Source: Brevibacterium sanguinis
Lineage (GTDB): Bacteria > Actinomycetota > Actinomycetes > Actinomycetales > Brevibacteriaceae
Length of the DNA stretch: 64,000 nt
Direction: 5' to 3'
Assembly (NCBI RefSeq): GCF_003315415.1
Contig: NZ_QNSB01000004.1
Span: forward strand, 124,001 to 188,000
Shown: in pieces, positions 1-64,000 of the stretch
Layout of the letters: the number at the start of each line of letters is the position of its first letter
Numbering within the stretch: position 1 is the first letter of the stretch
Program-made: the position numbers and the translations under genes
The notes under the pieces: model-generated
Databases searched by the model: none
What the model was told of the DNA's origin: nothing
Seen by the model: only the letters and a program-made list of their open reading frames with translations

Positions 1-1025
1 GGGGAAGCTATGCGGTGACCTCGATGCAGGACGAGCCCAACCGTCAGGTGGCCGAGCAGACGATCGAGACCCCGGACTGGACCGAGGTCGCGAAGAAGAC
101 CTCGCAGAGCGTCGTCTCGATCCAGGCGGCCTCGGGCGGCCAGGTCGTCGCCCTCGGCTCGGGCTCGCTCTACGACGACCAGGGCCACGTCGTGACGAAC
201 AACCACGTCGTCGCACCCGCCGACACCCCGGATGGCGAGCTCAACGTGACGATGAAGAACGGGGCCTCGATCAGGGCCGAGATCGTCGGGCGCGACCCGT
301 CGACCGACATCGCGATCATCAAGCTCGAGCAGGTGCCCGACGGGGTCACCCCGCTTCCCGTCGGGGAATCGGCGGATCTGCAGGTCGGGGATCCGGTCAT
401 GGCCCTCGGCAATCCGCTCGGGCTGGCGGACACGGTCACCACCGGGATCGTCTCGGCCCTCGACAGGCCGGTGTCGACGGAGAACATCGGGGAGGACGTC
501 AGCGCCCAGGAGCGGGAGATGACGATCACCAACGCGATCCAGACGGATGCCGCGATCAATCCGGGCAATTCGGGCGGACCGCTCGTCGACGGCAACGGCA
601 AGTTCATCGGCGTGAACTCGGCCGCCGCCTCGCTGAGCCAGCCGGGTGAGAGCGGGCAGTCGGGCTCGATCGGCATCGGCTTCGCGATCCCGTCCGCCCA
701 AGCGGTGATGATCGCCGACCAGCTCATCGCGACCGGCGAGGCCAAGCACCCGTTCCTCGGCATCACCCTCACCGATGGTCAGGTCAACAGCGCCGGCATC
801 ACGCGCGGCAGCGCCAAGGTCCAATCCGTGCAGAACGGCTCACCGGCCGCGGCGGCAGGCTTCCAGGCCGGCGACGACATCATCGCCGTCGGGGGTTCGA
901 CGGTGAACAATGCGATCGGGCTGCGAGCCCTTGTCCGCGCCCAGCCGGTGCAGCAGCCGGTCGAGTTCACGGTCATCCGCGGCGGACAGGAGCAGACGCT
1001 CACCGCGACCCTGGTCCTCCAGTAG
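1..1025 (+). CDS. HtrA/DegP-like trypsin-fold serine protease with PDZ domain, 5'-truncated
   Basis: This is a serine protease of the S1C/HtrA type, expected to be anchored in the membrane and to degrade or sense misfolded extracytoplasmic proteins. The frame is open to the left edge, so the N-terminus (normally a cytoplasmic stretch and one membrane segment) is missing; the GTG at 15 is only the first visible start codon. Counted from there the catalytic triad is complete: His64 in TNNHVV, Asp98 in STDIAII and Ser186 in NPGNSGGPL. A PDZ domain occupies roughly residues 240-336. The gene lies upstream of an envelope-stress operon, which fits an extracytoplasmic quality-control role, although about 300 bp and a hairpin separate it from the next gene. 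Confidence 0.9.
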   Translation, partial: GSYAVTSMQDEPNRQVAEQTIETPDWTEVAKKTSQSVVSIQAASGGQVVALGSGSLYDDQGHVVTNNHVVAPADTPDGELNVTMKNGASIRAEIVGRDPSTDIAIIKLEQVPDGVTPLPVGESADLQVGDPVMALGNPLGLADTVTTGIVSALDRPVSTENIGEDVSAQEREMTITNAIQTDAAINPGNSGGPLVDGNGKFIGVNSAAASLSQPGESGQSGSIGIGFAIPSAQAVMIADQLIATGEAKHPFLGITLTDGQVNSAGITRGSAKVQSVQNGSPAAAAGFQAGDDIIAVGGSTVNNAIGLRALVRAQPVQQPVEFTVIRGGQEQTLTATLVLQ

Positions 1026-1108
1026 GCCGCGCCCGGTGCGTCGTGGTCGGCCGGGCTGCTGTCGCTCGGGCCGCGGCCGGTCGAGGAGTGGCCGGCCGGA
1101 CTGCGGCC

Positions 1109-1138
1109 GGTCCCGGCGCGGTCGGTCCCGGCGCGGTC
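1109..1138. repeat. Two tandem 15-bp copies in GC-rich spacer
   Basis: GGTCCCGGCGCGGTC occurs twice back to back. It lies in the 308-bp spacer 1026-1333 between the protease and the WXG100 gene. That spacer is dominated by GGCCGG and GGTCGG words and holds no recognisable gene; the only other structure seen in it is the hairpin at 1225. Confidence 0.6.
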
Positions 1139-1224
1139 GGGCGGCCGCACGGAATCGCCGGTCCCGCCGAGTCGGCGCCGCCGGGGACTCGGGTGCACAG
1201 GGCCGATCCACTCGTGTGCGGAAC

Positions 1225-1255
1225 GGGTGTGGACGCCGAGCGCGCGTCCACACCC
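1225..1255 (+). terminator. Strong hairpin between the protease and WXG100 genes
   Basis: GGGTGTGGACGC pairs perfectly with GCGTCCACACCC (12 bp, 7-nt loop). There is no U-tract. It lies 200 bp after the protease stop and 78 bp before the WXG100 start, so it could be a terminator or a leader structure of the downstream gene. Confidence 0.45.
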
Positions 1256-1333
1256 CGGCTCTCGGATCTTCCCCCGCACCTGGTTCGGGCCGACGATGGT
1301 GGAGTCAGCGACAGATCCCGAACAGGAGCAGCC

Positions 1334-1621
1334 ATGAGCTTTGAAGTCGACGCCGATCGCGTCTCCTCCGCAGCCACCGCCACCGCCGCCACCTCCCAGA
1401 CCCTCGTCGCCGAGGCCCATGCGATGCTGAGGAATCTGCTCGCCCTGCAGGACTGCTGGAAGGGCAGCGCGGCGCAGAACTTCCAGGGGGTCATCAACGA
1501 GTGGGAAGGCGCGCAGAAGCAGCTGTTCGCCTCCCTGGACTCCATCCACGGCGCGCTCAACACGGCGGCTCAGCAGTACTCCGAGGTCGAAGCGGCGAAC
1601 TCGCGGCTCTTCGCGCCCTGA
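1334..1621 (+). CDS. WXG100 family protein
   Basis: This is a 95-residue helical-hairpin protein of the ESAT-6/WXG100 superfamily, whose members are usually substrates of type VII (ESX) secretion. The hallmark turn is visible as CWKGSAAQNF near residue 40, flanked by two Ala/Gln-rich amphipathic helices. The C-terminus lacks an obvious YxxxD/E secretion tag, although QQYSEVE near residue 80 comes close. The start is the ATG at 1334, preceded by AGGAG. The reading frame stays open far upstream but over low-complexity GC sequence. No EccC, EccB or second WXG100 gene is present in the window, so its secretion partner is elsewhere or absent. Confidence 0.85.
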   Translation: MSFEVDADRVSSAATATAATSQTLVAEAHAMLRNLLALQDCWKGSAAQNFQGVINEWEGAQKQLFASLDSIHGALNTAAQQYSEVEAANSRLFAP

Positions 1622-1712
1622 TCTTTGACGCCGCAGGGAGCTCCTCCGACTTGTGCTCCGACGCCGCCGCACCCCCGGTGACGTGGACGATTTCCTTGTG
1701 ACGCACCTGGCA

Positions 1713-1750
1713 AACTATCAGTCTTTGTCAGTAAGCTGATGACGATAGTT
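1713..1750. promoter_or_regulatory. Interrupted inverted repeat upstream of pspA
   Basis: AACTATC-A-GTC at 1713-1723 pairs with GACGATAGTT at 1741-1750, ten pairs with one bulged A, around a 17-bp centre that includes GTCAGTAAGCTGAT. The element is AT-richer than its surroundings and lies 84 bp before the pspA start, in the position of an operator or of a leader hairpin. The regulator is not known from the sequence. Confidence 0.4.
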
Positions 1751-1833
1751 CCGGACTGTGTCGACAGGCGAATCCTCTCGGGGATCATGGTCAAGCAGCC
1801 TCGGGTCAGAACCAATGCAGGAGTCGACTACGG

Positions 1834-2580
1834 ATGAGCATCTTCCAGAGAATCGCGACGATCTTCGGAGCGAAGGCCAACAAGGCCTTGGACAAGGCCG
1901 AGAACCCCAACGAAACTCTCGACTACTCGTACCAGAAGCAGCTTGAGCTGCTGCAGAAGGTTCGCCGCGGCGTCGCCGACGTCGCCACGAGCCGCAAGCG
2001 GCTCGAACTGCAGATCACTCAGCTCGAACAGCAGCAGAACAAGCTCTCAGGCCAGGCGCAGAAGGCGATGGAGATCGGTCGGGAGGACCTCGCTCGCGAG
2101 GCCCTGACCCGCAAGTCGGGGCTCTCCCAGCAGATCACCGACCTCCAGACCCAGCACGAGGCGCTGCAGGGCGAGGAGCAGAAGCTGACGATGGCCTCTC
2201 AGCGCCTCCAGGCCAAGGTCGATGCCTTCCGGACGAAGAAGGAGACCATCAAGGCCACCTACACCGCGGCGGAAGCCCAGTCGAAGATCGGCGAGGCGTT
2301 CTCCGGCATCTCGGAGGAGCTCGGCGACGTCGGGCTCGCAGTGCAGCGTGCGGAGGACAAGACCGCGGCCCTGCAGGCTCGCGCGGGAGCCGTCGACGAG
2401 CTCATCGCCTCGGGCGCCCTCGACGACGTCACCGGTTCGCGCAAGGACGACATCAGCGCCCAGCTCGACGCCCTCTCCAGTGAGAACGACGTCGAGATGG
2501 AACTGGCGCGGATGCGCGAATCGCTGCCCGCCGGTTCCGAGAGCCAGCAGAAGTCGCTCGAAGGCGAGGACAAGCGATGA
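1834..2580 (+). CDS. pspA: PspA/IM30 family phage-shock protein A
   Basis: This is a peripheral membrane protein of the PspA/Vipp1 (ESCRT-III-like) family, which oligomerises on damaged cytoplasmic membrane. The 248 residues begin with the typical amphipathic start (MSIFQRIATIFGAKANKAL) and continue as a nearly unbroken coiled coil to about residue 225. It contains the usual ENPNETLDYSYQKQLELLQ segment near residues 27-45. The length is close to that of other actinobacterial PspA proteins. The stop codon overlaps the start of the next gene in ATGA, so translation of the two is probably coupled. Confidence 0.95.
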   Translation: MSIFQRIATIFGAKANKALDKAENPNETLDYSYQKQLELLQKVRRGVADVATSRKRLELQITQLEQQQNKLSGQAQKAMEIGREDLAREALTRKSGLSQQITDLQTQHEALQGEEQKLTMASQRLQAKVDAFRTKKETIKATYTAAEAQSKIGEAFSGISEELGDVGLAVQRAEDKTAALQARAGAVDELIASGALDDVTGSRKDDISAQLDALSSENDVEMELARMRESLPAGSESQQKSLEGEDKR

Positions 2581-2861
2581 TCGTCAGGATCATGGGCGAG
2601 GGCCAGTTCGACGTCGCGGACGTCGACAGCGAAGTCCTCCAGAGGTACGACAACGAGGTCGAGGACGCCGTCAGGAGCGGCGACGAGGAGGCAGTGAAGT
2701 CGAAGCTGAGCGCCCTGCACGACTTCGTCATCGAACACGGCAAGCCGGTCTCCGACGATTTCCTCGGCACCAGCGACTTCGTGATCCCGTTCGTCGACGC
2801 GTCGCTCGAGGAGATCTCCGAACTCCTCACCGGCGAGGGATTCATCCCCGATCCGGCCTGA
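2577..2861 (+). CDS. PspA-associated protein PspAA
   Basis: This is a 94-residue acidic protein of the PspAA family, which occurs next to pspA in actinobacteria. It starts MIVRIMGEGQF and has the family pattern of a short beta-rich N-terminus, an acidic helix (NEVEDAVRSGDEEA) and a C-terminal GEGFIPD motif. The ATG overlaps the pspA stop by 4 bp. The molecular role is not established; by context it partners PspA in the envelope-stress response. Confidence 0.88.
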   Translation: MIVRIMGEGQFDVADVDSEVLQRYDNEVEDAVRSGDEEAVKSKLSALHDFVIEHGKPVSDDFLGTSDFVIPFVDASLEEISELLTGEGFIPDPA

Positions 2862-2962
2862 TCCCGCACTCGGCCTCGCTGCTCCGGCCCATCGCCTCTG
2901 GCAGGCGGTGGGCCGGAGTTGCCGAACGAGGGTGCGAGCACGAACTCTGAGAGGATGACACC

Positions 2963-3874
2963 ATGAAGAACCGCTTCGTCAAGGACAACGGGCTAAGCAT
3001 GCGCATGGGGTGGACGATCTTCCTCAACGGCCTCATCTACGTCGTGCTCATCCTCGCGATCTGGTGGATCCTCGGAGGCAGCACCTCCGGGGTCATCATC
3101 GCCGTGCTGCTCAGCGCCGGCGCGTTCTTCTTCCAGTGGTACTTCTCCGATTCGATCGCGATGCGCGCCATGGGTGCCAGGGAGGTCACTCCCGAACAGG
3201 CTCCGCAGCTGCACACGATGATCGACCGGCTGTGCCAGCTCTCGGACTCGACGAAGCCGAAGGTCGCGGTCTCCGACTCCGCGACCCCGAACGCCTTCGC
3301 CACCGGCCGCTCCCCGCAGCGGTCCGTCGTGTGCGTGACGAGAGGGCTGCTCGAGACCCTCGACCGCGACGAGGTGGAGGTGGTCCTCGCGCACGAGCTC
3401 TCGCACGTCGCCCACAGAGACGTCACCGTGATGACCGTGGCCGGAGTGACCGGCGTCGTCGCCGGACTGATGATGCGCGCGGGCTACTACATGAGCTTCG
3501 GCCGACGCGACAACAACAACGGCGGCATTCCGGTCCAGCTGCTCTTCGTCCTCGTCGGCGCCGTCGTCTATGCCCTCTCGTTCCTGCTCATCCGCAGCCT
3601 GTCGCGCTATCGTGAGCTCGCCGCCGATCGTGCCGCCGCGATCCTCACCGGCGCACCCTCGACGCTCGCCTCGGCGCTGACGAAGCTCAGCGGGGACATG
3701 AACAAGATCCCGCAGAAGGATCTGCGGGCCAGCGCCTCGGCGAACCACCTCGCCCTCATCCCGGCCGCGCACGGCGGCTCCGGCTTCGGGGAGCTGTTCT
3801 CCACCCATCCCTCGCTGGATCGGCGGCTCGAGCAGCTGGCGACGATCTCCCGCCAGCTGTCCCAACCACACTGA
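2963..3874 (+). CDS. htpX: HtpX-like M48 membrane metalloprotease
   Basis: This is an integral-membrane zinc protease of family M48B that degrades misfolded membrane proteins. Two N-terminal membrane segments lie at about residues 16-38 and 43-62, the HExxH zinc motif is H144-E145-L-S-H148, and two more hydrophobic segments follow at about 156-172 and 185-210. The third zinc ligand is probably the Glu in RELAADRAA after the last segment. The start ATG at 2963 has GAGAGGA upstream. Lying between pspAA and pspAB, it belongs to the phage-shock operon and supplies its proteolytic arm. Confidence 0.93.
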   Translation: MKNRFVKDNGLSMRMGWTIFLNGLIYVVLILAIWWILGGSTSGVIIAVLLSAGAFFFQWYFSDSIAMRAMGAREVTPEQAPQLHTMIDRLCQLSDSTKPKVAVSDSATPNAFATGRSPQRSVVCVTRGLLETLDRDEVEVVLAHELSHVAHRDVTVMTVAGVTGVVAGLMMRAGYYMSFGRRDNNNGGIPVQLLFVLVGAVVYALSFLLIRSLSRYRELAADRAAAILTGAPSTLASALTKLSGDMNKIPQKDLRASASANHLALIPAAHGGSGFGELFSTHPSLDRRLEQLATISRQLSQPH

Positions 3875-3889
3875 GGATCAAGGACTTCC

Positions 3890-4465
3890 ATGGGATTCTT
3901 CGACGCACTGCTCGGACGCTCCACCCCGAAACGGGCCAACCTCGACGATCTGTTCGCCCTTCCGCCGGCGGCCCTGACGCTGCAGGCCGCCACCGGCTTC
4001 GTGCCGACAGGAGCCGGAGCTGTGGCCTTCCGGCAGGTCGAAGGCTCGGCCTTCAGAACCGCCGAGCAGGAGAGCGTGGCCCTCATCGGCTCGGACCCGG
4101 CCACCTCGGTGACTCAGGTGAATGACGGGTTCGGGTACACCTGGCAGGTGATCACGGACGCCAACCGGGACGTCTCCAACCTCGTCACGAACCTCCATGC
4201 GGTCAATGCCGCGCTGGTCGCTCAGGGGTTCGACACCATGCTCCTGTGCTCCACGGTCTACTTCGCCGACCCCGAGGGACGACGGCTCGCGCTCGTCTAC
4301 CAGTACAAGCGGGGCACCTACTATCCCTTCGCCCAGACGGGTCCTCAGCAGCGGGACAACTCTCTGGAGATCCAGGTGAGAGGCGTGCTGGCGAGCGAGC
4401 TTCCCTTCGAAGCCGACACCTCGCGCTGGTCGGCGCTCTGGGACGCTCCGGGACTGGACCGCTGA
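3890..4465 (+). CDS. PspA-associated protein PspAB
   Basis: This is a 191-residue protein of the PspAB family, recognised by its N-terminus (MGFFDALLGRSTPKRANLD), the FALPPAALTL segment and its place directly after htpX. It has no signal peptide or membrane segment. It starts 15 bp after htpX with AAGGA as ribosome-binding site. The biochemical function is unknown; the conserved order pspA-pspAA-htpX-pspAB implies a shared envelope-maintenance job. An imperfect tandem duplication crosses its 3' end. Confidence 0.8.
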   Translation: MGFFDALLGRSTPKRANLDDLFALPPAALTLQAATGFVPTGAGAVAFRQVEGSAFRTAEQESVALIGSDPATSVTQVNDGFGYTWQVITDANRDVSNLVTNLHAVNAALVAQGFDTMLLCSTVYFADPEGRRLALVYQYKRGTYYPFAQTGPQQRDNSLEIQVRGVLASELPFEADTSRWSALWDAPGLDR

Positions 4466-4515
4466 CCGGTCTGCTACTCGGGATGGACCGCTGGCTGGTC
4501 TGTTGTTACTCGGGA
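4455..4515. repeat. Imperfect tandem duplication across the pspAB stop
   Basis: Two adjacent copies (4455-4483 and 4484-4515) both begin TGGACCGCTG and end ACTCGGGA, differing by a few substitutions and a 3-nt insertion. The first copy carries the pspAB stop codon and the second lies beyond it. The remainder of the 155-bp convergent spacer shows no gene. Confidence 0.65.
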
Positions 4516-4620
4516 CAGGGCGGCTGGCTGCACCGGGGCCGGCGCTCGAACCCGGTCCGCCGACTGACGTGCACTGGGGATGTGTGCTGGGATCGGTCTG
4601 CCGGAAACGGTCCCCGGCGA

Positions 4621-4836
4621 CTAGTCCTCGGCCGCGACCTCGAAGACCTCGCCCATCGCCTCGACGCGGTCTCCCGGTCGGATCGTGGCGCCTCGGCGCG
4701 TCTCCACCTCGCCGTTGACCATGACGTCGCCTGCGGCGATCATGTCCTTGGCCATCGCTCCGTGCTCGGCGACGCCGTGGAGTTTGAGCAGCTGGCCGAG
4801 TCGGATCGACTCGTCGCGGATGACGATCGTCTCCAT
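4621..4836 (-). CDS. Small S4-domain RNA-binding protein (YbcJ-like)
   Basis: The 71-residue protein is a single S4 RNA-binding domain of the YbcJ/YaaA type: DESIRLGQLLKLHGVAE followed by the basic loop and the VMVNGEVETRRGATIRPGD segment typical of the fold. It is expected to bind structured RNA, probably ribosome-associated. Its ATG overlaps the stop of the upstream membrane-protein gene in ATGA, so the two are one transcription unit. Confidence 0.88.
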   Translation of the reverse strand: METIVIRDESIRLGQLLKLHGVAEHGAMAKDMIAAGDVMVNGEVETRRGATIRPGDRVEAMGEVFEVAAED

Positions 4837-5672
4837 CAGAGGTCGAAGCCTCCGAAGTCGAATCCTCCGCCGTCGCCGCCGAAGAGACCGCCGCCGTCTC
4901 CACCGTCGAAGAATCCGCCGCCGTCACCGGCATCGCCGCCGGCGTCTCCGGCACCACCGACGTCGCCCATTCCGTCGCCGTAGGCGCCGTCCCAGCCGCC
5001 GCCCATTCCGCCGAAGAGCATCGCTCCCATGAGGACTCCGGGCAGAAGGCCGGAACCGGCATAGGAGTTGAAGTAGCCGCGGTTGTACTCGGCGTAGGCG
5101 GGTCCCGCCTCCCAGTACGCGCGTCGGGTGTGTCCGTCTCCGGTGACGACCTTGCGCACGGCGGGCTCGGCGCCGACGGCCACGCGCTCGGCGTCGGCCG
5201 CGCACACCGGCACGGGGCGCAGCTGGCCGCCGGCAGGGGCCCAGTCGATGTCCTCGACGGAGGGGCCGTGCTGGGGGTTGAAGAAGCAGGGCGGGCGCCG
5301 GACGGGCAGCGGCTTGCCTTCGACGCGGGCGCGCACGCACTTGCCGGCGTAGCGACCGTCCTCGAGTGCTTCGGTGACGTGCCGGATGTCGCTGGGCTCG
5401 TCGACCTTCTCGAGCGTCTCCTTGGCGGTGTCATAGGCGTCGAGTGCGCGCTTGTAGTCCTGCGCACCGCCTTCGTCGAGTTCGACACCGGCGGTGAGGA
5501 TGTCGAGTTCGGCGACTTCTTCGCCGAAGGAGGTGACGTCTTCCTCCGCGCTCTTCCTGACCTGGGCCAGCTCCGCTTCGAGCTGCTCCCGCTTGCGCTT
5601 CTTCTCCTTGCGGTGACCGACGAAGAAGATGGTTCCGAGAACGATGAGAATCAACAGGAATACTGTTCCCAC
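4836..5672 (-). CDS. Single-pass membrane protein with Gly/Asp-rich tail, function unknown
   Basis: I do not recognise the family. The proposed start is the GTG at 5672, which has GGGGAG 8 nt upstream and puts a membrane segment (VGTVFLLILIVLGTIFFVG) at residues 1-20. An upstream start at 5750 would add 26 residues. A charged coiled coil follows (HRKEKKRKREQLEAELAQ). The soluble middle part has cysteines (GKCVRARVEG, RRPPCFFNPQHG, VPVCAADA) and a segment rich in Tyr and Asn (YAEYNRGYFNSYAGSG). The last 60 residues are almost only Gly, Asp and Phe. It resembles actinobacterial proteins in which a Gly-rich tail follows a cytoplasmic domain. It overlaps the S4 gene by 4 bp. Confidence 0.7.
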   Translation of the reverse strand: MGTVFLLILIVLGTIFFVGHRKEKKRKREQLEAELAQVRKSAEEDVTSFGEEVAELDILTAGVELDEGGAQDYKRALDAYDTAKETLEKVDEPSDIRHVTEALEDGRYAGKCVRARVEGKPLPVRRPPCFFNPQHGPSVEDIDWAPAGGQLRPVPVCAADAERVAVGAEPAVRKVVTGDGHTRRAYWEAGPAYAEYNRGYFNSYAGSGLLPGVLMGAMLFGGMGGGWDGAYGDGMGDVGGAGDAGGDAGDGGGFFDGGDGGGLFGGDGGGFDFGGFDL

Positions 5673-5781
5673 GGTGTGCGCCTCCCCAGCTGAAAGTTCC
5701 TCACCCAGTATGCCGGATGAATCTGACAGACGACTGAGGTCAACCACCACGTCCGCTCAGCATCTCCGCCTCGCGTCGGTT

Positions 5782-6525
5782 TCACTGCAGGAGCCCCTTG
5801 AGCAGTGTCGTCACTCCCCCGCCGAGGGCGAGGAGGATCATCGCCGCCCGCGCCGCCGAGACAGGGATCCGTTTCGCCAGCCATTCTCCCGACGACAGGC
5901 CCCCGGCCATGACCGCGGCGAGGCCGAGCCACGCCGGAAGGCTCAGCTGCGGCCAGGCGCTCGGTTCCAGCGCGAGCTTGAGGGCGACGGCGGATCCCGC
6001 TCCGATGATGAGGAACGGCTGCAGGGTGGCTGCGAAGGCCCGGTGCTCCCAGGTCGTCAGCACCGCATAGGCGCTGATCGCCGGGCCGCCGGTGCCCGCC
6101 GAGGCGGACATCGCCCCGGACAGCGCTCCGGCGGTGAGACGGGTGGGGAGTGTTCCTGGGAGGACGTGTCCGAAGCGGCCGATGACGAGGGAGCTGAGGA
6201 GGGAGACGATGATGAGCGCCCCGATGAGGATCTGCAGGCCGGCGGCCGGCAGCGCCGAGGCGAGCAGCGCTCCCGGGATCGCACCGAGCATCGCTCCGAG
6301 GCCCAGCTGCCACAGCGAGTCCCATTCGACCTCCCGCCAGGTGCGGGCGAAGACGACGGAGGCGGCGACGATGCCGCAGAGATTGACCAGCACGACCCCG
6401 GAGAACGGGTCGAGGAGCAGCACGAGGAACGGTCCGCAGACCAGTGCGAAACCCATCCCGGTGACCCGCTGCGACAGTGCCCCGACGAAGACGGCGAAGA
6501 GGATGAGCAGGACGACGGGTTCCAC
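5782..6525 (-). CDS. TauE/SafE family membrane exporter
   Basis: This is a 247-residue polytopic protein of the TauE/SafE (DUF81) family, which moves sulfite, sulfonates or related organic anions across the cytoplasmic membrane. It has about eight hydrophobic segments in two homologous halves; the N-terminal half has GALSQRVTGMGFALVCGP and the second half GALSGAMSASAGTGGPAISAY, the two family repeat motifs. No sulfur-metabolism gene is adjacent, so the substrate cannot be assigned. Confidence 0.88.
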   Translation of the reverse strand: MEPVVLLILFAVFVGALSQRVTGMGFALVCGPFLVLLLDPFSGVVLVNLCGIVAASVVFARTWREVEWDSLWQLGLGAMLGAIPGALLASALPAAGLQILIGALIIVSLLSSLVIGRFGHVLPGTLPTRLTAGALSGAMSASAGTGGPAISAYAVLTTWEHRAFAATLQPFLIIGAGSAVALKLALEPSAWPQLSLPAWLGLAAVMAGGLSSGEWLAKRIPVSAARAAMILLALGGGVTTLLKGLLQ

Positions 6526-6619
6526 GCCCCGAGTCTAGTCGAGCCCGAGATCCGGCCCCTGGCACCCCGGCCGCGGACGCGTCGCGCCGTGCTGGCAGGC
6601 ACCCGACCCGCTCATGAGA

Positions 6620-6659
6620 AGCGCCGTGGCGGCGCCCTTTCGGGCACCGACACGGCGCT
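6620..6659 (-). terminator. Terminator downstream of groEL
   Basis: AGCGCCGTG (6620-6628) pairs with CACGGCGCT (6651-6659), with an inner GCCC-TTTC-GGGC hairpin. It lies 36 bp after the groEL stop on the minus strand and is followed by TTCTC. Confidence 0.7.
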
Positions 6660-6695
6660 GAGCACTCGCACGGCCGAGGCCGCACTCCGGCTGGG

Positions 6696-8339
<1,644 letters not shown>

Positions 8340-8486
8340 TTAGATCCTCCCTGATGGAGTGGAGTGGGATCCAGAGCAATCGTTCTCGCCCGCGACGGCA
8401 GAGAGTGAGCCCACATGTTCCATTCCACACGTGCGCCACGCCCTCGAAACGATTGGTGAGTCCCTTGGCTTTCACCACTACTAGAT

Positions 8487-8513
8487 TTAGCACTCTCCCC
8501 ATGAGAGTGCAAA
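8487..8513. promoter_or_regulatory. CIRCE operator (HrcA binding site)
   Basis: TTAGCACTC, nine bases, then GAGTGCAAA: 8 of 9 outer positions match the CIRCE consensus TTAGCACTC-N9-GAGTGCTAA in each arm. HrcA represses chaperonin genes through this element. It lies between groEL (minus) and an MFS transporter gene (plus). Confidence 0.93.
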
Positions 8514-8569
8514 TATCGGGATCCCTCGCGCGACTTGTGCAGACCACCGGCGACGGCGATGCTGAGGGG

Positions 8570-9928
8570 GTGACCTCCTCCGATGCCATCGACGAGCAGC
8601 CTCGACTGTGGCCGACGCTGCTCCCGCTGCTGACGGCGATCCTCGCCGGCGCGCTCGGAGTGAGCATGATCAACACGGCGCTGCCGCGCATCGCCGTCGA
8701 CCTCGGTCTCGCCGATTCGACTCGGGCCTGGGTCGTCGATGCCTACCCCCTGACCACGGCGGTGACGATCGTCGTCGCCGCTCGCCTCGGCGATCGCCTC
8801 GGCCGACGGCGCATCCTCCTCGTCGGCACCCTCGGCTACGCCCTGTTCGCGGGTCTCGCGGCGCTGAGCGCGCACGCGCTGCTCCTCATCGTCGCCCGGG
8901 CGCTGATGGGAGCCTCGAGCGCCCTCATCATCGCCGCGGTCGTCGGAACCATCGGGACCCTGTTCAGCGGTCGCAGCCTCATCCTCGCCAATGGACTGTG
9001 GGTGGCGGTGTACGGCCTCGGGAGCTCGCTCGGCCCCGTGCTCGGCGGAGTCCTCACCGAGGTGTGGGGCTGGCAGGGGGTGTTCCTCGCCTGCCTGCCC
9101 GTGGCGGTGGCCGCCGCCGTCCTCACGGTCGCCTGCCTGGTCGAGACCTCGTCCCCCGGGACCCACTCGCTCGACGCCCTCAGCGTGATCACTTCCGCAA
9201 TCGCCATCGGAGCGATCGTCTACGGCATCAAGAGGGTGCCGGTGTCGTGGATCGAGAGCCCGTTCTGGCTGCTCGGCGGAGGACTGGTGCTGGCCCTCTT
9301 CGTCGCCCGGCAGCGTCGCCTGCGCGACCCTCTCCTCGCTGTGGACCTCTTCGCCCGCGCCTCGTTCTCCGCCGCGGGCGTCCAGATCCTCATCGCCGCG
9401 GCCACCTCGCTGGCCTGCGTCTACCTTCTCAGCATCCACCTGCAGGACCACTTCGGCCGCACTCCCGGCGAGGCCGGACTGGCCCTCACCCCGCACGCGG
9501 TGGCGACGATCCTCGGCGGACTGGCGGCACCGACGGCCGCGGCCCGGCTGGGCAAGGCCAGGACGATCTGCGCGGGCCTGCTCGTCCAATCGGCCGGACT
9601 CGGCTGGCTCGGACTGGCCCCGGAGGCCGGCCTGGTGCCGCTCATCCTCGTCGGCTTCGGCTTCGGGATCATCGGCGCCCTGTCGACGACAGCGCTCTTC
9701 GAGGCCGCGCCCCGCAGTCGCGCCGGTCAGGTCGGGGCGATCCAGGAAGTGTTCTTCGCCTTGGGCGGCGGTTGCGGTGTCGCGATCTTCGCCACCATCG
9801 CCCTGCTCGACCCGCCCCTGGGCTTCACGGTCTCACTGCTGATCGCGGCCGTTCTCACCGCCGCGACGGGGCCCTTGGCGTTCCTCACCGGTCGCGGGCC
9901 CGGGCACCGGCGGACCGTCACCCAATGA
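8570..9928 (+). CDS. MFS transporter, drug-resistance (DHA2-like) type
   Basis: This is a major-facilitator transporter with about 14 membrane segments, probably a proton-driven drug or metabolite exporter. The second-loop motif GDRLGRRRILLVGTLGY, the segment-4 motif ARALMGASSALI and the segment-5 motif GLGSSLGPVLGGVL are of the DHA2/EmrB kind. The start is uncertain. GTG 8570 is chosen because the hydrophobic core begins 17 residues later; GTG 8537 and ATG 8501 are in frame, and ATG 8501 would lie inside the CIRCE element. It is transcribed away from groEL, so the HrcA site may affect it. Confidence 0.85.
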   Translation: MTSSDAIDEQPRLWPTLLPLLTAILAGALGVSMINTALPRIAVDLGLADSTRAWVVDAYPLTTAVTIVVAARLGDRLGRRRILLVGTLGYALFAGLAALSAHALLLIVARALMGASSALIIAAVVGTIGTLFSGRSLILANGLWVAVYGLGSSLGPVLGGVLTEVWGWQGVFLACLPVAVAAAVLTVACLVETSSPGTHSLDALSVITSAIAIGAIVYGIKRVPVSWIESPFWLLGGGLVLALFVARQRRLRDPLLAVDLFARASFSAAGVQILIAAATSLACVYLLSIHLQDHFGRTPGEAGLALTPHAVATILGGLAAPTAAARLGKARTICAGLLVQSAGLGWLGLAPEAGLVPLILVGFGFGIIGALSTTALFEAAPRSRAGQVGAIQEVFFALGGGCGVAIFATIALLDPPLGFTVSLLIAAVLTAATGPLAFLTGRGPGHRRTVTQ

Positions 9929-9968
9929 GCTGCGGCGGGAGCCGACCGGAGTCGGCCCCCGCCGCAGC
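9929..9968. terminator. Bidirectional terminator between the MFS and csp genes
   Basis: GCTGCGGCGGG-A-GCCGAC pairs with GTCGGC-C-CCCGCCGCAGC, 17 pairs with one A/C mismatch and a CGGA loop. It starts directly after the MFS stop, between convergent genes. Confidence 0.8.
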
Positions 9969-10012
9969 GAAGTCCTTGTCGTTTCCGAGCCCGGACATCA
10001 GGCTCTCGGATC

Positions 10013-10216
10013 TCAGAGGAGGGTGACGGATTCCGCCTGTGGACCCTTCTGCCCCTCTCCGACCTCGAACTCAACTCGCTGACCCTCTTCGAGGGCCCGG
10101 TAGCCGTCCATCTGGATGGCGCTCCAGTGGACGAACACGTCCTGGTTCTCGCCTTCGAGGGTGATGAAGCCGTATCCCTTTTCAGCGTTGAACCACTTGA
10201 CGGTACCTTGTGCCAT
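10013..10216 (-). CDS. Cold-shock protein (CspA family)
   Basis: This is a 67-residue single-strand nucleic-acid-binding OB-fold protein. RNP1 is seen in [15 protein letters not shown] and RNP2 in [10 protein letters not shown]. The true start is the ATG at 10216 (MAQGTVKWF), with GGAGAAGTA before it; an upstream in-frame start lacks homology. The 271-bp region upstream (10217-10487), which is AT-richer near the gene, has no other gene and could hold the long structured 5' leader typical of cold-shock mRNAs. Confidence 0.95.
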
Positions 10217-10487
10217 TACTTCTCCATACAATGCAGTGTCGATTCCATTCCGCCGTCCGCTGACGGGCAGCATGGGCGGACGCTAGTAAAACTCAACGGA
10301 CCCCGCGGATTCCCTCCAATACCTCTGGAGAATGATCTCGGTGAAGCACGAACAGAACACAAGGTGGAAGTGCTTGCCTAGCTGGTGCCACTCTACCGCA
10401 GGCCGGTCATCGGCGACCCGCGGCCGATCACTGTTATCGATTCGTTACCTGGGGGGCTGAATACCCGCGCGTGAGCAGGTCAGACTC

Positions 10488-11105
10488 TCACTGCTCGCCG
10501 AGGCCGGACGTCTCCCCGGTGTCCTGGGACGAGCTCTCGCTCGGCGCGCCCGCGGCCGGCTCCGGCCCTCGTCGGGCAATGTCCGAGCAGATGACCACGG
10601 TGAGGTCGGAGGTGAAGTCCCCCGACTGCTCGGTCGCCTCGATGCCGAGGGAATCGGCGACGAGTTTCGCCTGCGCGGCGTTCGACTCCTCCGCGTAGTA
10701 CACGACCGAGTCGGAGCGGGACGTCGAGTGATTGCCCACGGTCCCGAGCTTCCACCCCTTCTTCTCCACGGCCTCGGAGAACTTCTTCGCGGCCCCGGAG
10801 ACACCGGATGCGTTGAGGACGTCGACCTCGAGCGAGGAGTCGACGACGCTGACCTCGCTCTCGGTGGGAGTCGGGGTGGCCGGGGCGGAGGAGGTGGTGG
10901 GAGCGGGTTCCGCGACGTTCGACTCGGGGTCGCGCATCGACGAGGTGATGATGTTGATCGCGGCGACCACGAGCAGCACCGCGACGAGGGCGATGACGAT
11001 GACCAGGGCGATCGCGCCCATGTTCGACCGCGCTGTGGCCTCCTGGCGATGCGCGCCGCTGCGACGTCCCGGTTGGACGTCGTCGAGATCGTCGTTCATG
11101 CTCAC
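10488..11105 (-). CDS. LytR C-terminal-domain membrane protein
   Basis: This is a single-pass membrane protein with an extracytoplasmic LytR_C domain. The basic N-terminus is followed by a membrane segment at about residues 30-52 (IALVIVIALVAVLLVVAA), a Pro/Thr/Ser linker at about 60-85, and the LytR_C domain (LEVDVLNASGVSGAAKKFSEA through VVICSDIA). The tail is Ser/Gly-rich. The start is GTG 11105, overlapping the stop of the upstream gene in GTGA, or ATG 11099. LytR_C domains are found in cell-envelope proteins; the ligand is unknown. Confidence 0.85.
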   Translation of the reverse strand: MSMNDDLDDVQPGRRSGAHRQEATARSNMGAIALVIVIALVAVLLVVAAINIITSSMRDPESNVAEPAPTTSSAPATPTPTESEVSVVDSSLEVDVLNASGVSGAAKKFSEAVEKKGWKLGTVGNHSTSRSDSVVYYAEESNAAQAKLVADSLGIEATEQSGDFTSDLTVVICSDIARRGPEPAAGAPSESSSQDTGETSGLGEQ

Positions 11106-11368
11106 CTCGAGACCCGGGCCTGGGCGCGTTCGCTCTGCCGCGTGGAGCGGATCCGGCGCAGCCGCTTGACCAGCATGGGATCGCTGGCCAGCGCCGCCGG
11201 GTTGTCGAGCAGTGAGTTGAGGATCTGGAAGTAGCTGGTGGCGGACATGTCGAACCGCTCACGGATGGCATGGTCCTTGGCGCCGCCGTATTTCCACCAT
11301 CGCCGCTCGAACTCCAGAACGGACACCTCGAGTTCGCTGAGTTCAGGGGTGTCTTCGGTGCGCGGCAT
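11102..11368 (-). CDS. DUF3263 protein
   Basis: This is an 88-residue helical protein of the DUF3263 family found next to LytR_C genes in actinobacteria. The family core is visible: LEFERRWWKYGGAKDHAIRE followed by FDMSATSYFQILNSLLD, which looks like a helix-turn-helix, and the P-ML-KRLRRIR basic segment. It may bind DNA; no function is established. It is the first gene of the unit and its stop overlaps the LytR_C start. Confidence 0.85.
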   Translation of the reverse strand: MPRTEDTPELSELEVSVLEFERRWWKYGGAKDHAIRERFDMSATSYFQILNSLLDNPAALASDPMLVKRLRRIRSTRQSERAQARVSR

Positions 11369-11550
11369 AGAGGGTGTGCTCCTTCGGAGTGATCGTTGCT
11401 GATCATATTATCGCCCGAATGACAGGACTGTCATTCCACGGGCGTGCCGCGCCCCTCACATTCGGGGCTGCCGGGGCTTCGATTCGCGGGGACCCGAGAC
11501 CTCATATCGTCCGCCGCGCAGACCCCATCGTCCGGCATGCAGACCTCACG

Positions 11551-11588
11551 GCGGAGGGCAGGGAGACGACGATCCCCCTGCCCTCCGC
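11551..11588 (-). terminator. Terminator downstream of the aldehyde dehydrogenase
   Basis: GCGGAGGGCAGGG pairs perfectly with CCCTGCCCTCCGC (13 bp, 12-nt loop). It lies 13 bp after the dehydrogenase stop. Confidence 0.75.
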
Positions 11589-11600
11589 ACGCACCTGAGG

Positions 11601-13067
11601 TCACCGGATCCGGATGTTGACCTGCTTGATCTGGGTGAACCCTTCGAGCATGCCCTCCAGCGAGGCCTCACGGCCGAAGCCCGAGGTCTTCATGCCGCCG
11701 TAGGACTGGCCGGCCTGCTGGCCGCCTCCCTGGTTGATCTGGATCCAGCCCGAGTCGATCCTGTCGGCCAGCGACAGCGCCGCGTCGATGTTCTTCGTGA
11801 ACACGTAGGCCGCGAGGCCGAACTCGACGTCGTTGGCCATCCGCACGACCTCGTCGACGTCCTTCCAGGGGATGACCGACAGGACGGGCCCGAAGATCTC
11901 CTCCTGACTCGTCTGCCAGTCGTTCTTCGCCTTCGAGAAGATGACGGGGGCGTGGTAGAAGCCGGGCTCGCCGACCTCGAGGGAGTCGGAACCGTCATAG
12001 GCGACCTCCACTCCCTCCATCGACTTGCCCATCTCGATGTAGGACGCGACCTGGTCGTACTGCTTCTGGTTGATGATGCAGCCGATGTCGGAGGATTCGT
12101 CGCGGGGGTCGCCGACCTTCATCGCCGACACGGCGTCGACGAGCTTGGACAGGAAGTCGTCGTAGATGTCCTCGTGGAGGAACAGGCGCGAGCCCATCGT
12201 GCAGGACTGACCCTGCCGAGCGAAGCGGGTCGAGAGCAGCACCTGCTCGAGCGTGTCCTGATCATTGGAGTCGGGGAAGATGATGTTCGGGCTCTTGCCG
12301 CCGAGCTCCATCGACGAGTGGGCCAGGCGTCCGCCGGCCACCTCGGCGACGTGACGACCGATGCTCGTCGAGCCGGTGAAGGAGACCTTGTCGACTCCCG
12401 GATGCTGGTTGAGGGCCTCGCCGATGACCGAGCCCTTCCCGGTGACGACGTTGAGGACGCCGGCCGGGAGGATGTCGGAGATGAGCTCGGCCATCTTGAG
12501 GATCGTCAGGGGCGCGTCCTCGGCGCACTTGAGCACCACGGTGTTGCCGGCGGCGAGCGCGGCCGGGGTCTTGAACGCGGCGATCATCAGCGGCGAGTTC
12601 CACGGCAGGATCCCCGCGACGACGCCGAGCGGCACGCGCTTCGTGTACTGCAGCTGCGAGTCGCCCGCCGGCAGGGTGTTGCCCTTGACCTCGCCCGCGA
12701 CTCCGCCCATGTAGCGGAAGAGATCGGCGAGGATGACGGTCTCGGGGCGCGCCTGCGTGCGGATCGCGTTGCCGGTGTCGAGCGCGGTCAGCTGGGCGAG
12801 CTCCTCGGAGCCGGCCTCGAGGGCGTCGGCGCAGGCGACGAGCATCTTCTGGCGTTCCTTGAACGGCAGAGCGGCCCAGGCGGGGAAGGCGCTGCGCGCG
12901 GCGGCGACGGCACGATCGGCGTCGGCCTCCTTGCCATTGGGAACCGTGGCGATGACGACATTGCGATCGATGGGAGTGATGACGTCGGTGCGCGCACCGT
13001 CGGCGGCATCGACCCACTCGCCGCCGATGAGCATCTTCCAGTCCTCGGCCTGGGGGAATTGCGACAT
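11601..13067 (-). CDS. NAD(P)-dependent aldehyde dehydrogenase
   Basis: This is a 488-residue enzyme of the ALDH superfamily oxidising an aldehyde to its acid. Catalytic residues are present: Asn157 in PWNSPL, Glu254 in MELGGKSPN and Cys289 in GQSCTMGSR. The start is ATG 13067 (MSQFPQAEDW) with AAAGGA ahead; the open frame upstream has no homology. The overall sequence is of the betaine-aldehyde/aminobutyraldehyde class, but the substrate is not determined by context because the neighbours are unrelated. Confidence 0.92.
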   Translation of the reverse strand: MSQFPQAEDWKMLIGGEWVDAADGARTDVITPIDRNVVIATVPNGKEADADRAVAAARSAFPAWAALPFKERQKMLVACADALEAGSEELAQLTALDTGNAIRTQARPETVILADLFRYMGGVAGEVKGNTLPAGDSQLQYTKRVPLGVVAGILPWNSPLMIAAFKTPAALAAGNTVVLKCAEDAPLTILKMAELISDILPAGVLNVVTGKGSVIGEALNQHPGVDKVSFTGSTSIGRHVAEVAGGRLAHSSMELGGKSPNIIFPDSNDQDTLEQVLLSTRFARQGQSCTMGSRLFLHEDIYDDFLSKLVDAVSAMKVGDPRDESSDIGCIINQKQYDQVASYIEMGKSMEGVEVAYDGSDSLEVGEPGFYHAPVIFSKAKNDWQTSQEEIFGPVLSVIPWKDVDEVVRMANDVEFGLAAYVFTKNIDAALSLADRIDSGWIQINQGGGQQAGQSYGGMKTSGFGREASLEGMLEGFTQIKQVNIRIR

Positions 13068-13212
13068 TGTGGTCCTTTCGACAACGCTGCGTGGAGAATC
13101 CTCCACCCGAGCATATCGCCTGCCCCCACGTGAGAAGAATGCCTCCCGGCTGCGCGTTCACGCACATCCCGTCTGCGTCGAGGCGGGACGACCGTGACCT
13201 AGAATCGCGACC

Positions 13213-13893
13213 ATGAGTCTGTCGACGATCATGTCCCCGGATTGGGCCGCAGCGCTGAGCGAGGTGGAGGACGACATCCACGCCATGGGCGACTTCCTGC
13301 GCGCGGAGATCGCCGCCGGCCGTTCCTACCTCCCCGCCGGTGATCGCATCTTCCGCGCGTTCGCGGAGCCCCTCGCCGAGGTGAAGGTCCTCATCGTCGG
13401 TCAGGATCCCTATCCCACTCCCGGACATCCGATCGGACTGTCGTTCGCCGTCGACCCCGAAGTCCGGCCGCTGCCGCGGTCGCTCGTGAACATCTACCGC
13501 GAGCTCGAGTCCGACCTCGGTGTCGCCCCCGCCCCGCACGGGGACCTGCGTGCCTGGTCACGGCAGGGAGTCATGCTGCTCAACCGGGTGCTCACGGTGA
13601 GTCCGGGCGAACCGGCGTCCCACCGCGGCAAGGGCTGGGAGGAGGTGACGGGCCACGCGATCAGGGCGCTGGTCGACCGGGACCGGCCGCTCGTCGCGAT
13701 CCTCTGGGGCAACGATGCCCGCAAGCTGGCGCCGATGCTGAGGGCGGGCCGCTCCGAGGTCGCGATCATCGAATCCGCGCACCCGTCTCCCCTGTCGGCC
13801 AGCCGCGGGTTCTTCGGCTCCCGGCCCTTCTCCCGGACGAACGAGCTGCTCGCCCAGAAGGGGATCGCGCCCATCGACTGGGCCCTCGGCTGA
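13213..13893 (+). CDS. ung: Uracil-DNA glycosylase, family 1
   Basis: The enzyme excises uracil from DNA to start base-excision repair. The water-activating loop is [16 protein letters not shown] with Asp65, and the DNA-intercalation/His loop is [15 protein letters not shown] with His190. The 226-residue length fits the family. PYP replaces the PYH of the enterobacterial enzyme, a common actinobacterial form. The ATG at 13213 is used. It ends 4 bp before a convergent gene. Confidence 0.95.
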
Positions 13894-13897
13894 TCGA

Positions 13898-15670
13898 TCA
13901 CGCTCCCCGGACGGTGTCGGGCCCGCGCGCCGACTCGGGTCCCCTGGCCTCCTCGGCGGCGGTGTCGGCCTTGGCCTTCTTCCGCTGCAGGGGCCGGGAC
14001 AGGTAGCCGCCGAGGACCGCGCCGACGGCGAGCGCGGCATTGGCGACGATCGCGGTGAACAGCGCCGAGAGGCCGACCGCGAACGAGGTCGTGTCGGACT
14101 CGGCGACGATCTGGTAGACGGCGGTGAAGATCGCCAGCCCCTGGAGCAGGGTGTAGATCGCCGGAATCGTCAGCACGATCGCCGGCGCGCCGAGGCGAAG
14201 CGCGAGCGGCCGGGAGAGGAATCCGGCGACCGTCGCCGAGAGGAGGCTGGCGAGGACGTTGTCGACGTCGAGCAGGGTCAGGGTCATCATCGTGATGTGC
14301 GAGGCCAGGCCGACGAAGGCCGCCGGCAGGATGAACCGGCGGGTCGCCTGCATGCCCACGGCTCCGGCCATCGCGACGATCGCGGCGGCGGCCATGGTGA
14401 TGATCGCCGCGACGACGTGGATGTTCGTGCGCGGGACGAGGACCTCGATCGGGTCGAGTCCGATCGCGCGTCCGCAGACGAGCCCGATGGCCAGCCCCGA
14501 GATGATGCCGGCGAACGACATGAACACCCCGATGATCCGCCCGGCCGCGGTGAGTGGGAAGTTCGTCAGGGCGTCCTGGACGGCGGAGAAGAGCGCCTGC
14601 GTGGGCAGCAGGAGGACGACCCCTGCGGCCACGAGGTACTGCGGGGCGTCGACGAGATCGAAGTTCCACGCGGCCATGGCGATGAGCGTCGCGACCGCGG
14701 CCTGGATGACGGTGATGAAGAACGGGGGCAGGCTCGTGCGCCCGATGTACTTCCCGAGCTCGAACACGAGCAGAGCCATGACGACGCCGAGGCCGATGGC
14801 GACCAGGCCCCCGCCCAACAGCAGGACGACGCTGCCGACCAGCAGCCCCCAGGCCGCGGTGACGAACCACTCCTGGAACGGCCGGCGCTGGGAGCGGATG
14901 GCGTCGAGGCGGTTGCGGGCCTCGTGGAACCCCAACGTCCCGTCGACGAGGTCGGAGACGAGCTTGTGGACGGAGGCGAGCTTCGCGTAGTGCGTCGACT
15001 CGCCGCGGTTGACGCGCATGACGGTGAGCAGACGACCGTCGGACGTCGAGTAGTGGACGACGAGCGTGTTCGAGGTCAGGTCCACCTCGACGGTGGCGAG
15101 ACCGCATGCGGTGCACGCGGCGATGACGGACACCTCGACGTCGCTCGACCCCGCGCCCGCGCGCATCATGATCGCGGCGATGTCGGCGGCGAGGTCGAGG
15201 ACCATCCTCGCCTCGTCCTCGCTCGGCTCGCTCGCCTGGACCGGCGCCTGATACGGGGTTCCCTTGAGGGCCGTGATGATCGGCACCGGCTGGGTGTTGA
15301 CGGACGTGCCGGAGACCAGCTTGCCCACGGTGCGCCGGGCCACCCGCTGGGCGACCCGCTGGGAGGCGCCGCGCTGCTCGGACTTCGTCTTCGCCTTCGC
15401 CCCGTTGCCTCCGCGCGCGGACTCCTGCCGCGCGCGGTCGAGGAGTTCACGCAGCGCCTGCGAGCCCTGACCCGGCCGCGCCGCGGATCCCCGAATCGGT
15501 CGCTCAGAGGATCCCTTCCCCGCGCCGACCCGCTCATCCGGCGCCGCACCGGCCCGCTCGTCCGGCGCCTCGCCGGCGCTCTCGTTCCGAGGCGCAGTGC
15601 CCGCGGCCGGGGCCGCGCGCCTGAGAGGAACCTCGGCGGTGGTGGCCTCGTCGCTGCGGTCGTTCGTCAC
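13898..15670 (-). CDS. ThrE-type threonine/serine exporter
   Basis: This is a 590-residue membrane protein of the ThrE family, which exports threonine and serine. It has a long disordered Ala/Pro/Arg-rich N-terminus (about 1-120), a cytoplasmic ThrE domain (MRAGAGSSDVEVSVIAACTA region through TSDGRLLTVMRV), then about ten membrane segments from two fused halves, as in the Corynebacterium protein, and a charged tail. The GTG start overlaps the stop of the upstream amidohydrolase gene in GTGA. Confidence 0.88.
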   Translation of the reverse strand: MTNDRSDEATTAEVPLRRAAPAAGTAPRNESAGEAPDERAGAAPDERVGAGKGSSERPIRGSAARPGQGSQALRELLDRARQESARGGNGAKAKTKSEQRGASQRVAQRVARRTVGKLVSGTSVNTQPVPIITALKGTPYQAPVQASEPSEDEARMVLDLAADIAAIMMRAGAGSSDVEVSVIAACTACGLATVEVDLTSNTLVVHYSTSDGRLLTVMRVNRGESTHYAKLASVHKLVSDLVDGTLGFHEARNRLDAIRSQRRPFQEWFVTAAWGLLVGSVVLLLGGGLVAIGLGVVMALLVFELGKYIGRTSLPPFFITVIQAAVATLIAMAAWNFDLVDAPQYLVAAGVVLLLPTQALFSAVQDALTNFPLTAAGRIIGVFMSFAGIISGLAIGLVCGRAIGLDPIEVLVPRTNIHVVAAIITMAAAAIVAMAGAVGMQATRRFILPAAFVGLASHITMMTLTLLDVDNVLASLLSATVAGFLSRPLALRLGAPAIVLTIPAIYTLLQGLAIFTAVYQIVAESDTTSFAVGLSALFTAIVANAALAVGAVLGGYLSRPLQRKKAKADTAAEEARGPESARGPDTVRGA

Positions 15671-16937
15671 GGCTCGCTGATGAGAGTCGGGCCGAACGGG
15701 TCGGCGACGTCCGCCGTGCCCGTCTCGGCGTCGAATTCGTAGACCCTGCGTCCGGAGACGAAGACCTGCTCGGCGCGGGAGTCGAGGTCGAGCGGGTCCG
15801 CGGACCAGACGACGAGGTCGGCGTCCCTGCCCGGGGCCAGGGACCCGAGCCGATCGTCGAGTCCGAGCATCGCGGCCGGGTTGATCGTCAGCGCCTCGAT
15901 CGCGACGACGGGGTCGAGGCCCTCCTTGACGGCCAGTGACGCCTCGTGGACGAGGAAGTTGATCGGGATCACCGGGTGGTCGGTGGTCAGCGCGATGCGC
16001 ACTCCCGCCTCGGCGAGCGCCGCCGCGGTGGCCAGGGTGCGGTCGCGCAGCTCCACCTTCGACCGCGACGTCATCAGCGGTCCGAGGATGACGTCGATGC
16101 CCTTGGCGGCGATGTAGTCGGCGACCCTGTGCCCCTCGGTGCCGTGGTTGATGATCAGCCGGTAGCCGAACTCCTCGGCCAGCCGGATGGCCGTGGCGAT
16201 GTCGTCGGCGCGATGGCAGTGCTGGTCCCAGGCGAGCTTCCCGTCGAGGACGTCGGCGAGGGTCTCGTGGACGAGGCTGCGCTCGAACGGTGTGCCCTCG
16301 GTCGCGGCATGGTCCCGCCTGGCGCGGTAGTTCTGCGCCTCGACGAACGCGTCGCGGATGACCTTCGCGGTACCCATCCGCGTCGACGGTGCGGCCTTCT
16401 TCTCCCCGTAGACGCGCTTCGGGTTCTCCCCCAGCGCCGACTTCACGGACAGGTCCTGGGTCACGAGCATCTCGTCGACGATCCGCCCCCAGGTCTTGAC
16501 GAAGGCGGTGCGTCCGCCGATCGGATTGCCCGAGCCGGGTTTGATCAGCGCCGAGGTGACGCCTCCGCGCAGTGCGTCCTTGAAGCCGAGGTCGTTCGGG
16601 TCGATGGCGTCGAGGGCCCGCAGGCCCGCTCCGTTGGGATCGGTCATCTCGTTCGTGTCGTCGCCGGACCAGCCCTCCCCGTCCTCATGGACGCCGAGGT
16701 GACCGTGGGCTTCGATGAATCCGGGCAGCACCCAGCGTCCGCCGGCATCGATGGTCTCGATGCCTGCGGGCAGGTCGAGGGAGGAGTCGCCGACGGCCGC
16801 GATCGTCTGGCCGGTGACAAGGATCGTTCCTGATTCGATGGGTTCGGCGCGCTGCCCGTGGGTGTCGGCGACGGGCACGATGTGCGCGTTGACGATGGCG
16901 AAGTCCGCGAGTGCGGGAACGGGAACCGAACGATACA
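15667..16937 (-). CDS. Amidohydrolase family protein (imidazolonepropionase-like)
   Basis: This is a 422-residue metal-dependent hydrolase with the amidohydrolase barrel. The first metal site is GFIEAHGHLGVH near residue 62, the second-half histidines occur in DQHCHRADD and INHGTEGHRV, and the catalytic Asp is in LTTDHPV. The C-terminal NPAAMLGLDDRLGSLAPGRDADLVVW is the family hallmark. The start is ATG 16937 with AGGAG ahead. The substrate is unknown. Overlap with the exporter gene suggests co-expression. Confidence 0.88.
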
Positions 16938-17121
16938 TTGTGCTCCTGGTGCATCGGTGTTTCACCAGCGTCGATGCGCTGGCCGAGGGGCGCGGCGGCG
17001 CTGCTCGCCGTGTCGGTTCGAGTCTACGCCACTGCGGATCTCAGCCCGGAGACGGAGGACAGGACGGTCGTTCGCGTGTAGCTTGGGGACGGAGACGAAT
17101 GACGAGAAGAAGGACCCGCGG

Positions 17122-17973
17122 ATGCTCGAGACCATCACCTCCTATGTCGCGGTCGGCGATTCGTTCAGCGAGGGCCTGATGGACCACGATCCGGACGTCC
17201 CCGACCGGTTCCGGGGATGGACGGACCGGCTGGCGCAGATGCTCGTCGACTCGCCGATCGGCAGCCCGGACCTGACGTATGCCAACCTCGCGATCCGTGG
17301 GCGGCTGCTGGCCCAGATCGTCGACGAGCAGGTCCCGAAGGCGCTCGATCTCCGTCCCGATCTGGTCAGCTTCTGCGCCGGGGGCAACGACTGCCTGCGG
17401 CCCAAGGCCGACATCGACGAACTGGCCGATCAGTTCGAACGCGCGGTCATCGCCCTCCGCTCCGAGGGCATCGAGGTGCTCATGTGCACCGGATTCGACA
17501 CCGAGATCAGCTCGCCGCTGATCCGGGCGATGCGCCCCCGGGTCGGGATCTACAACTCGCACCTGTGGACGATCGCCCAACGGCACGGCTGCCACATGAT
17601 CGATGTGTGGGGACTGCGTCCCGTCTACGCGCCGCAGATGTGGGCCGAGGATCGCATCCACCTCTCGCCCCAGGGTCATGACCTCGTCGCGCGGCAGGCA
17701 CTGGCCACGCTCGAGAGCGGTCACTCCCTCCCCGGGCAGGGCTTCGCGATGCCGGCCCGGCCGACGCGCGCGATCAAGGCCGCGATGGCCGAGGAGTCGA
17801 AGTGGGCCAAGGAGCACCTGGCCCCCTGGGTCTCCCGTCGTCTGCGCGGTGCCTCCTCGGGCGACAACGTCGTCCCCAAGCTGCCGACGTTGACTCCCGT
17901 GCGCCGGAGCGCCGCCGACGACTCCGAGCCGGTGCGCGGAACGGCCGCCGGCGACTCCGGCGACGCGGACTGA
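17122..17973 (+). CDS. SGNH/GDSL-family hydrolase
   Basis: This is a 283-residue esterase or lipase-like enzyme. The nucleophile block is VAVGDSFSEGL (Ser near residue 15), block II Gly is in YANLAIRGRLL, block III is CAGGNDCLRP, and block V is EDRIHLSPQGHDLVA, giving the Ser-Gly-Asn-His set. There is no signal peptide. A 70-residue basic, disordered tail follows the hydrolase domain. ATG 17122 follows the ribosome-binding-like AAGGACCCGCGG. The substrate is not predictable. Confidence 0.9.
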   Translation: MLETITSYVAVGDSFSEGLMDHDPDVPDRFRGWTDRLAQMLVDSPIGSPDLTYANLAIRGRLLAQIVDEQVPKALDLRPDLVSFCAGGNDCLRPKADIDELADQFERAVIALRSEGIEVLMCTGFDTEISSPLIRAMRPRVGIYNSHLWTIAQRHGCHMIDVWGLRPVYAPQMWAEDRIHLSPQGHDLVARQALATLESGHSLPGQGFAMPARPTRAIKAAMAEESKWAKEHLAPWVSRRLRGASSGDNVVPKLPTLTPVRRSAADDSEPVRGTAAGDSGDAD

Positions 17974-17995
17974 CCACGGCCGGAATCCGAGCGGT

Positions 17996-18385
17996 TCACT
18001 GTGGACGGCGGCGTTCGGGCTCCGTGATCTCCCGGACCTCGTCGACGATCCGCTTCCACTCCCCGCTCAGCTCTCCCTCCCCGAAGCGCACCTGCCCGAA
18101 GCGGCTCTCGATCGCGTAGACGAAGCGGTCCGCACCGCCGGGAACCCCCGGCGAGCCCGATCCGGGGGTGCGCGTCCCCGGCGCCTCGGCGCTCGCGCCC
18201 GATGCGACGTCCGGGCCCCCGGCCCCGGTGTCCTCCTGCCAGGGCAGCTCGGCCACACGCGCCCCGATCTCCTCCCGGCGGGAGCTGCGGTCGATGTCGA
18301 GGTCCCACACGAGGCGGAAGCCGCCGATCCCGCCGCTGCGCTCGACGACGAGGTGCCCGAACTCGCGCTCGTCCCCGGTGCTCAC
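17996..18385 (-). CDS. Emfourin-like protease inhibitor
   Basis: This is a 129-residue protein resembling emfourin, the small inhibitor encoded beside protealysin-like M4 proteases. The family features seen are the GGIGGFRLVWDLDIDRSS beta segment, a Gly/Ala/Pro-rich insert around residues 55-85, and the C-terminal DRFVYAIESRFGQVRFGE segment followed by a charged helix. The GTG start overlaps the stop of the M4 protease gene in GTGA. Co-translation of enzyme and inhibitor would hold the cytoplasmic protease in check. The inhibitory activity is inferred from family and context. Confidence 0.75.
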   Translation of the reverse strand: MSTGDEREFGHLVVERSGGIGGFRLVWDLDIDRSSRREEIGARVAELPWQEDTGAGGPDVASGASAEAPGTRTPGSGSPGVPGGADRFVYAIESRFGQVRFGEGELSGEWKRIVDEVREITEPERRRPQ

Positions 18386-19509
18386 CAGCTGCTCCCGTGG
18401 TTGCCCCGCTGTGCCCGGGCGCTCGGGATGCCCACCGTCTCCCAGCCCTGGACGACCGCGTCGTGGACGTCGGTGCCCTCACCGAACTGCACGGCCGCCT
18501 CGGCGATGGTCATCTGGGCGAACTGCGCGAAGTCGGTGCGCGTGGTGATGTCATCGCCGGCGAGCACCGAGAACCACACCTGCCCCACGGTCTCCCACGC
18601 GTTCTGGCCGAGGGCCGTCGCGGCCGAGGCGAACGCACGATTGGGGATGCCCGAGTTGAGGTGCACTCCGCCGTTGTCCGAGTCCGTGTCGAAGTAGTCG
18701 TCCATGTGGCCCGGCTGGGGGTCCTTGCCGAGGACGTCGTCGTCGTAGGCGGTGCCGGGCTCGAGCATGTTCCGCAGCGCCTTCCCGCTGACGGCGGGGG
18801 TGAAGATCCCCGCCCCGATCAGCCAGCTCGCGCTGCGAGCGTCCTCACCCTTCGCGTACTGCTCGGTGAGCGCCCCGAAGACATCGGCGACATGCTCGTT
18901 GAGGGCCCCCGGCTGGCCCTGGTACTCGAGGTTCGCCGTGTGCGCGATGACGCCGTGGCTGAGCTCGTGGCCGATGATGCTCAGCGAACCGGTGAACCCG
19001 GTGAACACCTGCTCGTCCCCGTCGCCGAAGACCATCTGGCGTCCGTCGAAGAACGCGTTGTCGTAGTCCTGACCGTAATGGACGGTGGCGCTCAGCGGCA
19101 TTCCCCGGCCGTCGAGGGAGTCGTGGCCGAACACCTCGGCGAAGAGCCGGTACGAGGCGCCGAGCCCGTCGTAGGCCTCGTTCACCGCCTCGTCGTCGAC
19201 GGGGTCCTCGCCCTCGCTGCGCACGAGGACACCGGGCAGCTCCTCGCGGTTCTCGGCGTCGTGGACGAGTCGGGTGAGCCCGGCGCCGGCTCGCACGGCC
19301 TCCCGGACCCCTTCGGGCACGGGTGGTTGTCGCAGTCCCTCGCGGCGCAGTCTGCGGCACTCGATGTCGGTGGGTCGGCAGCTTCTCGCCGCGGCGGCCG
19401 CGCGCGGGAACCTCTCGGCCCCGTGCTCGGCGATGGCGTCGAGGAGGTAGGGCGGGACGACGCCCCGGCGGATGGTCGGAGCGGTGGGATCGTTCTGCTC
19501 ATCGTTCAT
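18382..19509 (-). CDS. Protealysin-like M4 metallopeptidase
   Basis: This is a 375-residue thermolysin-family zinc protease. The zinc motif is H181-E182-L-S-H185 and the third ligand is Glu205 in NEHVADVFGAL. There is no signal peptide. The short propeptide begins with VVPPYLL, the PPYLL box typical of protealysin-like enzymes, which act in or leave the cytoplasm without a Sec signal. The start is ATG 19509 (MNDEQNDPTAP); an in-frame start at 19527 would add six residues. The gene ends inside the start of its inhibitor gene. Confidence 0.92.
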   Translation of the reverse strand: MNDEQNDPTAPTIRRGVVPPYLLDAIAEHGAERFPRAAAAARSCRPTDIECRRLRREGLRQPPVPEGVREAVRAGAGLTRLVHDAENREELPGVLVRSEGEDPVDDEAVNEAYDGLGASYRLFAEVFGHDSLDGRGMPLSATVHYGQDYDNAFFDGRQMVFGDGDEQVFTGFTGSLSIIGHELSHGVIAHTANLEYQGQPGALNEHVADVFGALTEQYAKGEDARSASWLIGAGIFTPAVSGKALRNMLEPGTAYDDDVLGKDPQPGHMDDYFDTDSDNGGVHLNSGIPNRAFASAATALGQNAWETVGQVWFSVLAGDDITTRTDFAQFAQMTIAEAAVQFGEGTDVHDAVVQGWETVGIPSARAQRGNHGSSW

Positions 19510-19560
19510 GTGACCAGCGTCGCACACGGAGCTGACACGGACCAGGGGTGGAGAGACGGT

Positions 19561-20757
19561 TCAGCCCGGAGCCGCCGCGGTCGATCCCGTGTCCCCCTCG
19601 ACGGCTTTCGGGGTACGCAGCACCAGGGTGATGACGATGACGATCATGAAGAGGGTGGTGAGGAATGTGGGAATCGGGATGACGGGGTCGAGCAGCACCA
19701 GCACTGCGCACACCGGGACCACCGTGTTGACGACGCCGTCGGCGTTGGCCCTGATCGCCAGGAGCCAGACCCCGAGCACGAAGATCGCGATCGGCACGGA
19801 GACGGTGAACGTCGCGAGCACCGGGTCGAGCGAGCTGTGGCCCAGTTGGGAGTCGACCTCGACGCCGACCCCGGCGGAGAACGCCCCCGCCGCGGCGAAG
19901 ATGAAGTAGTGCCCGTAGCCGTACATGAGCGAACCGCGCAGCGCCGTGATCGCCCGATGGTGCGGGGGCCAGAAGTAGATCCACCACATCGACGCGGTGA
20001 CGATGAGGCAGAGCACGCCCAGCGCGATGAGCGGGAGGAGGTCCTCGATGTCGGACAGGGCCTCGAAGATCGCGGTCGACGAGGCGAGCAGGCTCTCGCC
20101 GAGGAGGATGATCGTGAACAGGCTGTAGCGCTCCGTGATGTGATGCGGATGCCACGGCGTCGTTCCCCGGGTCTCGGCGATGACGGGGATCGAGAGCTCG
20201 GCGAGGGCGAGGACGAGGAAGCTGACCGGTGCCATCGACTCGGGAACGGCCAGCCATGCCAGCCAGAGGATCTGGACGACTCCGATCCCGCAGGCGTAGA
20301 CGATGGTCGACCGGCGGGCCGGTCCTGCCCGTCGGGAGGCCCGCAGCCACTGCGCGATCATGACGACGCGCATGAGGACGTAGCCGAGGACCGTGAGGAG
20401 GAACTCGCCGTCACTGAACGCCGGCTCGATGCCGGCGGCCAGGACGAGGACCCCGCCCATCTGGAGGATCGTCATCACCCGGTAGAGCCAGTCGTCGTTG
20501 TCGAACGAGGTGGCGAACCAGGTGAAGTTCATCCACGCCCACCAGATCGCGAAGAACATCATGAGGTACGCCGTCAGGCCGTCGGCGATGTGGCCCGCGG
20601 AGACCGCGTGGTGGAGGTTCTCAGCGGCGATCGCGACCGCGATGACGAAGGTGAGGTCGAAGAAGAGCTCGAGCGAGCTCGCCGCCCGGCCCGGCTCCCC
20701 GGGATCGCGCGGGCGCATCGGGGTGAGCCTGTACCGGCCCGTGTCCGCAGCTGTCAT
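19561..20757 (-). CDS. Low-temperature-requirement protein A (LtrA) family
   Basis: This is a 398-residue membrane protein with about ten membrane segments. The LtrA signature is visible: ASSLELFFDLTFVIAVA near the N-terminus, WWAWMNFTWFATSFDNDD and HHITERYSLFTIILLGESLLA. Family members were first linked to growth at low temperature in Listeria; the transport or enzymatic role is unknown. It stands alone between the M4 gene and csbD. Confidence 0.88.
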   Translation of the reverse strand: MTAADTGRYRLTPMRPRDPGEPGRAASSLELFFDLTFVIAVAIAAENLHHAVSAGHIADGLTAYLMMFFAIWWAWMNFTWFATSFDNDDWLYRVMTILQMGGVLVLAAGIEPAFSDGEFLLTVLGYVLMRVVMIAQWLRASRRAGPARRSTIVYACGIGVVQILWLAWLAVPESMAPVSFLVLALAELSIPVIAETRGTTPWHPHHITERYSLFTIILLGESLLASSTAIFEALSDIEDLLPLIALGVLCLIVTASMWWIYFWPPHHRAITALRGSLMYGYGHYFIFAAAGAFSAGVGVEVDSQLGHSSLDPVLATFTVSVPIAIFVLGVWLLAIRANADGVVNTVVPVCAVLVLLDPVIPIPTFLTTLFMIVIVITLVLRTPKAVEGDTGSTAAAPG

Positions 20758-20818
20758 GGTCCTCGCCTCTCCTCGGTGATGGCCGACAGCCTCATCCTAG
20801 GGCCGGCGGGCGCGACAA

Positions 20819-20842
20819 GGCCCCCATCGCCTGATGGGGGCC
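20819..20842 (-). terminator. Terminator of csbD
   Basis: GGCCCCCATC pairs with GATGGGGGCC around GCCT, followed on the minus strand by TTGTC. It lies 15 bp past the csbD stop. A related short hairpin (CCCCC-GGAT-GGGGG) sits in the csbD leader at 21083-21096. Confidence 0.75.
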
Positions 20843-20857
20843 CGTGGTGAGGGTGGA

Positions 20858-21052
20858 CTACCTGTCGAGGTCGTCCTTGGCGTCGCGGCCGACGTCCTTC
20901 ACCTTCTCGCCTGCCTGCTTGGCGTGGGCCTTGTACTTCTCGCCCGTGCCTTCGGCCTGCATGTCAGGATTGTCAGTGGCATCGCCGACCTTCTCCTTGG
21001 CTTTGCCCTTCAGCTCTTCGGCCTTGTTGCCGATCTTGTCGCCCAAGCCCAT
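20858..21052 (-). CDS. CsbD family stress protein
   Basis: This is a 64-residue hydrophilic helical protein with the CsbD pattern: MGLGDKIGNKAEELKGKAKEKVGDATDNPDMQ then HAKQAGEKVKDVGRDAKDD. CsbD proteins are general-stress (sigma-B type) products with no known biochemical activity. It has a strong ribosome-binding site (CAGGAGG) and its own terminator, so it is probably a monocistronic, highly expressed gene. Confidence 0.9.
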   Translation of the reverse strand: MGLGDKIGNKAEELKGKAKEKVGDATDNPDMQAEGTGEKYKAHAKQAGEKVKDVGRDAKDDLDR

Positions 21053-21193
21053 GTCAACCTCCTGGAAAGTCTTCGACTGCCTCCCCCGGATGGGGGCTTT
21101 TCACGCTACTGGGCGAACCTGGAATCTCACTGGGTGCACGGTGTGGATGTCCTCAAGGCGACCTGCCGAGCTCGGGTTCGCCGCGCCGGTCGG

Positions 21194-21712
21194 TCACCCC
21201 TCCGGGGCCGAGGTCAGGGCTCCCGCGGCGTAGGCGGCCTGCGCGACGTGGGCGATCGCGTCGTCGACGATCGAGACCAGCCGCACCCCACGGGTCACGG
21301 GCGGGTCCCAGCCCTCGTCGACGACCTCGTCGAGCACCGAGGCGGACAGCGTGCGCACATGGTCCCGGAGCGCGGTCAGCGTGGCCCGGAGGTAGTCGAC
21401 GAGCAGATCCTGGTCCTCGACGCGGATCGACCCCGCCTGCTCCGCGGAGTGCCCGTAGCCGATGGTCTCCCCGACCTCACCGAGGTCGAAGCGGGCCCGG
21501 TACTCCTCCCATCGAGGCGGATCAGCGGTGAGGTCGGCCAGCTGGACGTCGACCTCGCGTCCCGTGTGCCAGAGGAGCCAGGCGATGGAGTTGGGATGAC
21601 CGGCCGGGTGGGCGTTGAGCTGCTCCGGGGTCAGGGCGGGCAGGGCGGCGACCGCGTCGATGGGACGCTGGGCCAGGTCGGCGAGGAGGTCAACGGCATC
21701 CATGTCGTCCAT
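21194..21712 (-). CDS. DinB-fold protein (DUF664, putative mycothiol transferase type)
   Basis: This is a 172-residue four-helix protein of the DinB superfamily, DUF664/mycothiol-transferase group. The metal-ligand segments are seen in HPNSIAWLLWHTGREVDVQ and in DDAIAHVAQAAYAAG. Related actinobacterial proteins use mycothiol as cofactor in detoxification; whether this one does is not shown. The start is ATG 21712, with ATG 21703 as alternative. Confidence 0.78.
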   Translation of the reverse strand: MDDMDAVDLLADLAQRPIDAVAALPALTPEQLNAHPAGHPNSIAWLLWHTGREVDVQLADLTADPPRWEEYRARFDLGEVGETIGYGHSAEQAGSIRVEDQDLLVDYLRATLTALRDHVRTLSASVLDEVVDEGWDPPVTRGVRLVSIVDDAIAHVAQAAYAAGALTSAPEG

Positions 21713-21787
21713 TGTGCGCCGACAGGCCGCGAGAGGTCGAGGCCCTCCCGCCGCGCCATCGACGGGGTCGATGGTCCGGGAACGCCG

Positions 21788-21817
21788 CCGGGGGCGGTGC
21801 TGGTACACCGCCCCCGG
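21788..21817 (-). terminator. Terminator of the tRNA-Thr gene
   Basis: CCGGGGGCGGTG pairs perfectly with CACCGCCCCCGG (12 bp, 6-nt loop), starting 4 bp beyond the 3' CCA end of the tRNA. There is no U-tract. Confidence 0.75.
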
Positions 21818-21821
21818 ACGA

Positions 21822-21897
21822 TGGAGCCCCCTGTCAGACTCGAACTGACGACCTTCGCTTTACAAGAGCGGTGCTCTACCAACTGAGCTAAGGAGGC
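21822..21897 (-). tRNA. tRNA-Thr (anticodon UGU)
   Basis: A full cloverleaf reads on the minus strand: acceptor GCCTCCT with AGGGGGC, D-arm GCTCAGTTGGTAGAGC, anticodon loop CTTGTAA, T-arm GTCAG-TTCGAGT-CTGAC, and an encoded CCA. The discriminator base is U. The anticodon stem (CCGCT/AGCGA) has a C-A mismatch at its outermost pair, 27-43. Confidence 0.95.
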
Positions 21898-21965
21898 GGG
21901 ATGCGCCGCGGCAGACCCGCCGACGACTGAGATGATCGTAGTCCATTCACCCGAACCGCGACAAA

Positions 21966-21996
21966 ACGGCCCGGCCCCTGCCGGGGACCGGGCCGT
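21966..21996 (-). terminator. Intrinsic terminator of the DsbA-like gene
   Basis: ACGGCCCGG with CCGGGCCGT, plus an inner CCCC-TGCC-GGGG hairpin, followed on the minus strand by TTTTG. It is the most canonical rho-independent terminator in the window, 65 bp after the stop. Confidence 0.85.
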
Positions 21997-22061
21997 GCCG
22001 GAGCGGTGCGCGGGGCACCGCCGGGTCGAAGACCCGCGCCGCTGGCGTCGCCGAGGCGGTC

Positions 22062-22922
22062 TCAGCCCTTGATCTCGCCCGTGGCCCGGAGGATCTCCAA
22101 GGTCAGGGCCTGCGGATCACCGGTCTGATCGGTCTGCTCGCCGTTGATGAGCACCCACGGGGTGGCTTCCACGCCCGAGTCGAGGGCGTCCTGGGTCGTC
22201 GTCTCGACGTACTTCTTGAAGGACTGCTCGGTCACGCACTGCTCGACGGTCTGCTCGGGATCGGCCGACAGCGCCTTGCTCGTGTCGACTCCGGCGTCCT
22301 CGGCCACCTGAAGCAGCTCCTCGTCCGTGCGACCGTCGGTTCCCTCCTCGGGCTGCTGGTCGAAGAGCGCCGAGATGAGATCGGAGGCGACCTCGGGCTG
22401 CGAATCGATGACGCAGGCGGCGAGGTTGGCCGAGCGGGTCGAGTACTCGTTGCCGTTGGAGAAGCGGTCGAGGATCGCGATCGGCTTGTACTCGAGGATG
22501 ATCGTCCCCTCCTCGACGAGCTTCATCAATGTCGGGGAGTTGGTCTCCTCGAAGGACCGGCAGCCGGGGCACTGGAAGTCGAGGTAGACGGTCACCGTCG
22601 CGGCGTTCTCCTTGACCCCGGCCTCGGCCGGAGTGGGAAGGTCGGAGGTCTCTCCCTCGGGCATCGTCTTGGGCTGGACGACCGTGTTGCCCTTGGCGAG
22701 GCTGATTCCGCCGGCGACGAGGTTCGCGGGGGTCTTGCCCGGCTGTGCCTGCTGGAAGATGAGGACGCCGACGACCGCGACGACCACGAGCACGACGACG
22801 ACGATGCCCGACCACAGGATCGTCTTGGCGGTCTTCTCCTTCTTCGCCTGGGCCGCTGCGATCTGGCGCGCGTTCTCGCGCGCCCTGTTCCGCCTCTGCT
22901 CTGCGGAGTTGTCTTTCGCCAT
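22062..22922 (-). CDS. DsbA/DsbG-like thioredoxin-fold membrane protein
   Basis: This is a 286-residue protein with a basic cytoplasmic N-terminus, one membrane segment at about residues 37-58 and an extracytoplasmic thioredoxin fold. The active site is CPGC in LDFQCPGCRSFEE; the cis-Pro is in EATPWVLING. It probably forms or isomerises disulfides in exported proteins, as do the DsbA-like proteins of other actinobacteria. The start ATG is preceded by GTGAGG. No VKOR gene is nearby. Confidence 0.9.
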   Translation of the reverse strand: MAKDNSAEQRRNRARENARQIAAAQAKKEKTAKTILWSGIVVVVLVVVAVVGVLIFQQAQPGKTPANLVAGGISLAKGNTVVQPKTMPEGETSDLPTPAEAGVKENAATVTVYLDFQCPGCRSFEETNSPTLMKLVEEGTIILEYKPIAILDRFSNGNEYSTRSANLAACVIDSQPEVASDLISALFDQQPEEGTDGRTDEELLQVAEDAGVDTSKALSADPEQTVEQCVTEQSFKKYVETTTQDALDSGVEATPWVLINGEQTDQTGDPQALTLEILRATGEIKG

Positions 22923-23051
22923 TGTTCCTCACGTTGGATCGGTTCGACGGTCCGGCTTCGGACCAGCGGGAATCGGTTCAGCCCGACGAACACACCTTAC
23001 CGAAGGCAGTCGATGACCGATTCCCAGAACTCATTCACTTTTCAACCACAG

Positions 23052-23142
23052 CCCGCTCCCGCTCCCGGACGGGCCCCGCCGGCCGAGCGCCGGCGCCGCA
23101 GAGGCACCGGCCGTCACCCGCTCCCGCTCCTACACGGGCCCC
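23052..23142. repeat. Imperfect 26-bp direct repeat
   Basis: Copies at 23052-23077 and 23117-23142 both begin CCCGCTCCCGCTCC and end ACGGGCCCC, 65 bp apart. The second copy contains the stop codon of the kinase gene. They lie in the gap between the DsbA-like gene and the kinase. Confidence 0.6.
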
Positions 23143-25190
23143 GGCAGGTAGTCGAACGGGCTGACCGGCAGCGGCCACCAGTTCATTCCGGCTCCCGACT
23201 GGATGACCATGATGCCGAGCAGGACGAGGAGGGTGATGATCGCCAGGGCGATCAGCCGGCCGAGCTGGTTCCGGGTCGCCCCCGACACCAGCAGGCGCGA
23301 GCCGAAGCGGAGGCTCGCGGCCCCCGGGCCGAGCCACAGCACCAGGGCGCCGGCGGCTCCGGCGGCCCACACGGACCACTGCTCCGAGTACGATCCCGGG
23401 ACGATCCCCGCGACGTCGAGGCGGGTGAGGACGAGGGTCGCGATGCCGGCGACCGCCGGCAGGATGAAGGACGCGGCGGACGTCGCGGTCGAGGCGAGGA
23501 GGGATCCCGGCACCGAGGCGACCGAGCGCAGCCTGCCCCCTCCGCCCTCGAGGCGGTACCGCTGCGTCTTGCGGTCGAGACGCGAGGCCGTGCGGGCGAG
23601 GATCGACCACAGGAGCGAGAATCCGCAGAGGATCAGCGGGCTCAGCGGCATGAGCGCGACGGCGAGGACGATGAGCCCGAACACCACCCAGCCTCCGGTG
23701 TGCACGCGGCGGGCCGCAGCCGGACCCCATTCGGATTCCTGCTGCGGCAGCGGCCGGTCTCCCGAGCCCGGCTGGTGCTGCCCCTGCTGCTGGATGCCCT
23801 GCTGGGGCACGTACGACTGCCGCTGCAGGCCGTTCTGCCCGGCCTGGCCGGGCTGCCCGACCGCGCCGGGCCACGCCTGCGCCCCATGGCCGGGTCGGTA
23901 TCCGTCCCGGAAGACGGGCTGAGCCTGCGGCCCCCCGACCTGACCGTGGCCCTGTGGCCCCTGGCCGACGCCCTGCGGGTGTCGACCAGGGCCCTGCGGC
24001 CCGGAGCCCGGATTCTGCGGGGCGAAGTCCTGCCGCCCGGGATATCCCTGCCTCCCGGGATGGCCCTGGGGCCCGGAGTAGTCACCGCGCAGGGATCCAT
24101 GTCCCTCGGCGCCGAGGCCCGACATCCCGCCGCGTCCGTCGAGGCGGTTCGCTCCCGCCCCCAATCCCGACCCGGGGCCGGCCATCCCAGGCCCGGCGAA
24201 CCCGGGCCCGGCCGTGCCGGAACCGGCCAGACCGGCACCGAGGCCCGCGGCGCCGAGCCCCGCCGCTCCTGCCATCCCGGCGCCGGTCCCCCGATGGGTC
24301 GAGCCGTCGGCGGGCACCGCGGGCATGACCGCCGTGCCGCCGTTCGTCCGGCCCGACGAGCCGATCCCCTGGGCGAGCGACCCCGAGCCCAGCTGCGGAA
24401 GCCTGCCGGATTCGATGTCGACGAGGGCATCGAGGATCATCTGCCCGCTCGGTCGGCGTTCGGGCCTCGGGTCGAGGCAGGCCCGCAGCAGGGGGATGAA
24501 ATTGGGCGGTGCCCCCTCGAGGTCGAACTTCCCCATGGCGACGCGGCCGAGGACGGCCTCGAGCGGACCCGAGCCGTAGGGGTTGCGGCCGGTGGCGGCG
24601 AACGCCATCGTCGCCGCCCACCCCCACCAGTCGGTCTTCTCGCTCGAGGACTTGCCGTCGGCGATCTCCGGGGACAGGTACCCGGGCGTGCCCATGACGA
24701 GCCCGGTGGCGGTGACCCGCACCTCGTCGGCGACCTGGGCGATGCCGAAGTCGATGACCATCGGCTCGCCGTCCATGATCATGACGTTGGCGGGCTTGAG
24801 GTCGCGGTGGATGACGCCCGACTCGTGGACGGCGTTGAGCGCGTCGAGGAGGGCATGGCCGAAGTGGACGAGCTCGTCCTCGGCGAAGGGGCCGTTCTCC
24901 CGCACGTCGTCGGACAGGGTCTGACCGTCGACGAACTCGGTGATGATGAACGGCTGCTCGGAGTCGAGCTCGGCGTCGAGCACCTCGGCGATGCGGGGGT
25001 GCCGGATCCGGCGCAGGGTCCGGACCTCCCGGGCCAGGCGCTTCCTGGCGGTCTCGTCGCCGGCGATGTGCGGATGGAGGACCTTGACGGCGACGGGGTT
25101 GTTGCCGCCGTCGACCCCGAGGTACACGACACCCATCCCACCGGAGCCGAGCTCCTCGATGAGGCGGTATCCACCCAAATCCTGAACCAT
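23130..25190 (-). CDS. Membrane-anchored Ser/Thr protein kinase
   Basis: This is a Hanks-type kinase of about 686 residues. Kinase residues are all present: glycine loop GSGGMGVVY, Lys36, catalytic loop HRDLKPAN with Asp130, and DFG Asp147. The activation segment ends in SPE rather than APE, and the usual subdomain IX (DVWSLG) reads DWWGWAA. The kinase domain ends near residue 260. A long Gly/Pro/Gln-rich linker follows (about 265-480), then about five hydrophobic segments. There are no PASTA repeats. The start is ATG 25190 (MVQDLGGYRL) with GGGAG ahead; GTG 25193 is possible. It is divergent from otsA. Confidence 0.93.
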   Translation of the reverse strand: MVQDLGGYRLIEELGSGGMGVVYLGVDGGNNPVAVKVLHPHIAGDETARKRLAREVRTLRRIRHPRIAEVLDAELDSEQPFIITEFVDGQTLSDDVRENGPFAEDELVHFGHALLDALNAVHESGVIHRDLKPANVMIMDGEPMVIDFGIAQVADEVRVTATGLVMGTPGYLSPEIADGKSSSEKTDWWGWAATMAFAATGRNPYGSGPLEAVLGRVAMGKFDLEGAPPNFIPLLRACLDPRPERRPSGQMILDALVDIESGRLPQLGSGSLAQGIGSSGRTNGGTAVMPAVPADGSTHRGTGAGMAGAAGLGAAGLGAGLAGSGTAGPGFAGPGMAGPGSGLGAGANRLDGRGGMSGLGAEGHGSLRGDYSGPQGHPGRQGYPGRQDFAPQNPGSGPQGPGRHPQGVGQGPQGHGQVGGPQAQPVFRDGYRPGHGAQAWPGAVGQPGQAGQNGLQRQSYVPQQGIQQQGQHQPGSGDRPLPQQESEWGPAAARRVHTGGWVVFGLIVLAVALMPLSPLILCGFSLLWSILARTASRLDRKTQRYRLEGGGGRLRSVASVPGSLLASTATSAASFILPAVAGIATLVLTRLDVAGIVPGSYSEQWSVWAAGAAGALVLWLGPGAASLRFGSRLLVSGATRNQLGRLIALAIITLLVLLGIMVIQSGAGMNWWPLPVSPFDYLPGPV

Positions 25191-25256
25191 CACGACTCCC
25201 AGGGTAGTCGAGCGAGTAGAGTTCTCTTCCAAGGACCATCACAAGAGGAGGCGCAG

Positions 25257-27131
25257 ATGAACACCGTCAACTCTGCCGAGCCCGCCGGCAAGCCCACCTA
25301 CGGCGACAGCGAATTCGTCGTCGTCGCGAATCGGCTCCCGGTCGATCGGGACACCTCCGACAACGACGCCGAATGGCGCACCTCACCAGGAGGTCTGGTC
25401 ACGGCCGTGGCTCCGGTGATGAAGGCCCACGCAGGGGCGTGGATCGGCTGGACCGGCGTCGCCGATGTCGACTTCGACCCGTTCACGATCGACGGCATGC
25501 ACCTGATCCCGGTCACCTTGAGCAGTGAGGACGTGCTCAGGTACTACGAAGGATTCTCCAACGCGACGCTGTGGCCGCTCTACCACGACGTCATCGTCAC
25601 CCCGGAGTACCACCGCAAGTGGTGGGAGGCGTACGTGCGCGTCAACAAGCGCTTCGCGGCCAGGGTCGCCGAGGTGGCCGCCGAGGGAGCGACGGTGTGG
25701 GTCCACGACTACCAGCTCCAGCTCGTGCCGCAGCTCGTGCGCCAGCGCAGACCCGACCTGGCGATCGGGTTCTTCAACCACATCCCGTTCCCTCCCTACG
25801 AGCTCTTCGCGCAGCTGCCCTGGCGCGACCAGATCCTCCAGGGCCTCCTCGGCGCGGACCTCATCGGCTTCCAGCGTCCCGCCGACGCCGCGAACTTCCG
25901 CCGGGCGGTGCGCGGTCGGCTCAACTACATGACCAAGGGATCGACGGTCTCGGTGCCGTCCTCGGATTCCCTGCCCGCCCACATCGTGCGCGCGGAGGCA
26001 TTCCCCATCTCCATCGACACCCCCTTCCTCGAGGAGCTCGCCCAGGACCCCAAGATCATCGAGCGGGCCGAGCAGATCCGGCGGGAGGTCGGCAACCCCA
26101 AGGTCATCATGCTCGGCGTCGACCGGATGGACTACACGAAGGGCATCCGGCACCGGCTCAAGGCCTTCGGCGAGCTGCTCGCGGAGAAGAAGCTCAAGGT
26201 CGAGGACGTCGTCCTCATCCAGATCGCCACCCCGTCGCGCGAACGGCTCGAGCAATACAAGATCATCCGCCACGACGTCGAGCTCGCGGTCGGGCGCATC
26301 AACGGTGAGCAGGCGGACGTCGGCGACATCGCCGTCTACTACCTCCACCACTCCTACCCCCGCGACGAGATGACCGCGTTCTTCCTCGCCGCCGACGTCA
26401 TGCTCGTCACCGCGCTGCGCGACGGGATGAACCTCGTGGCGAAGGAGTACGTCGCGTGCCGGACCGACGAGGACGGGGTGCTCGTGCTCTCCGAGTTCAC
26501 GGGTGCGGCCGAGCAGCTGCGCGGAGCCGTGCTCGTCAACCCGCACGACATCGCCGACCTCAAGGCCGGCATCGTCGACGCCGTGCACATGGATGCGAAG
26601 ACCAAGCGGCGCCGGATGCGCCAGATGCGCAAGAAGGTCGCCTCCGACACCGTGAGCGTGTGGTCCCAGAGATTCCTCACCGAGCTGCGCGCGATCCGCA
26701 CCCACCCCGACGACGTCACCCGGGGGGAGCCGGTCGTCGCGGACCCGATCGACGAGGAGGCCTCCGAGATCGTGCCGACGTCGCTGGAGACGGCTGCCGC
26801 CACGGAAGCCGCCGAGGCGGCACCCACCATGGCCGATGCTCCCGCGACCACCGAGGCCGCGCCGACGCCCGAGGCCGCCGTACCGGAAACCGCCGAGGCA
26901 CCCGACCGGGAAGCCGCCGAGACGGCACCCACCGCAGAGACCCCGGCCGATGCCGACCCCAAGGCCGCAGGGGTGGCACCGCCCGTCGCCTCCGCGTCGA
27001 CCTCGGGTCCGACCGTGCCCCTGGGCGCCTCGGCCCCGGCCGATCCCACATCGGGAACCGAGAGCCGGGCGAGCTTCAGCACCGTCTCCGCGACGAGCCC
27101 GTCCGCCTCCCCCCGCTCCTTCGACGCATAG
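25257..27131 (+). CDS. otsA: Trehalose-6-phosphate synthase
   Basis: This is a family GT20 glycosyltransferase making trehalose 6-phosphate from a nucleotide-glucose donor and glucose 6-phosphate. Family motifs are seen in order: VVANRLPV, SPGGLVTA, GWTG, VWVHDYQLQLVPQ, FFNHIPFPPYE, DLIGFQ, GVDRMDYTKGI and DGMNLVAKEYVA. The enzyme part ends near residue 482; the last 140 residues are an Ala/Pro/Thr/Glu-rich, probably disordered tail absent from typical OtsA. The start is ATG 25257 with AAGAGGAGG; the frame is open upstream only as a GC-rich antisense artefact. otsB follows after 7 bp. Confidence 0.95.
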   Translation: MNTVNSAEPAGKPTYGDSEFVVVANRLPVDRDTSDNDAEWRTSPGGLVTAVAPVMKAHAGAWIGWTGVADVDFDPFTIDGMHLIPVTLSSEDVLRYYEGFSNATLWPLYHDVIVTPEYHRKWWEAYVRVNKRFAARVAEVAAEGATVWVHDYQLQLVPQLVRQRRPDLAIGFFNHIPFPPYELFAQLPWRDQILQGLLGADLIGFQRPADAANFRRAVRGRLNYMTKGSTVSVPSSDSLPAHIVRAEAFPISIDTPFLEELAQDPKIIERAEQIRREVGNPKVIMLGVDRMDYTKGIRHRLKAFGELLAEKKLKVEDVVLIQIATPSRERLEQYKIIRHDVELAVGRINGEQADVGDIAVYYLHHSYPRDEMTAFFLAADVMLVTALRDGMNLVAKEYVACRTDEDGVLVLSEFTGAAEQLRGAVLVNPHDIADLKAGIVDAVHMDAKTKRRRMRQMRKKVASDTVSVWSQRFLTELRAIRTHPDDVTRGEPVVADPIDEEASEIVPTSLETAAATEAAEAAPTMADAPATTEAAPTPEAAVPETAEAPDREAAETAPTAETPADADPKAAGVAPPVASASTSGPTVPLGASAPADPTSGTESRASFSTVSATSPSASPRSFDA

Positions 27132-27138
27132 GACATCC

Positions 27139-28032
27139 GTGGCTTCCCTCACTCCTGATTTCACCGCCGTGGGCGACGTCGACCTGCGTGCCCTGGCGAG
27201 CGCGGACCGCCTCCTCATCGGCCTCGACTTCGACGGCGTGCTCGCCCCGCTGCAGGACGATCCCGCGACGAGCCGGATGCTCGACGGCTCGTCCCGGGCG
27301 ATCGCCCGGCTGAGCCGGATCCCCGGCACCCGGGTGGCCCTCGTCTCCGGCCGCGACGCCGCGACCCTGCGTCGGCTCGCCGATCCCGGCCCCGGCGTGT
27401 GGCTGATCGGCTCGCACGGCGCCGAGGTGGACTTCGGCGCCGACGGCGACGTCGTCTCCCCGATCCGCGGCGACTCGGCGGCCGGCTCCGAGGTCGGCGC
27501 CCCGGGTGCGGGGGAACCCGCCGTCCAGGACCCGCCCATGCTCACCCCCGCCGAGCAGGAGATGCTCGAGGCGATCGACTCCCACATCGCGACGTTCGAG
27601 CACACGGTGCCCGAGCACAGCGACATGGAGATCCGGGTCGAGCACAAGCCGTTCGCCCGGACCGTGCACACCCGGGGCCTCGACCAGACCTTCGCCTCCG
27701 ACCTCCATGAGCACGTCGTCCAGGTGCAGAAGGAGCACCCGGGCATCCGCGTCATCGAGGGCCACGACATCGTCGAGCTCTCGGTCAAGCGCGCGACGAA
27801 GGGCGACGGGATGCACATCCTCGCCGAGGCGTTCGCCCCGCAGGCGACCCTCTACCTCGGCGACGACGTCACCGACGAGGATGCGTTCGCCCAGCTCGAA
27901 TCGGTGCCCGGCAGCGTCGGGATCAAGGTCGGGCCCTCGCCGACCCGGGCGGGCCTGCGCATCGCGGACCCCGAGGCGGTCGCCGAGCTCCTGCTGCGCC
28001 TGGCCGAGGAGCGCGAGCGCCTGCGGTCCTGA
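27139..28032 (+). CDS. otsB: Trehalose-6-phosphate phosphatase
   Basis: This HAD-superfamily phosphatase removes phosphate from trehalose 6-phosphate, completing trehalose synthesis with OtsA. The nucleophile motif is LDFDGVLAP (Asp30, Asp32), motif II is LVSGRDAATL, motif III includes the Lys in SVKRATKGDG and motif IV is LGDDVTDEDAF. The 297-residue length fits. The start is GTG 27139. It shares a transcript with otsA. Confidence 0.95.
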   Translation: MASLTPDFTAVGDVDLRALASADRLLIGLDFDGVLAPLQDDPATSRMLDGSSRAIARLSRIPGTRVALVSGRDAATLRRLADPGPGVWLIGSHGAEVDFGADGDVVSPIRGDSAAGSEVGAPGAGEPAVQDPPMLTPAEQEMLEAIDSHIATFEHTVPEHSDMEIRVEHKPFARTVHTRGLDQTFASDLHEHVVQVQKEHPGIRVIEGHDIVELSVKRATKGDGMHILAEAFAPQATLYLGDDVTDEDAFAQLESVPGSVGIKVGPSPTRAGLRIADPEAVAELLLRLAEERERLRS

Positions 28033-28033
28033 A

Positions 28034-28082
28034 CCGTCACCGCCGCTGAACCTTCACCGCCTTTGAGCCGTCACCGCCGCTG
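28034..28082. repeat. Three 15-bp copies in 17-bp period
   Basis: CCGTCACCGCCGCTG at 28034 and 28068 flanks a diverged copy CCTTCACCGCCTTTG at 28051. The run fills the convergent gap between otsB and the LacI gene and includes the latter's stop codon. Confidence 0.65.
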
Positions 28083-29141
28083 GGGTGGGACGGCGCTGGC
28101 CCGCAGCACGAGGTCCGGGGTGATCGAGTAGTCGACCGGGACCGCCTCGGCGGGGTCGGCCATCATCGTCAGCACCTCGTGGAGGGCCGACTCCGCCACC
28201 GTCTCCCAGTCGTAGCTGACCTGCGACAGGGGCGGGGCGATGACATCGGCGTCGGGCATGTCCCCGACCGTGAGCAGGGACAGGTCGCGCGGCACGTCGA
28301 GGCGTGCACGGGCCGCCGCCTCGAGCACCCCGAACGACAGCGAGGGCGCGCACGCGATCACCGCCGAGCACCGGACGTCGAGCAGCTCCTCGGCCGCGGC
28401 GACCCCGGCCATCGTCCCGCCCGTCGCCTCGACGATGGGCGCCTGATCGCGGGTGGCGGGGATGTGGAGGATGCTCGCCATCGCCTTGCGGAAGGCGGCG
28501 ATGCGGCCCGCGGCGGCGGAGTCCCGGAGCACGGCGAGCCCGATCCGGCGATGCCCGAGGTGGACGAGATGCTGGACGGCGGTGGCGATGCCGTCGGCCG
28601 CGTCGAGGACGATGCGGGAGATCCCGTCGGAGTGCCGGGCGTTGGAGATCCGGATCTGCGGCAGCCCCAGCTCCTGCAGCCGCGCGGCGAGCTCACCGGC
28701 CGCTCCCCCGCCGAGGACGAGGGCGGCGCCCACGCTCTCACCGGTGCCGTCGGCCCCGACGAGCGACCTGGCGAGGTCGTCGCCGCGGCCGGGAACCGCC
28801 TCGACGTGGACCGCGGCGATCCGCTGGGCGAAGATCCTGTCGGTGAGGATCTGGAACAGCCGGGCATAGGGGTCGACGTTGCCCGCCGGCACCGAGGGAC
28901 GCGCGAGCGCGATCATCGGGATCTCTCGCCGCGTCGTCGCCTCCGCCTCGACGCCCATGACCGCCAGGGCCCGCCGCACCTTCGCCAGCGACGCCGCCGA
29001 GACGGAGCCAGGGTCACGGAGGGCGCGCGAGGCCGTCGCCTTCGACACCGTGGCGATCGCGGCGATGTCGCCGAGCCGCACGGTCCGGTGCTGGCGCAGT
29101 CGGGCGAGCACGGACTCGTCCGGACCGGGGGTGCCGTTCAT
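28071..29141 (-). CDS. LacI family transcriptional regulator
   Basis: This is a 356-residue repressor-type regulator: N-terminal helix-turn-helix (LGDIAAIATVSKATASRALRD) and the hinge helix near AKVRRALAVMGV, then a periplasmic-binding-like sugar domain to about residue 340. Its ATG overlaps the stop of a second LacI gene in ATGA. The effector is unknown; the neighbouring trehalose genes make a sugar likely. Confidence 0.92.
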   Translation of the reverse strand: MNGTPGPDESVLARLRQHRTVRLGDIAAIATVSKATASRALRDPGSVSAASLAKVRRALAVMGVEAEATTRREIPMIALARPSVPAGNVDPYARLFQILTDRIFAQRIAAVHVEAVPGRGDDLARSLVGADGTGESVGAALVLGGGAAGELAARLQELGLPQIRISNARHSDGISRIVLDAADGIATAVQHLVHLGHRRIGLAVLRDSAAAGRIAAFRKAMASILHIPATRDQAPIVEATGGTMAGVAAAEELLDVRCSAVIACAPSLSFGVLEAAARARLDVPRDLSLLTVGDMPDADVIAPPLSQVSYDWETVAESALHEVLTMMADPAEAVPVDYSITPDLVLRASAVPPQRR

Positions 29142-30118
29142 CGGCGGGCCGCCGTCGTCGAGGCGCGGGCATAGAGGCGGGGCCGGAACACGGGCGGGAC
29201 CGACCGGGACGCCTCGTCGGTGATCCGCAGGGTGCTCAGCGTCGCCTCGACGAGCGCCTGGGAGAGGCCGTCGAGGTCGAGGCCGAGCACCGTGGCCGGG
29301 GGGCCGGTGAACCGCATCGTCGGCGAGTCCCCGAAGCCGACGACCGACATGTCCCGGGGCACCTGCAGCTGTCGGCTGCGCAGACCGTGGAGCGCGCCGT
29401 GCAGCTGGAGCTGGGACTGGACGATCACGGCGGTGCAGGTCGCGTCCTTGAGCTCGAGGGCGGCCCTGGTCCCGCCGGAGAAGGACTTGGGCACCCGCGC
29501 GATCCAGTCGTCGAGGTTGAGCCCGAACGAGCGGGCCGGGTGGTCGGCGCGGAACCGCCTGATCAGCTGCACGGCGAGCTCACCGCTGTCGTTGCAGATG
29601 AGTCCGATGCGCCGGTGCCCGATCGCGCGCAGATGCTCGAAGGCCGTCGTCATCCCGCCGCCGAGGTCGAGGCGGGCGGCGATGATGTCGCCGGTCGAGT
29701 CGTCCGCGGTTCCCGCCGACTGCTCGTCGACCCTGATGCACGGGATGTCCGTGCCCAGGCTGGTCAGGGTCGGGGTGACGAGCGCCACCGCGCCGGCGGC
29801 GATGGCGATCTCGAGCGGAGCCGTCTCGGTCTCGACCGGCGGGCGGGTGATGAGCAGGCCGTGGTCCTGCAGGGCGGTGGCCACACGGGTGCACACCTGG
29901 ACCTGCCAGTACTCGGGGTTGCCGGGGGCGCTGACGGCCACGAGCCGCCTCGGCGCGGTCCGCAGCAGCGTCGACCGCGAGTAGCCGAGCTCGTCCATGG
30001 CCGCGAAGACCCTCGCCCGGGTCGCCGCGGCGACCCGACCGCGGTTGCCGAGCACCCGCGAGACGGTGGCCAGGGACACTCCCGCCCGGGCCGCGACGTC
30101 GTCGAGCTTGACCTTCAT
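29138..30118 (-). CDS. LacI family transcriptional regulator
   Basis: This is a 326-residue LacI-type regulator. The start is ATG 30118 (MKVKLDDVAARAGVS), giving the classic helix-turn-helix LDDVAARAGVSLATVSRVL and the hinge TRARVFAAMDELGYS. The sugar-binding domain follows. It is the first gene of the two-regulator unit and is divergent from the ABC-like ATPase gene; the 259-bp intergenic region 30119-30377 between them is the obvious place for its operator. Confidence 0.92.
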   Translation of the reverse strand: MKVKLDDVAARAGVSLATVSRVLGNRGRVAAATRARVFAAMDELGYSRSTLLRTAPRRLVAVSAPGNPEYWQVQVCTRVATALQDHGLLITRPPVETETAPLEIAIAAGAVALVTPTLTSLGTDIPCIRVDEQSAGTADDSTGDIIAARLDLGGGMTTAFEHLRAIGHRRIGLICNDSGELAVQLIRRFRADHPARSFGLNLDDWIARVPKSFSGGTRAALELKDATCTAVIVQSQLQLHGALHGLRSRQLQVPRDMSVVGFGDSPTMRFTGPPATVLGLDLDGLSQALVEATLSTLRITDEASRSVPPVFRPRLYARASTTAARR

Positions 30119-30377
30119 ACCGCAGAGTCTACTGTCGGGACCTCCCGCCCCTTGAGCACCTTGGCCGCTGCCGGCCCGCGCCGCGGCGGGCGGATGAGCA
30201 CAAGCTGACCGGCAGGTGACATGGGGCTGTCGGCGGACTGGCACAGTGCTGAGAATCACCCCTGCCACCCCGGGATCGGCGAGACTCACCCGGACTCCTC
30301 CGCTTAGGATGGACAGGACTGAGCATCCCCGCCAGGTCACCGACGACCAGCTGCTCATGACGAACGTAGGAGGAAGT

Positions 30378-31085
30378 ATGTCAACAGTGTCGTTGAATGG
30401 CCTCAGTCACACGTACGAGAACACCGTCTCACCCTCGGTCCATCCCTTCAGCCTGTTCATCGACGACGGTGAGTTCCTCGTCCTCTACGGCCCGACCGGA
30501 TCGGGCAAGTCGACGATCCTGAGGATGCTCCACGGGCTCGAGCAGCCGAAGACCGGTTCGATCCTCATCGACGGGGTCGACGTCACGCAGGCCGCGGTCA
30601 ACGACCGGGACGTGACCCTCGCACTCGAGAGCTACGCCCTCTACCCGCACATGAGCGTGCGCGACAACCTCGGCTTCGCCCTGCGCGTCGACGGGCTGCC
30701 CGACGAGGAGATCCGCTCCCGCGTCGAATCCGTGACCTCGAAGATCGGGCTCAGCGACATCCTCGACTCCAAGCCCGGGGACCTCTCGCAGCTGCAGCGG
30801 CAGACGATCGCCTTGGCCCGGGCCGTCGTCCGCCAGCCCAAGGTGCTCATCATGGACGAACCCGTCGTCAACCTCGTGCCGGAGGACCAGGCCGACACCC
30901 TCAGGCTCGTCAAGGACCTCCAGCAGGAGTTCCGGCTGACGACCCTCTACGCGACCGCGAACCTCGAGGACGCGAAGGTCCTCGGCGACCGGATCGCCTA
31001 CCTCGAGAACGGGCGGCTGATCGGGGTGGAGAAGCCGGAGGTCGCCGAGGCGCTCGTCGCCTCGGGCTCGGACGCGGACCTCTGA
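30378..31085 (+). CDS. Degenerate MalK-like ABC ATPase
   Basis: This is a 235-residue ABC-type nucleotide-binding domain. Walker A (GPTGSGKST, 38-46) and Walker B (VLIMDE, 156-161) are intact and the YALYPHMSV segment marks a MalK/UgpC relative. The Q-loop Gln is Glu84, the signature is LSQLQ instead of LSGGQ (136-140), the D-loop reads NLV, and the H-loop His is Ala194 in YATANL. The C-terminal regulatory domain of MalK is absent. No permease gene is near. The start has AGGAGGAAGT. It probably binds ATP but is unlikely to power transport in the normal way. It is followed after 3 bp by the DUF4032 gene. Confidence 0.9.
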   Translation: MSTVSLNGLSHTYENTVSPSVHPFSLFIDDGEFLVLYGPTGSGKSTILRMLHGLEQPKTGSILIDGVDVTQAAVNDRDVTLALESYALYPHMSVRDNLGFALRVDGLPDEEIRSRVESVTSKIGLSDILDSKPGDLSQLQRQTIALARAVVRQPKVLIMDEPVVNLVPEDQADTLRLVKDLQQEFRLTTLYATANLEDAKVLGDRIAYLENGRLIGVEKPEVAEALVASGSDADL

Positions 31086-31088
31086 TCG

Positions 31089-32408
31089 GTGCCCGTGCCC
31101 GAACCGCCGCGGATCCATGCGGTCCACCGCGCCGACCACGCGGCGATCGCCGAGCTGCCCTGGCATCTGCCGCTCAAGGACTGGCCCGAGCAGTTCCTCG
31201 GCGGTCTGCCCCGCGGGATCTCCCGCCATGTCGTGCGCTTCGTCGAGATCGGCGATGAGGTCCTGGCGATCAAGGAGACCGAGGACGATCGGGCCCGGCG
31301 CGAGTTCGACATCCTCGGCGTGCTCGGCAACCTCGACGTGCCCACCGTCGAGACCCGCGCGATCGTCACGAACCGGGTGACCGACTCCGGTCAGCCCCTG
31401 CCGGGCGCCCTCATCACCGCCTACCTCGACTTCTCCCTGCCGTACCGGGCCCTGTTCTCCCGCTCGCTGGCCGAGGACACGACCGGCCGCCTCGTCGACG
31501 CCCTCGCCGTGCTCCTCGCCCGGCTCCACCTCGTCGGGTTCTACTGGGGTGACGTGTCGCTGTCGAACACGCTGTTCCGCCGCGACGCCGACGCCTACGC
31601 CGCCTACGTCGTCGACGCCGAGACCGGAGAGCTCCACGATCAGCTCTCCCCCGGCCAGCGGGAGATGGATCTGCGGATCGCGCGGACGAACATCGCCGGG
31701 GACTTCCTCGACCTCCAGGCCGGCGGGGTCGTCGATCCGGGCGTCGATCCGCTCGCGGCCAGCGACCGGCTGCTCGAGGCGTACAACGGGCTGTGGGCCG
31801 AGCTCACCCGTGTCGAGGAGTTCGCGATCAACGAGCGCTGGCGCATCGACGAGCGCATCCGCCGCCTCAACGACCTCGGCTTCGACCTCGGCGAGCTCAC
31901 CGTCACCACCGACCTCGACGGGGTCAGTCTCCTCGTCGAGCCGAAGGTCGTCGAGCCCAACCACCATTCGCGCCGGCTGCTGCGCTTGACCGGGATCGGG
32001 GCGAACGAGAACCAGGCCCGGGCGATGCTCAACGACCTCGACGCCTACCGGTCGGAGGCGGGAGCCGACGAGAGGGCCCGGGCGGGGGCGGACCGCTCCC
32101 TCGCCGCGTCTCCCGGGTTCGGCGGCGCCCATGGGTCCGGCGGGTCCCCCGTCGAGCTCAGCGAGGAGGAGGCGGCCCGGATCTGGCTCGCCGAGGTCTA
32201 CAAGCCCCTCATCGACGCGATCCCCGGCAGCCTGGCGAACAAGCTCGAGCCCGCGCAGATCTTCTACGAGTTCGTCGAGCACCGCCGCGCGATGGCCCAC
32301 GCCCGCCAGCGCGACGTCCCGTTCCGGGAGGCGATCGCGTACTTCATCATGGACGACCTCGCCAAGCTGCCCGACGAGTCCCGGTACGTCGACAGCAGGC
32401 AGTTCTGA
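31089..32408 (+). CDS. DUF4032 protein with kinase-like domain
   Basis: This is a 439-residue DUF4032 protein. The N-terminal 190 residues look like a protein-kinase or lipopolysaccharide-kinase fold: Lys62 in LAIKET, Glu72 in RREFDIL, Asp156 and Asn161 in WGDVSLSNTLF, and Asp178 in VVDAET. The C-terminal half is helical, with a short Ala/Gly-rich insert near 320-355, and ends ESRYVDSRQF. No membrane segment is seen. The GTG start lies 3 bp after the ABC-like gene. The substrate is unknown. Confidence 0.85.
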   Translation: MPVPEPPRIHAVHRADHAAIAELPWHLPLKDWPEQFLGGLPRGISRHVVRFVEIGDEVLAIKETEDDRARREFDILGVLGNLDVPTVETRAIVTNRVTDSGQPLPGALITAYLDFSLPYRALFSRSLAEDTTGRLVDALAVLLARLHLVGFYWGDVSLSNTLFRRDADAYAAYVVDAETGELHDQLSPGQREMDLRIARTNIAGDFLDLQAGGVVDPGVDPLAASDRLLEAYNGLWAELTRVEEFAINERWRIDERIRRLNDLGFDLGELTVTTDLDGVSLLVEPKVVEPNHHSRRLLRLTGIGANENQARAMLNDLDAYRSEAGADERARAGADRSLAASPGFGGAHGSGGSPVELSEEEAARIWLAEVYKPLIDAIPGSLANKLEPAQIFYEFVEHRRAMAHARQRDVPFREAIAYFIMDDLAKLPDESRYVDSRQF

Positions 32409-32530
32409 GGGCACGCGCCAGTGCTCGCGGTGCCTGCCGCCCGGCCCTGCTCACGTCGGAAGTCGTGGCCGCCGGGCTGATAGGTTGAGTGTTGTCCACA
32501 CCACATCCCTTTCGAGAGCAAGGACGATCG

Positions 32531-33373
32531 ATGTCGCAGGATCCAGCACCGTCGAACGACGCCAACCCCTCCATCCCCACGCTGTTCGACCTCAGCGGCC
32601 GCACCGCCGTCGTCGTCGGTGCGGGTTCCGGACTCGGCCAGGCGAGCGCCATCGGCCTCGCCGATGCCGGTGCCCATGTCGTCGCCGCTGACCTCAACCT
32701 CTCCGGCGCCGAGGCGACCGTGGAGATCATCGCATCCCGCACCCACGGCGGGCACAGCGCTCGGTCGGGTCCGCCCGCCGAGGCCGCGCAGGTCGACATC
32801 ACCGACAGTGAGTCCGTCAGCGCTCTGGTCTCCGCCCATCCCGACGCCGAGGTGCTCGTCGTCACCCCCGGCGCCAACGTCCGCAAGCGCCTCGTCTCGA
32901 CGACCGACGAGGAGTTCGACCGGGTCATCGACATCAACCTCAAGGGCACGTACCGGCTGATGCGCGGCTTCGGCGCCGAGATGGCCGAGCGGGGCCGCGG
33001 CTCGATCATCACCTTCGCCTCGTTCCGCGCGCTCACCGTCGAACCCGGTCAGGGCATCTACGCGGCGGCCAAGGCCGGAGTCGTCCAGCTGACGAAGACG
33101 CTGTCCAGTGAGCTCGGGCCGCAGGGGGTGCGCGTCAACGCGATCCTGCCGGGGCCCTTCGACACCCCGCTCACGCAGCAGATCAAGGCCGACGAGGAGT
33201 GGTGGAACGCCTACGCGGACAAGACGACCCTGGGCCGATGGGGACGACTCCACGAGATCGCAGGGCCCGTGCTCTTCCTCGCCTCGGATGCGTCCTCCTA
33301 CGTGACGGGGCATTCGCAGCTCGTCGACGGCGGATGGATGGCCCACGACGGACGGTTCACCCCCGAGGTGTGA
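32531..33373 (+). CDS. Short-chain dehydrogenase/reductase
   Basis: This is a 280-residue Rossmann-fold oxidoreductase. The cofactor loop is VVVGAGSGLGQASA, the acidic residue after strand 2 (VVAADLN) suggests NAD(H), the Asn is in NVRKRL, Ser in ITFASFRA and the catalytic pair is YAAAK. The C-terminal LASDASSYVTGHSQLVDGGW is typical. The start is ATG 32531 with AAGGACG. The substrate is unknown. Confidence 0.92.
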   Translation: MSQDPAPSNDANPSIPTLFDLSGRTAVVVGAGSGLGQASAIGLADAGAHVVAADLNLSGAEATVEIIASRTHGGHSARSGPPAEAAQVDITDSESVSALVSAHPDAEVLVVTPGANVRKRLVSTTDEEFDRVIDINLKGTYRLMRGFGAEMAERGRGSIITFASFRALTVEPGQGIYAAAKAGVVQLTKTLSSELGPQGVRVNAILPGPFDTPLTQQIKADEEWWNAYADKTTLGRWGRLHEIAGPVLFLASDASSYVTGHSQLVDGGWMAHDGRFTPEV

Positions 33374-33421
33374 GGGCGTCGCCCTGTCACCTCACCGGGG
33401 TGATGCCCTCACACCTCGGGG
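33361..33421 (+). terminator. Very long hairpin at the 3' end of the SDR gene
   Basis: CCCCGAGGTGTGAGGGC pairs perfectly with GCCCTCACACCTCGGGG (17 bp). The 27-nt loop holds a second hairpin, TCACC with GGTGA. The left arm contains the last codons and stop of the SDR gene. Confidence 0.75.
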
Positions 33422-33463
33422 CGATGCGCGGCGCCGGAGGCGGCGGGTCTAGACTGTGCAGTC

Positions 33464-34954
33464 GTGGCCGAACGATACATCGATGACACCTCACCCGCCT
33501 CGGCGCGTTCCCGTCCTCCCCTGACCCGGCAGCTGACGCGCCGGAAGTCGATGAGCGCGATGGTCGCCGACAGCCGCGAGGCTCAGTCCGCCGGTCTGCG
33601 CCGGACCTTCGGGGTGTTCCAGCTGACGATGATCAGTGTCGGCGCGACGCTGGGCACGGGCATCCTCGTCATCCTCGGCGAGGCGGTGCCGATCGCCGGA
33701 CCCGGGGTGTGGATCGCGTTCATCCTCGCCGGAGTCACCGCGCTGCTCTCGGCGCTCAGCTATGCCGAGATGGCGGGCATGGTGCCGGTGTCGGGGTCGA
33801 GCTACTCGTACGCATACGCCACTCTGGGTGAGGGCGTCGCCTGGATCTGCGGCTGGTGCCTCGTCCTCGAGTACGCGGTGTCCGTGGCCGCCGTCGCGGT
33901 CGGTGCCGCCGACTACGTCAACGAGACGCTGCGGATCTTCGGCCTCCACCTGCCGCCGTCGCTGACCGCTGGGCCCGAGGCCGAGGGCGGGGTCATCAAC
34001 GTCTCGGCGCTCGTCGTCGTCGCCCTGGCCACGGTGCTGCTCATGCGCGGCGCGAGGGAGTCGGCACTCGTCAACACGGTCATCGTGTTCGTCAAGATCG
34101 GCATCCTCGTGTTCTTCTGCCTCGTCGCGTTCACCGCGTTCCGGGCCGGCAACTTCACCCCGCTGCTGCCGATGGGCGCGGCGGGGATGAGCGCTGCCGC
34201 CTCGAGCGTCTTCTTCTCCTACATCGGCTTCGACGCCGCCTCGACCGCCGGGGAGGAGGCGAAGAACCCGAAGCGGGATCTGCCCCGGGCGATCATCGCC
34301 TCGATGCTCATCGTCACGACGATGTACGTGCTCGTCGCGATCGCCGCGATCGGGGCCAGGCGCTGGGAGTGGTTCGAGACCTCGGCCGCTCCCCTGGTCC
34401 AGATCGTCCACGAGATCACCCGCTCGGATGTCGTCGTCCTCGTCTTCGCCGCCTCGGCGGTGCTCGCGATCTTCTCCGTCGTCATCACCGTCCTCTACGG
34501 GCAGTCGCGCATCCTGCTCACGATGGCCCGCGACGGGATGGTCCCCCGGGTGTTCGGCGTCGTGTCCCGGCGCACCGGCACCCCGCTGCGGGGCACCCTC
34601 ATCGTCGGCGCGCTCGTCGCGGTCACAGCCGCGCTGATCCCTCTCGGGGAGCTCGCGAACGCGACGAGCATCGGCACGCTGTTCGCGTTCTGCCTCGTCA
34701 ACGCCGCGGTCATCTGCCTGCGGGTGACCCGCCCGGACCTGCCGCGGACGTTCCGGGTGCCGCTGGGACCGATCCTGCCCGTCCTCGGGTCGCTCGCGTG
34801 CGTCTACCTCATGGTCAACCTCGGCGGAACGACGTGGGCCGTGTTCGGGGTGTGGATGCTCGCCGGCGTCCTCGTGTACCTCGCCTACGGCCGTCGCCGC
34901 TCCCGGGTCGGCGCCCTCACCGAGGCTGCCTACCGCGCCGGCCACGCGAACTGA
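33464..34954 (+). CDS. APC family amino-acid permease
   Basis: This is a 496-residue amino acid/polyamine/organocation transporter with about 12 membrane segments. The first segment motif VGATLGTGILVILGEA, the GSSYSYAYATLGEG loop and FFSYIGFDAASTAGEEAKNPKRDLP are family hallmarks. GTG 33464 lacks a ribosome-binding site but has TAGACT eight bases upstream, as in leaderless actinobacterial mRNAs; ATG 33551 with GGAAG is the alternative. The substrate is unknown. Confidence 0.88.
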   Translation: MAERYIDDTSPASARSRPPLTRQLTRRKSMSAMVADSREAQSAGLRRTFGVFQLTMISVGATLGTGILVILGEAVPIAGPGVWIAFILAGVTALLSALSYAEMAGMVPVSGSSYSYAYATLGEGVAWICGWCLVLEYAVSVAAVAVGAADYVNETLRIFGLHLPPSLTAGPEAEGGVINVSALVVVALATVLLMRGARESALVNTVIVFVKIGILVFFCLVAFTAFRAGNFTPLLPMGAAGMSAAASSVFFSYIGFDAASTAGEEAKNPKRDLPRAIIASMLIVTTMYVLVAIAAIGARRWEWFETSAAPLVQIVHEITRSDVVVLVFAASAVLAIFSVVITVLYGQSRILLTMARDGMVPRVFGVVSRRTGTPLRGTLIVGALVAVTAALIPLGELANATSIGTLFAFCLVNAAVICLRVTRPDLPRTFRVPLGPILPVLGSLACVYLMVNLGGTTWAVFGVWMLAGVLVYLAYGRRRSRVGALTEAAYRAGHAN

Positions 34955-34980
34955 GCCGGCCGCGGTGGCTCATCCGGCCG

Positions 34981-35925
34981 TCAGCCGCGGCGGGTGCGGG
35001 CGACCTCGTAGAGGGACACCGCGGCGGCGATGCCCGCGTTGAGGGACTCCGTGGTCGCGGCGATCGGGATCGACACGATCTGATCGCACTTGTCGGCGAT
35101 GAGTCGGGAGATGCCCTTGCCCTCGGAGCCGACGACGATGCACAGGGGGTCGCGGCTGAAGCTGAGCTCCGGCAGTTCGACGTCGCCGTCCATGTCGAGT
35201 CCGACGACGAAGACGTTCTGCTTCTTCAGCTCGTCGATGGTCCGTGCGAGGTTGACGACCTGGGCGACCCGGATCCGGGCGGCCGCGCCTGCGGAGGTCT
35301 TCCAGGCCGCGGCCGTCATCGAGGCGGCGCGGCGTTCGGGGATGATGACCCCGTGACCGCCGAAGGCCGCGACGGACCTGACGATCGCGCCGAGGTTGCG
35401 CGGATCGGTGATCCCGTCGAGGGCGACGAGCAGCGGGGCCTCCGCGCGGTCGGCCGCGAACTCGAGGAGGTCCTCGGGCTCCGCGTAGTCGTAGGGCGGG
35501 ATCTGCAGGGCGATGCCCTGATGGATCGCGTCGTCGGTGAGCCGGTCGAGGTCGGGCTTCGAGGCCTCGAGCATCGAGATGCCGCGCTCGGCGGCGATCT
35601 TGATCGACTCGCGCACGCGGTCGTCCGAGTCGATCCGCCCGACCACGTAGAGCGCGGTCGCCGGGACGTCCTCGCGCAGCGCCTCGAGCACCGAGTTGCG
35701 GCCGGCGACCATGTTGGGGCCGAGCTCCTTCTTCCTCCGCTTGGCCTGCTGGCTGGCGCCGGCGGCCTGGCGCGCCTGCTTGGCCTTGTACGCCTTGTGG
35801 TAGACGCGGTCCTCGGCCTTCGGGGTCGGTCCCCGGCCCTGCAGGCTGCGGCGGTTCTTGCCGCCCGAGCCCTTGGTCGGGCCCTTCTTGCGGCCGGAGC
35901 CACCGGTGCGGGAGTTCGATGCCAT
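34981..35925 (-). CDS. rlmB: 23S rRNA (guanosine-2'-O)-methyltransferase RlmB
   Basis: This is a SpoU/TrmH-family methyltransferase using SAM to methylate ribose in 23S rRNA. A basic, disordered 70-residue N-terminus precedes the substrate-binding domain (MVAGRNSVLEAL). The catalytic domain has the trefoil-knot motifs LDGITDPRNLGAIVRSVAAFG, IVVGSEGKGISRL and IPIAATTESLNAGIAAAVSLYE. It follows cysS, a common actinobacterial order. Confidence 0.93.
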   Translation of the reverse strand: MASNSRTGGSGRKKGPTKGSGGKNRRSLQGRGPTPKAEDRVYHKAYKAKQARQAAGASQQAKRRKKELGPNMVAGRNSVLEALREDVPATALYVVGRIDSDDRVRESIKIAAERGISMLEASKPDLDRLTDDAIHQGIALQIPPYDYAEPEDLLEFAADRAEAPLLVALDGITDPRNLGAIVRSVAAFGGHGVIIPERRAASMTAAAWKTSAGAAARIRVAQVVNLARTIDELKKQNVFVVGLDMDGDVELPELSFSRDPLCIVVGSEGKGISRLIADKCDQIVSIPIAATTESLNAGIAAAVSLYEVARTRRG

Positions 35926-36022
35926 GTGTGTCCTTCGTTCGGCGTTCGTGTCAGCGGGGCTGCCGCTGCATGTCTGATGGTCAGGTGATCGGCCCTGCCA
36001 TGGGGCCGGTCCCCGTCTCGGT

Positions 36023-36120
36023 CGGTCGCTGTCGGCCGGTCGCTGTCGGCCGGTCGGGCCGCTGAGTCGGTCGAGTCGATCGGGACGGTCGGTCTGCCCT
36101 CGAGCCGGTCGGTCTGCCCT
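36023..36120. repeat. Short tandem repeats between cysS and rlmB
   Basis: CGGTCGCTGTCGGC occurs twice in tandem (36023-36050) and CGGTCGGTCTGCCCT twice at 36086 and 36106. The 216-bp spacer is made almost only of CGGTCGG-type words and holds no gene. Confidence 0.65.
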
Positions 36121-36141
36121 CCGACCGGTCGGCGTTTCGGG

Positions 36142-37593
36142 TCAGCTGTCCTTGAGGTGGTAGCGGTAGCCGTCCGCCGTGTCCTCGATGACGACGCCCG
36201 CTGCCGCCAGGTTGTCGCGGATGGCGTCGGCGACCGCGAAGTTCCGCTGCGCCTTCGCCGCGGCCCGCTGCTCGGCGAGTCCGGCGACGAGGGCGTCGAG
36301 GGCGAACTCGAGCTTCGGGTCCGCGCTTGAGGCCGCCCACACCTCGGCGCTGGGATTGACGCCGAGGATGTCGAGCATGAGCTCCACCTCGGCGACGATC
36401 CCCCGCAGCCGAGCTCTCTCGGCCGCGGAGTCGAGGAGCTTGGCGCCCTCGGTGACCCTCGCGAAGACGACGGACAGCGCGCGCGGCACGCCGAGGTCGT
36501 CGTCGAGGGCCGCGGCGAACTCCGCGGGCACGTCGACGCTGCGCTCGGCGTAGCCGGAGTGGACGTTCGGCAGGGCCGGCGCCTCGTCGCCGAGGGCCTG
36601 ACGGGCGCGGTCGAGGAAGTTCGCCAGCCGGTCGAGGGAGGCGGTCTGCCGCTCCATCGCCTCGGCGGAGAACTCGAGGATCGAACGGTAGCCGGCGCTC
36701 GTGAGGAAGTAGCGCACGGCCAGGGGGCTGAACCGGGCGAAGAGATCGGAGGCGAAGACGGAGTTGCCGAGCGACTTCGACATCTTGTCCCCGCCGACGT
36801 TGAGCAGTCCGGAGTGCATCCAGATCTTCGCGAAGCCGTCCCCGGCCGCGCGGGCCTGGGCGAGCTCGTTCTCGTGGTGGGGGAAGCGGAGGTCGAGTCC
36901 GCCGCCGTGGATGTCGAATTCGGTGCCGAGGTACTTCATCGACATCGCCGAGCATTCGATGTGCCAGCCGGGGCGCCCGCGGCCCCATGGCGAGGGCCAG
37001 GAGGCGGTGTCGGGTTCGCCGGGCTTGTGCGCCTTCCACAGGGCGAAGTCCCGCGGATCCTTCTTCCCGCGCAGCTCGGAGTCACCGGCGGGCTCCATGT
37101 CGTCGATGCGCTGGTTGGTCAGCTCTCCGTAGTCCGCCCACGAGGTCGCGTCGAAGTACACGTCTCCGCAGCCGTCGAGGGCCGGGTAGGCGTGGCCGGC
37201 GGCGATGAGCCGATCGATGAGCTCGATCATCTCCGTGATGTGGCCGGTCGCCCGCGGTTCGTACGTGGGCGGGAGGACGTCGAGCGCGGCGTAGGCGTCG
37301 GTGAACGCGCGTTCATAGAGGTAGGCGTGGGCGAACCAGGGACGTCCCTCCTCGACCGACTTCGACAGGATCTTGTCGTCGATGTCGGTGACGTTGCGGA
37401 TGAGGGTGACCGCGTAGCCGCGGTAGAGCAGCCACCGGCGCAGCTGGTCGAAGACCGAGGCCGAGCGCAGGTGCCCGATGTGGGGTTCGCCCTGCACCGT
37501 GGCACCACAGACGTAGATCCCGACATGCCCCTCGGCGACGGGGCGCAGTTCTTCCGTTGTGCGGCTGGCGGTGTTGTAGAGAGCGATAGTCAC
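36142..37593 (-). CDS. cysS: Cysteinyl-tRNA synthetase
   Basis: This is a class I synthetase charging tRNA-Cys. HIGH motif in GEPHIGHLRSA, zinc ligands Cys29 (VCGATVQ), Cys, His and Glu in HIECSAMS and HHENELAQ, and KMSKS in GGDKMSKSLGN. The 483-residue length and the AKAQRNFAVADAIRDNL anticodon-side domain fit the family. MshC, the related mycothiol ligase, would lack the C-terminal part present here. It starts with GTG. Confidence 0.95.
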   Translation of the reverse strand: MTIALYNTASRTTEELRPVAEGHVGIYVCGATVQGEPHIGHLRSASVFDQLRRWLLYRGYAVTLIRNVTDIDDKILSKSVEEGRPWFAHAYLYERAFTDAYAALDVLPPTYEPRATGHITEMIELIDRLIAAGHAYPALDGCGDVYFDATSWADYGELTNQRIDDMEPAGDSELRGKKDPRDFALWKAHKPGEPDTASWPSPWGRGRPGWHIECSAMSMKYLGTEFDIHGGGLDLRFPHHENELAQARAAGDGFAKIWMHSGLLNVGGDKMSKSLGNSVFASDLFARFSPLAVRYFLTSAGYRSILEFSAEAMERQTASLDRLANFLDRARQALGDEAPALPNVHSGYAERSVDVPAEFAAALDDDLGVPRALSVVFARVTEGAKLLDSAAERARLRGIVAEVELMLDILGVNPSAEVWAASSADPKLEFALDALVAGLAEQRAAAKAQRNFAVADAIRDNLAAAGVVIEDTADGYRYHLKDS

Positions 37594-37948
37594 ACGGCCA
37601 AGTCTACCGCCGGGTGGCCTCGCGAGCCGATCGCCGGCGAGCGCCCAGGTGGGAGCGATGGTCGCCGAGGTGACGCAGAGTGTCGTCCGGGCGATCCGGC
37701 GGTCCCGCCGCGGGGATTTGCGGTGTCCGGATTTCGATATGAGACTGTTACGCGGTTCAAGTGAGCTGACCCACGCTTCACGGCGAATTCACAGTAAACT
37801 TGTTCCCAGTATTCGAGACAGACGTTCGCTGAACGGGGAGACCCTCCAGGAGGCGACCTGAGTACAGGTCCACGTCGTCATCCCACAGGAGACGGCCCCT
37901 GACCACTGTTCGGCCTCACAACAATGTGGTTGAGAAAGAAAGGACATC
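37594..37948. other. Divergent intergenic region, no gene recognised
   Basis: This 355-bp region separates cysS (minus) and the sodium symporter (plus). It should hold both promoters; I could not assign convincing -35/-10 pairs. The 150 bp before the symporter contain GGGGAGACCCTCC-type short inverted repeats and could be a structured leader. No known riboswitch class was recognised. Confidence 0.5.
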
Positions 37949-39499
37949 ATGTCTACCACCGCTACACCCCAGAGGGAGGTCTTCGCCACCCGGGGCGCGT
38001 TCATCTTCGCGGCCATCGGCTCGGCCGTGGGCCTCGGCAACATCTGGCGCTTCCCCTACGTCACGTATGACAACGGCGGCGGCGCGTTCATCATCCCCTA
38101 TCTGGTCGCACTGCTGACCGCGGGCATCCCCCTGCTGTTCTTCGACTACGCGCTCGGTCACCGGTCCCGCGGGTCGGCTCCCCTGGCGTTCCGGATGGCG
38201 ACGAAGGTCGCCGAGCCCATCGGCTGGTTCCAGACAGGTGTCGCGTTCGTCATCGGCATCTACTACGCGGCGATCATCGCGTGGGCCGGCTGCTACATGT
38301 TCTTCTCGCTCAACCAGGCCTGGGGAGACGACGCCGAGGGATTCCTCTTCGGAGAGTTCCTCCAGCTCGGCGACCCGGGCGTCTCGTTCGACTTCGTCCC
38401 CGGCGTCCTCATCCCGGTCATCCTCGTCTGGGTCATCACCCTGGGCATCCTGCTCATGGGCGTGCAGAACGGGATCGCCGGCTTCTCGAAGATCTTCATC
38501 CCGCTGCTCGTCATCCTGTTCCTCGCCCTGGTCATCCGGGCGCTGTTCCTGCCCGGTGCGGCAGAGGGCCTCAACGCGCTCTTCACCCCGGACTTCGCGG
38601 CACTGGCGGATCCCGCGGTGTGGATCGCGGCCTACGGGCAGATCTTCTTCTCCCTGTCGATCGCCTTCGGCATCATGATCACCTACGCCTCGTACCTCAA
38701 GCGGAAGACGAACCTCACCGGTTCGGGCCTGGTCGTCGCGTTCTCGAACTCCGGTTTCGAGATCCTCGCGGGCATCGGCGTCTTCGCCGCGCTCGGCTTC
38801 ATGGCCACCGCGCAGGGCACCGAGGTCTCCGAGGTCGCCTCGAGCGGCATCGGTCTCGCCTTCGTCGGGTTCCCGACGCTGATCTCCGAGATGCCGGGCG
38901 GCGGACTGTTCGGCTTCGCCTTCTTCGCCTGCCTCGTCTTCGCCGGGCTCACCTCGCTGATCTCCATCGTGCAGGTGCCCATCCAGGCGCTGCGTGAGAA
39001 GTTCGGCGTCGGCAACAAGGCGTCGATCCTGCTGGTCGGAGGCGTCATGGCGGTCATCTCGATCCTCCTCATGCCGACCGTCACCGGCCTCTACGTCCTC
39101 GACACCGTCGATGCGTGGGCCAACAACATCGGCATCGTCGGTGCGGCCGTCGTCGGTCTCATCGTCGTCGGCTGGGTGGCCCGGAAGCTGCCGCTGCTGC
39201 GTGATCACCTCAATGCGATCTCGAGCTTCAAGGTCGGCCGGGTGTGGATGATCGTCCTCGGCGGAATCACCACCGTGGTACTGGCCTACATGCTCATCAC
39301 CCAGATCATCACCTACGTCACCGAGGGGTACGAGGGCTACCCGCCGCTCATCACCGGCGTCTTCGGCTGGGGCATGATCGGCCTGCTCATCGTCATCGCC
39401 ATCGTGCTGTCGCTCATCAAGTGGCCGCAGAAGACACTCGACGACACCGACGCCTCCGTCGCGGACTCGGTGCACGAAGAACTCAAAGGAGGTAAGTGA
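37949..39499 (+). CDS. Sodium-dependent amino-acid symporter (NSS/SNF family)
   Basis: This is a 516-residue transporter of the neurotransmitter:sodium symporter family. Segment 1 has the sodium/substrate motif GSAVGLGNIWRFPY, followed by DNGGGAFIIPYL. About 12 membrane segments are visible. The C-terminal end overlaps the start of a tiny MetS-like gene in TGATG. That pairing is known for the methionine/alanine importer MetPS of Corynebacterium glutamicum, so methionine or alanine uptake is likely. GAAAGGA precedes the ATG. Confidence 0.92.
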   Translation: MSTTATPQREVFATRGAFIFAAIGSAVGLGNIWRFPYVTYDNGGGAFIIPYLVALLTAGIPLLFFDYALGHRSRGSAPLAFRMATKVAEPIGWFQTGVAFVIGIYYAAIIAWAGCYMFFSLNQAWGDDAEGFLFGEFLQLGDPGVSFDFVPGVLIPVILVWVITLGILLMGVQNGIAGFSKIFIPLLVILFLALVIRALFLPGAAEGLNALFTPDFAALADPAVWIAAYGQIFFSLSIAFGIMITYASYLKRKTNLTGSGLVVAFSNSGFEILAGIGVFAALGFMATAQGTEVSEVASSGIGLAFVGFPTLISEMPGGGLFGFAFFACLVFAGLTSLISIVQVPIQALREKFGVGNKASILLVGGVMAVISILLMPTVTGLYVLDTVDAWANNIGIVGAAVVGLIVVGWVARKLPLLRDHLNAISSFKVGRVWMIVLGGITTVVLAYMLITQIITYVTEGYEGYPPLITGVFGWGMIGLLIVIAIVLSLIKWPQKTLDDTDASVADSVHEELKGGK

Positions 39500-39603
39500 T
39501 GGAAGCGCCTGCAATCATCATGATGGTCATCGCCATGATCACCGTCTGGGGCGGCCTCGCGGCTGCGATCATGCACCTGCGCAAGCACCCCGACATGGAG
39601 TGA
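39499..39603 (+). CDS. MetS-like small subunit of the sodium symporter
   Basis: This is a 34-residue single-pass membrane peptide (MEAPAIIMMVIAMITVWGG, then a short basic tail ending HPDME). The family is the methionine/alanine importer small subunit. ATG 39499 overlaps the symporter stop and has AAAGGAGG ahead, so it is strongly translated and coupled. The partner relation is known for MetP/MetS; here it is inferred from position and sequence. Confidence 0.87.
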   Translation: MEAPAIIMMVIAMITVWGGLAAAIMHLRKHPDME

Positions 39604-39702
39604 GCTGAGCGAGCTCGAACCTCATATTCGTGAGTTCCGGAGATCGAGCTCGACGCGAAGTCAGTCGGAACGGCAGCAGACCGTCCGATCGACCGATTCC
39701 AC

Positions 39703-39736
39703 CGAGGCGGGCGCGACATCAGTCGCGCCCGCCTCG
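39703..39736 (+). terminator. Terminator of the symporter operon
   Basis: CGAGGCGGGCGCGAC pairs perfectly with GTCGCGCCCGCCTCG (15 bp) around ATCA, followed by a mildly U-rich tail (CATCGTGTTGTCT). It insulates the symporter operon from the CRISPR leader. Confidence 0.85.
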
Positions 39737-39830
39737 CATCGTGTTGTCTGTCGAGCGATCTTCCGATGAGTTCAGAGACAAACTCATCCTCTAGCCTCGA
39801 CTTCGTTAGAATAGATCCAGGTCAAGTAGT
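39737..39830 (+). promoter_or_regulatory. CRISPR leader
   Basis: This 94-bp stretch is AT-richer than its neighbours and directly precedes the first repeat. It carries the inverted repeat GATGAGTT-N8-AACTCATC (39765-39788) and a possible -10 box TAGAAT at 39807. Leader identity is inferred from repeat orientation (5' handle at the right end of the repeat), from perfect repeats on this side and decayed ones at the other end. Confidence 0.75.
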
Positions 39831-42800
39831 GTGCTCCCCGCCTACGCGGGGATGATCCGACGGCGATCAATGCCGTCTGGAATTTCATTAAGTGCTCCCC
39901 GCCTACGCGGGGATGATCCGATGATCCCGCCGTAGGTCTCCCGCTCGATGGGGTGCTCCCCGCCTACGCGGGGATGATCCGGTCACGATCTACCCGGCCG
40001 AGTCGGGTGAGAAGTGCTCCCCGCCTACGCGGGGATGATCCGTCACTCATCGCACTCGCGGCAGACGTCCCGGAGTGCTCCCCGCCTACGCGGGGATGAT
40101 CCCATCCCCGCTGGCAGGGTGATTACACGAGTGACGTGCTCCCCGCCTACGCGGGGATGATCCTTGTCGACCTGTCCGTTTGCCCATACGCTGCCGGTGC
40201 TCCCCGCCTACGCGGGGATGATCCGCCGAGTACCGAAGTCGGTCTATAGAGGCGTATGTGCTCCCCGCCTACGCGGGGATGATCCCTCCAAGTCAATGCC
40301 GGTGGGCGTGGTGATCGTGTGCTCCCCGCCTACGCGGGGATGATCCCGCCATCGCCATGCTGATCTCGTGCGGGGTGAGGTGCTCCCCGCCTACGCGGGG
40401 ATGATCCGAGTAGAACATCGGCACGGCACCGAACGGGCCGGTGCTCCCCGCCTACGCGGGGATGATCCCAACTAGGGTGGCTGCGGAGGCGATGAGGGCT
40501 CGTGCTCCCCGCCTACGCGGGGATGATCCTCCAGAACTCGTCACCCTGAGCGAAGTCGATCGGTGCTCCCCGCCTACGCGGGGATGATCCGTTGATCGCC
40601 GCCACCAGAATCGTGCCCACGATGTGCTCCCCGCCTACGCGGGGATGATCCCCTTGTCTGATGCTGCCCGATGGTGGCAGGCCAGTGCTCCCCGCCTACG
40701 CGGGGATGATCCGCAGGTGTTCGTTTTCACGCTCGGTGGTCTCGCGTGCTCCCCGCCTACGCGGGGATGATCCCCGGGTGTAGACGTACACCAAGCCCCC
40801 GTGGTGGTGCTCCCCGCCTACGCGGGGATGATCCTGCCTCCGCTGACGACATTCAGCTCGCGAAAGAGTGCTCCCCGCCTACGCGGGGATGATCCGAACC
40901 GCCACGGTGCTACGAGGGAAGTGGATTTGTGCTCCCCGCCTACGCGGGGATGATCCGTCCTGGTATCAGCGGGAGAAGTCCAAGGCCGTGTGCTCCCCGC
41001 CTACGCGGGGATGATCCGGACGCAATGAACAACCTCACCGACGACGATCAGTGCTCCCCGCCTACGCGGGGATGATCCCTCGCGGCATTTGCGTTGCACG
41101 TACTCGGCGATGTGCTCCCCGCCTACGCGGGGATGATCCCCGTGGGTGGATGAAGTCGACGTGGTGGACCCGGTGCTCCCCGCCTACGCGGGGATGATCC
41201 CCCTGGCGGGGTGCACGCCGCGGAGAAGCTGATGTGCTCCCCGCCTACGCGGGGATGATCCCACCACATCTCCGCGATGACCTGCTTGTCTCGCGTGCTC
41301 CCCGCCTACGCGGGGATGATCCCAGAAACGGCAACGCCAAATCGAACGAATCGAGGTGCTCCCCGCCTACGCGGGGATGATCCCATCCTTTGCCACGTCG
41401 TCCCCAGATTCTTCGGGTGCTCCCCGCCTACGCGGGGATGATCCGCACAAGCCCATGGAGGTGACGGGGTGACACGAGTGCTCCCCGCCTACGCGGGGAT
41501 GATCCGCGATCCCGTGAGCTATTGCTAGCAACGGAATGGTGCTCCCCGCCTACGCGGGGATGATCCCTGTCGGCTCAACGGCGGAAAGTGGAGAAGCGGG
41601 TGCTCCCCGCCTACGCGGGGATGATCCCTGATGGTAGTTCACCCCGTCACCTCCATCGGCGTGCTCCCCGCCTACGCGGGGATGATCCGTACGCGATCCA
41701 ATGCCAGTGGGAAATGTGGGTGTGCTCCCCGCCTACGCGGGGATGATCCCCGCTCGACACCGGGCCCGCATTCGATGCCGACGTGCTCCCCGCCTACGCG
41801 GGGATGATCCCGAACCCACCACCACCACACAGGAGCACAGCAGGTGCTCCCCGCCTACGCGGGGATGATCCCTGCCACTCGACGACCGTGAATACGGGGT
41901 GCTCGTGCTCCCCGCCTACGCGGGGATGATCCCGATTCTCGCCCGACTGCTTGTCCTGCCACTGCGTGCTCCCCGCCTACGCGGGGATGATCCTAGTTCT
42001 GTGCCATCCACATGTTCTCGAGCATGGTGCTCCCCGCCTACGCGGGGATGATCCGAAAAGCCTCGAAGAATACCGAGCAAACATGATGTGCTCCCCGCCT
42101 ACGCGGGGATGATCCCTCGCAACGCGTGTTGGAGCATCCAACGAATCGGTGCTCCCCGCCTACGCGGGGATGATCCGCGGCGTGCCTTGCTGGTGTCCGG
42201 TCCATGCAGGTGCTCCCCGCCTACGCGGGGATGATCCGCACGGCGATGAGGGCGTTGAGCCGTCCCCCTAGTGCTCCCCGCCTACGCGGGGATGATCCCT
42301 GGCCGCGCTTGAGTTCGGTGGCGATAGTCTGGTGCTCCCCGCCTACGCGGGGATGATCCGGGCTACGGGTCCGGGTGCCGGAACGTCAGGGTGTGCTCCC
42401 CGCCTACGCGGGGATGATCCCCGCGTACTGAGTCGCGTCCGGGTCGATATCGAGTGCTCCCCGCCTACGCGGGGATGATCCGCACCACTGGGTCACAGTG
42501 GAACTGGACAGGCAGTGCTCCCCGCCTACGCGGGGATGATCCCTCCACGGCGAGGGGCGTCTCCCGTCGACGTTCGTGCTCCCCGCCTACGCGGGGATGA
42601 TCCGTGGCGCGCGAACGATCGCGCGATCCGCCGCGCGTGCTCCCCGCCTACGCGGGGATGATCCGTCGAAGCCGCCGAGCGACTCGGAGTAAGCCTCGTG
42701 CTCCCCGCCTACGCGGGGATGATCCGTTCTGACCCACCCACCCGCGCACCACCTCACCGTGCTCCCCGCCTACGCGGGGATGATCCCGTCACCTGGTCCT

Positions 42801-45800
42801 TCTCGCAGTCCCATTTCTCGTGCTCCCCGCCTACGCGGGGATGATCCGGGTCTCCCGGCTGGACCTCGGGATCTGTGTACGTGCTCCCCGCCTACGCGGG
42901 GATGATCCCGCCTTGATCGCCTCCACACGCCCGTGCTCGGGGTGCTCCCCGCCTACGCGGGGATGATCCGCGCGTCGCCCAGAACGTCCACGACCTCAGC
43001 GTGTGCTCCCCGCCTACGCGGGGATGATCCTGGTTCGTCGCGACCCGGACCTCGACGCCCGGGGTGCTCCCCGCCTACGCGGGGATGATCCGATGGACAT
43101 TGTTACCAGACTGTGACCTTGGGCGTGCTCCCCGCCTACGCGGGGATGATCCCAGCCCCTTGCCGATGCGGGGATCAGTCTCGGGGTGCTCCCCGCCTAC
43201 GCGGGGATGATCCGGTGACGATCTACCCGGCCGAGTCGGGTGAGAAGTGCTCCCCGCCTACGCGGGGATGATCCCCCCCCACCGAAGCCCACGCCATCCT
43301 CGAAGACCGTGCTCCCCGCCTACGCGGGGATGATCCCGTGCCGCGCTCGCGGGCTGCGTGAGTCCGTGGGTGCTCCCCGCCTACGCGGGGATGATCCCAC
43401 CTACGACGCCGCGGACCCCGCGCACCGGAAGTGCTCCCCGCCTACGCGGGGATGATCCGACCGCGGGCCACCGTTCCGCGAACGGGATCAAGTGCTCCCC
43501 GCCTACGCGGGGATGATCCCAGCAGCAGATAGTCGGCGAGCGCGGGTCGGACGTGCTCCCCGCCTACGCGGGGATGATCCGAGCCCTGCTGAAGAGCTCC
43601 CCACCCATCAGACGTGCTCCCCGCCTACGCGGGGATGATCCGCCAAAACAGCCGACGTGGAGTTCAAGCACCGAGTGCTCCCCGCCTACGCGGGGATGAT
43701 CCCCCGCCGATCAGATCTCGCTCGGTCAGGTGCTCGTGCTCCCCGCCTACGCGGGGATGATCCCAACCCGCACCCACCATGCCTCAACTGCTATCAGTGC
43801 TCCCCGCCTACGCGGGGATGATCCGCCCATGCTCATCACCGATTCGTCGTGGTCCAGGTGCTCCCCGCCTACGCGGGGATGATCCGTTGTGAGGATACTC
43901 GCCGGTAACATCGGGCAGGTGCTCCCCGCCTACGCGGGGATGATCCTGGGCGGACGAGCTGTGGGTCACCCCGCAGACAGTGCTCCCCGCCTACGCGGGG
44001 ATGATCCCAGCCCATCCCAGCGGACGATGAGCGCACCATGGTGCTCCCCGCCTACGCGGGGATGATCCGGGTGGGGTGCGACGTTCGTCAAGCACACCGG
44101 CGTGCTCCCCGCCTACGCGGGGATGATCCCAGGGGAATCTCCTCATCCGTGAGGTCGTTGCGGTGCTCCCCGCCTACGCGGGGATGATCCGTCCCGCTAC
44201 TTCGGGCAGATCGCCCCGTCGATGTGCTCCCCGCCTACGCGGGGATGATCCCTGGGAGACCCTCGACGATCCCGCCTACGTCATGTGCTCCCCGCCTACG
44301 CGGGGATGATCCGGTCGTCGCCCGTCTCGACGGGGAAGTGGTCAGGTGCTCCCCGCCTACGCGGGGATGATCCGGCGGCTGCTGCTGAGTCGGCGGCGAA
44401 AGCCCAGTGCTCCCCGCCTACGCGGGGATGATCCGCGTCGTGGGCGCCCGTGGGTCTCACCCACTCAGTGCTCCCCGCCTACGCGGGGATGATCCCCCCG
44501 GAGACCTGGTGTTCGACCCCTTCGGAGGGTGCTCCCCGCCTACGCGGGGATGATCCTGGTGGCTCAACGAAACCGCCTGGATACTCATCGTGCTCCCCGC
44601 CTACGCGGGGATGATCCCTGCCCGATGTCGTGGTCACACTCAGTGAGCGTGTGCTCCCCGCCTACGCGGGGATGATCCCGTCGGTGACGATTCATGGAAG
44701 GACAGCGATCAGTGCTCCCCGCCTACGCGGGGATGATCCTGCTCGGCCGCGGTTGGTTCGGGCGGTGCGGGGGTGCTCCCCGCCTACGCGGGGATGATCC
44801 TCCGGGCGGGTCGCCGCCTACTCAACGAATGCAGTGCTCCCCGCCTACGCGGGGATGATCCCTCACCCACCGACTCGGCTTCCACGGCCATGTCGTGCTC
44901 CCCGCCTACGCGGGGATGATCCGCTGCAGCGTTCCACGGTGACGTTGCGGGTGTGGTGCTCCCCGCCTACGCTGGGATGATCCCCCATCCGTCACGGGTG
45001 GGATCATGGTGCCCACGTGCTCCCCGCCTACGCGGGGATGATCCTCGGCGTTCCAGCGGTACCAGCGGCCAGCGAGGGTGCTCCCCGCCTACGCGGGGAT
45101 GATCCGGGTTACGCCGACGAACCGGTGACCAAGACCGTGTGCTCCCCGCCTACGCGGGGATGATCCCACGAACTCCCCGAACGCGGCCACCGACAACGAG
45201 TGCTCCCCGCCTACGCGGGGATGATCCTCAGTGCCATCCCACACCGAGAGGAGGTTCCTCGTGCTCCCCGCCTACGCGGGGATGATCCGAAGAACCTCCA
45301 GGAGGACGCGAGGAAGTCTCGGTGCTCCCCGCCTACGCGGGGATGATCCCCCGCCAGCTCGTCCACGACCTCGAGGCCGACGGTGCTCCCCGCCTACGCG
45401 GGGATGATCCCACGGCAAGCCACCCCGCGATGCTCGCGAGACGGTGCTCCCCGCCTACGCGGGGATGATCCCGCTTCCGGGCGATCCGACTTCGCAGGAG
45501 TGAAGTGCTCCCCGCCTACGCGGGGATGATCCTGCTACGTATCCACGGAACCAAACCCTGCAGGGGTGCTCCCCGCCTACGCGGGGATGATCCCCCATCC
45601 GTCACGGGTGGGAGCATGGTGCCCACGTGCTCCCCGCCTACGCGGGGATGATCCCACGTCGCGCGGGGTGTCGTGCTTGTTGACGCCGTGCTCCCCGCCT
45701 ACGCGGGGATGATCCGTTCTTCCGCAGGTCCTGCTCGTCACCCTTGATGTGCTCCCCGCCTACGCGGGGATGATCCCTGCGGCGACACCCAACGCGACGA

Positions 45801-47730
45801 CGCCGGCCGGTGCTCCCCGCCTACGCGGGGATGATCCACGTTGCATTTCCGCTTCCGCGACCGTGAGGGTGTGCTCCCCGCCTACGCGGGGATGATCCCT
45901 CTGGCATCCACTTATCGAAGAACCGTTGCTCGTGCTCCCCGCCTACGCGGGGATGATCCTGTTCAATCACATATTGATAATTGAATGTTCAAGTGCTCCC
46001 CGCCTACGCGGGAATGATCCCAGGTAGCCGAGAGGGTGAGTCGCGGTCGCCTTGTGCTCCCCGCCTACGCGGGGATGATCCGGCGGTCGGGTTCTTCTCG
46101 CTCGAGATGGACGAGTGCTCCCCGCCTACTCGGGGATGATCCCGTCACGGGCATCACCCAGCAGGCGCGCATCACGGTGCTCCCCGCCTACGCGGGGATG
46201 ATCCGTTCGTCCGCACCGTCTGGTCGGCGAGGTCCGTGTGCTCCCCGCCTACGCGGGGATGATCCCTGACTGCATCGTCGAGAAGCGCTCGCAGATCGGT
46301 GCTCCCCGCCTACGCGGGGATGATCCGCACTCCGCTGGCTCGACGAGCACCCAGACAAGGTGCTCCCCGCCTACGCGGGGATGATCCGATCTCGAGGTGG
46401 GACTTGGGCACCTGATGGGGGTGCTCCCCGCCTACGCGGGGATGATCCGCGTGCTGAGATCACCGACGCGAAGGAGCGGAAGTGCTCCCCGCCTACGCGG
46501 GGATGATCCGTCGATGAGCTGGCGGGCCGCGATCCGCTCCACCGTGCTCCCCGCCTGCGCGGGGATGATCCCGTCTGCCACGGCCCGTCCGTCGCTGCGG
46601 CGTGGTGCTCCCCGCCTGCGCGGGGATGATCCGGACGGCGAGGAGTGGATCGACGGCACCGCCACGTGCTCCCCGCCTGCGCGGGGATGATCCCAAGCAG
46701 AAGTCGTGGATCTCAGTGCGCAGATGGTGCTCCCCGCCTGCGCGGGGATGATCCCTCGGTGGCCCCGTTCTTCCGCACCACCTGCTTGTGCTCCCCGCCT
46801 GCGCGGGGATGATCCCTCGCCAGCCGTCGCCCAGATGGGTATGTTGTCGTGCTCCCCGCCTGCGCGGGGATGATCCCTCACTGAGAAGCGCCGCAACGGT
46901 GAGATCAAGGTGCTCCCCGCCTGCGCGGGGATGATCCGTGTACCACGATCACCGATAGTTTGAACCTGTGGTGCTCCCCGCCTGCGCGGGGATGATCCGT
47001 GTACCACGATCACCGATAGTTTGAACCTGTGGTGCTCCCCGCCTGCGCGGGGATGATCCGCAGATGCACACCGAGGCGAAAGTCGCATATCGGTGCTCCC
47101 CGCCTGCGCGGGGATGATCCGTGGATCGACATTCCCAGCGAGCAACGCGATCGGTGCTCCCCGCCTGCGCGGGGATGATCCGACCGTCATCAATGGGATG
47201 AAACGGGCCGCGCGGTGCTCCCCGCCTGCGTGGGGATGATCCCATGCGGTCGCCGGTGATGTTGACGTGGATGGGGTGCTCCCCGCCTGCGCGGGGATGA
47301 TCCCTCACCGCCCCCCGCCGAGCCGCAGCCTACGACGTGCTCCCCGCCTGCGCGGGGATGATCCCACGATCCCCTGTGGTCCAACGGAAAGACGCTCGTG
47401 CTCCCCGCCTGCGCGGGGATGATCCGCCCAGACCATGCACGTCTGCCCGCTGCAGTTCGTGCTCCCCGCCTGCGCGGGGATGATCCCGGGCGCGGGTCGT
47501 ACCAGAAAGGGTTTGGTGGGTGCTCCCCGCCTGCGCGGGGATGATCCCACGGTTGTAGCTACGATCACGTCGATCGGGGAGTGCTCCCCGCCTGCGCGGG
47601 GATGATCCCAGACGGCCACGCCGGCGCTCTTGGGGTACTCGGTGCTCCCCGCCTGCGCGGGGATGATCCGAAGTGATACTTCCCCGTCTTGACGATGTTG
47701 CTGTGCTCCCCGCCTGCCCGGGGATGACGC
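39831..47730 (+). CRISPR. Type I-E CRISPR array, 130 repeats and 129 spacers
   Basis: The 28-bp repeat begins GTGCTCCCCGC, has a four-base loop CTAC and ends GCGGGGATGATCC; spacers are 33 nt, three are 34 (in units 57, 103 and 110). Repeat n starts at 39831 + 61(n-1), shifted by the three extra bases, and the last starts at 47703, giving 130 repeats. From repeat 111 (46544) to the end the loop is CTGC. Single-base variants occur in repeats 85, 102, 104 and near 47215; the last repeat is degenerate (CCTGCCCGGGG, ending GATGACGC). The stem and ATGATCC handle show transcription to the right. Confidence 0.98.
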
Positions 47731-47732
47731 AA

Positions 47733-47762
47733 CCGTCCTCCCCGCACCAGCGGGGAGGACGG
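47733..47762. terminator. Hairpin closing the CRISPR array
   Basis: CCGTCCTCCCCGC pairs perfectly with GCGGGGAGGACGG (13 bp, loop ACCA), two bases after the last repeat. It separates the array from a convergent permease gene and may terminate both transcripts. It resembles the CRISPR repeat. Confidence 0.7.
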
Positions 47763-47804
47763 AATGACCTGGTCGCCGAGCTGATTTTCAGACGGGCAGT
47801 CGCC

Positions 47805-49298
47805 TCACCGCGCATCCACCTCGGCGGGGCGATGAAGGCGGCTGTGCCTCTTCGAGTATCCGAAGTAGACGATGAAACCGAGCAGCAGCCAGACGAGGAA
47901 GCGGATCCAGGTGTCGAGGTTGAGATTGAGCATGAGGTAGAAGCAGATCACCGCCGAGCCGATCGGCAGCACCGGCACGAACGGCACCTTGAAGGGGCGC
48001 GGCAGGTCGGGGCGGGTCTTGCGGAGCACGATGACCCCGATCGAGACGAGGACGAATGCTGACAGCGTGCCGATGTTGACGAGCTCGGCCAGAGTCGACA
48101 GCGGCACGAACGTCGCGATCACCGCGATGATGATTCCGGTGATGATCGTGAATCGGTAGGGAGTGCCGAACCTCGGGTTCGTCTTCGCCAGCCAGGTCGG
48201 AAGGAGTCCGTCGCGCGCCATGGAGAACCCGACGCGCGTCTGGCCCATGAACAGGATCATGCAGACGACGATGAGCCCGATGCAGGCGCCGATCGCGATG
48301 AGATCCGCCATCACAGGCATTCCGACGCTGACGAACGCGGTCGCCAACGGAGCACCGTCCTCCGGGTCGATCTCCCGGTAGTCCTGCATTCCGGTGATGA
48401 CGAGAGAGACCGCAATGTAAAGTGCGGTGACGATCGCCAGGGAGCCGAAGATGCCGATCGGCAGATTGCGCTGCGGATTCCGCGTCTCCTCAGCGGTGGT
48501 GGCGACGACGTCGAACCCGATGAAGGCGAAGAACACCATGGCCGCCGCAGCGAAGATGCCGCCGACGCCGAAGACACTGGGTTCGAGACCGAAGATTCCT
48601 TGGATGATCGGCAGGTGCATCATCGAGCCCCCGGTGTCGGCCGGCGCCTCGGCGGGAGGAACGAAGGGAACCCAGTTCGCGACCTTGACGAAGAAGAGAC
48701 CCGCGACGATGACGACGAGGACGACGACGACCTTGAGAATGGTCACGACCATGTTGATGCGGCTGGAGAGCTTGATGCCGCTGACGAGCACGATGGTCAG
48801 ACCGAGAACGAGAAGGCCTGCCGGCAGGTTCATCACCCCGTCCTCGGCGGTCGCGATCGCTTCGGGAATCGCCAGCGGAGTCCCCTCGAGGACGACGGCG
48901 AGGTACTGGCTGAACGAGGTCGCCAACGCGGCGGCGCCGACGGTGAACTCGAGGATGAGATCCCACCCGATGATCCACGCCAGCAGCTCGCCCATCGTGG
49001 CGAAGGTGAACGTATAAGCGCTTCCTGCCACAGGAACGGTTGAGGCGAACTCGGCATAGCAGACTGCCGCGAGCGCGCACGCGAGACCTGCGATGAGGAA
49101 CGACAGCGCGATGCCGGGTCCGGCATTGGTCGCCGCCGCGTGCCCCGTGAGCACGAAGATCCCCGCACCGATGCAGACACCGATGCCGAAGACGATGAGG
49201 TCGAAGGCGCCGAGGTTCTTCTTGAGCTGATGCTCGGGATCCTCGGTGTCCCTGATGCTCTGTTCGATTGACTTGGTGCGCTTCCATTCGCCGGCCAT
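47805..49298 (-). CDS. APC-superfamily amino-acid permease (CAT type)
   Basis: This is a 497-residue permease of the cationic amino-acid transporter-like group: [18 protein letters not shown] in segment 1, [17 protein letters not shown], and [25 protein letters not shown]. About 12-13 membrane segments. The start is ATG 49298 ([13 protein letters not shown]) with GAGGAG. It is convergent with the array and separates it from the formaldehyde genes. The substrate is not assignable. Confidence 0.92.
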
Positions 49299-49564
49299 GG
49301 CGTCTCCTCGATATCGCAGTGTACGGGTCAACCTCCATTGCGGTGGGTCTACGGTACAACGGAGTCGACTGCACATTCAGCGACGTATCCGAATTGAAAC
49401 CGAAACGATCGCCTCTCGCCACCCGTCCAATCCACATGTTCTCCTGTTCGACTCACGTTCCGGACGTCCGCTGGTCCCTCCGTGCTCACGTGGTTAGGGT
49501 GGGGCTTGTCATCAACGTATCAGGGCGCAACGGCCGCGGTCAGCGCTTCAAGCAAGGAGACACA

Positions 49565-50656
49565 ATGCCACAGACTGTCAAAGGCGTCATCTCCAGGAGC
49601 AAGGGTGCTCCGGTGGAACTCACGAACATCGTCATCCCCGACCCGGGCCCGGGCGAGGTCATCGTCGATGTCAAGTCGTGCGGGGTCTGCCACACGGACT
49701 TCCACTACCGCGAGGGTGGGATCAGCGACGACTATCCGTTCCTGCTCGGCCATGAGTCGGCCGGTGTCGTCTCGGAGATCGGCGAGGGCGTGACCAATGT
49801 CGAGGTCGGCGACTTCGTCATCCTCAACTGGCGAGCCATCTGCGGCGACTGCCGGGCGTGCAAGCGCGGCGAACCGTGGTACTGCTTCGCCACCCACAAC
49901 GCCTCGCAGAAGATGACCCTGGAGGACGGCACCGAACTGACCGCTGCGCTGGGCATCGGCTCGTTCGCTGAGAAGACCCTCGTCGCCGCCGGTCAGTGCA
50001 CCATCGTCGACGAGGCCGATCCCGCCGTCGTCGGCCTGCTCGGCTGCGGCATCATGGCGGGCATCGGCGCCGCGATCAACACCGGCCAGGTCAGTCGCGG
50101 GAAGTCCACCGCCGTCATCGGCTGCGGCGGCGTCGGCTGTGCGGCGATCGCCGGCGCGGCGCTGGCCGGATCGGGAACGATCATCGCCGTCGACATCGAC
50201 GACAAGAAGCTCGAATGGGCGAAGGACCTCGGCGCAACGCACACCATCAACTCCCGTGGTCTCGACGAGGACGGCGTCGTCGCGGCGATCCAGGAGCTCA
50301 CCGGCGGGTTCGGCGCCGACGTCGTCATCGACGCTGTCGGTCGCCCCGAGACGTGGCGCCAGGCCTTCTACGGCCGCGATCTCGCCGGCACCGTCGTGCT
50401 CGTCGGAGTGCCGACCCCGGAGATGGAGCTCAGCGTCCCACTGCTCGACGTGTTCGGCCGCGGCGGCAGCCTCAAGTCCTCCTGGTACGGCGACTGCCTG
50501 CCGGCCCGGGACTTCCCGATGCTCGTCGACCTCTACACGCAGGGTCGCCTGCCGCTCGAGAAGTTCGTCTCCGAGAGGATCGGAATCGGCGATGTCGAGG
50601 AGGCCTTCGACAAGATGGGCCGCGGTGAGGTTCTGCGTTCGGTGGTGATGTTCTGA
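49565..50656 (+). CDS. mscR: S-(hydroxymethyl)mycothiol dehydrogenase
   Basis: This is a zinc- and NAD-dependent alcohol dehydrogenase of the mycothiol-dependent formaldehyde dehydrogenase group; it oxidises the formaldehyde-mycothiol adduct. Catalytic zinc ligands are Cys in SCGVCHTDF and His in GHESAG; the structural cysteines are in [15 protein letters not shown]. The cofactor loop is [13 protein letters not shown]. The 363-residue length, [12 protein letters not shown] and the downstream MBL gene match the Mycobacterium mscR arrangement. Start ATG 49565 follows AAGGAG. Confidence 0.93.
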
Positions 50657-51330
50657 TGGCTGCGGCAATCGAGCACCTGGTCACCAAGGGAACGTTCTCG
50701 CTCGACGGTGGAACCTGGGACGTCGACAACAACGTGTGGATCGTCGGCAACGACTCCGAGGTCATCGTCATCGACCCGGCCCATGACCCCGAGGCGATCG
50801 CCGAGGCGGTCAACGGCCGTGAGGTCAAGGCGATCCTCCTCACGCACGGGCACGACGATCACGTCGCCGCGGTTCGCGATTTCGCACACCGCGTCGGCAA
50901 CCCTCCCGTCCACCTCAACCCCGAGGACCGTGTCCTCTGGGACATGACCTACGAGGACTATCAGCCGGACAGGGAGATCACCGACGGCGACACGTTCAGC
51001 ATCGACAGTGTCCGGCTGAAGGCGCTGCACACCCCCGGGCACTCCCCCGGTTCGACGTGCTTCTTCATCGAGACGGGACTTCCGGTTCCCGACTCCGCCG
51101 GAGCCGGTGCGGCCGTCGGCCCGGTCCTGTTCTCGGGAGACACCCTGTTCAACGGCGGTCCCGGCGCGACCGGCCGGTCGTACTCGAGCTTCGAGACGAT
51201 CATCGAGTCGATCCGCGACACGCTGTTCACTCTGCCCGAGGCGACGATCGTCCTCACCGGCCACGGTGATGCGACGTCGATCGGTGCCGAGAAGCCGAAC
51301 CTCGACGAGTGGGTGAAGCGGGGGCACTGA
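50656..51330 (+). CDS. Metallo-beta-lactamase-fold hydrolase paired with mscR
   Basis: This is a 224-residue MBL-fold protein. The zinc motif is LLTHGHDDHVAAV, with the further ligands in HTPGHSPGS, FSGDTLFNGG and LTGHGD. It has the same relation to mscR as the MBL gene next to the mycobacterial homologue, and probably hydrolyses the mycothiol thioester formed by MscR or a similar conjugate. Its ATG overlaps the mscR stop in TGATG. Confidence 0.92.
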   Translation: MAAAIEHLVTKGTFSLDGGTWDVDNNVWIVGNDSEVIVIDPAHDPEAIAEAVNGREVKAILLTHGHDDHVAAVRDFAHRVGNPPVHLNPEDRVLWDMTYEDYQPDREITDGDTFSIDSVRLKALHTPGHSPGSTCFFIETGLPVPDSAGAGAAVGPVLFSGDTLFNGGPGATGRSYSSFETIIESIRDTLFTLPEATIVLTGHGDATSIGAEKPNLDEWVKRGH

Positions 51331-51383
51331 GAAGTGAGATGAGGCCTCGGACCTCACTCCCGGCATACGCCGAGTTCAAGTAA

Positions 51384-51424
51384 AGGGCTGCTGAGACCGC
51401 AGAACATGCGGGCTCAGCAGCCCT
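51384..51424 (+). terminator. Terminator of the mscR operon
   Basis: AGGGCTGCTGAG pairs with CTCAGCAGCCCT (12 bp), with an inner CCGC-N7-GCGG hairpin. There is no U-tract. The 387-bp gap 51331-51717 also holds a repeat-like hairpin, a possible 33-codon ORF and the cas promoter. Confidence 0.75.
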
Positions 51425-51603
51425 CACCTCACCCTACAAAGGTAGGGAAGACACCCAAACATCCACTGCTTCGCAATCGAAATCCGGGTCACCCCGAGCG
51501 CATCGGGAAAGGACACTCGTGAAACCGACTGCCACCGTGTCCGTGCCGCAGTCTGATGTTTCTCTCAATCGAGGGTATCGTCGACTTCCAACAACATCCG
51601 CCG

Positions 51604-51631
51604 TTGACTTCTCTGGATAATCGGCTAGATT
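51604..51631 (+). promoter_or_regulatory. Candidate promoter of the cas operon
   Basis: TTGACT (51604-51609), 16 bp, then TAGATT (51626-51631). It is the best housekeeping-type promoter in the AT-richer gap before cas3 and would start transcription near 51638, about 80 nt before the chosen cas3 ATG. Confidence 0.6.
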
Positions 51632-51717
51632 GATTTCACGCACTACGAATGTGTGCTACGCAATCTAAATCGTTGAGTCTTCCGTGCCCTCACCCGGACT
51701 GGAGACCAGAAGGGTCA

Positions 51718-54700
51718 ATGATGACCGACACGAAGTCTCTGGCCGACCTCCTCTGGGCCAAGACGCTCCGGGATCGCGATACCCAGGAACTCATCGGCTG
51801 GTTGCCCCTTCTCGTGCACCTCCGGGACACCGCAGAGGTCGCGACCCGGCTTTATCACCACCGCAAGTCCCGGCAACAGCTCTCGGTCATCGAGTCGATG
51901 ATTCCCGCTGAGATTGTTCCCGACGCTCTGATCCGGTTTCTTGCCTCTCTGCACGATGTCGGCAAGGCCGGCCCCAACTTCCAGGCGCAGGATTCCGAGC
52001 GGGCCGCCCGACTCCATGAGTCCTCCCATCGGCCCGACAGCGAGGCCCCGGTGCTCAACGTCCGCCAGTGTCAGGAGATCGGCAGCCAGGCTGAATTCCC
52101 GCACTCCCTGGCTTCGGAAGTCATCGTGGGACGAGTGCTCGCTTCGGAATTCGGTATGGTCCACCAACCGAAGTCGTCAATAGCATCCAAGTTCGGACCG
52201 TCGACTTCGTCACCGGTCCCGCTTCCTGTCGTCCATCAGCTGGCCAGCGTCCTCGGCGCCCATCATGGAATGACCGCGTATGGCGCGATGGCCAAACGTC
52301 GCATCTGCGCTCCTCGTTGGCCTCTGGAACTCGGGATGCGGGAATCGGCCTGGCCTGCGGTCCAGAGGGACATCGCCTCGCGACTCATCGCCGAGTCCGG
52401 CGTGGACTTCTCCTCCGACTTGTGGAAAGACCCAGGGCTGCACTTCGACCGAGGAGTGCTCTCGCTTCTGTCCAGCCTCGTCATCGAGGCGGACTGGATC
52501 GCATCGAATCACGACCTCTTCCCGCTCATCGCCCCCGACGAGGACATCCGCCACTGCAGGCCGTCATCCGAACGCGCCGAGGCTGCCTGGAACGCCCTCG
52601 GGCTGCCTGGCCTCTGGACACCATGCCCCACACCTGACATCGCAGCGGCACTGGGGTCGCGGTTCGCTCTCCCCGAAGCCGCGCGACCCCGTCCCGGACA
52701 GGCTGCGGCCCATGCTGCGACGACCGGACTCGTCGAGCCGGCCATCGTCCTTCTCGAGGATGAGACCGGCCGGGGCAAGACCGAAGCGGGGCTGTTGGCC
52801 GCTGAGAACCTGGCCCATGCGACCGGAGCCTCCGGAGTTCTCTTCTGCCTTCCGACTCAAGCGACGACCAACGGCATGTTCCCACGGTACCTGAGCTGGA
52901 TCGAAAGGCTGGACAGCGAGGGGCCCGATGACGACGTGACGACCGCCTTGGCGCACGGCAAGGCGAATCTCAACGAGGACCGCCGAAAGCTTCGCCGGCT
53001 GGATCGACCGGGACAGCCTCAGCGGCTGCGCATCTCCGATCAAGGAGGTGGTGACCTCACCGGAGTCGAACTCGGCAATGGGCTCCCCCCGGACTCACAG
53101 GTCCACGACGAATACCGTTCTCGTCGACATGGCTCTGCCCCGACCCGCCTCAGGCCGGGCAACCACACCTGGCTGAGCGGCAGGAAGAAGAGGCTGCAGG
53201 CCGACTTCGTCATCGGCACCGTCGACCAATTGCTCATGGCCGGCCTTCGAGCCCGGCATCTCATGCTCAGACACAGCGGCCTCGCGGACAAAGTCATCGT
53301 CATCGATGAAGTTCACGCATCGGATTCGACTATGCGTGTGTTCCTCCGCAAGGCGCTCGTCTGGTTGGGGCGATGGGGTGTTCCGGTCGTGGTCCTCACA
53401 GCGACGCTGCCGCCCGAACAGAAGCACCACCTCATCGAGGCCTACCGACGTGGTCTCGACCTGCGCGCCTCCTCGGGGACCGACCACCAGCACCTCACTC
53501 GGCCGGCCGACTCCCGGGAACCGGATGCAGCGGATGCACCGGATCCCCCGGAAACCGAGGCCGTCTACCCTGCGCTGACGGTCGCCACAGCCGGATCGAC
53601 GACCGTCATCCCCATCGAGGCAGGCGATTCGAAGTCAGTCACGCTCGACGAACTCGACGACGATGACACGGCACTCATCGACGCGATCACCAGGTACGGT
53701 TCGGAAGGCGGGTGCATCGCCGTCATCCGCAATTCGGTGCGCCGAGTCCAGGCGACCGCCGAGGCGCTGCGAAACGCGTTCGGATTCGACGCGGTCACTG
53801 TGGCCCATGCGCGATTCACGGCATCGGACCGCGCAGAGCGGGACCGCTCACTGCTCGAGGCATTCGGGAAGGACAGCTCCAAGCGGCCGGACTTCTCCAT
53901 CGTGGTGGCGACATCGGTCATCGAGCAGAGCCTGGACATCGACTTCGATCTCATGTTCACGGATCTCTGCCCCGTCGACCTCCTCATCCAGCGGATCGGC
54001 CGCGTGCACCGACACTCGGGGAGGGCGCGACCGGGTCCCGTGACGCAGGCCCGCTGCATCATCACCCGCCCCGGCGGGGACGGAGACGAGGGACCGAACT
54101 TTCCCTCCGATTCGGAGCACATCTACGGCCGGCATGTCCTGCTGCGGACCGCAGCCGCCCTCCGAGTCATCTGCCGCGCCGGCACTCTCACGTCACCCGA
54201 CGACATCGCATCGCTCGTGCACACGGTCTACAGCGGCCAGAGACTCGGTCCGGATGAGTGGTGGCCCGCGATGGACGCCGCCAAGAAAGCGGCTCGGCTG
54301 AAGGAAGCCACTGCGCAGGATCTGGCCGAACGGTGGGCCACCGAGCCCGACCGACCGCTTCAGGGGCTCGATGACTGGCTCAATCTCAACGACGGCGATC
54401 CCGAGGACTCCGACCCCTACGAACGGGAACGCGGCAGCGTGCGCGACGGCTCCGAATCGATCGAAGTCCTGCTGGTCCTCAGCGACGGAACAGGGTGGCG
54501 AACGCTCGACTGGCTCCCTCGCATGGGCGGCGTGGACATACCGACGACGGCTGAGGTCCCCTGGCACGTCGCCGAGGCGGTCGCCAACTCCTCGATCCGC
54601 CTCCCCTTCGCCATGTGCCGCGGTTTCGATGGGGACAAGGTGATCGAGGAACTCGAGAAGTTCGGGGTAGCAGCCTGGCAGAGATCTCCCCTGCTGCGCG

Positions 54701-54882
54701 GGCAGCTGGTGCTCCCGATGACTGCCGAGTCGGACGTCGCCGAAAGCTCCCGCCATCACGGGGAAGACGCCCCACGATTCTCTGCTCGAGTCGGAGACTG
54801 GCACGTGGTCTACGACCGCGCCATGGGGCTCGTCGCCGAGAGACGCAAGGACTCCGCACACACAGAAGAGATTCGCGACTGA
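51718..54882 (+). CDS. cas3: CRISPR-associated helicase-nuclease Cas3 (type I-E)
   Basis: This is a 1054-residue effector nuclease recruited by Cascade to unwind and degrade target DNA. The N-terminal HD domain has H34, H79-D80 (LASLHDVGK) and HHG further on (LGAHHGMTAYG). The superfamily-2 helicase has Walker A EDETGRGKTEAG, DEVH in VIVIDEVHASDST, SAT-like motif III TATLPPEQK and motif VI QRIGRVHRH. The start is ATG 51718, with AGAAGG ahead; an in-frame ATG at 51649 would add 23 unsupported residues. It is the first gene of the eight-gene operon. Confidence 0.95.
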   Translation: MMTDTKSLADLLWAKTLRDRDTQELIGWLPLLVHLRDTAEVATRLYHHRKSRQQLSVIESMIPAEIVPDALIRFLASLHDVGKAGPNFQAQDSERAARLHESSHRPDSEAPVLNVRQCQEIGSQAEFPHSLASEVIVGRVLASEFGMVHQPKSSIASKFGPSTSSPVPLPVVHQLASVLGAHHGMTAYGAMAKRRICAPRWPLELGMRESAWPAVQRDIASRLIAESGVDFSSDLWKDPGLHFDRGVLSLLSSLVIEADWIASNHDLFPLIAPDEDIRHCRPSSERAEAAWNALGLPGLWTPCPTPDIAAALGSRFALPEAARPRPGQAAAHAATTGLVEPAIVLLEDETGRGKTEAGLLAAENLAHATGASGVLFCLPTQATTNGMFPRYLSWIERLDSEGPDDDVTTALAHGKANLNEDRRKLRRLDRPGQPQRLRISDQGGGDLTGVELGNGLPPDSQVHDEYRSRRHGSAPTRLRPGNHTWLSGRKKRLQADFVIGTVDQLLMAGLRARHLMLRHSGLADKVIVIDEVHASDSTMRVFLRKALVWLGRWGVPVVVLTATLPPEQKHHLIEAYRRGLDLRASSGTDHQHLTRPADSREPDAADAPDPPETEAVYPALTVATAGSTTVIPIEAGDSKSVTLDELDDDDTALIDAITRYGSEGGCIAVIRNSVRRVQATAEALRNAFGFDAVTVAHARFTASDRAERDRSLLEAFGKDSSKRPDFSIVVATSVIEQSLDIDFDLMFTDLCPVDLLIQRIGRVHRHSGRARPGPVTQARCIITRPGGDGDEGPNFPSDSEHIYGRHVLLRTAAALRVICRAGTLTSPDDIASLVHTVYSGQRLGPDEWWPAMDAAKKAARLKEATAQDLAERWATEPDRPLQGLDDWLNLNDGDPEDSDPYERERGSVRDGSESIEVLLVLSDGTGWRTLDWLPRMGGVDIPTTAEVPWHVAEAVANSSIRLPFAMCRGFDGDKVIEELEKFGVAAWQRSPLLRGQLVLPMTAESDVAESSRHHGEDAPRFSARVGDWHVVYDRAMGLVAERRKDSAHTEEIRD

Positions 54883-54923
54883 CTGCTTCCCATTCCCCTC
54901 CGCTCCACACACGAAAGGAATCG

Positions 54924-56603
54924 ATGATGAGCACGACAATGGCGTCACCCTCCTCGACCGAGGAGGTGAAATCCGAAGAGTCTCCCTACTTCAATCTCAT
55001 CGACGAGCGGTGGATTCCGGTGCTGATGCTCGATGGGAGTGAGACGACGCTGTCGCTCACTCAGACCATCGAATATGCACCGGACATCCGCCAGTTGCAG
55101 GGCGAACTGCCGACGACACGAGCGGCTCTGCTCCGGCTGCTCGTGGCGATACTCGCTCGTGGGATCGGGCTTCCTCGCGACCCCGACGAATGGAGTTCAA
55201 AGCTGGGCGACTGGCAGTCGGTGTCCGACTCCGTCACGTCCTATCTCCACCGGCATCACGATCGCTTCTGGCTGCGTCATGCTTCCACGCCGTTCTTCCA
55301 GGTGGCGGATCTGGGTCCCGCCTCGGACGAAACGAAGGACCTCGGCGCATTCGTCGCCGACTTCCCCGCCAACGTCCAGGCGTTCACCCAGCGCGGTCCT
55401 CGCAGTCTCGACCGCATGTCTCCGGCAGAGGCGACGAGGTGGCTCATCCACGCCCATGCCTACGATCCCTCGGGCATCAAGACCCCGGACCGTCGGGATC
55501 CTCGGACCAAAGGCGGAAAGGTCTATCCCCTGGGTACGGGATGGACGGGCAAAGGAGAGGTGCTCATCGCCGGGGGCAACAGTCTCGAACTCACGCTGAT
55601 CCTCAACATCGTCGCCCCCGACGGCCAACGGATCATCAGCGGCGACGAGGACCGGCCGCCCTGGGAACGACCGCACCCCGGACCCCTCGAGGAGTTCGAC
55701 GCACCGGCGATGCCCCAGGGGTTCATCCAGACCTACACGTGGCAGTCACGGCGCATCCGGCTGCTCTTCGACGGCTGCGACGTCACCCGGGTCGTCCTCT
55801 GCTACGGCGACCCGCTGAGCGAACAGAACCGGCAGGCATTCGACCCGATGATGACCTGGCGCTACAGCAAACCTCAGTCCACCAAGTTCGGAACGACTGT
55901 GTTCATGCCGGGGATGGTCGACCCCTCGAAGTCGGTGTGGCGCAGCATGTCGGCATGGCTGCCCACAGGTGCGCAGTCCATCGTCAACGGTGCTCGCCAG
56001 CACCTCGAACCAGGCGTCCTCGAGTGGATCGGACAGCTTTACAAGCATGACAAACTCTCCATCGGATTCCGTCCCAACATCGAACTGGTCGGAGTCCAGT
56101 ACGGCAACATGTCCGCCACCTATGCCGAAGTCGTCAACGATTCGCTTCGGGTGCCGACGTTCCTTCTCCAGGACGACGCCGTCGATGCCGCGGAAACCGT
56201 CATCCACGCCATCGACGACGCGGATACGGTCGCATGGTACCTCGGCACCTTCGCGGTGAATCTCGCCAGGGCCCGCGGCGTCGAGGACGCCGAGGCGTTC
56301 AGGGAGGAAGCGAAGGACACGGCATTCAGGGACTTCGGTCTCATCTTCGCCGCCTGGCTGGACAGCCTCCGCGACGACTCCCGCTGGCACACCGCCCGCG
56401 GTCTGTGGCAGAAGGCACTGCGTGATTCAGCGGTGTCGATCGCCCGCCGCCTCGCCCATGAAGCGGGTACGGCTTCCTACCTCGGCCGCATCGTCGACGT
56501 CGAGAACGGCACTTGGCTGACGACCGACATCGCCCTCGGCTATCTGCACAAGGGCCTGAGGAAAACCCTTTCCATCGCCTACCAGGAGGACACCGATGCC
56601 TGA
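54924..56603 (+). CDS. casA: Cascade large subunit Cse1/CasA (Cas8e)
   Basis: This is a 559-residue PAM-recognition and Cas3-recruiting subunit of type I-E Cascade. The N-terminal pattern FNLIDERWIPV followed by TQTIEYAPDIRQLQGELPTTRAALLRLLVA is diagnostic, as are FFQVADLG and TKFGTTVFMPG. ATG 54924 (or 54927) follows AAAGGA. It ends 8 bp inside the next gene. Confidence 0.95.
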   Translation: MMSTTMASPSSTEEVKSEESPYFNLIDERWIPVLMLDGSETTLSLTQTIEYAPDIRQLQGELPTTRAALLRLLVAILARGIGLPRDPDEWSSKLGDWQSVSDSVTSYLHRHHDRFWLRHASTPFFQVADLGPASDETKDLGAFVADFPANVQAFTQRGPRSLDRMSPAEATRWLIHAHAYDPSGIKTPDRRDPRTKGGKVYPLGTGWTGKGEVLIAGGNSLELTLILNIVAPDGQRIISGDEDRPPWERPHPGPLEEFDAPAMPQGFIQTYTWQSRRIRLLFDGCDVTRVVLCYGDPLSEQNRQAFDPMMTWRYSKPQSTKFGTTVFMPGMVDPSKSVWRSMSAWLPTGAQSIVNGARQHLEPGVLEWIGQLYKHDKLSIGFRPNIELVGVQYGNMSATYAEVVNDSLRVPTFLLQDDAVDAAETVIHAIDDADTVAWYLGTFAVNLARARGVEDAEAFREEAKDTAFRDFGLIFAAWLDSLRDDSRWHTARGLWQKALRDSAVSIARRLAHEAGTASYLGRIVDVENGTWLTTDIALGYLHKGLRKTLSIAYQEDTDA

Positions 56604-57240
56604 TGACAGCACCCGCACGGACACGCGACTGACACCCAGTTCCTTCGTCATCCCGAAGGTGAGGATTCTCCAGGAGGGGCACGAGAAGGACAGGGCAGCT
56701 GCGCGGTCGGTCCTCGCCCAGCTGAGGCGCGCCTCGGCGGGCGATCCCGGGACCGCATGGGAGATCAGCGAGTACCTGCTCCCGGAGAGGGAGTACTTCG
56801 ACTCGGCGATGAGACCCGGGTCGCCTCGATCCGAATCCGCGGACTATCTCGAGACCGCGATCCACGTGGCGATGACGACGTATGCGCAGCTCCAGCAGGG
56901 CAAGGATTCCGGCATGCACGTCAAGGATCGCACCCTCGGAGAGGCGGCAAGGATGCTCGCGGCGCATCGCGACGAGCCCATGGACCGGGGCAAGGTCTGG
57001 GAGCGTCTGGCCAAACTCGCACAGTCCCAGACGATGTCGAGTCTGCGGTGGCAGCTGCGCGGATTCGTCGGTCTTCTCCATCGGCGGAGCATCGGCCTCG
57101 ACATCGGCCGACTTGCCGACGACGTCTTCTACTGGCAGTTCCCGGCATCGAGGCCGAACGTCCAGCGCTCATGGAGCCGCCAGTTCTTCCACAATCCCCG
57201 GCCGGAAGCCGATGCTACCGCGACCGACTCCACCACCTGA
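56596..57240 (+). CDS. casB: Cascade small subunit Cse2/CasB (Cas11)
   Basis: This is a 214-residue helical subunit that forms the dimeric belly of Cascade and stabilises the R-loop. The Cse2 pattern AAARSVLAQLRRASAGDPG near residue 35, GEAARML, and the C-terminal VFYWQFPAS with basic residues support it. It overlaps casA by 8 bp. Confidence 0.92.
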   Translation: MPDDSTRTDTRLTPSSFVIPKVRILQEGHEKDRAAARSVLAQLRRASAGDPGTAWEISEYLLPEREYFDSAMRPGSPRSESADYLETAIHVAMTTYAQLQQGKDSGMHVKDRTLGEAARMLAAHRDEPMDRGKVWERLAKLAQSQTMSSLRWQLRGFVGLLHRRSIGLDIGRLADDVFYWQFPASRPNVQRSWSRQFFHNPRPEADATATDSTT

Positions 57241-57260
57241 ACGAATCCCAAGGAGCAATC

Positions 57261-58415
57261 ATGACCACCACCTATTTCGATGTCCATGTCCTCCAGTCCG
57301 TTCCGCCGAGCAACGTCAACCGAGACGACACCGGCGCACCGAAGACCGCCGTCTATGGCGGAGTCCGCCGTGCCAGGGTGTCCTCGCAGGCATGGAAACG
57401 CGCGACACGAGAAGCATTCAAGGATCTTGTCGACGCCTCCAAACTGGGGTCTCGCACCCAGCGAGTGATCGAACAGATCGCCGCAGAGATCGTCACGATC
57501 GACGACTCGCTCGCCAATGAGGCCGAAGCCATCGCCGAGAAGGTTCTCGCGGCGGTCGGGATCAAACTCGACAAGCCGAAGTCGAAGTCGAAGGATCCCG
57601 ACGAGGCAGCGGGAACCCGGACGGAGTCTGCCTATCTCGTCTTCTTCAGCCATCTGCAGATCGTCAAGGCAGCGAAGCAGGCGATCGAGGACCATCGGGA
57701 GGGCAAGCCCAAATTCGACAAGAAGGTCTACAAGGAGATCCTCCAGCAGGACAACTCGCTCGACATCGCGCTCTTCGGTCGAATGATCGCCGACCTCACC
57801 GACCTCGGCGTCGACGCCTCTGCTCAGGTCGCGCATGCTCTGTCGGTCCACGCAGTTGAGAGCGAAGCCGACTTCTACACGGCTGTCGACGACTACAAGG
57901 TGGACGACCCCGACCGCGACGCCGGGGCGGGCATGCTCGGCACGGTCGAATTCAACTCCTCGACCCTCTACCGCTACGCAACGGTGAATGTCGACCAACT
58001 GGCGGAGAACCTCGGCGATGCCGCGGCCGCCGAAGAGGCCCTCACCGCCTTTGCACGCGGCTTCGTGCTGTCGATGCCATCCGGCAAGGTCAACAGCTTC
58101 GGAAACACGACGGTCCCGGCGGCCGTGATGTACTCGGTCCGTTCCGATCGCCCGATCAACTTCGTCGAAGCCTTCGAAGATCCCGTGATCCACAACGACG
58201 GCTATGTTCGTTCGGCGGTGGAACGCCTGGTCGACTATGCGACCGAGATCGACCAGGTCTACTCACCCGCACACGGCTACTGGACGGCCGGCGTCGGTGC
58301 GCGCGCGGAGAGACTCGACGTCCTCGCCCTGCGCAGTTCGGTCGATTCAGCCGTCGAGGGGTCCGTCAGAGCAGCCCTGTCGGCTCACCTCGGCCAAGTC
58401 AAGGAGGACGCGTGA
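57261..58415 (+). CDS. casC: Cascade backbone subunit Cas7e (CasC/Cse4)
   Basis: This is a 384-residue subunit of which six copies coat the crRNA. It starts with YFDVHVLQSVPPSNVNRDDTG and has KTAVYGGVRRARVSSQAWKRATR, the typical RAMP first strand and glycine segment; FVLSMPSGKVNSFGNTT lies near the end. ATG 57261 follows AAGGAG. The end overlaps cas5e in GTGA. Confidence 0.95.
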   Translation: MTTTYFDVHVLQSVPPSNVNRDDTGAPKTAVYGGVRRARVSSQAWKRATREAFKDLVDASKLGSRTQRVIEQIAAEIVTIDDSLANEAEAIAEKVLAAVGIKLDKPKSKSKDPDEAAGTRTESAYLVFFSHLQIVKAAKQAIEDHREGKPKFDKKVYKEILQQDNSLDIALFGRMIADLTDLGVDASAQVAHALSVHAVESEADFYTAVDDYKVDDPDRDAGAGMLGTVEFNSSTLYRYATVNVDQLAENLGDAAAAEEALTAFARGFVLSMPSGKVNSFGNTTVPAAVMYSVRSDRPINFVEAFEDPVIHNDGYVRSAVERLVDYATEIDQVYSPAHGYWTAGVGARAERLDVLALRSSVDSAVEGSVRAALSAHLGQVKEDA

Positions 58416-59152
58416 GCACACTGCTCCTGCGGCTCGCGGGTCCGATGCAGTCGTGGGGCATGAGGGGCCGATTCACTCGCAGGACGACCGAGCTGCAACC
58501 GACGAAGAGCGGAATCGTCGGCCTCGTGGCTGCGGCGATGGGACGGCGTCGCACCGACCCCATCGAAGACCTGGCGAACCTGCGCTTCGGGGTGAGGGTC
58601 GATCAGCCCGGCCGACTCATGCGAGACTTCCAGACCGCCAGTCGCCCGGGAGTGACAGCACCGCTGTCCTACCGCTACTTCCTCAGCGACGCGGTCTTCC
58701 TCGCCGCCCTCGAGGGACCGGACGAGCTCATCGACGGCATCGACGACGCGCTGCAGGCTCCGAGCTTTCCACTGTACCTGGGGCGGCGCGCGTTTCCCCC
58801 GGCAGGGAAGGTCAGCCTCGGCGTGCAGAGGACTTCGATGCCCGAGGTGCTGTCCGAAACTCCATGGAGCGCAAGCCGATTCGTCATGAAGGCGACCAAG
58901 AACCCCGTCGTCTACGTGCGGATCGTCAGGGATGCCGAGCCCGGAGAGGAAGCATCCGACGCATTCGAGGACGTTCCCCTGAGCTTCGATCCGAACCGAC
59001 GGCAGTTCGGGATGCGGTCGGTCTGCGAGTTGCGGGTGAAGCTGTCCAACCCCTGTGCGGCTGACGACGATGCTCAGCGCGCCGGCGGAGCGTTCGACTC
59101 TCATGACCCGTTCGGGTTCCTAGGAGGTCCCAGTGTTTCTCAGCAGAATTGA
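58412..59152 (+). CDS. casD: Cascade subunit Cas5e (CasD)
   Basis: This is a 246-residue RAMP protein that binds the 5' handle of the crRNA. The opening LLLRLAGPMQSWGMRGRFTRRTTELQPTKSG is diagnostic of Cas5e, as is YLGRRAFPP. The GTG start overlaps the cas7e stop; it ends 20 bp inside cas6e. Confidence 0.95.
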   Translation: MSTLLLRLAGPMQSWGMRGRFTRRTTELQPTKSGIVGLVAAAMGRRRTDPIEDLANLRFGVRVDQPGRLMRDFQTASRPGVTAPLSYRYFLSDAVFLAALEGPDELIDGIDDALQAPSFPLYLGRRAFPPAGKVSLGVQRTSMPEVLSETPWSASRFVMKATKNPVVYVRIVRDAEPGEEASDAFEDVPLSFDPNRRQFGMRSVCELRVKLSNPCAADDDAQRAGGAFDSHDPFGFLGGPSVSQQN

Positions 59153-59873
59153 GCTGAATGCCGCTCGTCGAGGGACGAGGCACCTGCTCGGATCTCCCCA
59201 GAAGCTTCATGCGGCGGTCGAAGCCTCCTTCCCGAGCGGGGATCCGCAGGGCCAGGACGGCGGTTCGCGGCGCCTCTGGAGGCTGGACACGGGCAGCCCG
59301 AATCCCCGTCTGTACGTCGTCAGTGCGACTGCCCCCGACTTCACCCACCTCGAAGAGCAGGCGGGGTGGCCCACTCAGCCCAATTGGGCAGTCGCGGACT
59401 ACTCGCCACTGCTCGACGACCTCACGACCGATCAGTTCTGGGAGTTCCGCCTGGCCGCCAATCCCGTCCACGCGGTGAGACCTGAGGACGGAGGCCGCAG
59501 CAAGCGATTCGCCCATGTGACGGTCGCACAGCAGGAGGAGTGGCTCGCTCGCCGCGCACAGCACCTCGGCGTGGCCTTCGACGTCGGGGTCGAGGTCGGG
59601 ACAGATGATCCGACAGACGACGAGGACTCGGCATCCGTGAGTTTTCGCGTCGAGGAGCGCCGGCTGATGAAGTTCACACGAAAGAATCACTCCGTGACGA
59701 TCCGCAAAGTCAGATACGACGGTGTTCTTCGTGTCACCGACCCGGGGCGGCTGCGCAGCGCTCTCGTCAACGGGATCGGCCCGGCGAAGGCGTACGGATG
59801 CGGGCTGCTCACTCTCGTTCCTGTCGCAGATGGAAGCGGATCGCGGTTCCTGTCGAGCGCTGATCGCGGCTGA
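59133..59873 (+). CDS. casE: crRNA-processing endoribonuclease Cas6e (CasE)
   Basis: This is a 246-residue RAMP nuclease that cuts pre-crRNA below the repeat stem and stays bound to the 3' hairpin. It starts FLSRIELNAARRGTRHLLGSPQKLHAAVEASF with the catalytic-region histidines, has FRLAANPV, and ends with the glycine-rich RNA loop GIGPAKAYGCGLLTL. The GTG start is inside cas5e. Confidence 0.93.
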   Translation: MFLSRIELNAARRGTRHLLGSPQKLHAAVEASFPSGDPQGQDGGSRRLWRLDTGSPNPRLYVVSATAPDFTHLEEQAGWPTQPNWAVADYSPLLDDLTTDQFWEFRLAANPVHAVRPEDGGRSKRFAHVTVAQQEEWLARRAQHLGVAFDVGVEVGTDDPTDDEDSASVSFRVEERRLMKFTRKNHSVTIRKVRYDGVLRVTDPGRLRSALVNGIGPAKAYGCGLLTLVPVADGSGSRFLSSADRG

Positions 59874-59928
59874 GGGGTGATGGGAGATACAGGGATCGGT
59901 TCCGCTCGAACGATATGAACTGACAAGG

Positions 59929-60831
59929 GTGCGCGATCGCCTCTCGTTCCTCTACGTGGAGAGGGCGACGATCGCTCGCGATCGCAATGCTCTGACGATT
60001 CGCACCGATGAGGGCATCACCTATGTGCCGGGAGCGGGTCTCGCATGCCTCATGGCCGGGCCCGGCTCCCGGATCACCCATCAGGGGATGAGCCTCCTCG
60101 GCGAATGCGGTGTGTCGACCGTATGGGTCGGTGAGAAAGGCATTCGCTACTACGCTCATGGACGTTCCCTGGCATCTTCGACGCGGTACCTGGTCCGGCA
60201 GGCAGAGCTCGTGTCCAACGTCCGGTCACGCGTCGCCGTCGCTCGGGCCATGTACGCGCAGCGATTTCCCGGGGAGGACGTGTCCGGGCTGTCCATGCAG
60301 CAGCTTCGAGGGAGGGAAGGTGCTCGCGTGCGACAGATCTACCGAGCAGAATCCCAGCGAAGCGGAGTGCCGTGGACGCACCGCAACTTCGATTTCGACG
60401 ACTTCGACGCCTCCGACGAGATCAACCGGGCTCTCAGCGCGGCTCATGTCTGCCTCTACGGCATCGTCCACGCAGTCGTGGCGGCGCTGGGAGCGTCGCC
60501 CGGGCTGGGTTTCGTTCACAATGGACACGAAAGGGCCTTCGTCTACGACATCGCCGACCTCTACAAAGCGGACATCACAATACCGCTGGCCTTCGATGTC
60601 ACAGCCGAGTCTCCTCCCGACATCGGTGCCGCCGTCAGGTACCGGGTGCGGGACCTCGTCTACGAATCACGAGTCGTGGACAGGACGATCGACGACGTGA
60701 CCCGGCTCCTGTTCGAACCCGCCGAGGTGGAGTCGGCTCTCGATTCCCTGGGATTGGACAGCAACGTCGTCCAGCTCTGGGATCCCAAGGGGCTCGTCGA
60801 GGGCGGTACCAATTATCACGTGGACAGCTGA
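59929..60831 (+). CDS. cas1: Spacer-acquisition integrase Cas1e, N-terminus unclear
   Basis: This metal-dependent integrase inserts new spacers with Cas2. Active-site residues are present: Glu in LRGREGARVR, His in GFVHNGHERA and Asp in VYDIADLYK. The first in-frame start is GTG 59929, but homology extends upstream: codons 59899-59928 read VPLERYELTR, the normal lead-in to RDRLSFLYVER. No ATG, GTG or TTG serves that part in frame. ATG 59880, just after the cas6e stop and behind GAGGGG, is one base out of frame. The start therefore remains uncertain (possible indel). Confidence 0.9.
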   Translation: MRDRLSFLYVERATIARDRNALTIRTDEGITYVPGAGLACLMAGPGSRITHQGMSLLGECGVSTVWVGEKGIRYYAHGRSLASSTRYLVRQAELVSNVRSRVAVARAMYAQRFPGEDVSGLSMQQLRGREGARVRQIYRAESQRSGVPWTHRNFDFDDFDASDEINRALSAAHVCLYGIVHAVVAALGASPGLGFVHNGHERAFVYDIADLYKADITIPLAFDVTAESPPDIGAAVRYRVRDLVYESRVVDRTIDDVTRLLFEPAEVESALDSLGLDSNVVQLWDPKGLVEGGTNYHVDS

Positions 60832-61205
60832 TGGTTGTCATCGTCGTCGCCGCCTGTCCACCCGGCCTGCGGGGAGAGCTCACCCGCTGGCTCTTGGAGA
60901 TCGCTCCCGGAACGTTCGTCGGGCGCCTGTCGAAAAGGGTCCGTGAGCGGGTGTGGCAACGGGTCGTCGCGGGCGTCGGGTCCGGGAGGGCGACCATGAT
61001 CTGGACCGCTCGAAACGAGCAGGGTCTGGAATTCCAGACCCATGGCGACCCGTGGAAGGTCACCGACTTCGACGGTCTCAAGCTGATCACTCGTCCTCAT
61101 CCTGAGCAGACCCAGCTGAGGCGCCGGGGTGAGAAGCTCGCCGAGTCGGAGAACGGCGGGCTGCAGCAGGGCTGGAGCATGGCCTCGCGAAATCGTCGCC
61201 GCTGA
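60831..61205 (+). CDS. cas2: Spacer-acquisition protein Cas2e
   Basis: This is a 124-residue protein forming the central dimer of the Cas1-Cas2 integrase. The type I-E pattern is clear: MVVIVVAACPPGLRGELTRWL, APGTFVGRLSKRVRERVW and MIWTARNEQGLEFQTHG. A basic, Gln-rich tail extends past the core. ATG 60831 overlaps the cas1 stop in TGATG. It is the last cas gene, and no array follows it. Confidence 0.95.
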   Translation: MVVIVVAACPPGLRGELTRWLLEIAPGTFVGRLSKRVRERVWQRVVAGVGSGRATMIWTARNEQGLEFQTHGDPWKVTDFDGLKLITRPHPEQTQLRRRGEKLAESENGGLQQGWSMASRNRRR

Positions 61206-61282
61206 TCCTGTGCCGGCCGACCTGACCACCGGGATGAACACCAAGAAGCATTCTCATGCGGCCCGGCAGGTAGGATTCCCCA

Positions 61283-62674
61283 GTGAGCAATTCTCCAGCA
61301 ACTCCCCCTGCACCGCAGCAGACTGCCGCCTCGGAGTCCGGCCTCAAGCCCGGGATGAAGCCGCGCCACCTCGTCATGATGAGCCTCGGCTCGGCGATCG
61401 GCGCCGGCCTGTTCGTCGGCGCAGGCGCCGGCATCCAGGCAGCCGGTCCCGCGGTCCTCGTCTCCTACGCCGTGGCAGGCCTCATCGTCATCTTCGTCAT
61501 GCGCGCCCTGGGCGAGCTCGTCGCGGCCGACCCCAATCCCGGCGCCTTCTCCCATTACGCCGGGAAGGCGATGGGCCCGGGAGCCGCCTTCGCGGTCGGC
61601 GCCCTGTGGTGGATCCAGCTGTGCCTCGTCGTCGCCGCCGAGGCCACCGCCGCCGCCCAGATCGCGGCCGGCTACATCCCCGACATGCCGCAGTGGGTCA
61701 TCGCGCTCATCATCATGATCGTGTTCACGGCGATCAACCTCACCACCTCGGGCAGCTTCGGCGAGTTCGAGTTCTGGTTCTCCCTCATCAAGGTCGCGTT
61801 CGTCACCCTCTTCGTCGTCCTCGGCGTCGCCTTCCTCCTCGGCTGGACCCCGGCCGCACCCGCGGGAGAGATCTTCGCCGACGGCTTCATGCCCACCGGC
61901 TTCCCCGGCGTCGCCGCCGGGCTCCTCGTCGTCGCCTTCGCATTCGGCGGAATCGAGATCGTCGCGGTCGCCGCCGCCGAGACCGCCGACCCGAGCCGCA
62001 GCGTCGGCAAGGCGATCAAGGGCGTCGTGTGGCGCATCCTCTTCCTCTACATCGGGTCCGTCGCGATCATCGTCGCCGTCCTCGACTGGAAGGACCCCCG
62101 CCTGGCCGACTCCCCCTTCGTCGCGGTCCTCGAGACCGCGGGCCTGCCGTTCATCGCCTCGACGCTCGCCGCGGTCATCGTCATCGCCCTGCTGTCATCG
62201 ATGAACGCGAACATCTACGGCGCCTCCCGCATGGCGTTCTCGATGTCGCAGCGCTCGATGCTGCCGGCATTCCTCGGCACCACGAACCGACGCGGCGTCC
62301 CCGTCGCCTCCGTGCTCGCCACCTCGGCGTTCGGGTTCGTCGCCGTCGCACTCAACTACTTCTGGGCCGCCGAGGTGCTCGGGGTCCTGCTCAACATCGT
62401 CGGCTCGACACTCATCGTCACGTGGGTCGTCACCCTCGTCTCCCACATCGTCCTGCGCCACCGCGCCGAGGCGGCCGGGACCGAGCTGCCCCTGAAGATG
62501 TGGCTGTTCCCATGGCTGTCGTACGCGACCCTGGCCGGGATCGCCGCAATCATCGTCCTCGGCCTCACCGTCGAATCCGTGCGCTTCCAGATCATCGGCA
62601 CCCTGATCTTCACCGCCGCCCTCTATGCCATCGGACTCCTCGTCACCCGCCGACACCGTTCGCACACGACCTGA
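61283..62674 (+). CDS. Amino-acid permease (APC superfamily, AAT-like)
   Basis: This is a 463-residue permease with about 12 membrane segments. Segment 1 is LGSAIGAGLFVGAGAGIQAAGP, then RALGELVAADPNPGAFSHYA, and FAFGGIEIVAVAAAETADPSRSV, all of the amino-acid transporter (GabP/AroP-like) group. It starts with GTG 61283 after ATTCCCCA and has no clear ribosome-binding site. It follows cas2 by 77 bp on the same strand but is functionally unrelated. Confidence 0.92.
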   Translation: MSNSPATPPAPQQTAASESGLKPGMKPRHLVMMSLGSAIGAGLFVGAGAGIQAAGPAVLVSYAVAGLIVIFVMRALGELVAADPNPGAFSHYAGKAMGPGAAFAVGALWWIQLCLVVAAEATAAAQIAAGYIPDMPQWVIALIIMIVFTAINLTTSGSFGEFEFWFSLIKVAFVTLFVVLGVAFLLGWTPAAPAGEIFADGFMPTGFPGVAAGLLVVAFAFGGIEIVAVAAAETADPSRSVGKAIKGVVWRILFLYIGSVAIIVAVLDWKDPRLADSPFVAVLETAGLPFIASTLAAVIVIALLSSMNANIYGASRMAFSMSQRSMLPAFLGTTNRRGVPVASVLATSAFGFVAVALNYFWAAEVLGVLLNIVGSTLIVTWVVTLVSHIVLRHRAEAAGTELPLKMWLFPWLSYATLAGIAAIIVLGLTVESVRFQIIGTLIFTAALYAIGLLVTRRHRSHTT

Positions 62675-62757
62675 TCACGGCTTGTCGTCCCTCAGCTGAT
62701 TTGCCACCTGTCACCGCTGTGGGGAGAATGGCGGTTTTGGTTCGAGAGAGGACGCAC

Positions 62758-63309
62758 ATGGCACTGAGACCGAAGCACTTGACGATCACGTTGGCCGTTC
62801 CGCTCGCACTGGGCCTCGCCGCATGCTCGACTTCCCCGGAGAGCTCGCCCGCCGGGTCGACTGCCGAGGCGAGCGCCGAATCAGCGGAAACAGGGACGCC
62901 GGCGGAGACGCCCCGCACCGACGACGAGGAGCTCGTCACTGACGATTCGAGCACCGAAGCGACGACGCTCGAGGTGAAGGCCGAAGGCAACGGTCCCATC
63001 GGCCTGACGACTCAGTCCGCGATCGATGCCGACTCCGGATCAGTGAGCGGCAAGCTCATCACCGGGCCGGGCGGCTGCTTCTCCCTCGTCGACAATGACC
63101 GTCCGCGGCTCGTGGTCTTCCCCGACGACGCCTCATTCGTCCTGGCCGAGGGCAAGCCCTCCGTGACCACCGACGCCCTGGGCACTATCGATGTCGGTGA
63201 GCAGCTCTCCGCCTCGGCGGTGACCGTCGGGCTCGATGAGACGACCGGCATTCCCGGGCGATGCGCTCAGGGTGCAGCCGACGAGGTCCTCGTCGTCACG
63301 GGCAGGTGA
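62758..63309 (+). CDS. Putative lipoprotein, function unknown
   Basis: This is a 183-residue exported lipoprotein. The signal peptide is MALRPKHLTITLAVPLALG with the lipobox LAAC at about residues 20-23. A Ser/Thr/Glu/Ala-rich linker follows to about residue 75, then a small beta-rich domain with two cysteines (GGCFSLVD and GRCAQGA) that may form a disulfide. ATG 62758 is chosen for its signal peptide and GAGAGAGGA upstream; ATG 62728 would add ten residues. I do not recognise the domain. Confidence 0.8.
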   Translation: MALRPKHLTITLAVPLALGLAACSTSPESSPAGSTAEASAESAETGTPAETPRTDDEELVTDDSSTEATTLEVKAEGNGPIGLTTQSAIDADSGSVSGKLITGPGGCFSLVDNDRPRLVVFPDDASFVLAEGKPSVTTDALGTIDVGEQLSASAVTVGLDETTGIPGRCAQGAADEVLVVTGR

Positions 63310-63379
63310 CGAGGCGCGACCGACCGGAGCACGCAGTCCAGCCTCTCCATGAGATTCTCGAGCGGACCTGACCCGCGAT

Positions 63380-64000
63380 CTACGAGGCCTGCAGAACCGC
63401 AGCCAGCTCCGTGAGCGTCGGCATCGTTCCGGCGCCGCTCGCGGCCCGGCCCCGGGCGCGTCCCTGCACGGTCCATCCCTCGAGCATGGCGATCGTCTGA
63501 CCGAGGTGGCGGCCGAAGTGCCGGCCCGCATACGCGGTGACGTCGATCGGCAGGACATTCTCGGCAGCCTCGAGTGCGCATCGCGCCAGAAGCGGCGAGC
63601 CGGGAACCGGCAGTCCGGTCACCGCCCTGACCGCCTCGGCGGCGGCGATCGAGGGCCGCTCGAGGTGGGTCTTCAGCGCCTCCCAGTCCCCGTCGTGCAC
63701 GCTCAGCTCCGCGACATAGGGAATGAGCAGGGCCGGAGCGCCGAGGAGAACGGGCAGAGGGACCGAGAGCACCAGAGGGCCCAGCTCCCGGTGCAGCCGG
63801 CGTTCGATCCCACGGTTCCCGGCCATGAGGAATGCCGGAGCCAGCGGCGGCGACCAGTACCTGACGGTCGTTCCCGACGGCCGATCGGCGAGCAGGGCGG
63901 GTGAGAAGACGACGAGCTCGGCGGGGGCGAAGCGCGCCCGCGCATCCTCGAGGTCTCCGTCGACCTGGCTCGTGATCGCGATGACCGGCGGGGCGAGGTC
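63380..64000 (-). CDS. Gene cut by the right edge; possibly ketopantoate-reductase-like
   Basis: The frame is open from the right edge to a stop at 63380, about 206 residues visible; the N-terminus is missing. The sequence is Ala/Leu-rich with no clear motif. The C-terminal stretch YAGRHFGRHLGQTIAMLEGW followed by GRARG and MPTLTELAAVL resembles the C-terminal domain of some 2-dehydropantoate reductase-like proteins, a weak similarity. A Met at 63826 is internal. The missing N-terminal Rossmann motif would decide it. Confidence 0.5.
   Translation of the reverse strand, partial: DLAPPVIAITSQVDGDLEDARARFAPAELVVFSPALLADRPSGTTVRYWSPPLAPAFLMAGNRGIERRLHRELGPLVLSVPLPVLLGAPALLIPYVAELSVHDGDWEALKTHLERPSIAAAEAVRAVTGLPVPGSPLLARCALEAAENVLPIDVTAYAGRHFGRHLGQTIAMLEGWTVQGRARGRAASGAGTMPTLTELAAVLQAS

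Follow-up and report, generated by a model that had tools for sequence, protein, structure and literature searches.

The window, as I will call the whole 64,000-nucleotide stretch of Brevibacterium sanguinis DNA that was analysed, carries on its forward strand two genes separated by 3 bp. The first (30378..31085) encodes a degenerate MsiK-like ABC ATPase of 235 amino acids and the second (31089..32408) a protein of 439 amino acids of the DUF4032 family. Adjoining the pair and divergent from it is a gene for a LacI-family regulator (29138..30121, reverse strand), followed by a second LacI-family gene (28071..29141, reverse strand) and by otsA and otsB (25200..28032, forward strand), which serve trehalose synthesis and are conserved neighbors of the msiK-DUF4032 locus. 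An earlier note on this DNA had described the layout in much the same way, and the description holds up: the 3-bp spacing follows from the coordinates (31085 and 31089), Pfam confirms the divergent LacI genes and otsA/otsB, and, as claimed, none of the genes examined on either side (about 25-39.5 kb) encodes an ABC permease. The permease near the pair is an amino-acid permease. A subunit of an importer should have its cognate permease in the operon or the genome, and this operon contains none.

The junction of the two genes (31083-31091) consists of the stop codon of the ABC gene, one further codon and a GTG start, all in frame. This arrangement is kept in 29 of 30 Brevibacterium genomes and is consistent with tight co-translation. 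Read-through of the stop codon to give a natural fusion was considered and rejected, since three of the 30 genomes have TAA rather than TGA at the junction and nothing else indicates read-through.

Ahead of the pair lies a conserved -10-like sequence, TAGGAT (30305..30310, forward strand), and after it a conserved 5' leader of 40 nt (30318..30357, forward strand) containing the inverted repeat TGAGCA...TGCTCA. The leader, ACTGAGCATCCCCGCCAGGTCACCGACGACCAGCTGCTCA, is almost invariant across about 30 species of Brevibacterium and occupies the place of the msiK RNA of other genera. A search of Rfam with the leader gave no match, and no convincing covariation was found in it, its base pairs being nearly invariant. 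Leader and TAGGAT together (30305-30357) may serve as an operator bound by the divergent LacI protein or as a 5' RNA element. A second conserved stretch (30200-30300), containing GTGCTGAGAATCACTCTACGC, is found further upstream in the same lacI-ATPase intergenic region of 12 species and is a candidate LacI operator.

The nucleotide-binding domain and its kinase-like neighbor

The ATPase matches PF00005 with 100.1 bits (gathering cut-off 25), and its closest relatives in the PDB are MalK and SugC, the former providing the functional roles of the positions compared here. Against the NCBIfam model UgpC it scores 198 bits, as compared to a cut-off of 432 bits, and covers positions 1-219 of the 357 in the profile. 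The earlier note held that both Walker motifs were intact, and they are: Walker A is GPTGSGKST (residues 38-46; 30489..30515) and Walker B is LIMDEP (residues 157-162; 30846..30863). The losses it listed are equally real. The Q-loop position (MalK Gln82) is E84, within ALESYALYPH (30627..30629), the signature reads LSQLQRQ (residues 136-142; 30783..30803) instead of LSGGQRQ, the D-loop position (MalK Asp165) is V167, within NLVPED (30876..30878), and the H-loop position (MalK His192) is A194, within ATANLED (30957..30959), all on the forward strand. The C-terminal domain of MalK is also gone, as had been said, the 235 amino acids comprising the nucleotide-binding domain only. A functional MsiK keeps all four of the altered motifs and, with its C-terminal regulatory domain, reaches about 360-390 amino acids, so that this protein departs from one in sequence and in size. 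The lost motifs rule out the role of an ordinary transport ATPase, and to this extent the function other than transport proposed earlier is upheld. Unusually well preserved is the segment YALYPHMSVRDNLGFAL (30633..30683, forward strand), whose counterpart in MalK is the groove in which the permease docks.

Among named species, Brevibacterium antiquum, B. aurantiacum and B. renqingii are close relatives. What has been lost and what has been kept can be judged from other degenerate copies. The Q-loop position is Glu in nearly all of them and Asp in two, and 80 of the 171 columns conserved in MsiK are unaltered in the 12 closest. Over 19 degenerate copies, the fraction kept is 0.78 for Walker A, 0.73 for Walker B and 0.75 for the docking segment (84-103 in MalK numbering), as compared to 0.24 for contacts with the trans ATP and across the dimer and 0 for Q82 and H192. 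The tyrosine that contacts adenine is retained in the ATPase of the window. The pattern fits a protein that would bind ATP in cis without dimerisation or hydrolysis.

The C-terminal half of the neighboring protein matches PF13224 with 178 bits (gathering cut-off 23.8), and its N-terminal half matches PF06293 with 22.8 bits (cut-off 21.3). A search of the PDB by sequence found no match. The predicted structure (pLDDT 89.2, pTM 0.87) resembles WaaP (6dfl, E 7e-9) and Bud32 (4ww5, E 2e-8), and the residues K62, E72, D155, N160 and D176 (31272..31616, forward strand) do not vary in 60 actinobacterial sequences; the earlier note had the first two of these right and placed the other three at 156, 161 and 178. 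Judged from the model, the N-terminal half has a kinase fold of the WaaP/Bud32 type with a full set of catalytic residues. Sampling of the order found DUF4032 in 183 of 198 genomes. A search of the open-access literature, incomplete in its coverage, turned up no paper on DUF4032 or PF13224.

The two genes share a reading frame interrupted by a single TGA, so that they could be modelled as one continuous chain, with Trp at the TGA. Both parts fold well in the resulting model (mean pLDDT 89.5), and I claim no interface, because a pTM of 0.68 leaves the placement of the two parts relative to each other uncertain.

MsiK at the corresponding locus of other genera

MsiK is an ATPase common to several sugar importers and encoded apart from their permeases (PMC4890002), and in Corynebacterium glutamicum the gene cg2708, msiK1, is preceded by the msiK RNA (PMC3890552). 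Loci around DUF4032 were compared over 14 kb. In 38 of 40 loci fetched from other families, an intact MsiK/UgpC-type ATPase of 357-396 amino acids lies near DUF4032, in 33 of the 38 less than 900 bp upstream and on the same strand, and an intact full-length copy is present in 71 of the 80 named DUF4032 loci. The earlier note regarded relatives with intact LSGGQ, H-loop and a linked permease as telling against its reading; the intact motifs do exist in these relatives, but no linked permease does, and for an MsiK gene a location away from its permeases is the normal state.

The order otsA-otsB, divergent lacI, ATPase, DUF4032, rlmB, cysS is common, in whole or in part, to many loci of Micrococcales. 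The msiK RNA (RF01747) was found directly upstream of the intact copies checked (L033, L034, L057 and L123). It is present in 133 of 149 genomes of the order, as compared to 3 of 60 in Brevibacteriaceae; one of the three, G527, is a Brevibacterium in which MsiK is intact and DUF4032 is missing. No match to RF01747 was found at 30100-31200, up to an E value of 1, or anywhere else in the genome of B. sanguinis. Two sister genera within the family (G528 and G530) have an intact MsiK with the msiK RNA (L033 and L034), and the degenerate form is found in the genus of the window and in one further genus (G529). The ATPase of the window adjoins DUF4032 and lies between otsAB and rlmB-cysS; it occupies the slot of MsiK, because at this locus elsewhere are found intact MsiK, the same neighborhood and the msiK RNA.

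A tree of nucleotide-binding domains puts the degenerate copies, minus the two most divergent rows, in one clade on a long stem. The AU test allows this clade to be joined with MsiK (p-AU 0.30 and 0.52). Since the tree cannot place the clade, it is chiefly the position of the gene that argues for descent from MsiK. Might a different UgpC-type paralog have taken over the MsiK locus and given rise to the ATPase? The clade does group weakly (support 74) with the intact UgpC-type ATPases of Brevibacterium L118, L119 and L126, but the placement depends on long branches, the AU test rejects descent from the Brevibacterium UgpC paralogs linked to MalFG (p-AU 0.011), and the syntenic slot is that of MsiK. 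I consider such a takeover very unlikely.

The number of potential clients of an MsiK differs greatly between these groups. Searched with one MalF query at E 1e-8, which distant permeases could escape, genomes in which the ATPase is degenerate, a relic or absent encode 0-2 MalF-type permeases, as compared to 11 in G528 and 21 in G530. B. sanguinis has a single MalF/MalG/UgpC importer (G000:C15), encoded elsewhere in the genome. The importer, together with the retained YALYPH docking segment, might suggest that the degenerate ATPase is a transport subunit still, either as one half of a heterodimeric importer whose other half is an intact UgpC-type ATPase or as an inhibitor that plugs the permease. 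However, the importer already has an intact UgpC of its own within its operon, the dimer contacts of the degenerate protein are gone, and no MalF-type permease was found at E 1e-8 in three genomes that have the degenerate ATPase (G346, G360 and G388, the last with an ATPase 93% identical), all of which makes a continued part in transport quite improbable. Taken together, the position, the distribution of the msiK RNA and the permease counts indicate that the ATPase is, very probably, the positional ortholog of MsiK, disarmed while its client importers vanished.

Two further observations concern ATPases of this type. The importer operon of B. sanguinis (G000:C15:44515-47560; L113) is a complete set of MalF, MalG, SBP and UgpC genes, located between genes for an elongation-factor Tu-like protein and ribosomal proteins. 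In another actinobacterial order there are UgpC-like ATPases with altered signatures and with Asn in place of the H-loop His (YATND or YATNE; L107 7895-8932 and L247-L249); the ATPase of L107, an independent degenerate case, is divergent from a DUF4032 gene, an adjacency seen only in G177.

Retention and exceptions within Brevibacterium

Beside DUF4032 in each of 30 further Brevibacterium genomes lies a degenerate ATPase of 233-246 amino acids, and because all 30 carry the same arrangement the pair is far from chance. In comparisons with 11 Brevibacterium species, dN/dS is 0.19 for the ATPase, 0.23 for DUF4032, 0.19 for cysS and 0.15 for rlmB; values for the ATPase within the main clade span 0.12-0.25. 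Estimated over all pairs, dN/dS is 0.155 and 0.20. Amino-acid identity is higher for the ATPase (0.86) than for DUF4032 (0.81). That the ATPase and cysS have equal dN/dS, and that 30 of 30 genomes keep both genes of the pair, speaks against the ATPase being a pseudogene in decay, as far as the main clade is concerned.

The co-occurrence that the earlier note suggested surveying is thus widespread, but it is not universal. G299 and G491 have DUF4032 and no ATPase, while G502 has no DUF4032 and an ATPase still more degenerate, the DEP of Walker B having become DDP. The Walker A lysine is lost in G510. PF13224 is missing from 13 of the 56 genomes of the genus. In G346 and G360 the ATPase is retained, and of DUF4032 the kinase half (PF06293 at E 5e-8 in G346) but not the PF13224 half; in ten others that lack PF13224 the degenerate ATPase is apparently absent too, judging by those of the ten that were read. 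In L117 (6296-7018) and L116, from two Brevibacterium with small genomes, a protein consisting of the kinase half (241 amino acids in L117) adjoins the degenerate ATPase.

These exceptions would be expected if the ATPase were a slowly decaying relic, an MsiK without a job that is disappearing and is held for a time by translational coupling to DUF4032. Several lineages have indeed lost the ATPase, DUF4032 or both, catalytic residues are changed in G510 and G502, and only the kinase half of DUF4032 is left in G346 and G360. Against this stand the main-clade dN/dS, similar to that of the essential neighbor cysS, the higher identity of the ATPase than of its partner and the uniform length of the protein in all 30 genomes, and I think a relic rather unlikely. 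That the gene has been kept intact beside that of a kinase-like protein, despite the loss of its motifs and of the pumps, suggests instead that it has been reused as a regulator.

Proposed role and comparison with known systems

The course of events may be pictured as follows. In related actinobacteria, a single MsiK serves many sugar ABC importers as their ATPase, and the Brevibacterium ATPase is very probably its descendant in a lineage that lost nearly all the importers dependent on it. Comparison shows that the gene has shed the msiK RNA leader, the C-terminal regulatory domain and the residues required for the ATP-sandwich dimer, for hydrolysis and for coupling; both Walker motifs, the tyrosine that contacts adenine and the docking segment have been kept, and the gene is under purifying selection along with DUF4032. 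The product would be a monomer that binds ATP without hydrolysing it, serving as a regulatory or scaffold subunit of the WaaP/Bud32-like kinase whose gene starts 3 bp further on, and it may bind this kinase by way of the former docking groove.

The earlier note had already thought of the pair as an ATP-binding scaffold or sensor and a kinase. Function outside transport, selection and the kinase fold speak for that idea; the fused-chain model, with its pTM of 0.68, gives no placement of one protein on the other. The regulatory partnership itself is argued from co-conservation and gene layout, with the genomes that have one gene and not the other, the lost Walker A lysine of G510 and the genomes lacking PF13224 counting against it, and I regard its chances as even. 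For the explanation as a whole, a disarmed descendant of MsiK turned ATP-binding regulatory partner of a kinase, the balance tips slightly in favor. A similar coupling may exist between DUF4032 and the intact MsiK of other genera, joining sugar import to phosphotransfer. DUF4032 might then be a kinase linked to sugar import and governed by MsiK-type ATPases, of which Brevibacterium retains the signalling half, with a pseudo-ATPase that reports the state of ATP or sugar, but this extension is doubtful. If the explanation is true, the locus provides a dated, stepwise case of a transport ATPase becoming a pseudo-ATPase once its clients were lost, with intact sister genera for comparison, and it points to a nearly order-wide and unstudied link between MsiK and a kinase-like protein.

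Among known systems, the MsiK/UgpC-type ATPases are alike in their slot beside DUF4032 and otsAB, the fold of the nucleotide-binding domain, Walker A and B and the docking segment, and are likewise orphan genes without a linked permease. They differ in having what the ATPase of the window lacks: the RF01747 leader, the C-terminal regulatory domain, LSGGQ, the Q-loop Gln, the D-loop Asp and the H-loop His. TAP is an ABC heterodimer with a degenerate site, and heterodimers of this kind also contain a nucleotide-binding domain that has lost catalytic motifs, but the operon considered here provides neither a transmembrane domain nor a partner nucleotide-binding domain. MalK, a sugar-import ATPase that acts also as a regulator (MalK-MalT), is a precedent for the role proposed, although MalK regulates while transporting and does so through the C-terminal domain that is missing here. 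Finally, the WaaP/Kdo kinases (PF06293) and Bud32/PRPK have in common with the N-terminal half of DUF4032 both the fold and the Lys/Glu/Asp/Asn/Asp set, while DUF4032 has in addition the PF13224 half and, unlike them, resides in neither an LPS nor a KEOPS locus.

Follow-up and report, generated by a model that had tools for sequence, protein, structure and literature searches.

Two spacers of a type I-E CRISPR array in Brevibacterium sanguinis very probably represent separate captures of two alleles of a single site, flanked by AAG, in the gene for the major tail protein of AGM1-like phages. The array lies within a 64,000-nucleotide stretch of contig NZ_QNSB01000004.1 (the window), to which the unlabeled coordinates below refer; the array and the cas genes described here are on the plus strand. 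Spacer 3 (39981–40013) and spacer 56 (43214–43246) are each 33 nt long and share 32 of 33 bases, differing only at base 4, which is C in spacer 3 and G in spacer 56, exactly as the initial annotation of this DNA had described. The pair scored 30, whereas no pair scored above 11 in two shuffles of the spacers (8256 pairs each, both orientations), which excludes chance similarity. The two spacers stand some 53 spacers apart, and the neighbors of spacer 3 are not repeated near spacer 56. This near identity, the unshared neighbors, and the occurrence of both bases in the tail gene of related phages all speak for two captures.

The array (39831–47730) comprises 130 repeats of 28 nt and 129 spacers of 33–34 nt. 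The cas genes consist of cas3 (51649–54882), recognized by Cas3 helicase and HD domain models, together with cse1, cse2, cas7 and cas5 (54924–59152), cas6e (59133–59873), and cas1e and cas2e (59929–61205). All eight are open reading frames recognized by models: cse1, cse2, cas7, cas5, cas6e, cas1e and cas2e each exceeded the curated cut-offs of I-E-specific models, and cas3 passed the Cas3 core and HD models while falling below the cut-off of the whole-length PRK09694 model. Both this gene content and the AA-type PAM described below identify the locus as type I-E. We found no published account of this array in the accessible portion of the open-licence literature.

The leader is on the left of the array. 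The last bases of the segment preceding repeat 1 (39770–39830) are conserved, in similar form, before the first repeats of other Brevibacterium arrays (those of genomes G001 and G009), and the right-most repeat, at the far end, is degenerate. Spacer 3 is therefore newer than spacer 56, in agreement with its proposed leader-side position. The leader lies at the array end distant from the cas genes, and approximately 4 kb (47731–51648), including a permease gene and others, separates the old array end from cas3. Base 14 of the repeat is G instead of A from position 46544 through to the old end at 47730, a switch that marks two historical parts of the array. Spacer 101 (45960–45992) is AT-rich (TGTTCAATCACATATTG...), unlike the remaining spacers, and may originate in a different kind of element. 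In addition, 13 array pieces matched a short stretch of Saccharomonospora phage PIS 136 (JX006077.1:15672–15885), perhaps repeat-like DNA in the phage.

The PAM was apparent from the spacer matches in phages and prophages. Across all spacers, we obtained 43 matches at ≤7 mismatches, compared to 0 in each of two controls, so these matches are not due to chance; AA directly preceded 26 of the 43. Base 1 of the spacers is C, G or T, with A in 1 of 129. In the type I-E system of Vibrio cholerae, as described in the part of that report available to us, spacers are also 33 nt long and their first base is captured from the PAM (PMC7677007), although it is a pyrimidine there, whereas here it may be C, G or T. 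Since AA precedes most of the sites, base 1 is almost never A, and V. cholerae I-E behaves likewise, we took spacer base 1 as the third PAM base, which makes base 4 seed base 3 on the E. coli scale. With the seed given as bases 1–5, 7 and 8 (PMC5071653, in the section consulted), the variable position falls inside the I-E seed, as had been claimed, with its number shifted by the PAM-derived base.

A homologous site for spacers 3 and 56 was identified in a prophage of genome G028. It has 6 mismatches to spacer 56, carries an AAG PAM, and lies inside the gene of a 169-residue protein identified as the major tail protein both with PHROGs and through the annotation of AGM1. Relatives of this protein were present in 78 phage records, including 32 Brevibacterium phages (among which the sequence was read for AGM1 only), and in five of 57 genus genomes; none of these five genomes gave an I-E Cas1 match. 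The homologous site was found in seven distinct tail-gene relatives, six of which have AA directly before it. These six differ from the spacers at 6–9 bases, with the nearest sites at 6, and carry C at base 4 in five cases and G in one. The AGM1 group of Brevibacterium aurantiacum phages has in common with the inferred target the major tail protein gene and, within it, a homologous site with an AAG PAM, but AGM1 itself is mismatched to spacer 3 at 8 of 33 bases. When read in the tail-gene frame, both spacers encode VTIYPAESGE, with the base 4 difference turning GTG into GTC, both valine codons. There are 24 possible silent single changes in the site, of which three fall in the seed, all at base 4. 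Direct observation covers the pair and the order of its members, the gene family in which the homologous site lies, the PAM at that site, and the presence of both bases in it.

Besides the array itself, no match to spacers 3 and 56 within 3 mismatches was present in 57 genus, 60 family and 396 order genomes. A degenerate VTIYPAESGE pattern and two 20-base cores yielded no exact protospacer in viral contigs. A looser pattern returned AGM1, one relative and one chance match with 16 mismatches; blastn of spacer 3 against phages and of spacer 56 against plasmids produced partial chance matches only, and the tail protein had no tblastn match in plasmids. The initial annotation had looked to matching protospacers with each allele next to a PAM as support for escape from the older spacer. 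None was found within 3 mismatches; homologous AAG-flanked sites, at 6–9 mismatches, carried C in five cases and G in one.

Further spacers match the same group of phages. Spacer 2 (39920–39952) has an AA-flanked match with 5 mismatches in the G028 and G042 prophages that carry the spacer 3/56 site, approximately 3 kb from that site and on the other strand, and spacer 47 (42665–42697) matches AGM1-like prophages approximately 0.8 kb from it. Spacer 88 (45167–45199) gave a peptide-level match within the tail protein gene, with 3 of 10 residues differing, a level at which the control matched too, making this assignment a weak case among the matches listed. At the peptide level, only matches with 1–2 differences are solid (11 versus 0 in the control), as 3 differences gave 62 versus 23 and 4 differences 540 versus 275. 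Spacers 103 and 119 of G022 and spacer 34 of G050 also match AGM1-like prophages (loci L039, L056, L057, L059 and L060), the G050 match falling at the beginning of the gene for the tail protein. AGM1-like phages therefore seem to challenge several I-E hosts.

In the two-capture explanation, spacer 56 would have been acquired from the GTG allele and spacer 3, later, from the GTC allele, the two differing by a silent change at valine. Spacer 56 would pair poorly with the C allele, at seed base 3, and spacer 3 would restore full pairing. We infer that AGM1-like phages would be the exact targets and that the seed change would weaken spacer 56. Against this explanation, neither spacer has an exact target in the collections searched, the nearest sites being 6 bases off.

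The array contains a second one-base pair, spacers 85 (44984–45016, T at base 21) and 95 (45594–45626, G at base 21). Here the single difference lies outside the seed, and the array therefore re-samples a site without a seed change; a peptide-pattern search for the target of this pair in viral contigs gave 0 matches. Spacers 117 (46938–46970) and 118 (46999–47031) are identical neighbors, and spacers 27 (41445–41477) and 30 (41628–41660) share a 22-base overlap on opposite strands with a single difference, looking as if taken from one phage region. Six other genus genomes (421 spacers compared) contained two non-adjacent single repeats, spacers 15/66 of G022 (array loci L132/L133) and 37/44 of G024 (L136/L137), both identical, as well as a copied block of four in G024 (spacers 10–13/32–35). 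Over the seven genomes, the four non-adjacent single-spacer repeats thus comprise one with a seed change, one with a non-seed change and two identical pairs, a distribution that does not require escape, yet is compatible with it. Random re-sampling would be expected to produce about 1.3 same-site pairs (0.4–3.3 by assumption, as the estimate depends on guessed pool sizes), and two were seen.

The strain also carries a resident prophage (G000:C3, loci L033–L035) with integrase, helicase, terminase, portal and tape measure genes. Spacer 31 (41689–41721) has an exact, AAG-flanked match in this prophage (L033:19491–19523), within a RecE-like exonuclease gene. Because this self-match is exact and the cas genes seem intact, the prophage may encode an anti-CRISPR, or interference may be inactive; a PHROGs scan of 10 ORFs from one stretch turned up no anti-CRISPR name. 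Eleven spacers match the prophage at ≤4 mismatches, spacer 31 exactly and ten imperfectly, in a search that scored five candidate places per genome, so that other self-matches may exist. Each of the ten imperfect matches has a change in the AA, at spacer base 1 or within the seed. Of the 11 sites, 9 have lost the AA or carry a seed change (6.1 expected, P = 0.057), rising to 10 of 11 when base 1 was also counted (6.5 expected, P = 0.020). The seed mismatches numbered 10 (5.5 expected with codon phase kept, P = 0.025), and base 4 alone differed in 6 of the 11 sites (1.36 expected with codon phase kept, P = 0.0004). Across all 17 prophage sites at ≤7 mismatches, base 4 differed in 8 (3.3 expected, P = 0.004), whereas seed changes of any kind showed no excess (11 versus 9.2 expected, P = 0.24). 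In other phages and prophages, base 4 differed in 6 of 34 sites, with 5.9 expected. These base-4 statistics were obtained by phase-preserving permutation, as codon positions taken from the longest open frame proved unreliable, and the test was conceived after the data had been seen. The prophage changes at base 4 could not be polarized, as the sole close relative, a record whose portal protein is identical, is presumably the same prophage. Of the two best resident-prophage matches in other hosts, that of G022 spacer 71 has lost the AA and that of G050 spacer 15 is changed at base 3; among four further resident matches, two lack the AA, one is changed at base 3, and that of G050 spacer 91 shows neither. 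These matches fit evasion through the PAM or seed, but the base-4 excess itself was not replicated.

Two histories, both special cases of the two-capture explanation, could have produced the pair. The initial annotation proposed re-immunization after seed escape, in which spacer 56 stopped G-allele phages, a mutant with a silent G-to-C change in the seed evaded it, and the mutant site was then taken up as spacer 3. The cas type, the age order, the seed position, the AAG-flanked phage site and the presence of C and G in relatives are all in line with this proposal, but no exact protospacer was found in the collections searched, and we regard the escape history as plausible, though short of even odds. 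The other history, that phages with C or G at the wobble base circulate and the array sampled each at a different time, falls just short of probable in our assessment and fits the data about as well. Favoring escape, silent changes of the tail gene within the seed are possible at base 4 alone, and silent drift would fall in the seed in about 1 of 8 cases, whereas an escape change would do so nearly always; the same proportion weighs against standing variation. The resident prophage, moreover, differs from near-matching spacers mainly at the PAM and seed, above all at base 4, an excess absent from other phages, although the post hoc nature of the test tempers this argument. Circulating variants, in turn, are suggested by the occurrence of both bases in relatives with an intact PAM, and base 4 varies in genomes without an I-E Cas1 match, that is, where no such I-E system acts; it is also often a third codon base, at which neutral variation is common. 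The C of spacer 3 is the common state in relatives (5 of 6), with G in the minority, a pattern more suggestive of standing variation than of a recent mutation, though relatives at 6–9 mismatches are too distant to polarize which base is derived. Escape also has to accommodate the 85/95 pair, changed outside the seed, and the seed change in only one of four non-adjacent repeats, with the two other Brevibacterium pairs identical. Chance predicts about one same-site pair, and re-sampling at the observed rate is what standing variation would lead one to expect. The exact match of spacer 31 to the resident prophage further argues against escape, since interference may be blocked or off. Conversely, the cell presumably already held spacer 56 when spacer 3 was acquired, which would favor phages with a changed seed.

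Both histories presuppose that the spacers entered the array separately. Arrays do copy units, as the identical neighbors 117/118 and the copied block of G024 show, and the identical non-adjacent repeats of other arrays could be copies. For spacers 3 and 56, however, copying of one spacer within the array followed by point mutation is improbable: spacer 56 has none of the neighbors of spacer 3 in its vicinity, and the two bases coincide with both phage alleles. The repeats, furthermore, show 0 changes in 1596 bases over repeats 1–57 and 3 in 3052 over repeats 1–109, from which about 0.065 changes would be expected in two spacers. An assembly or base-calling error in one of the copies is more improbable still, as each copy has unique neighbors and each base gives a valid phage codon allele, even though the genome is a draft of 23 contigs.

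A published precedent for the escape history comes from the type I-C system of Legionella pneumophila ST222, which carries spacer pairs against the element LME-1 (Rao et al, 2016; PMC5071653). According to the portion of that report available to us, the two spacers of a pair differ in age and target overlapping sites of one element, as here; the older spacer is mismatched to LME-1 at the PAM or seed, whereas the newer one matches, and the authors suggest escape followed by natural priming. In Legionella, the targeted element has been identified and is matched by the newer spacer, whereas in this type I-E array no exact target was found. Another related case is primed adaptation of the kind described by Nicholson, Fineran and colleagues, in which point mutants of the PAM or protospacer trigger the uptake of new spacers (PMC5059440). 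As far as the accessible text describes it, such uptake draws on a variety of new sites close to the primed one and mostly on defined strands, whereas here the very same site was retaken; the position of the neighboring spacer 2 match in relatives, at a distance and on the other strand, is likewise unlike that pattern.

The relation between PAM and codon position bears on base 4 more generally. Of the 1846 AAB protospacers in AGM1 genes, 1039 place base 4 at the third codon position; changes at base 4 are silent in 40% of cases, compared to 14–20% at the other seed bases. Silent escape is therefore easiest at base 4, and neutral variation is commonest there too, so that this evidence cuts both ways for the 3/56 pair; the prophage permutation allows for it. 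Speculatively, and we consider this unlikely, an AA-starting PAM might place the I-E protospacers of GC-rich phages in codon register and make base 4 the cheapest escape route, the 3/56 pair and the prophage excess being its traces. In that reading, base 4 would usually fall on the third position of a codon and could change silently two to three times as often as any other seed base. If so, the PAM-codon register would predict where the phages of GC-rich hosts should escape I-E immunity, a prediction countable in existing spacer and phage collections. Were escape to have driven the 3/56 pair, the array would document, in nature, how type I-E immunity was brought up to date at a single site through one silent base.
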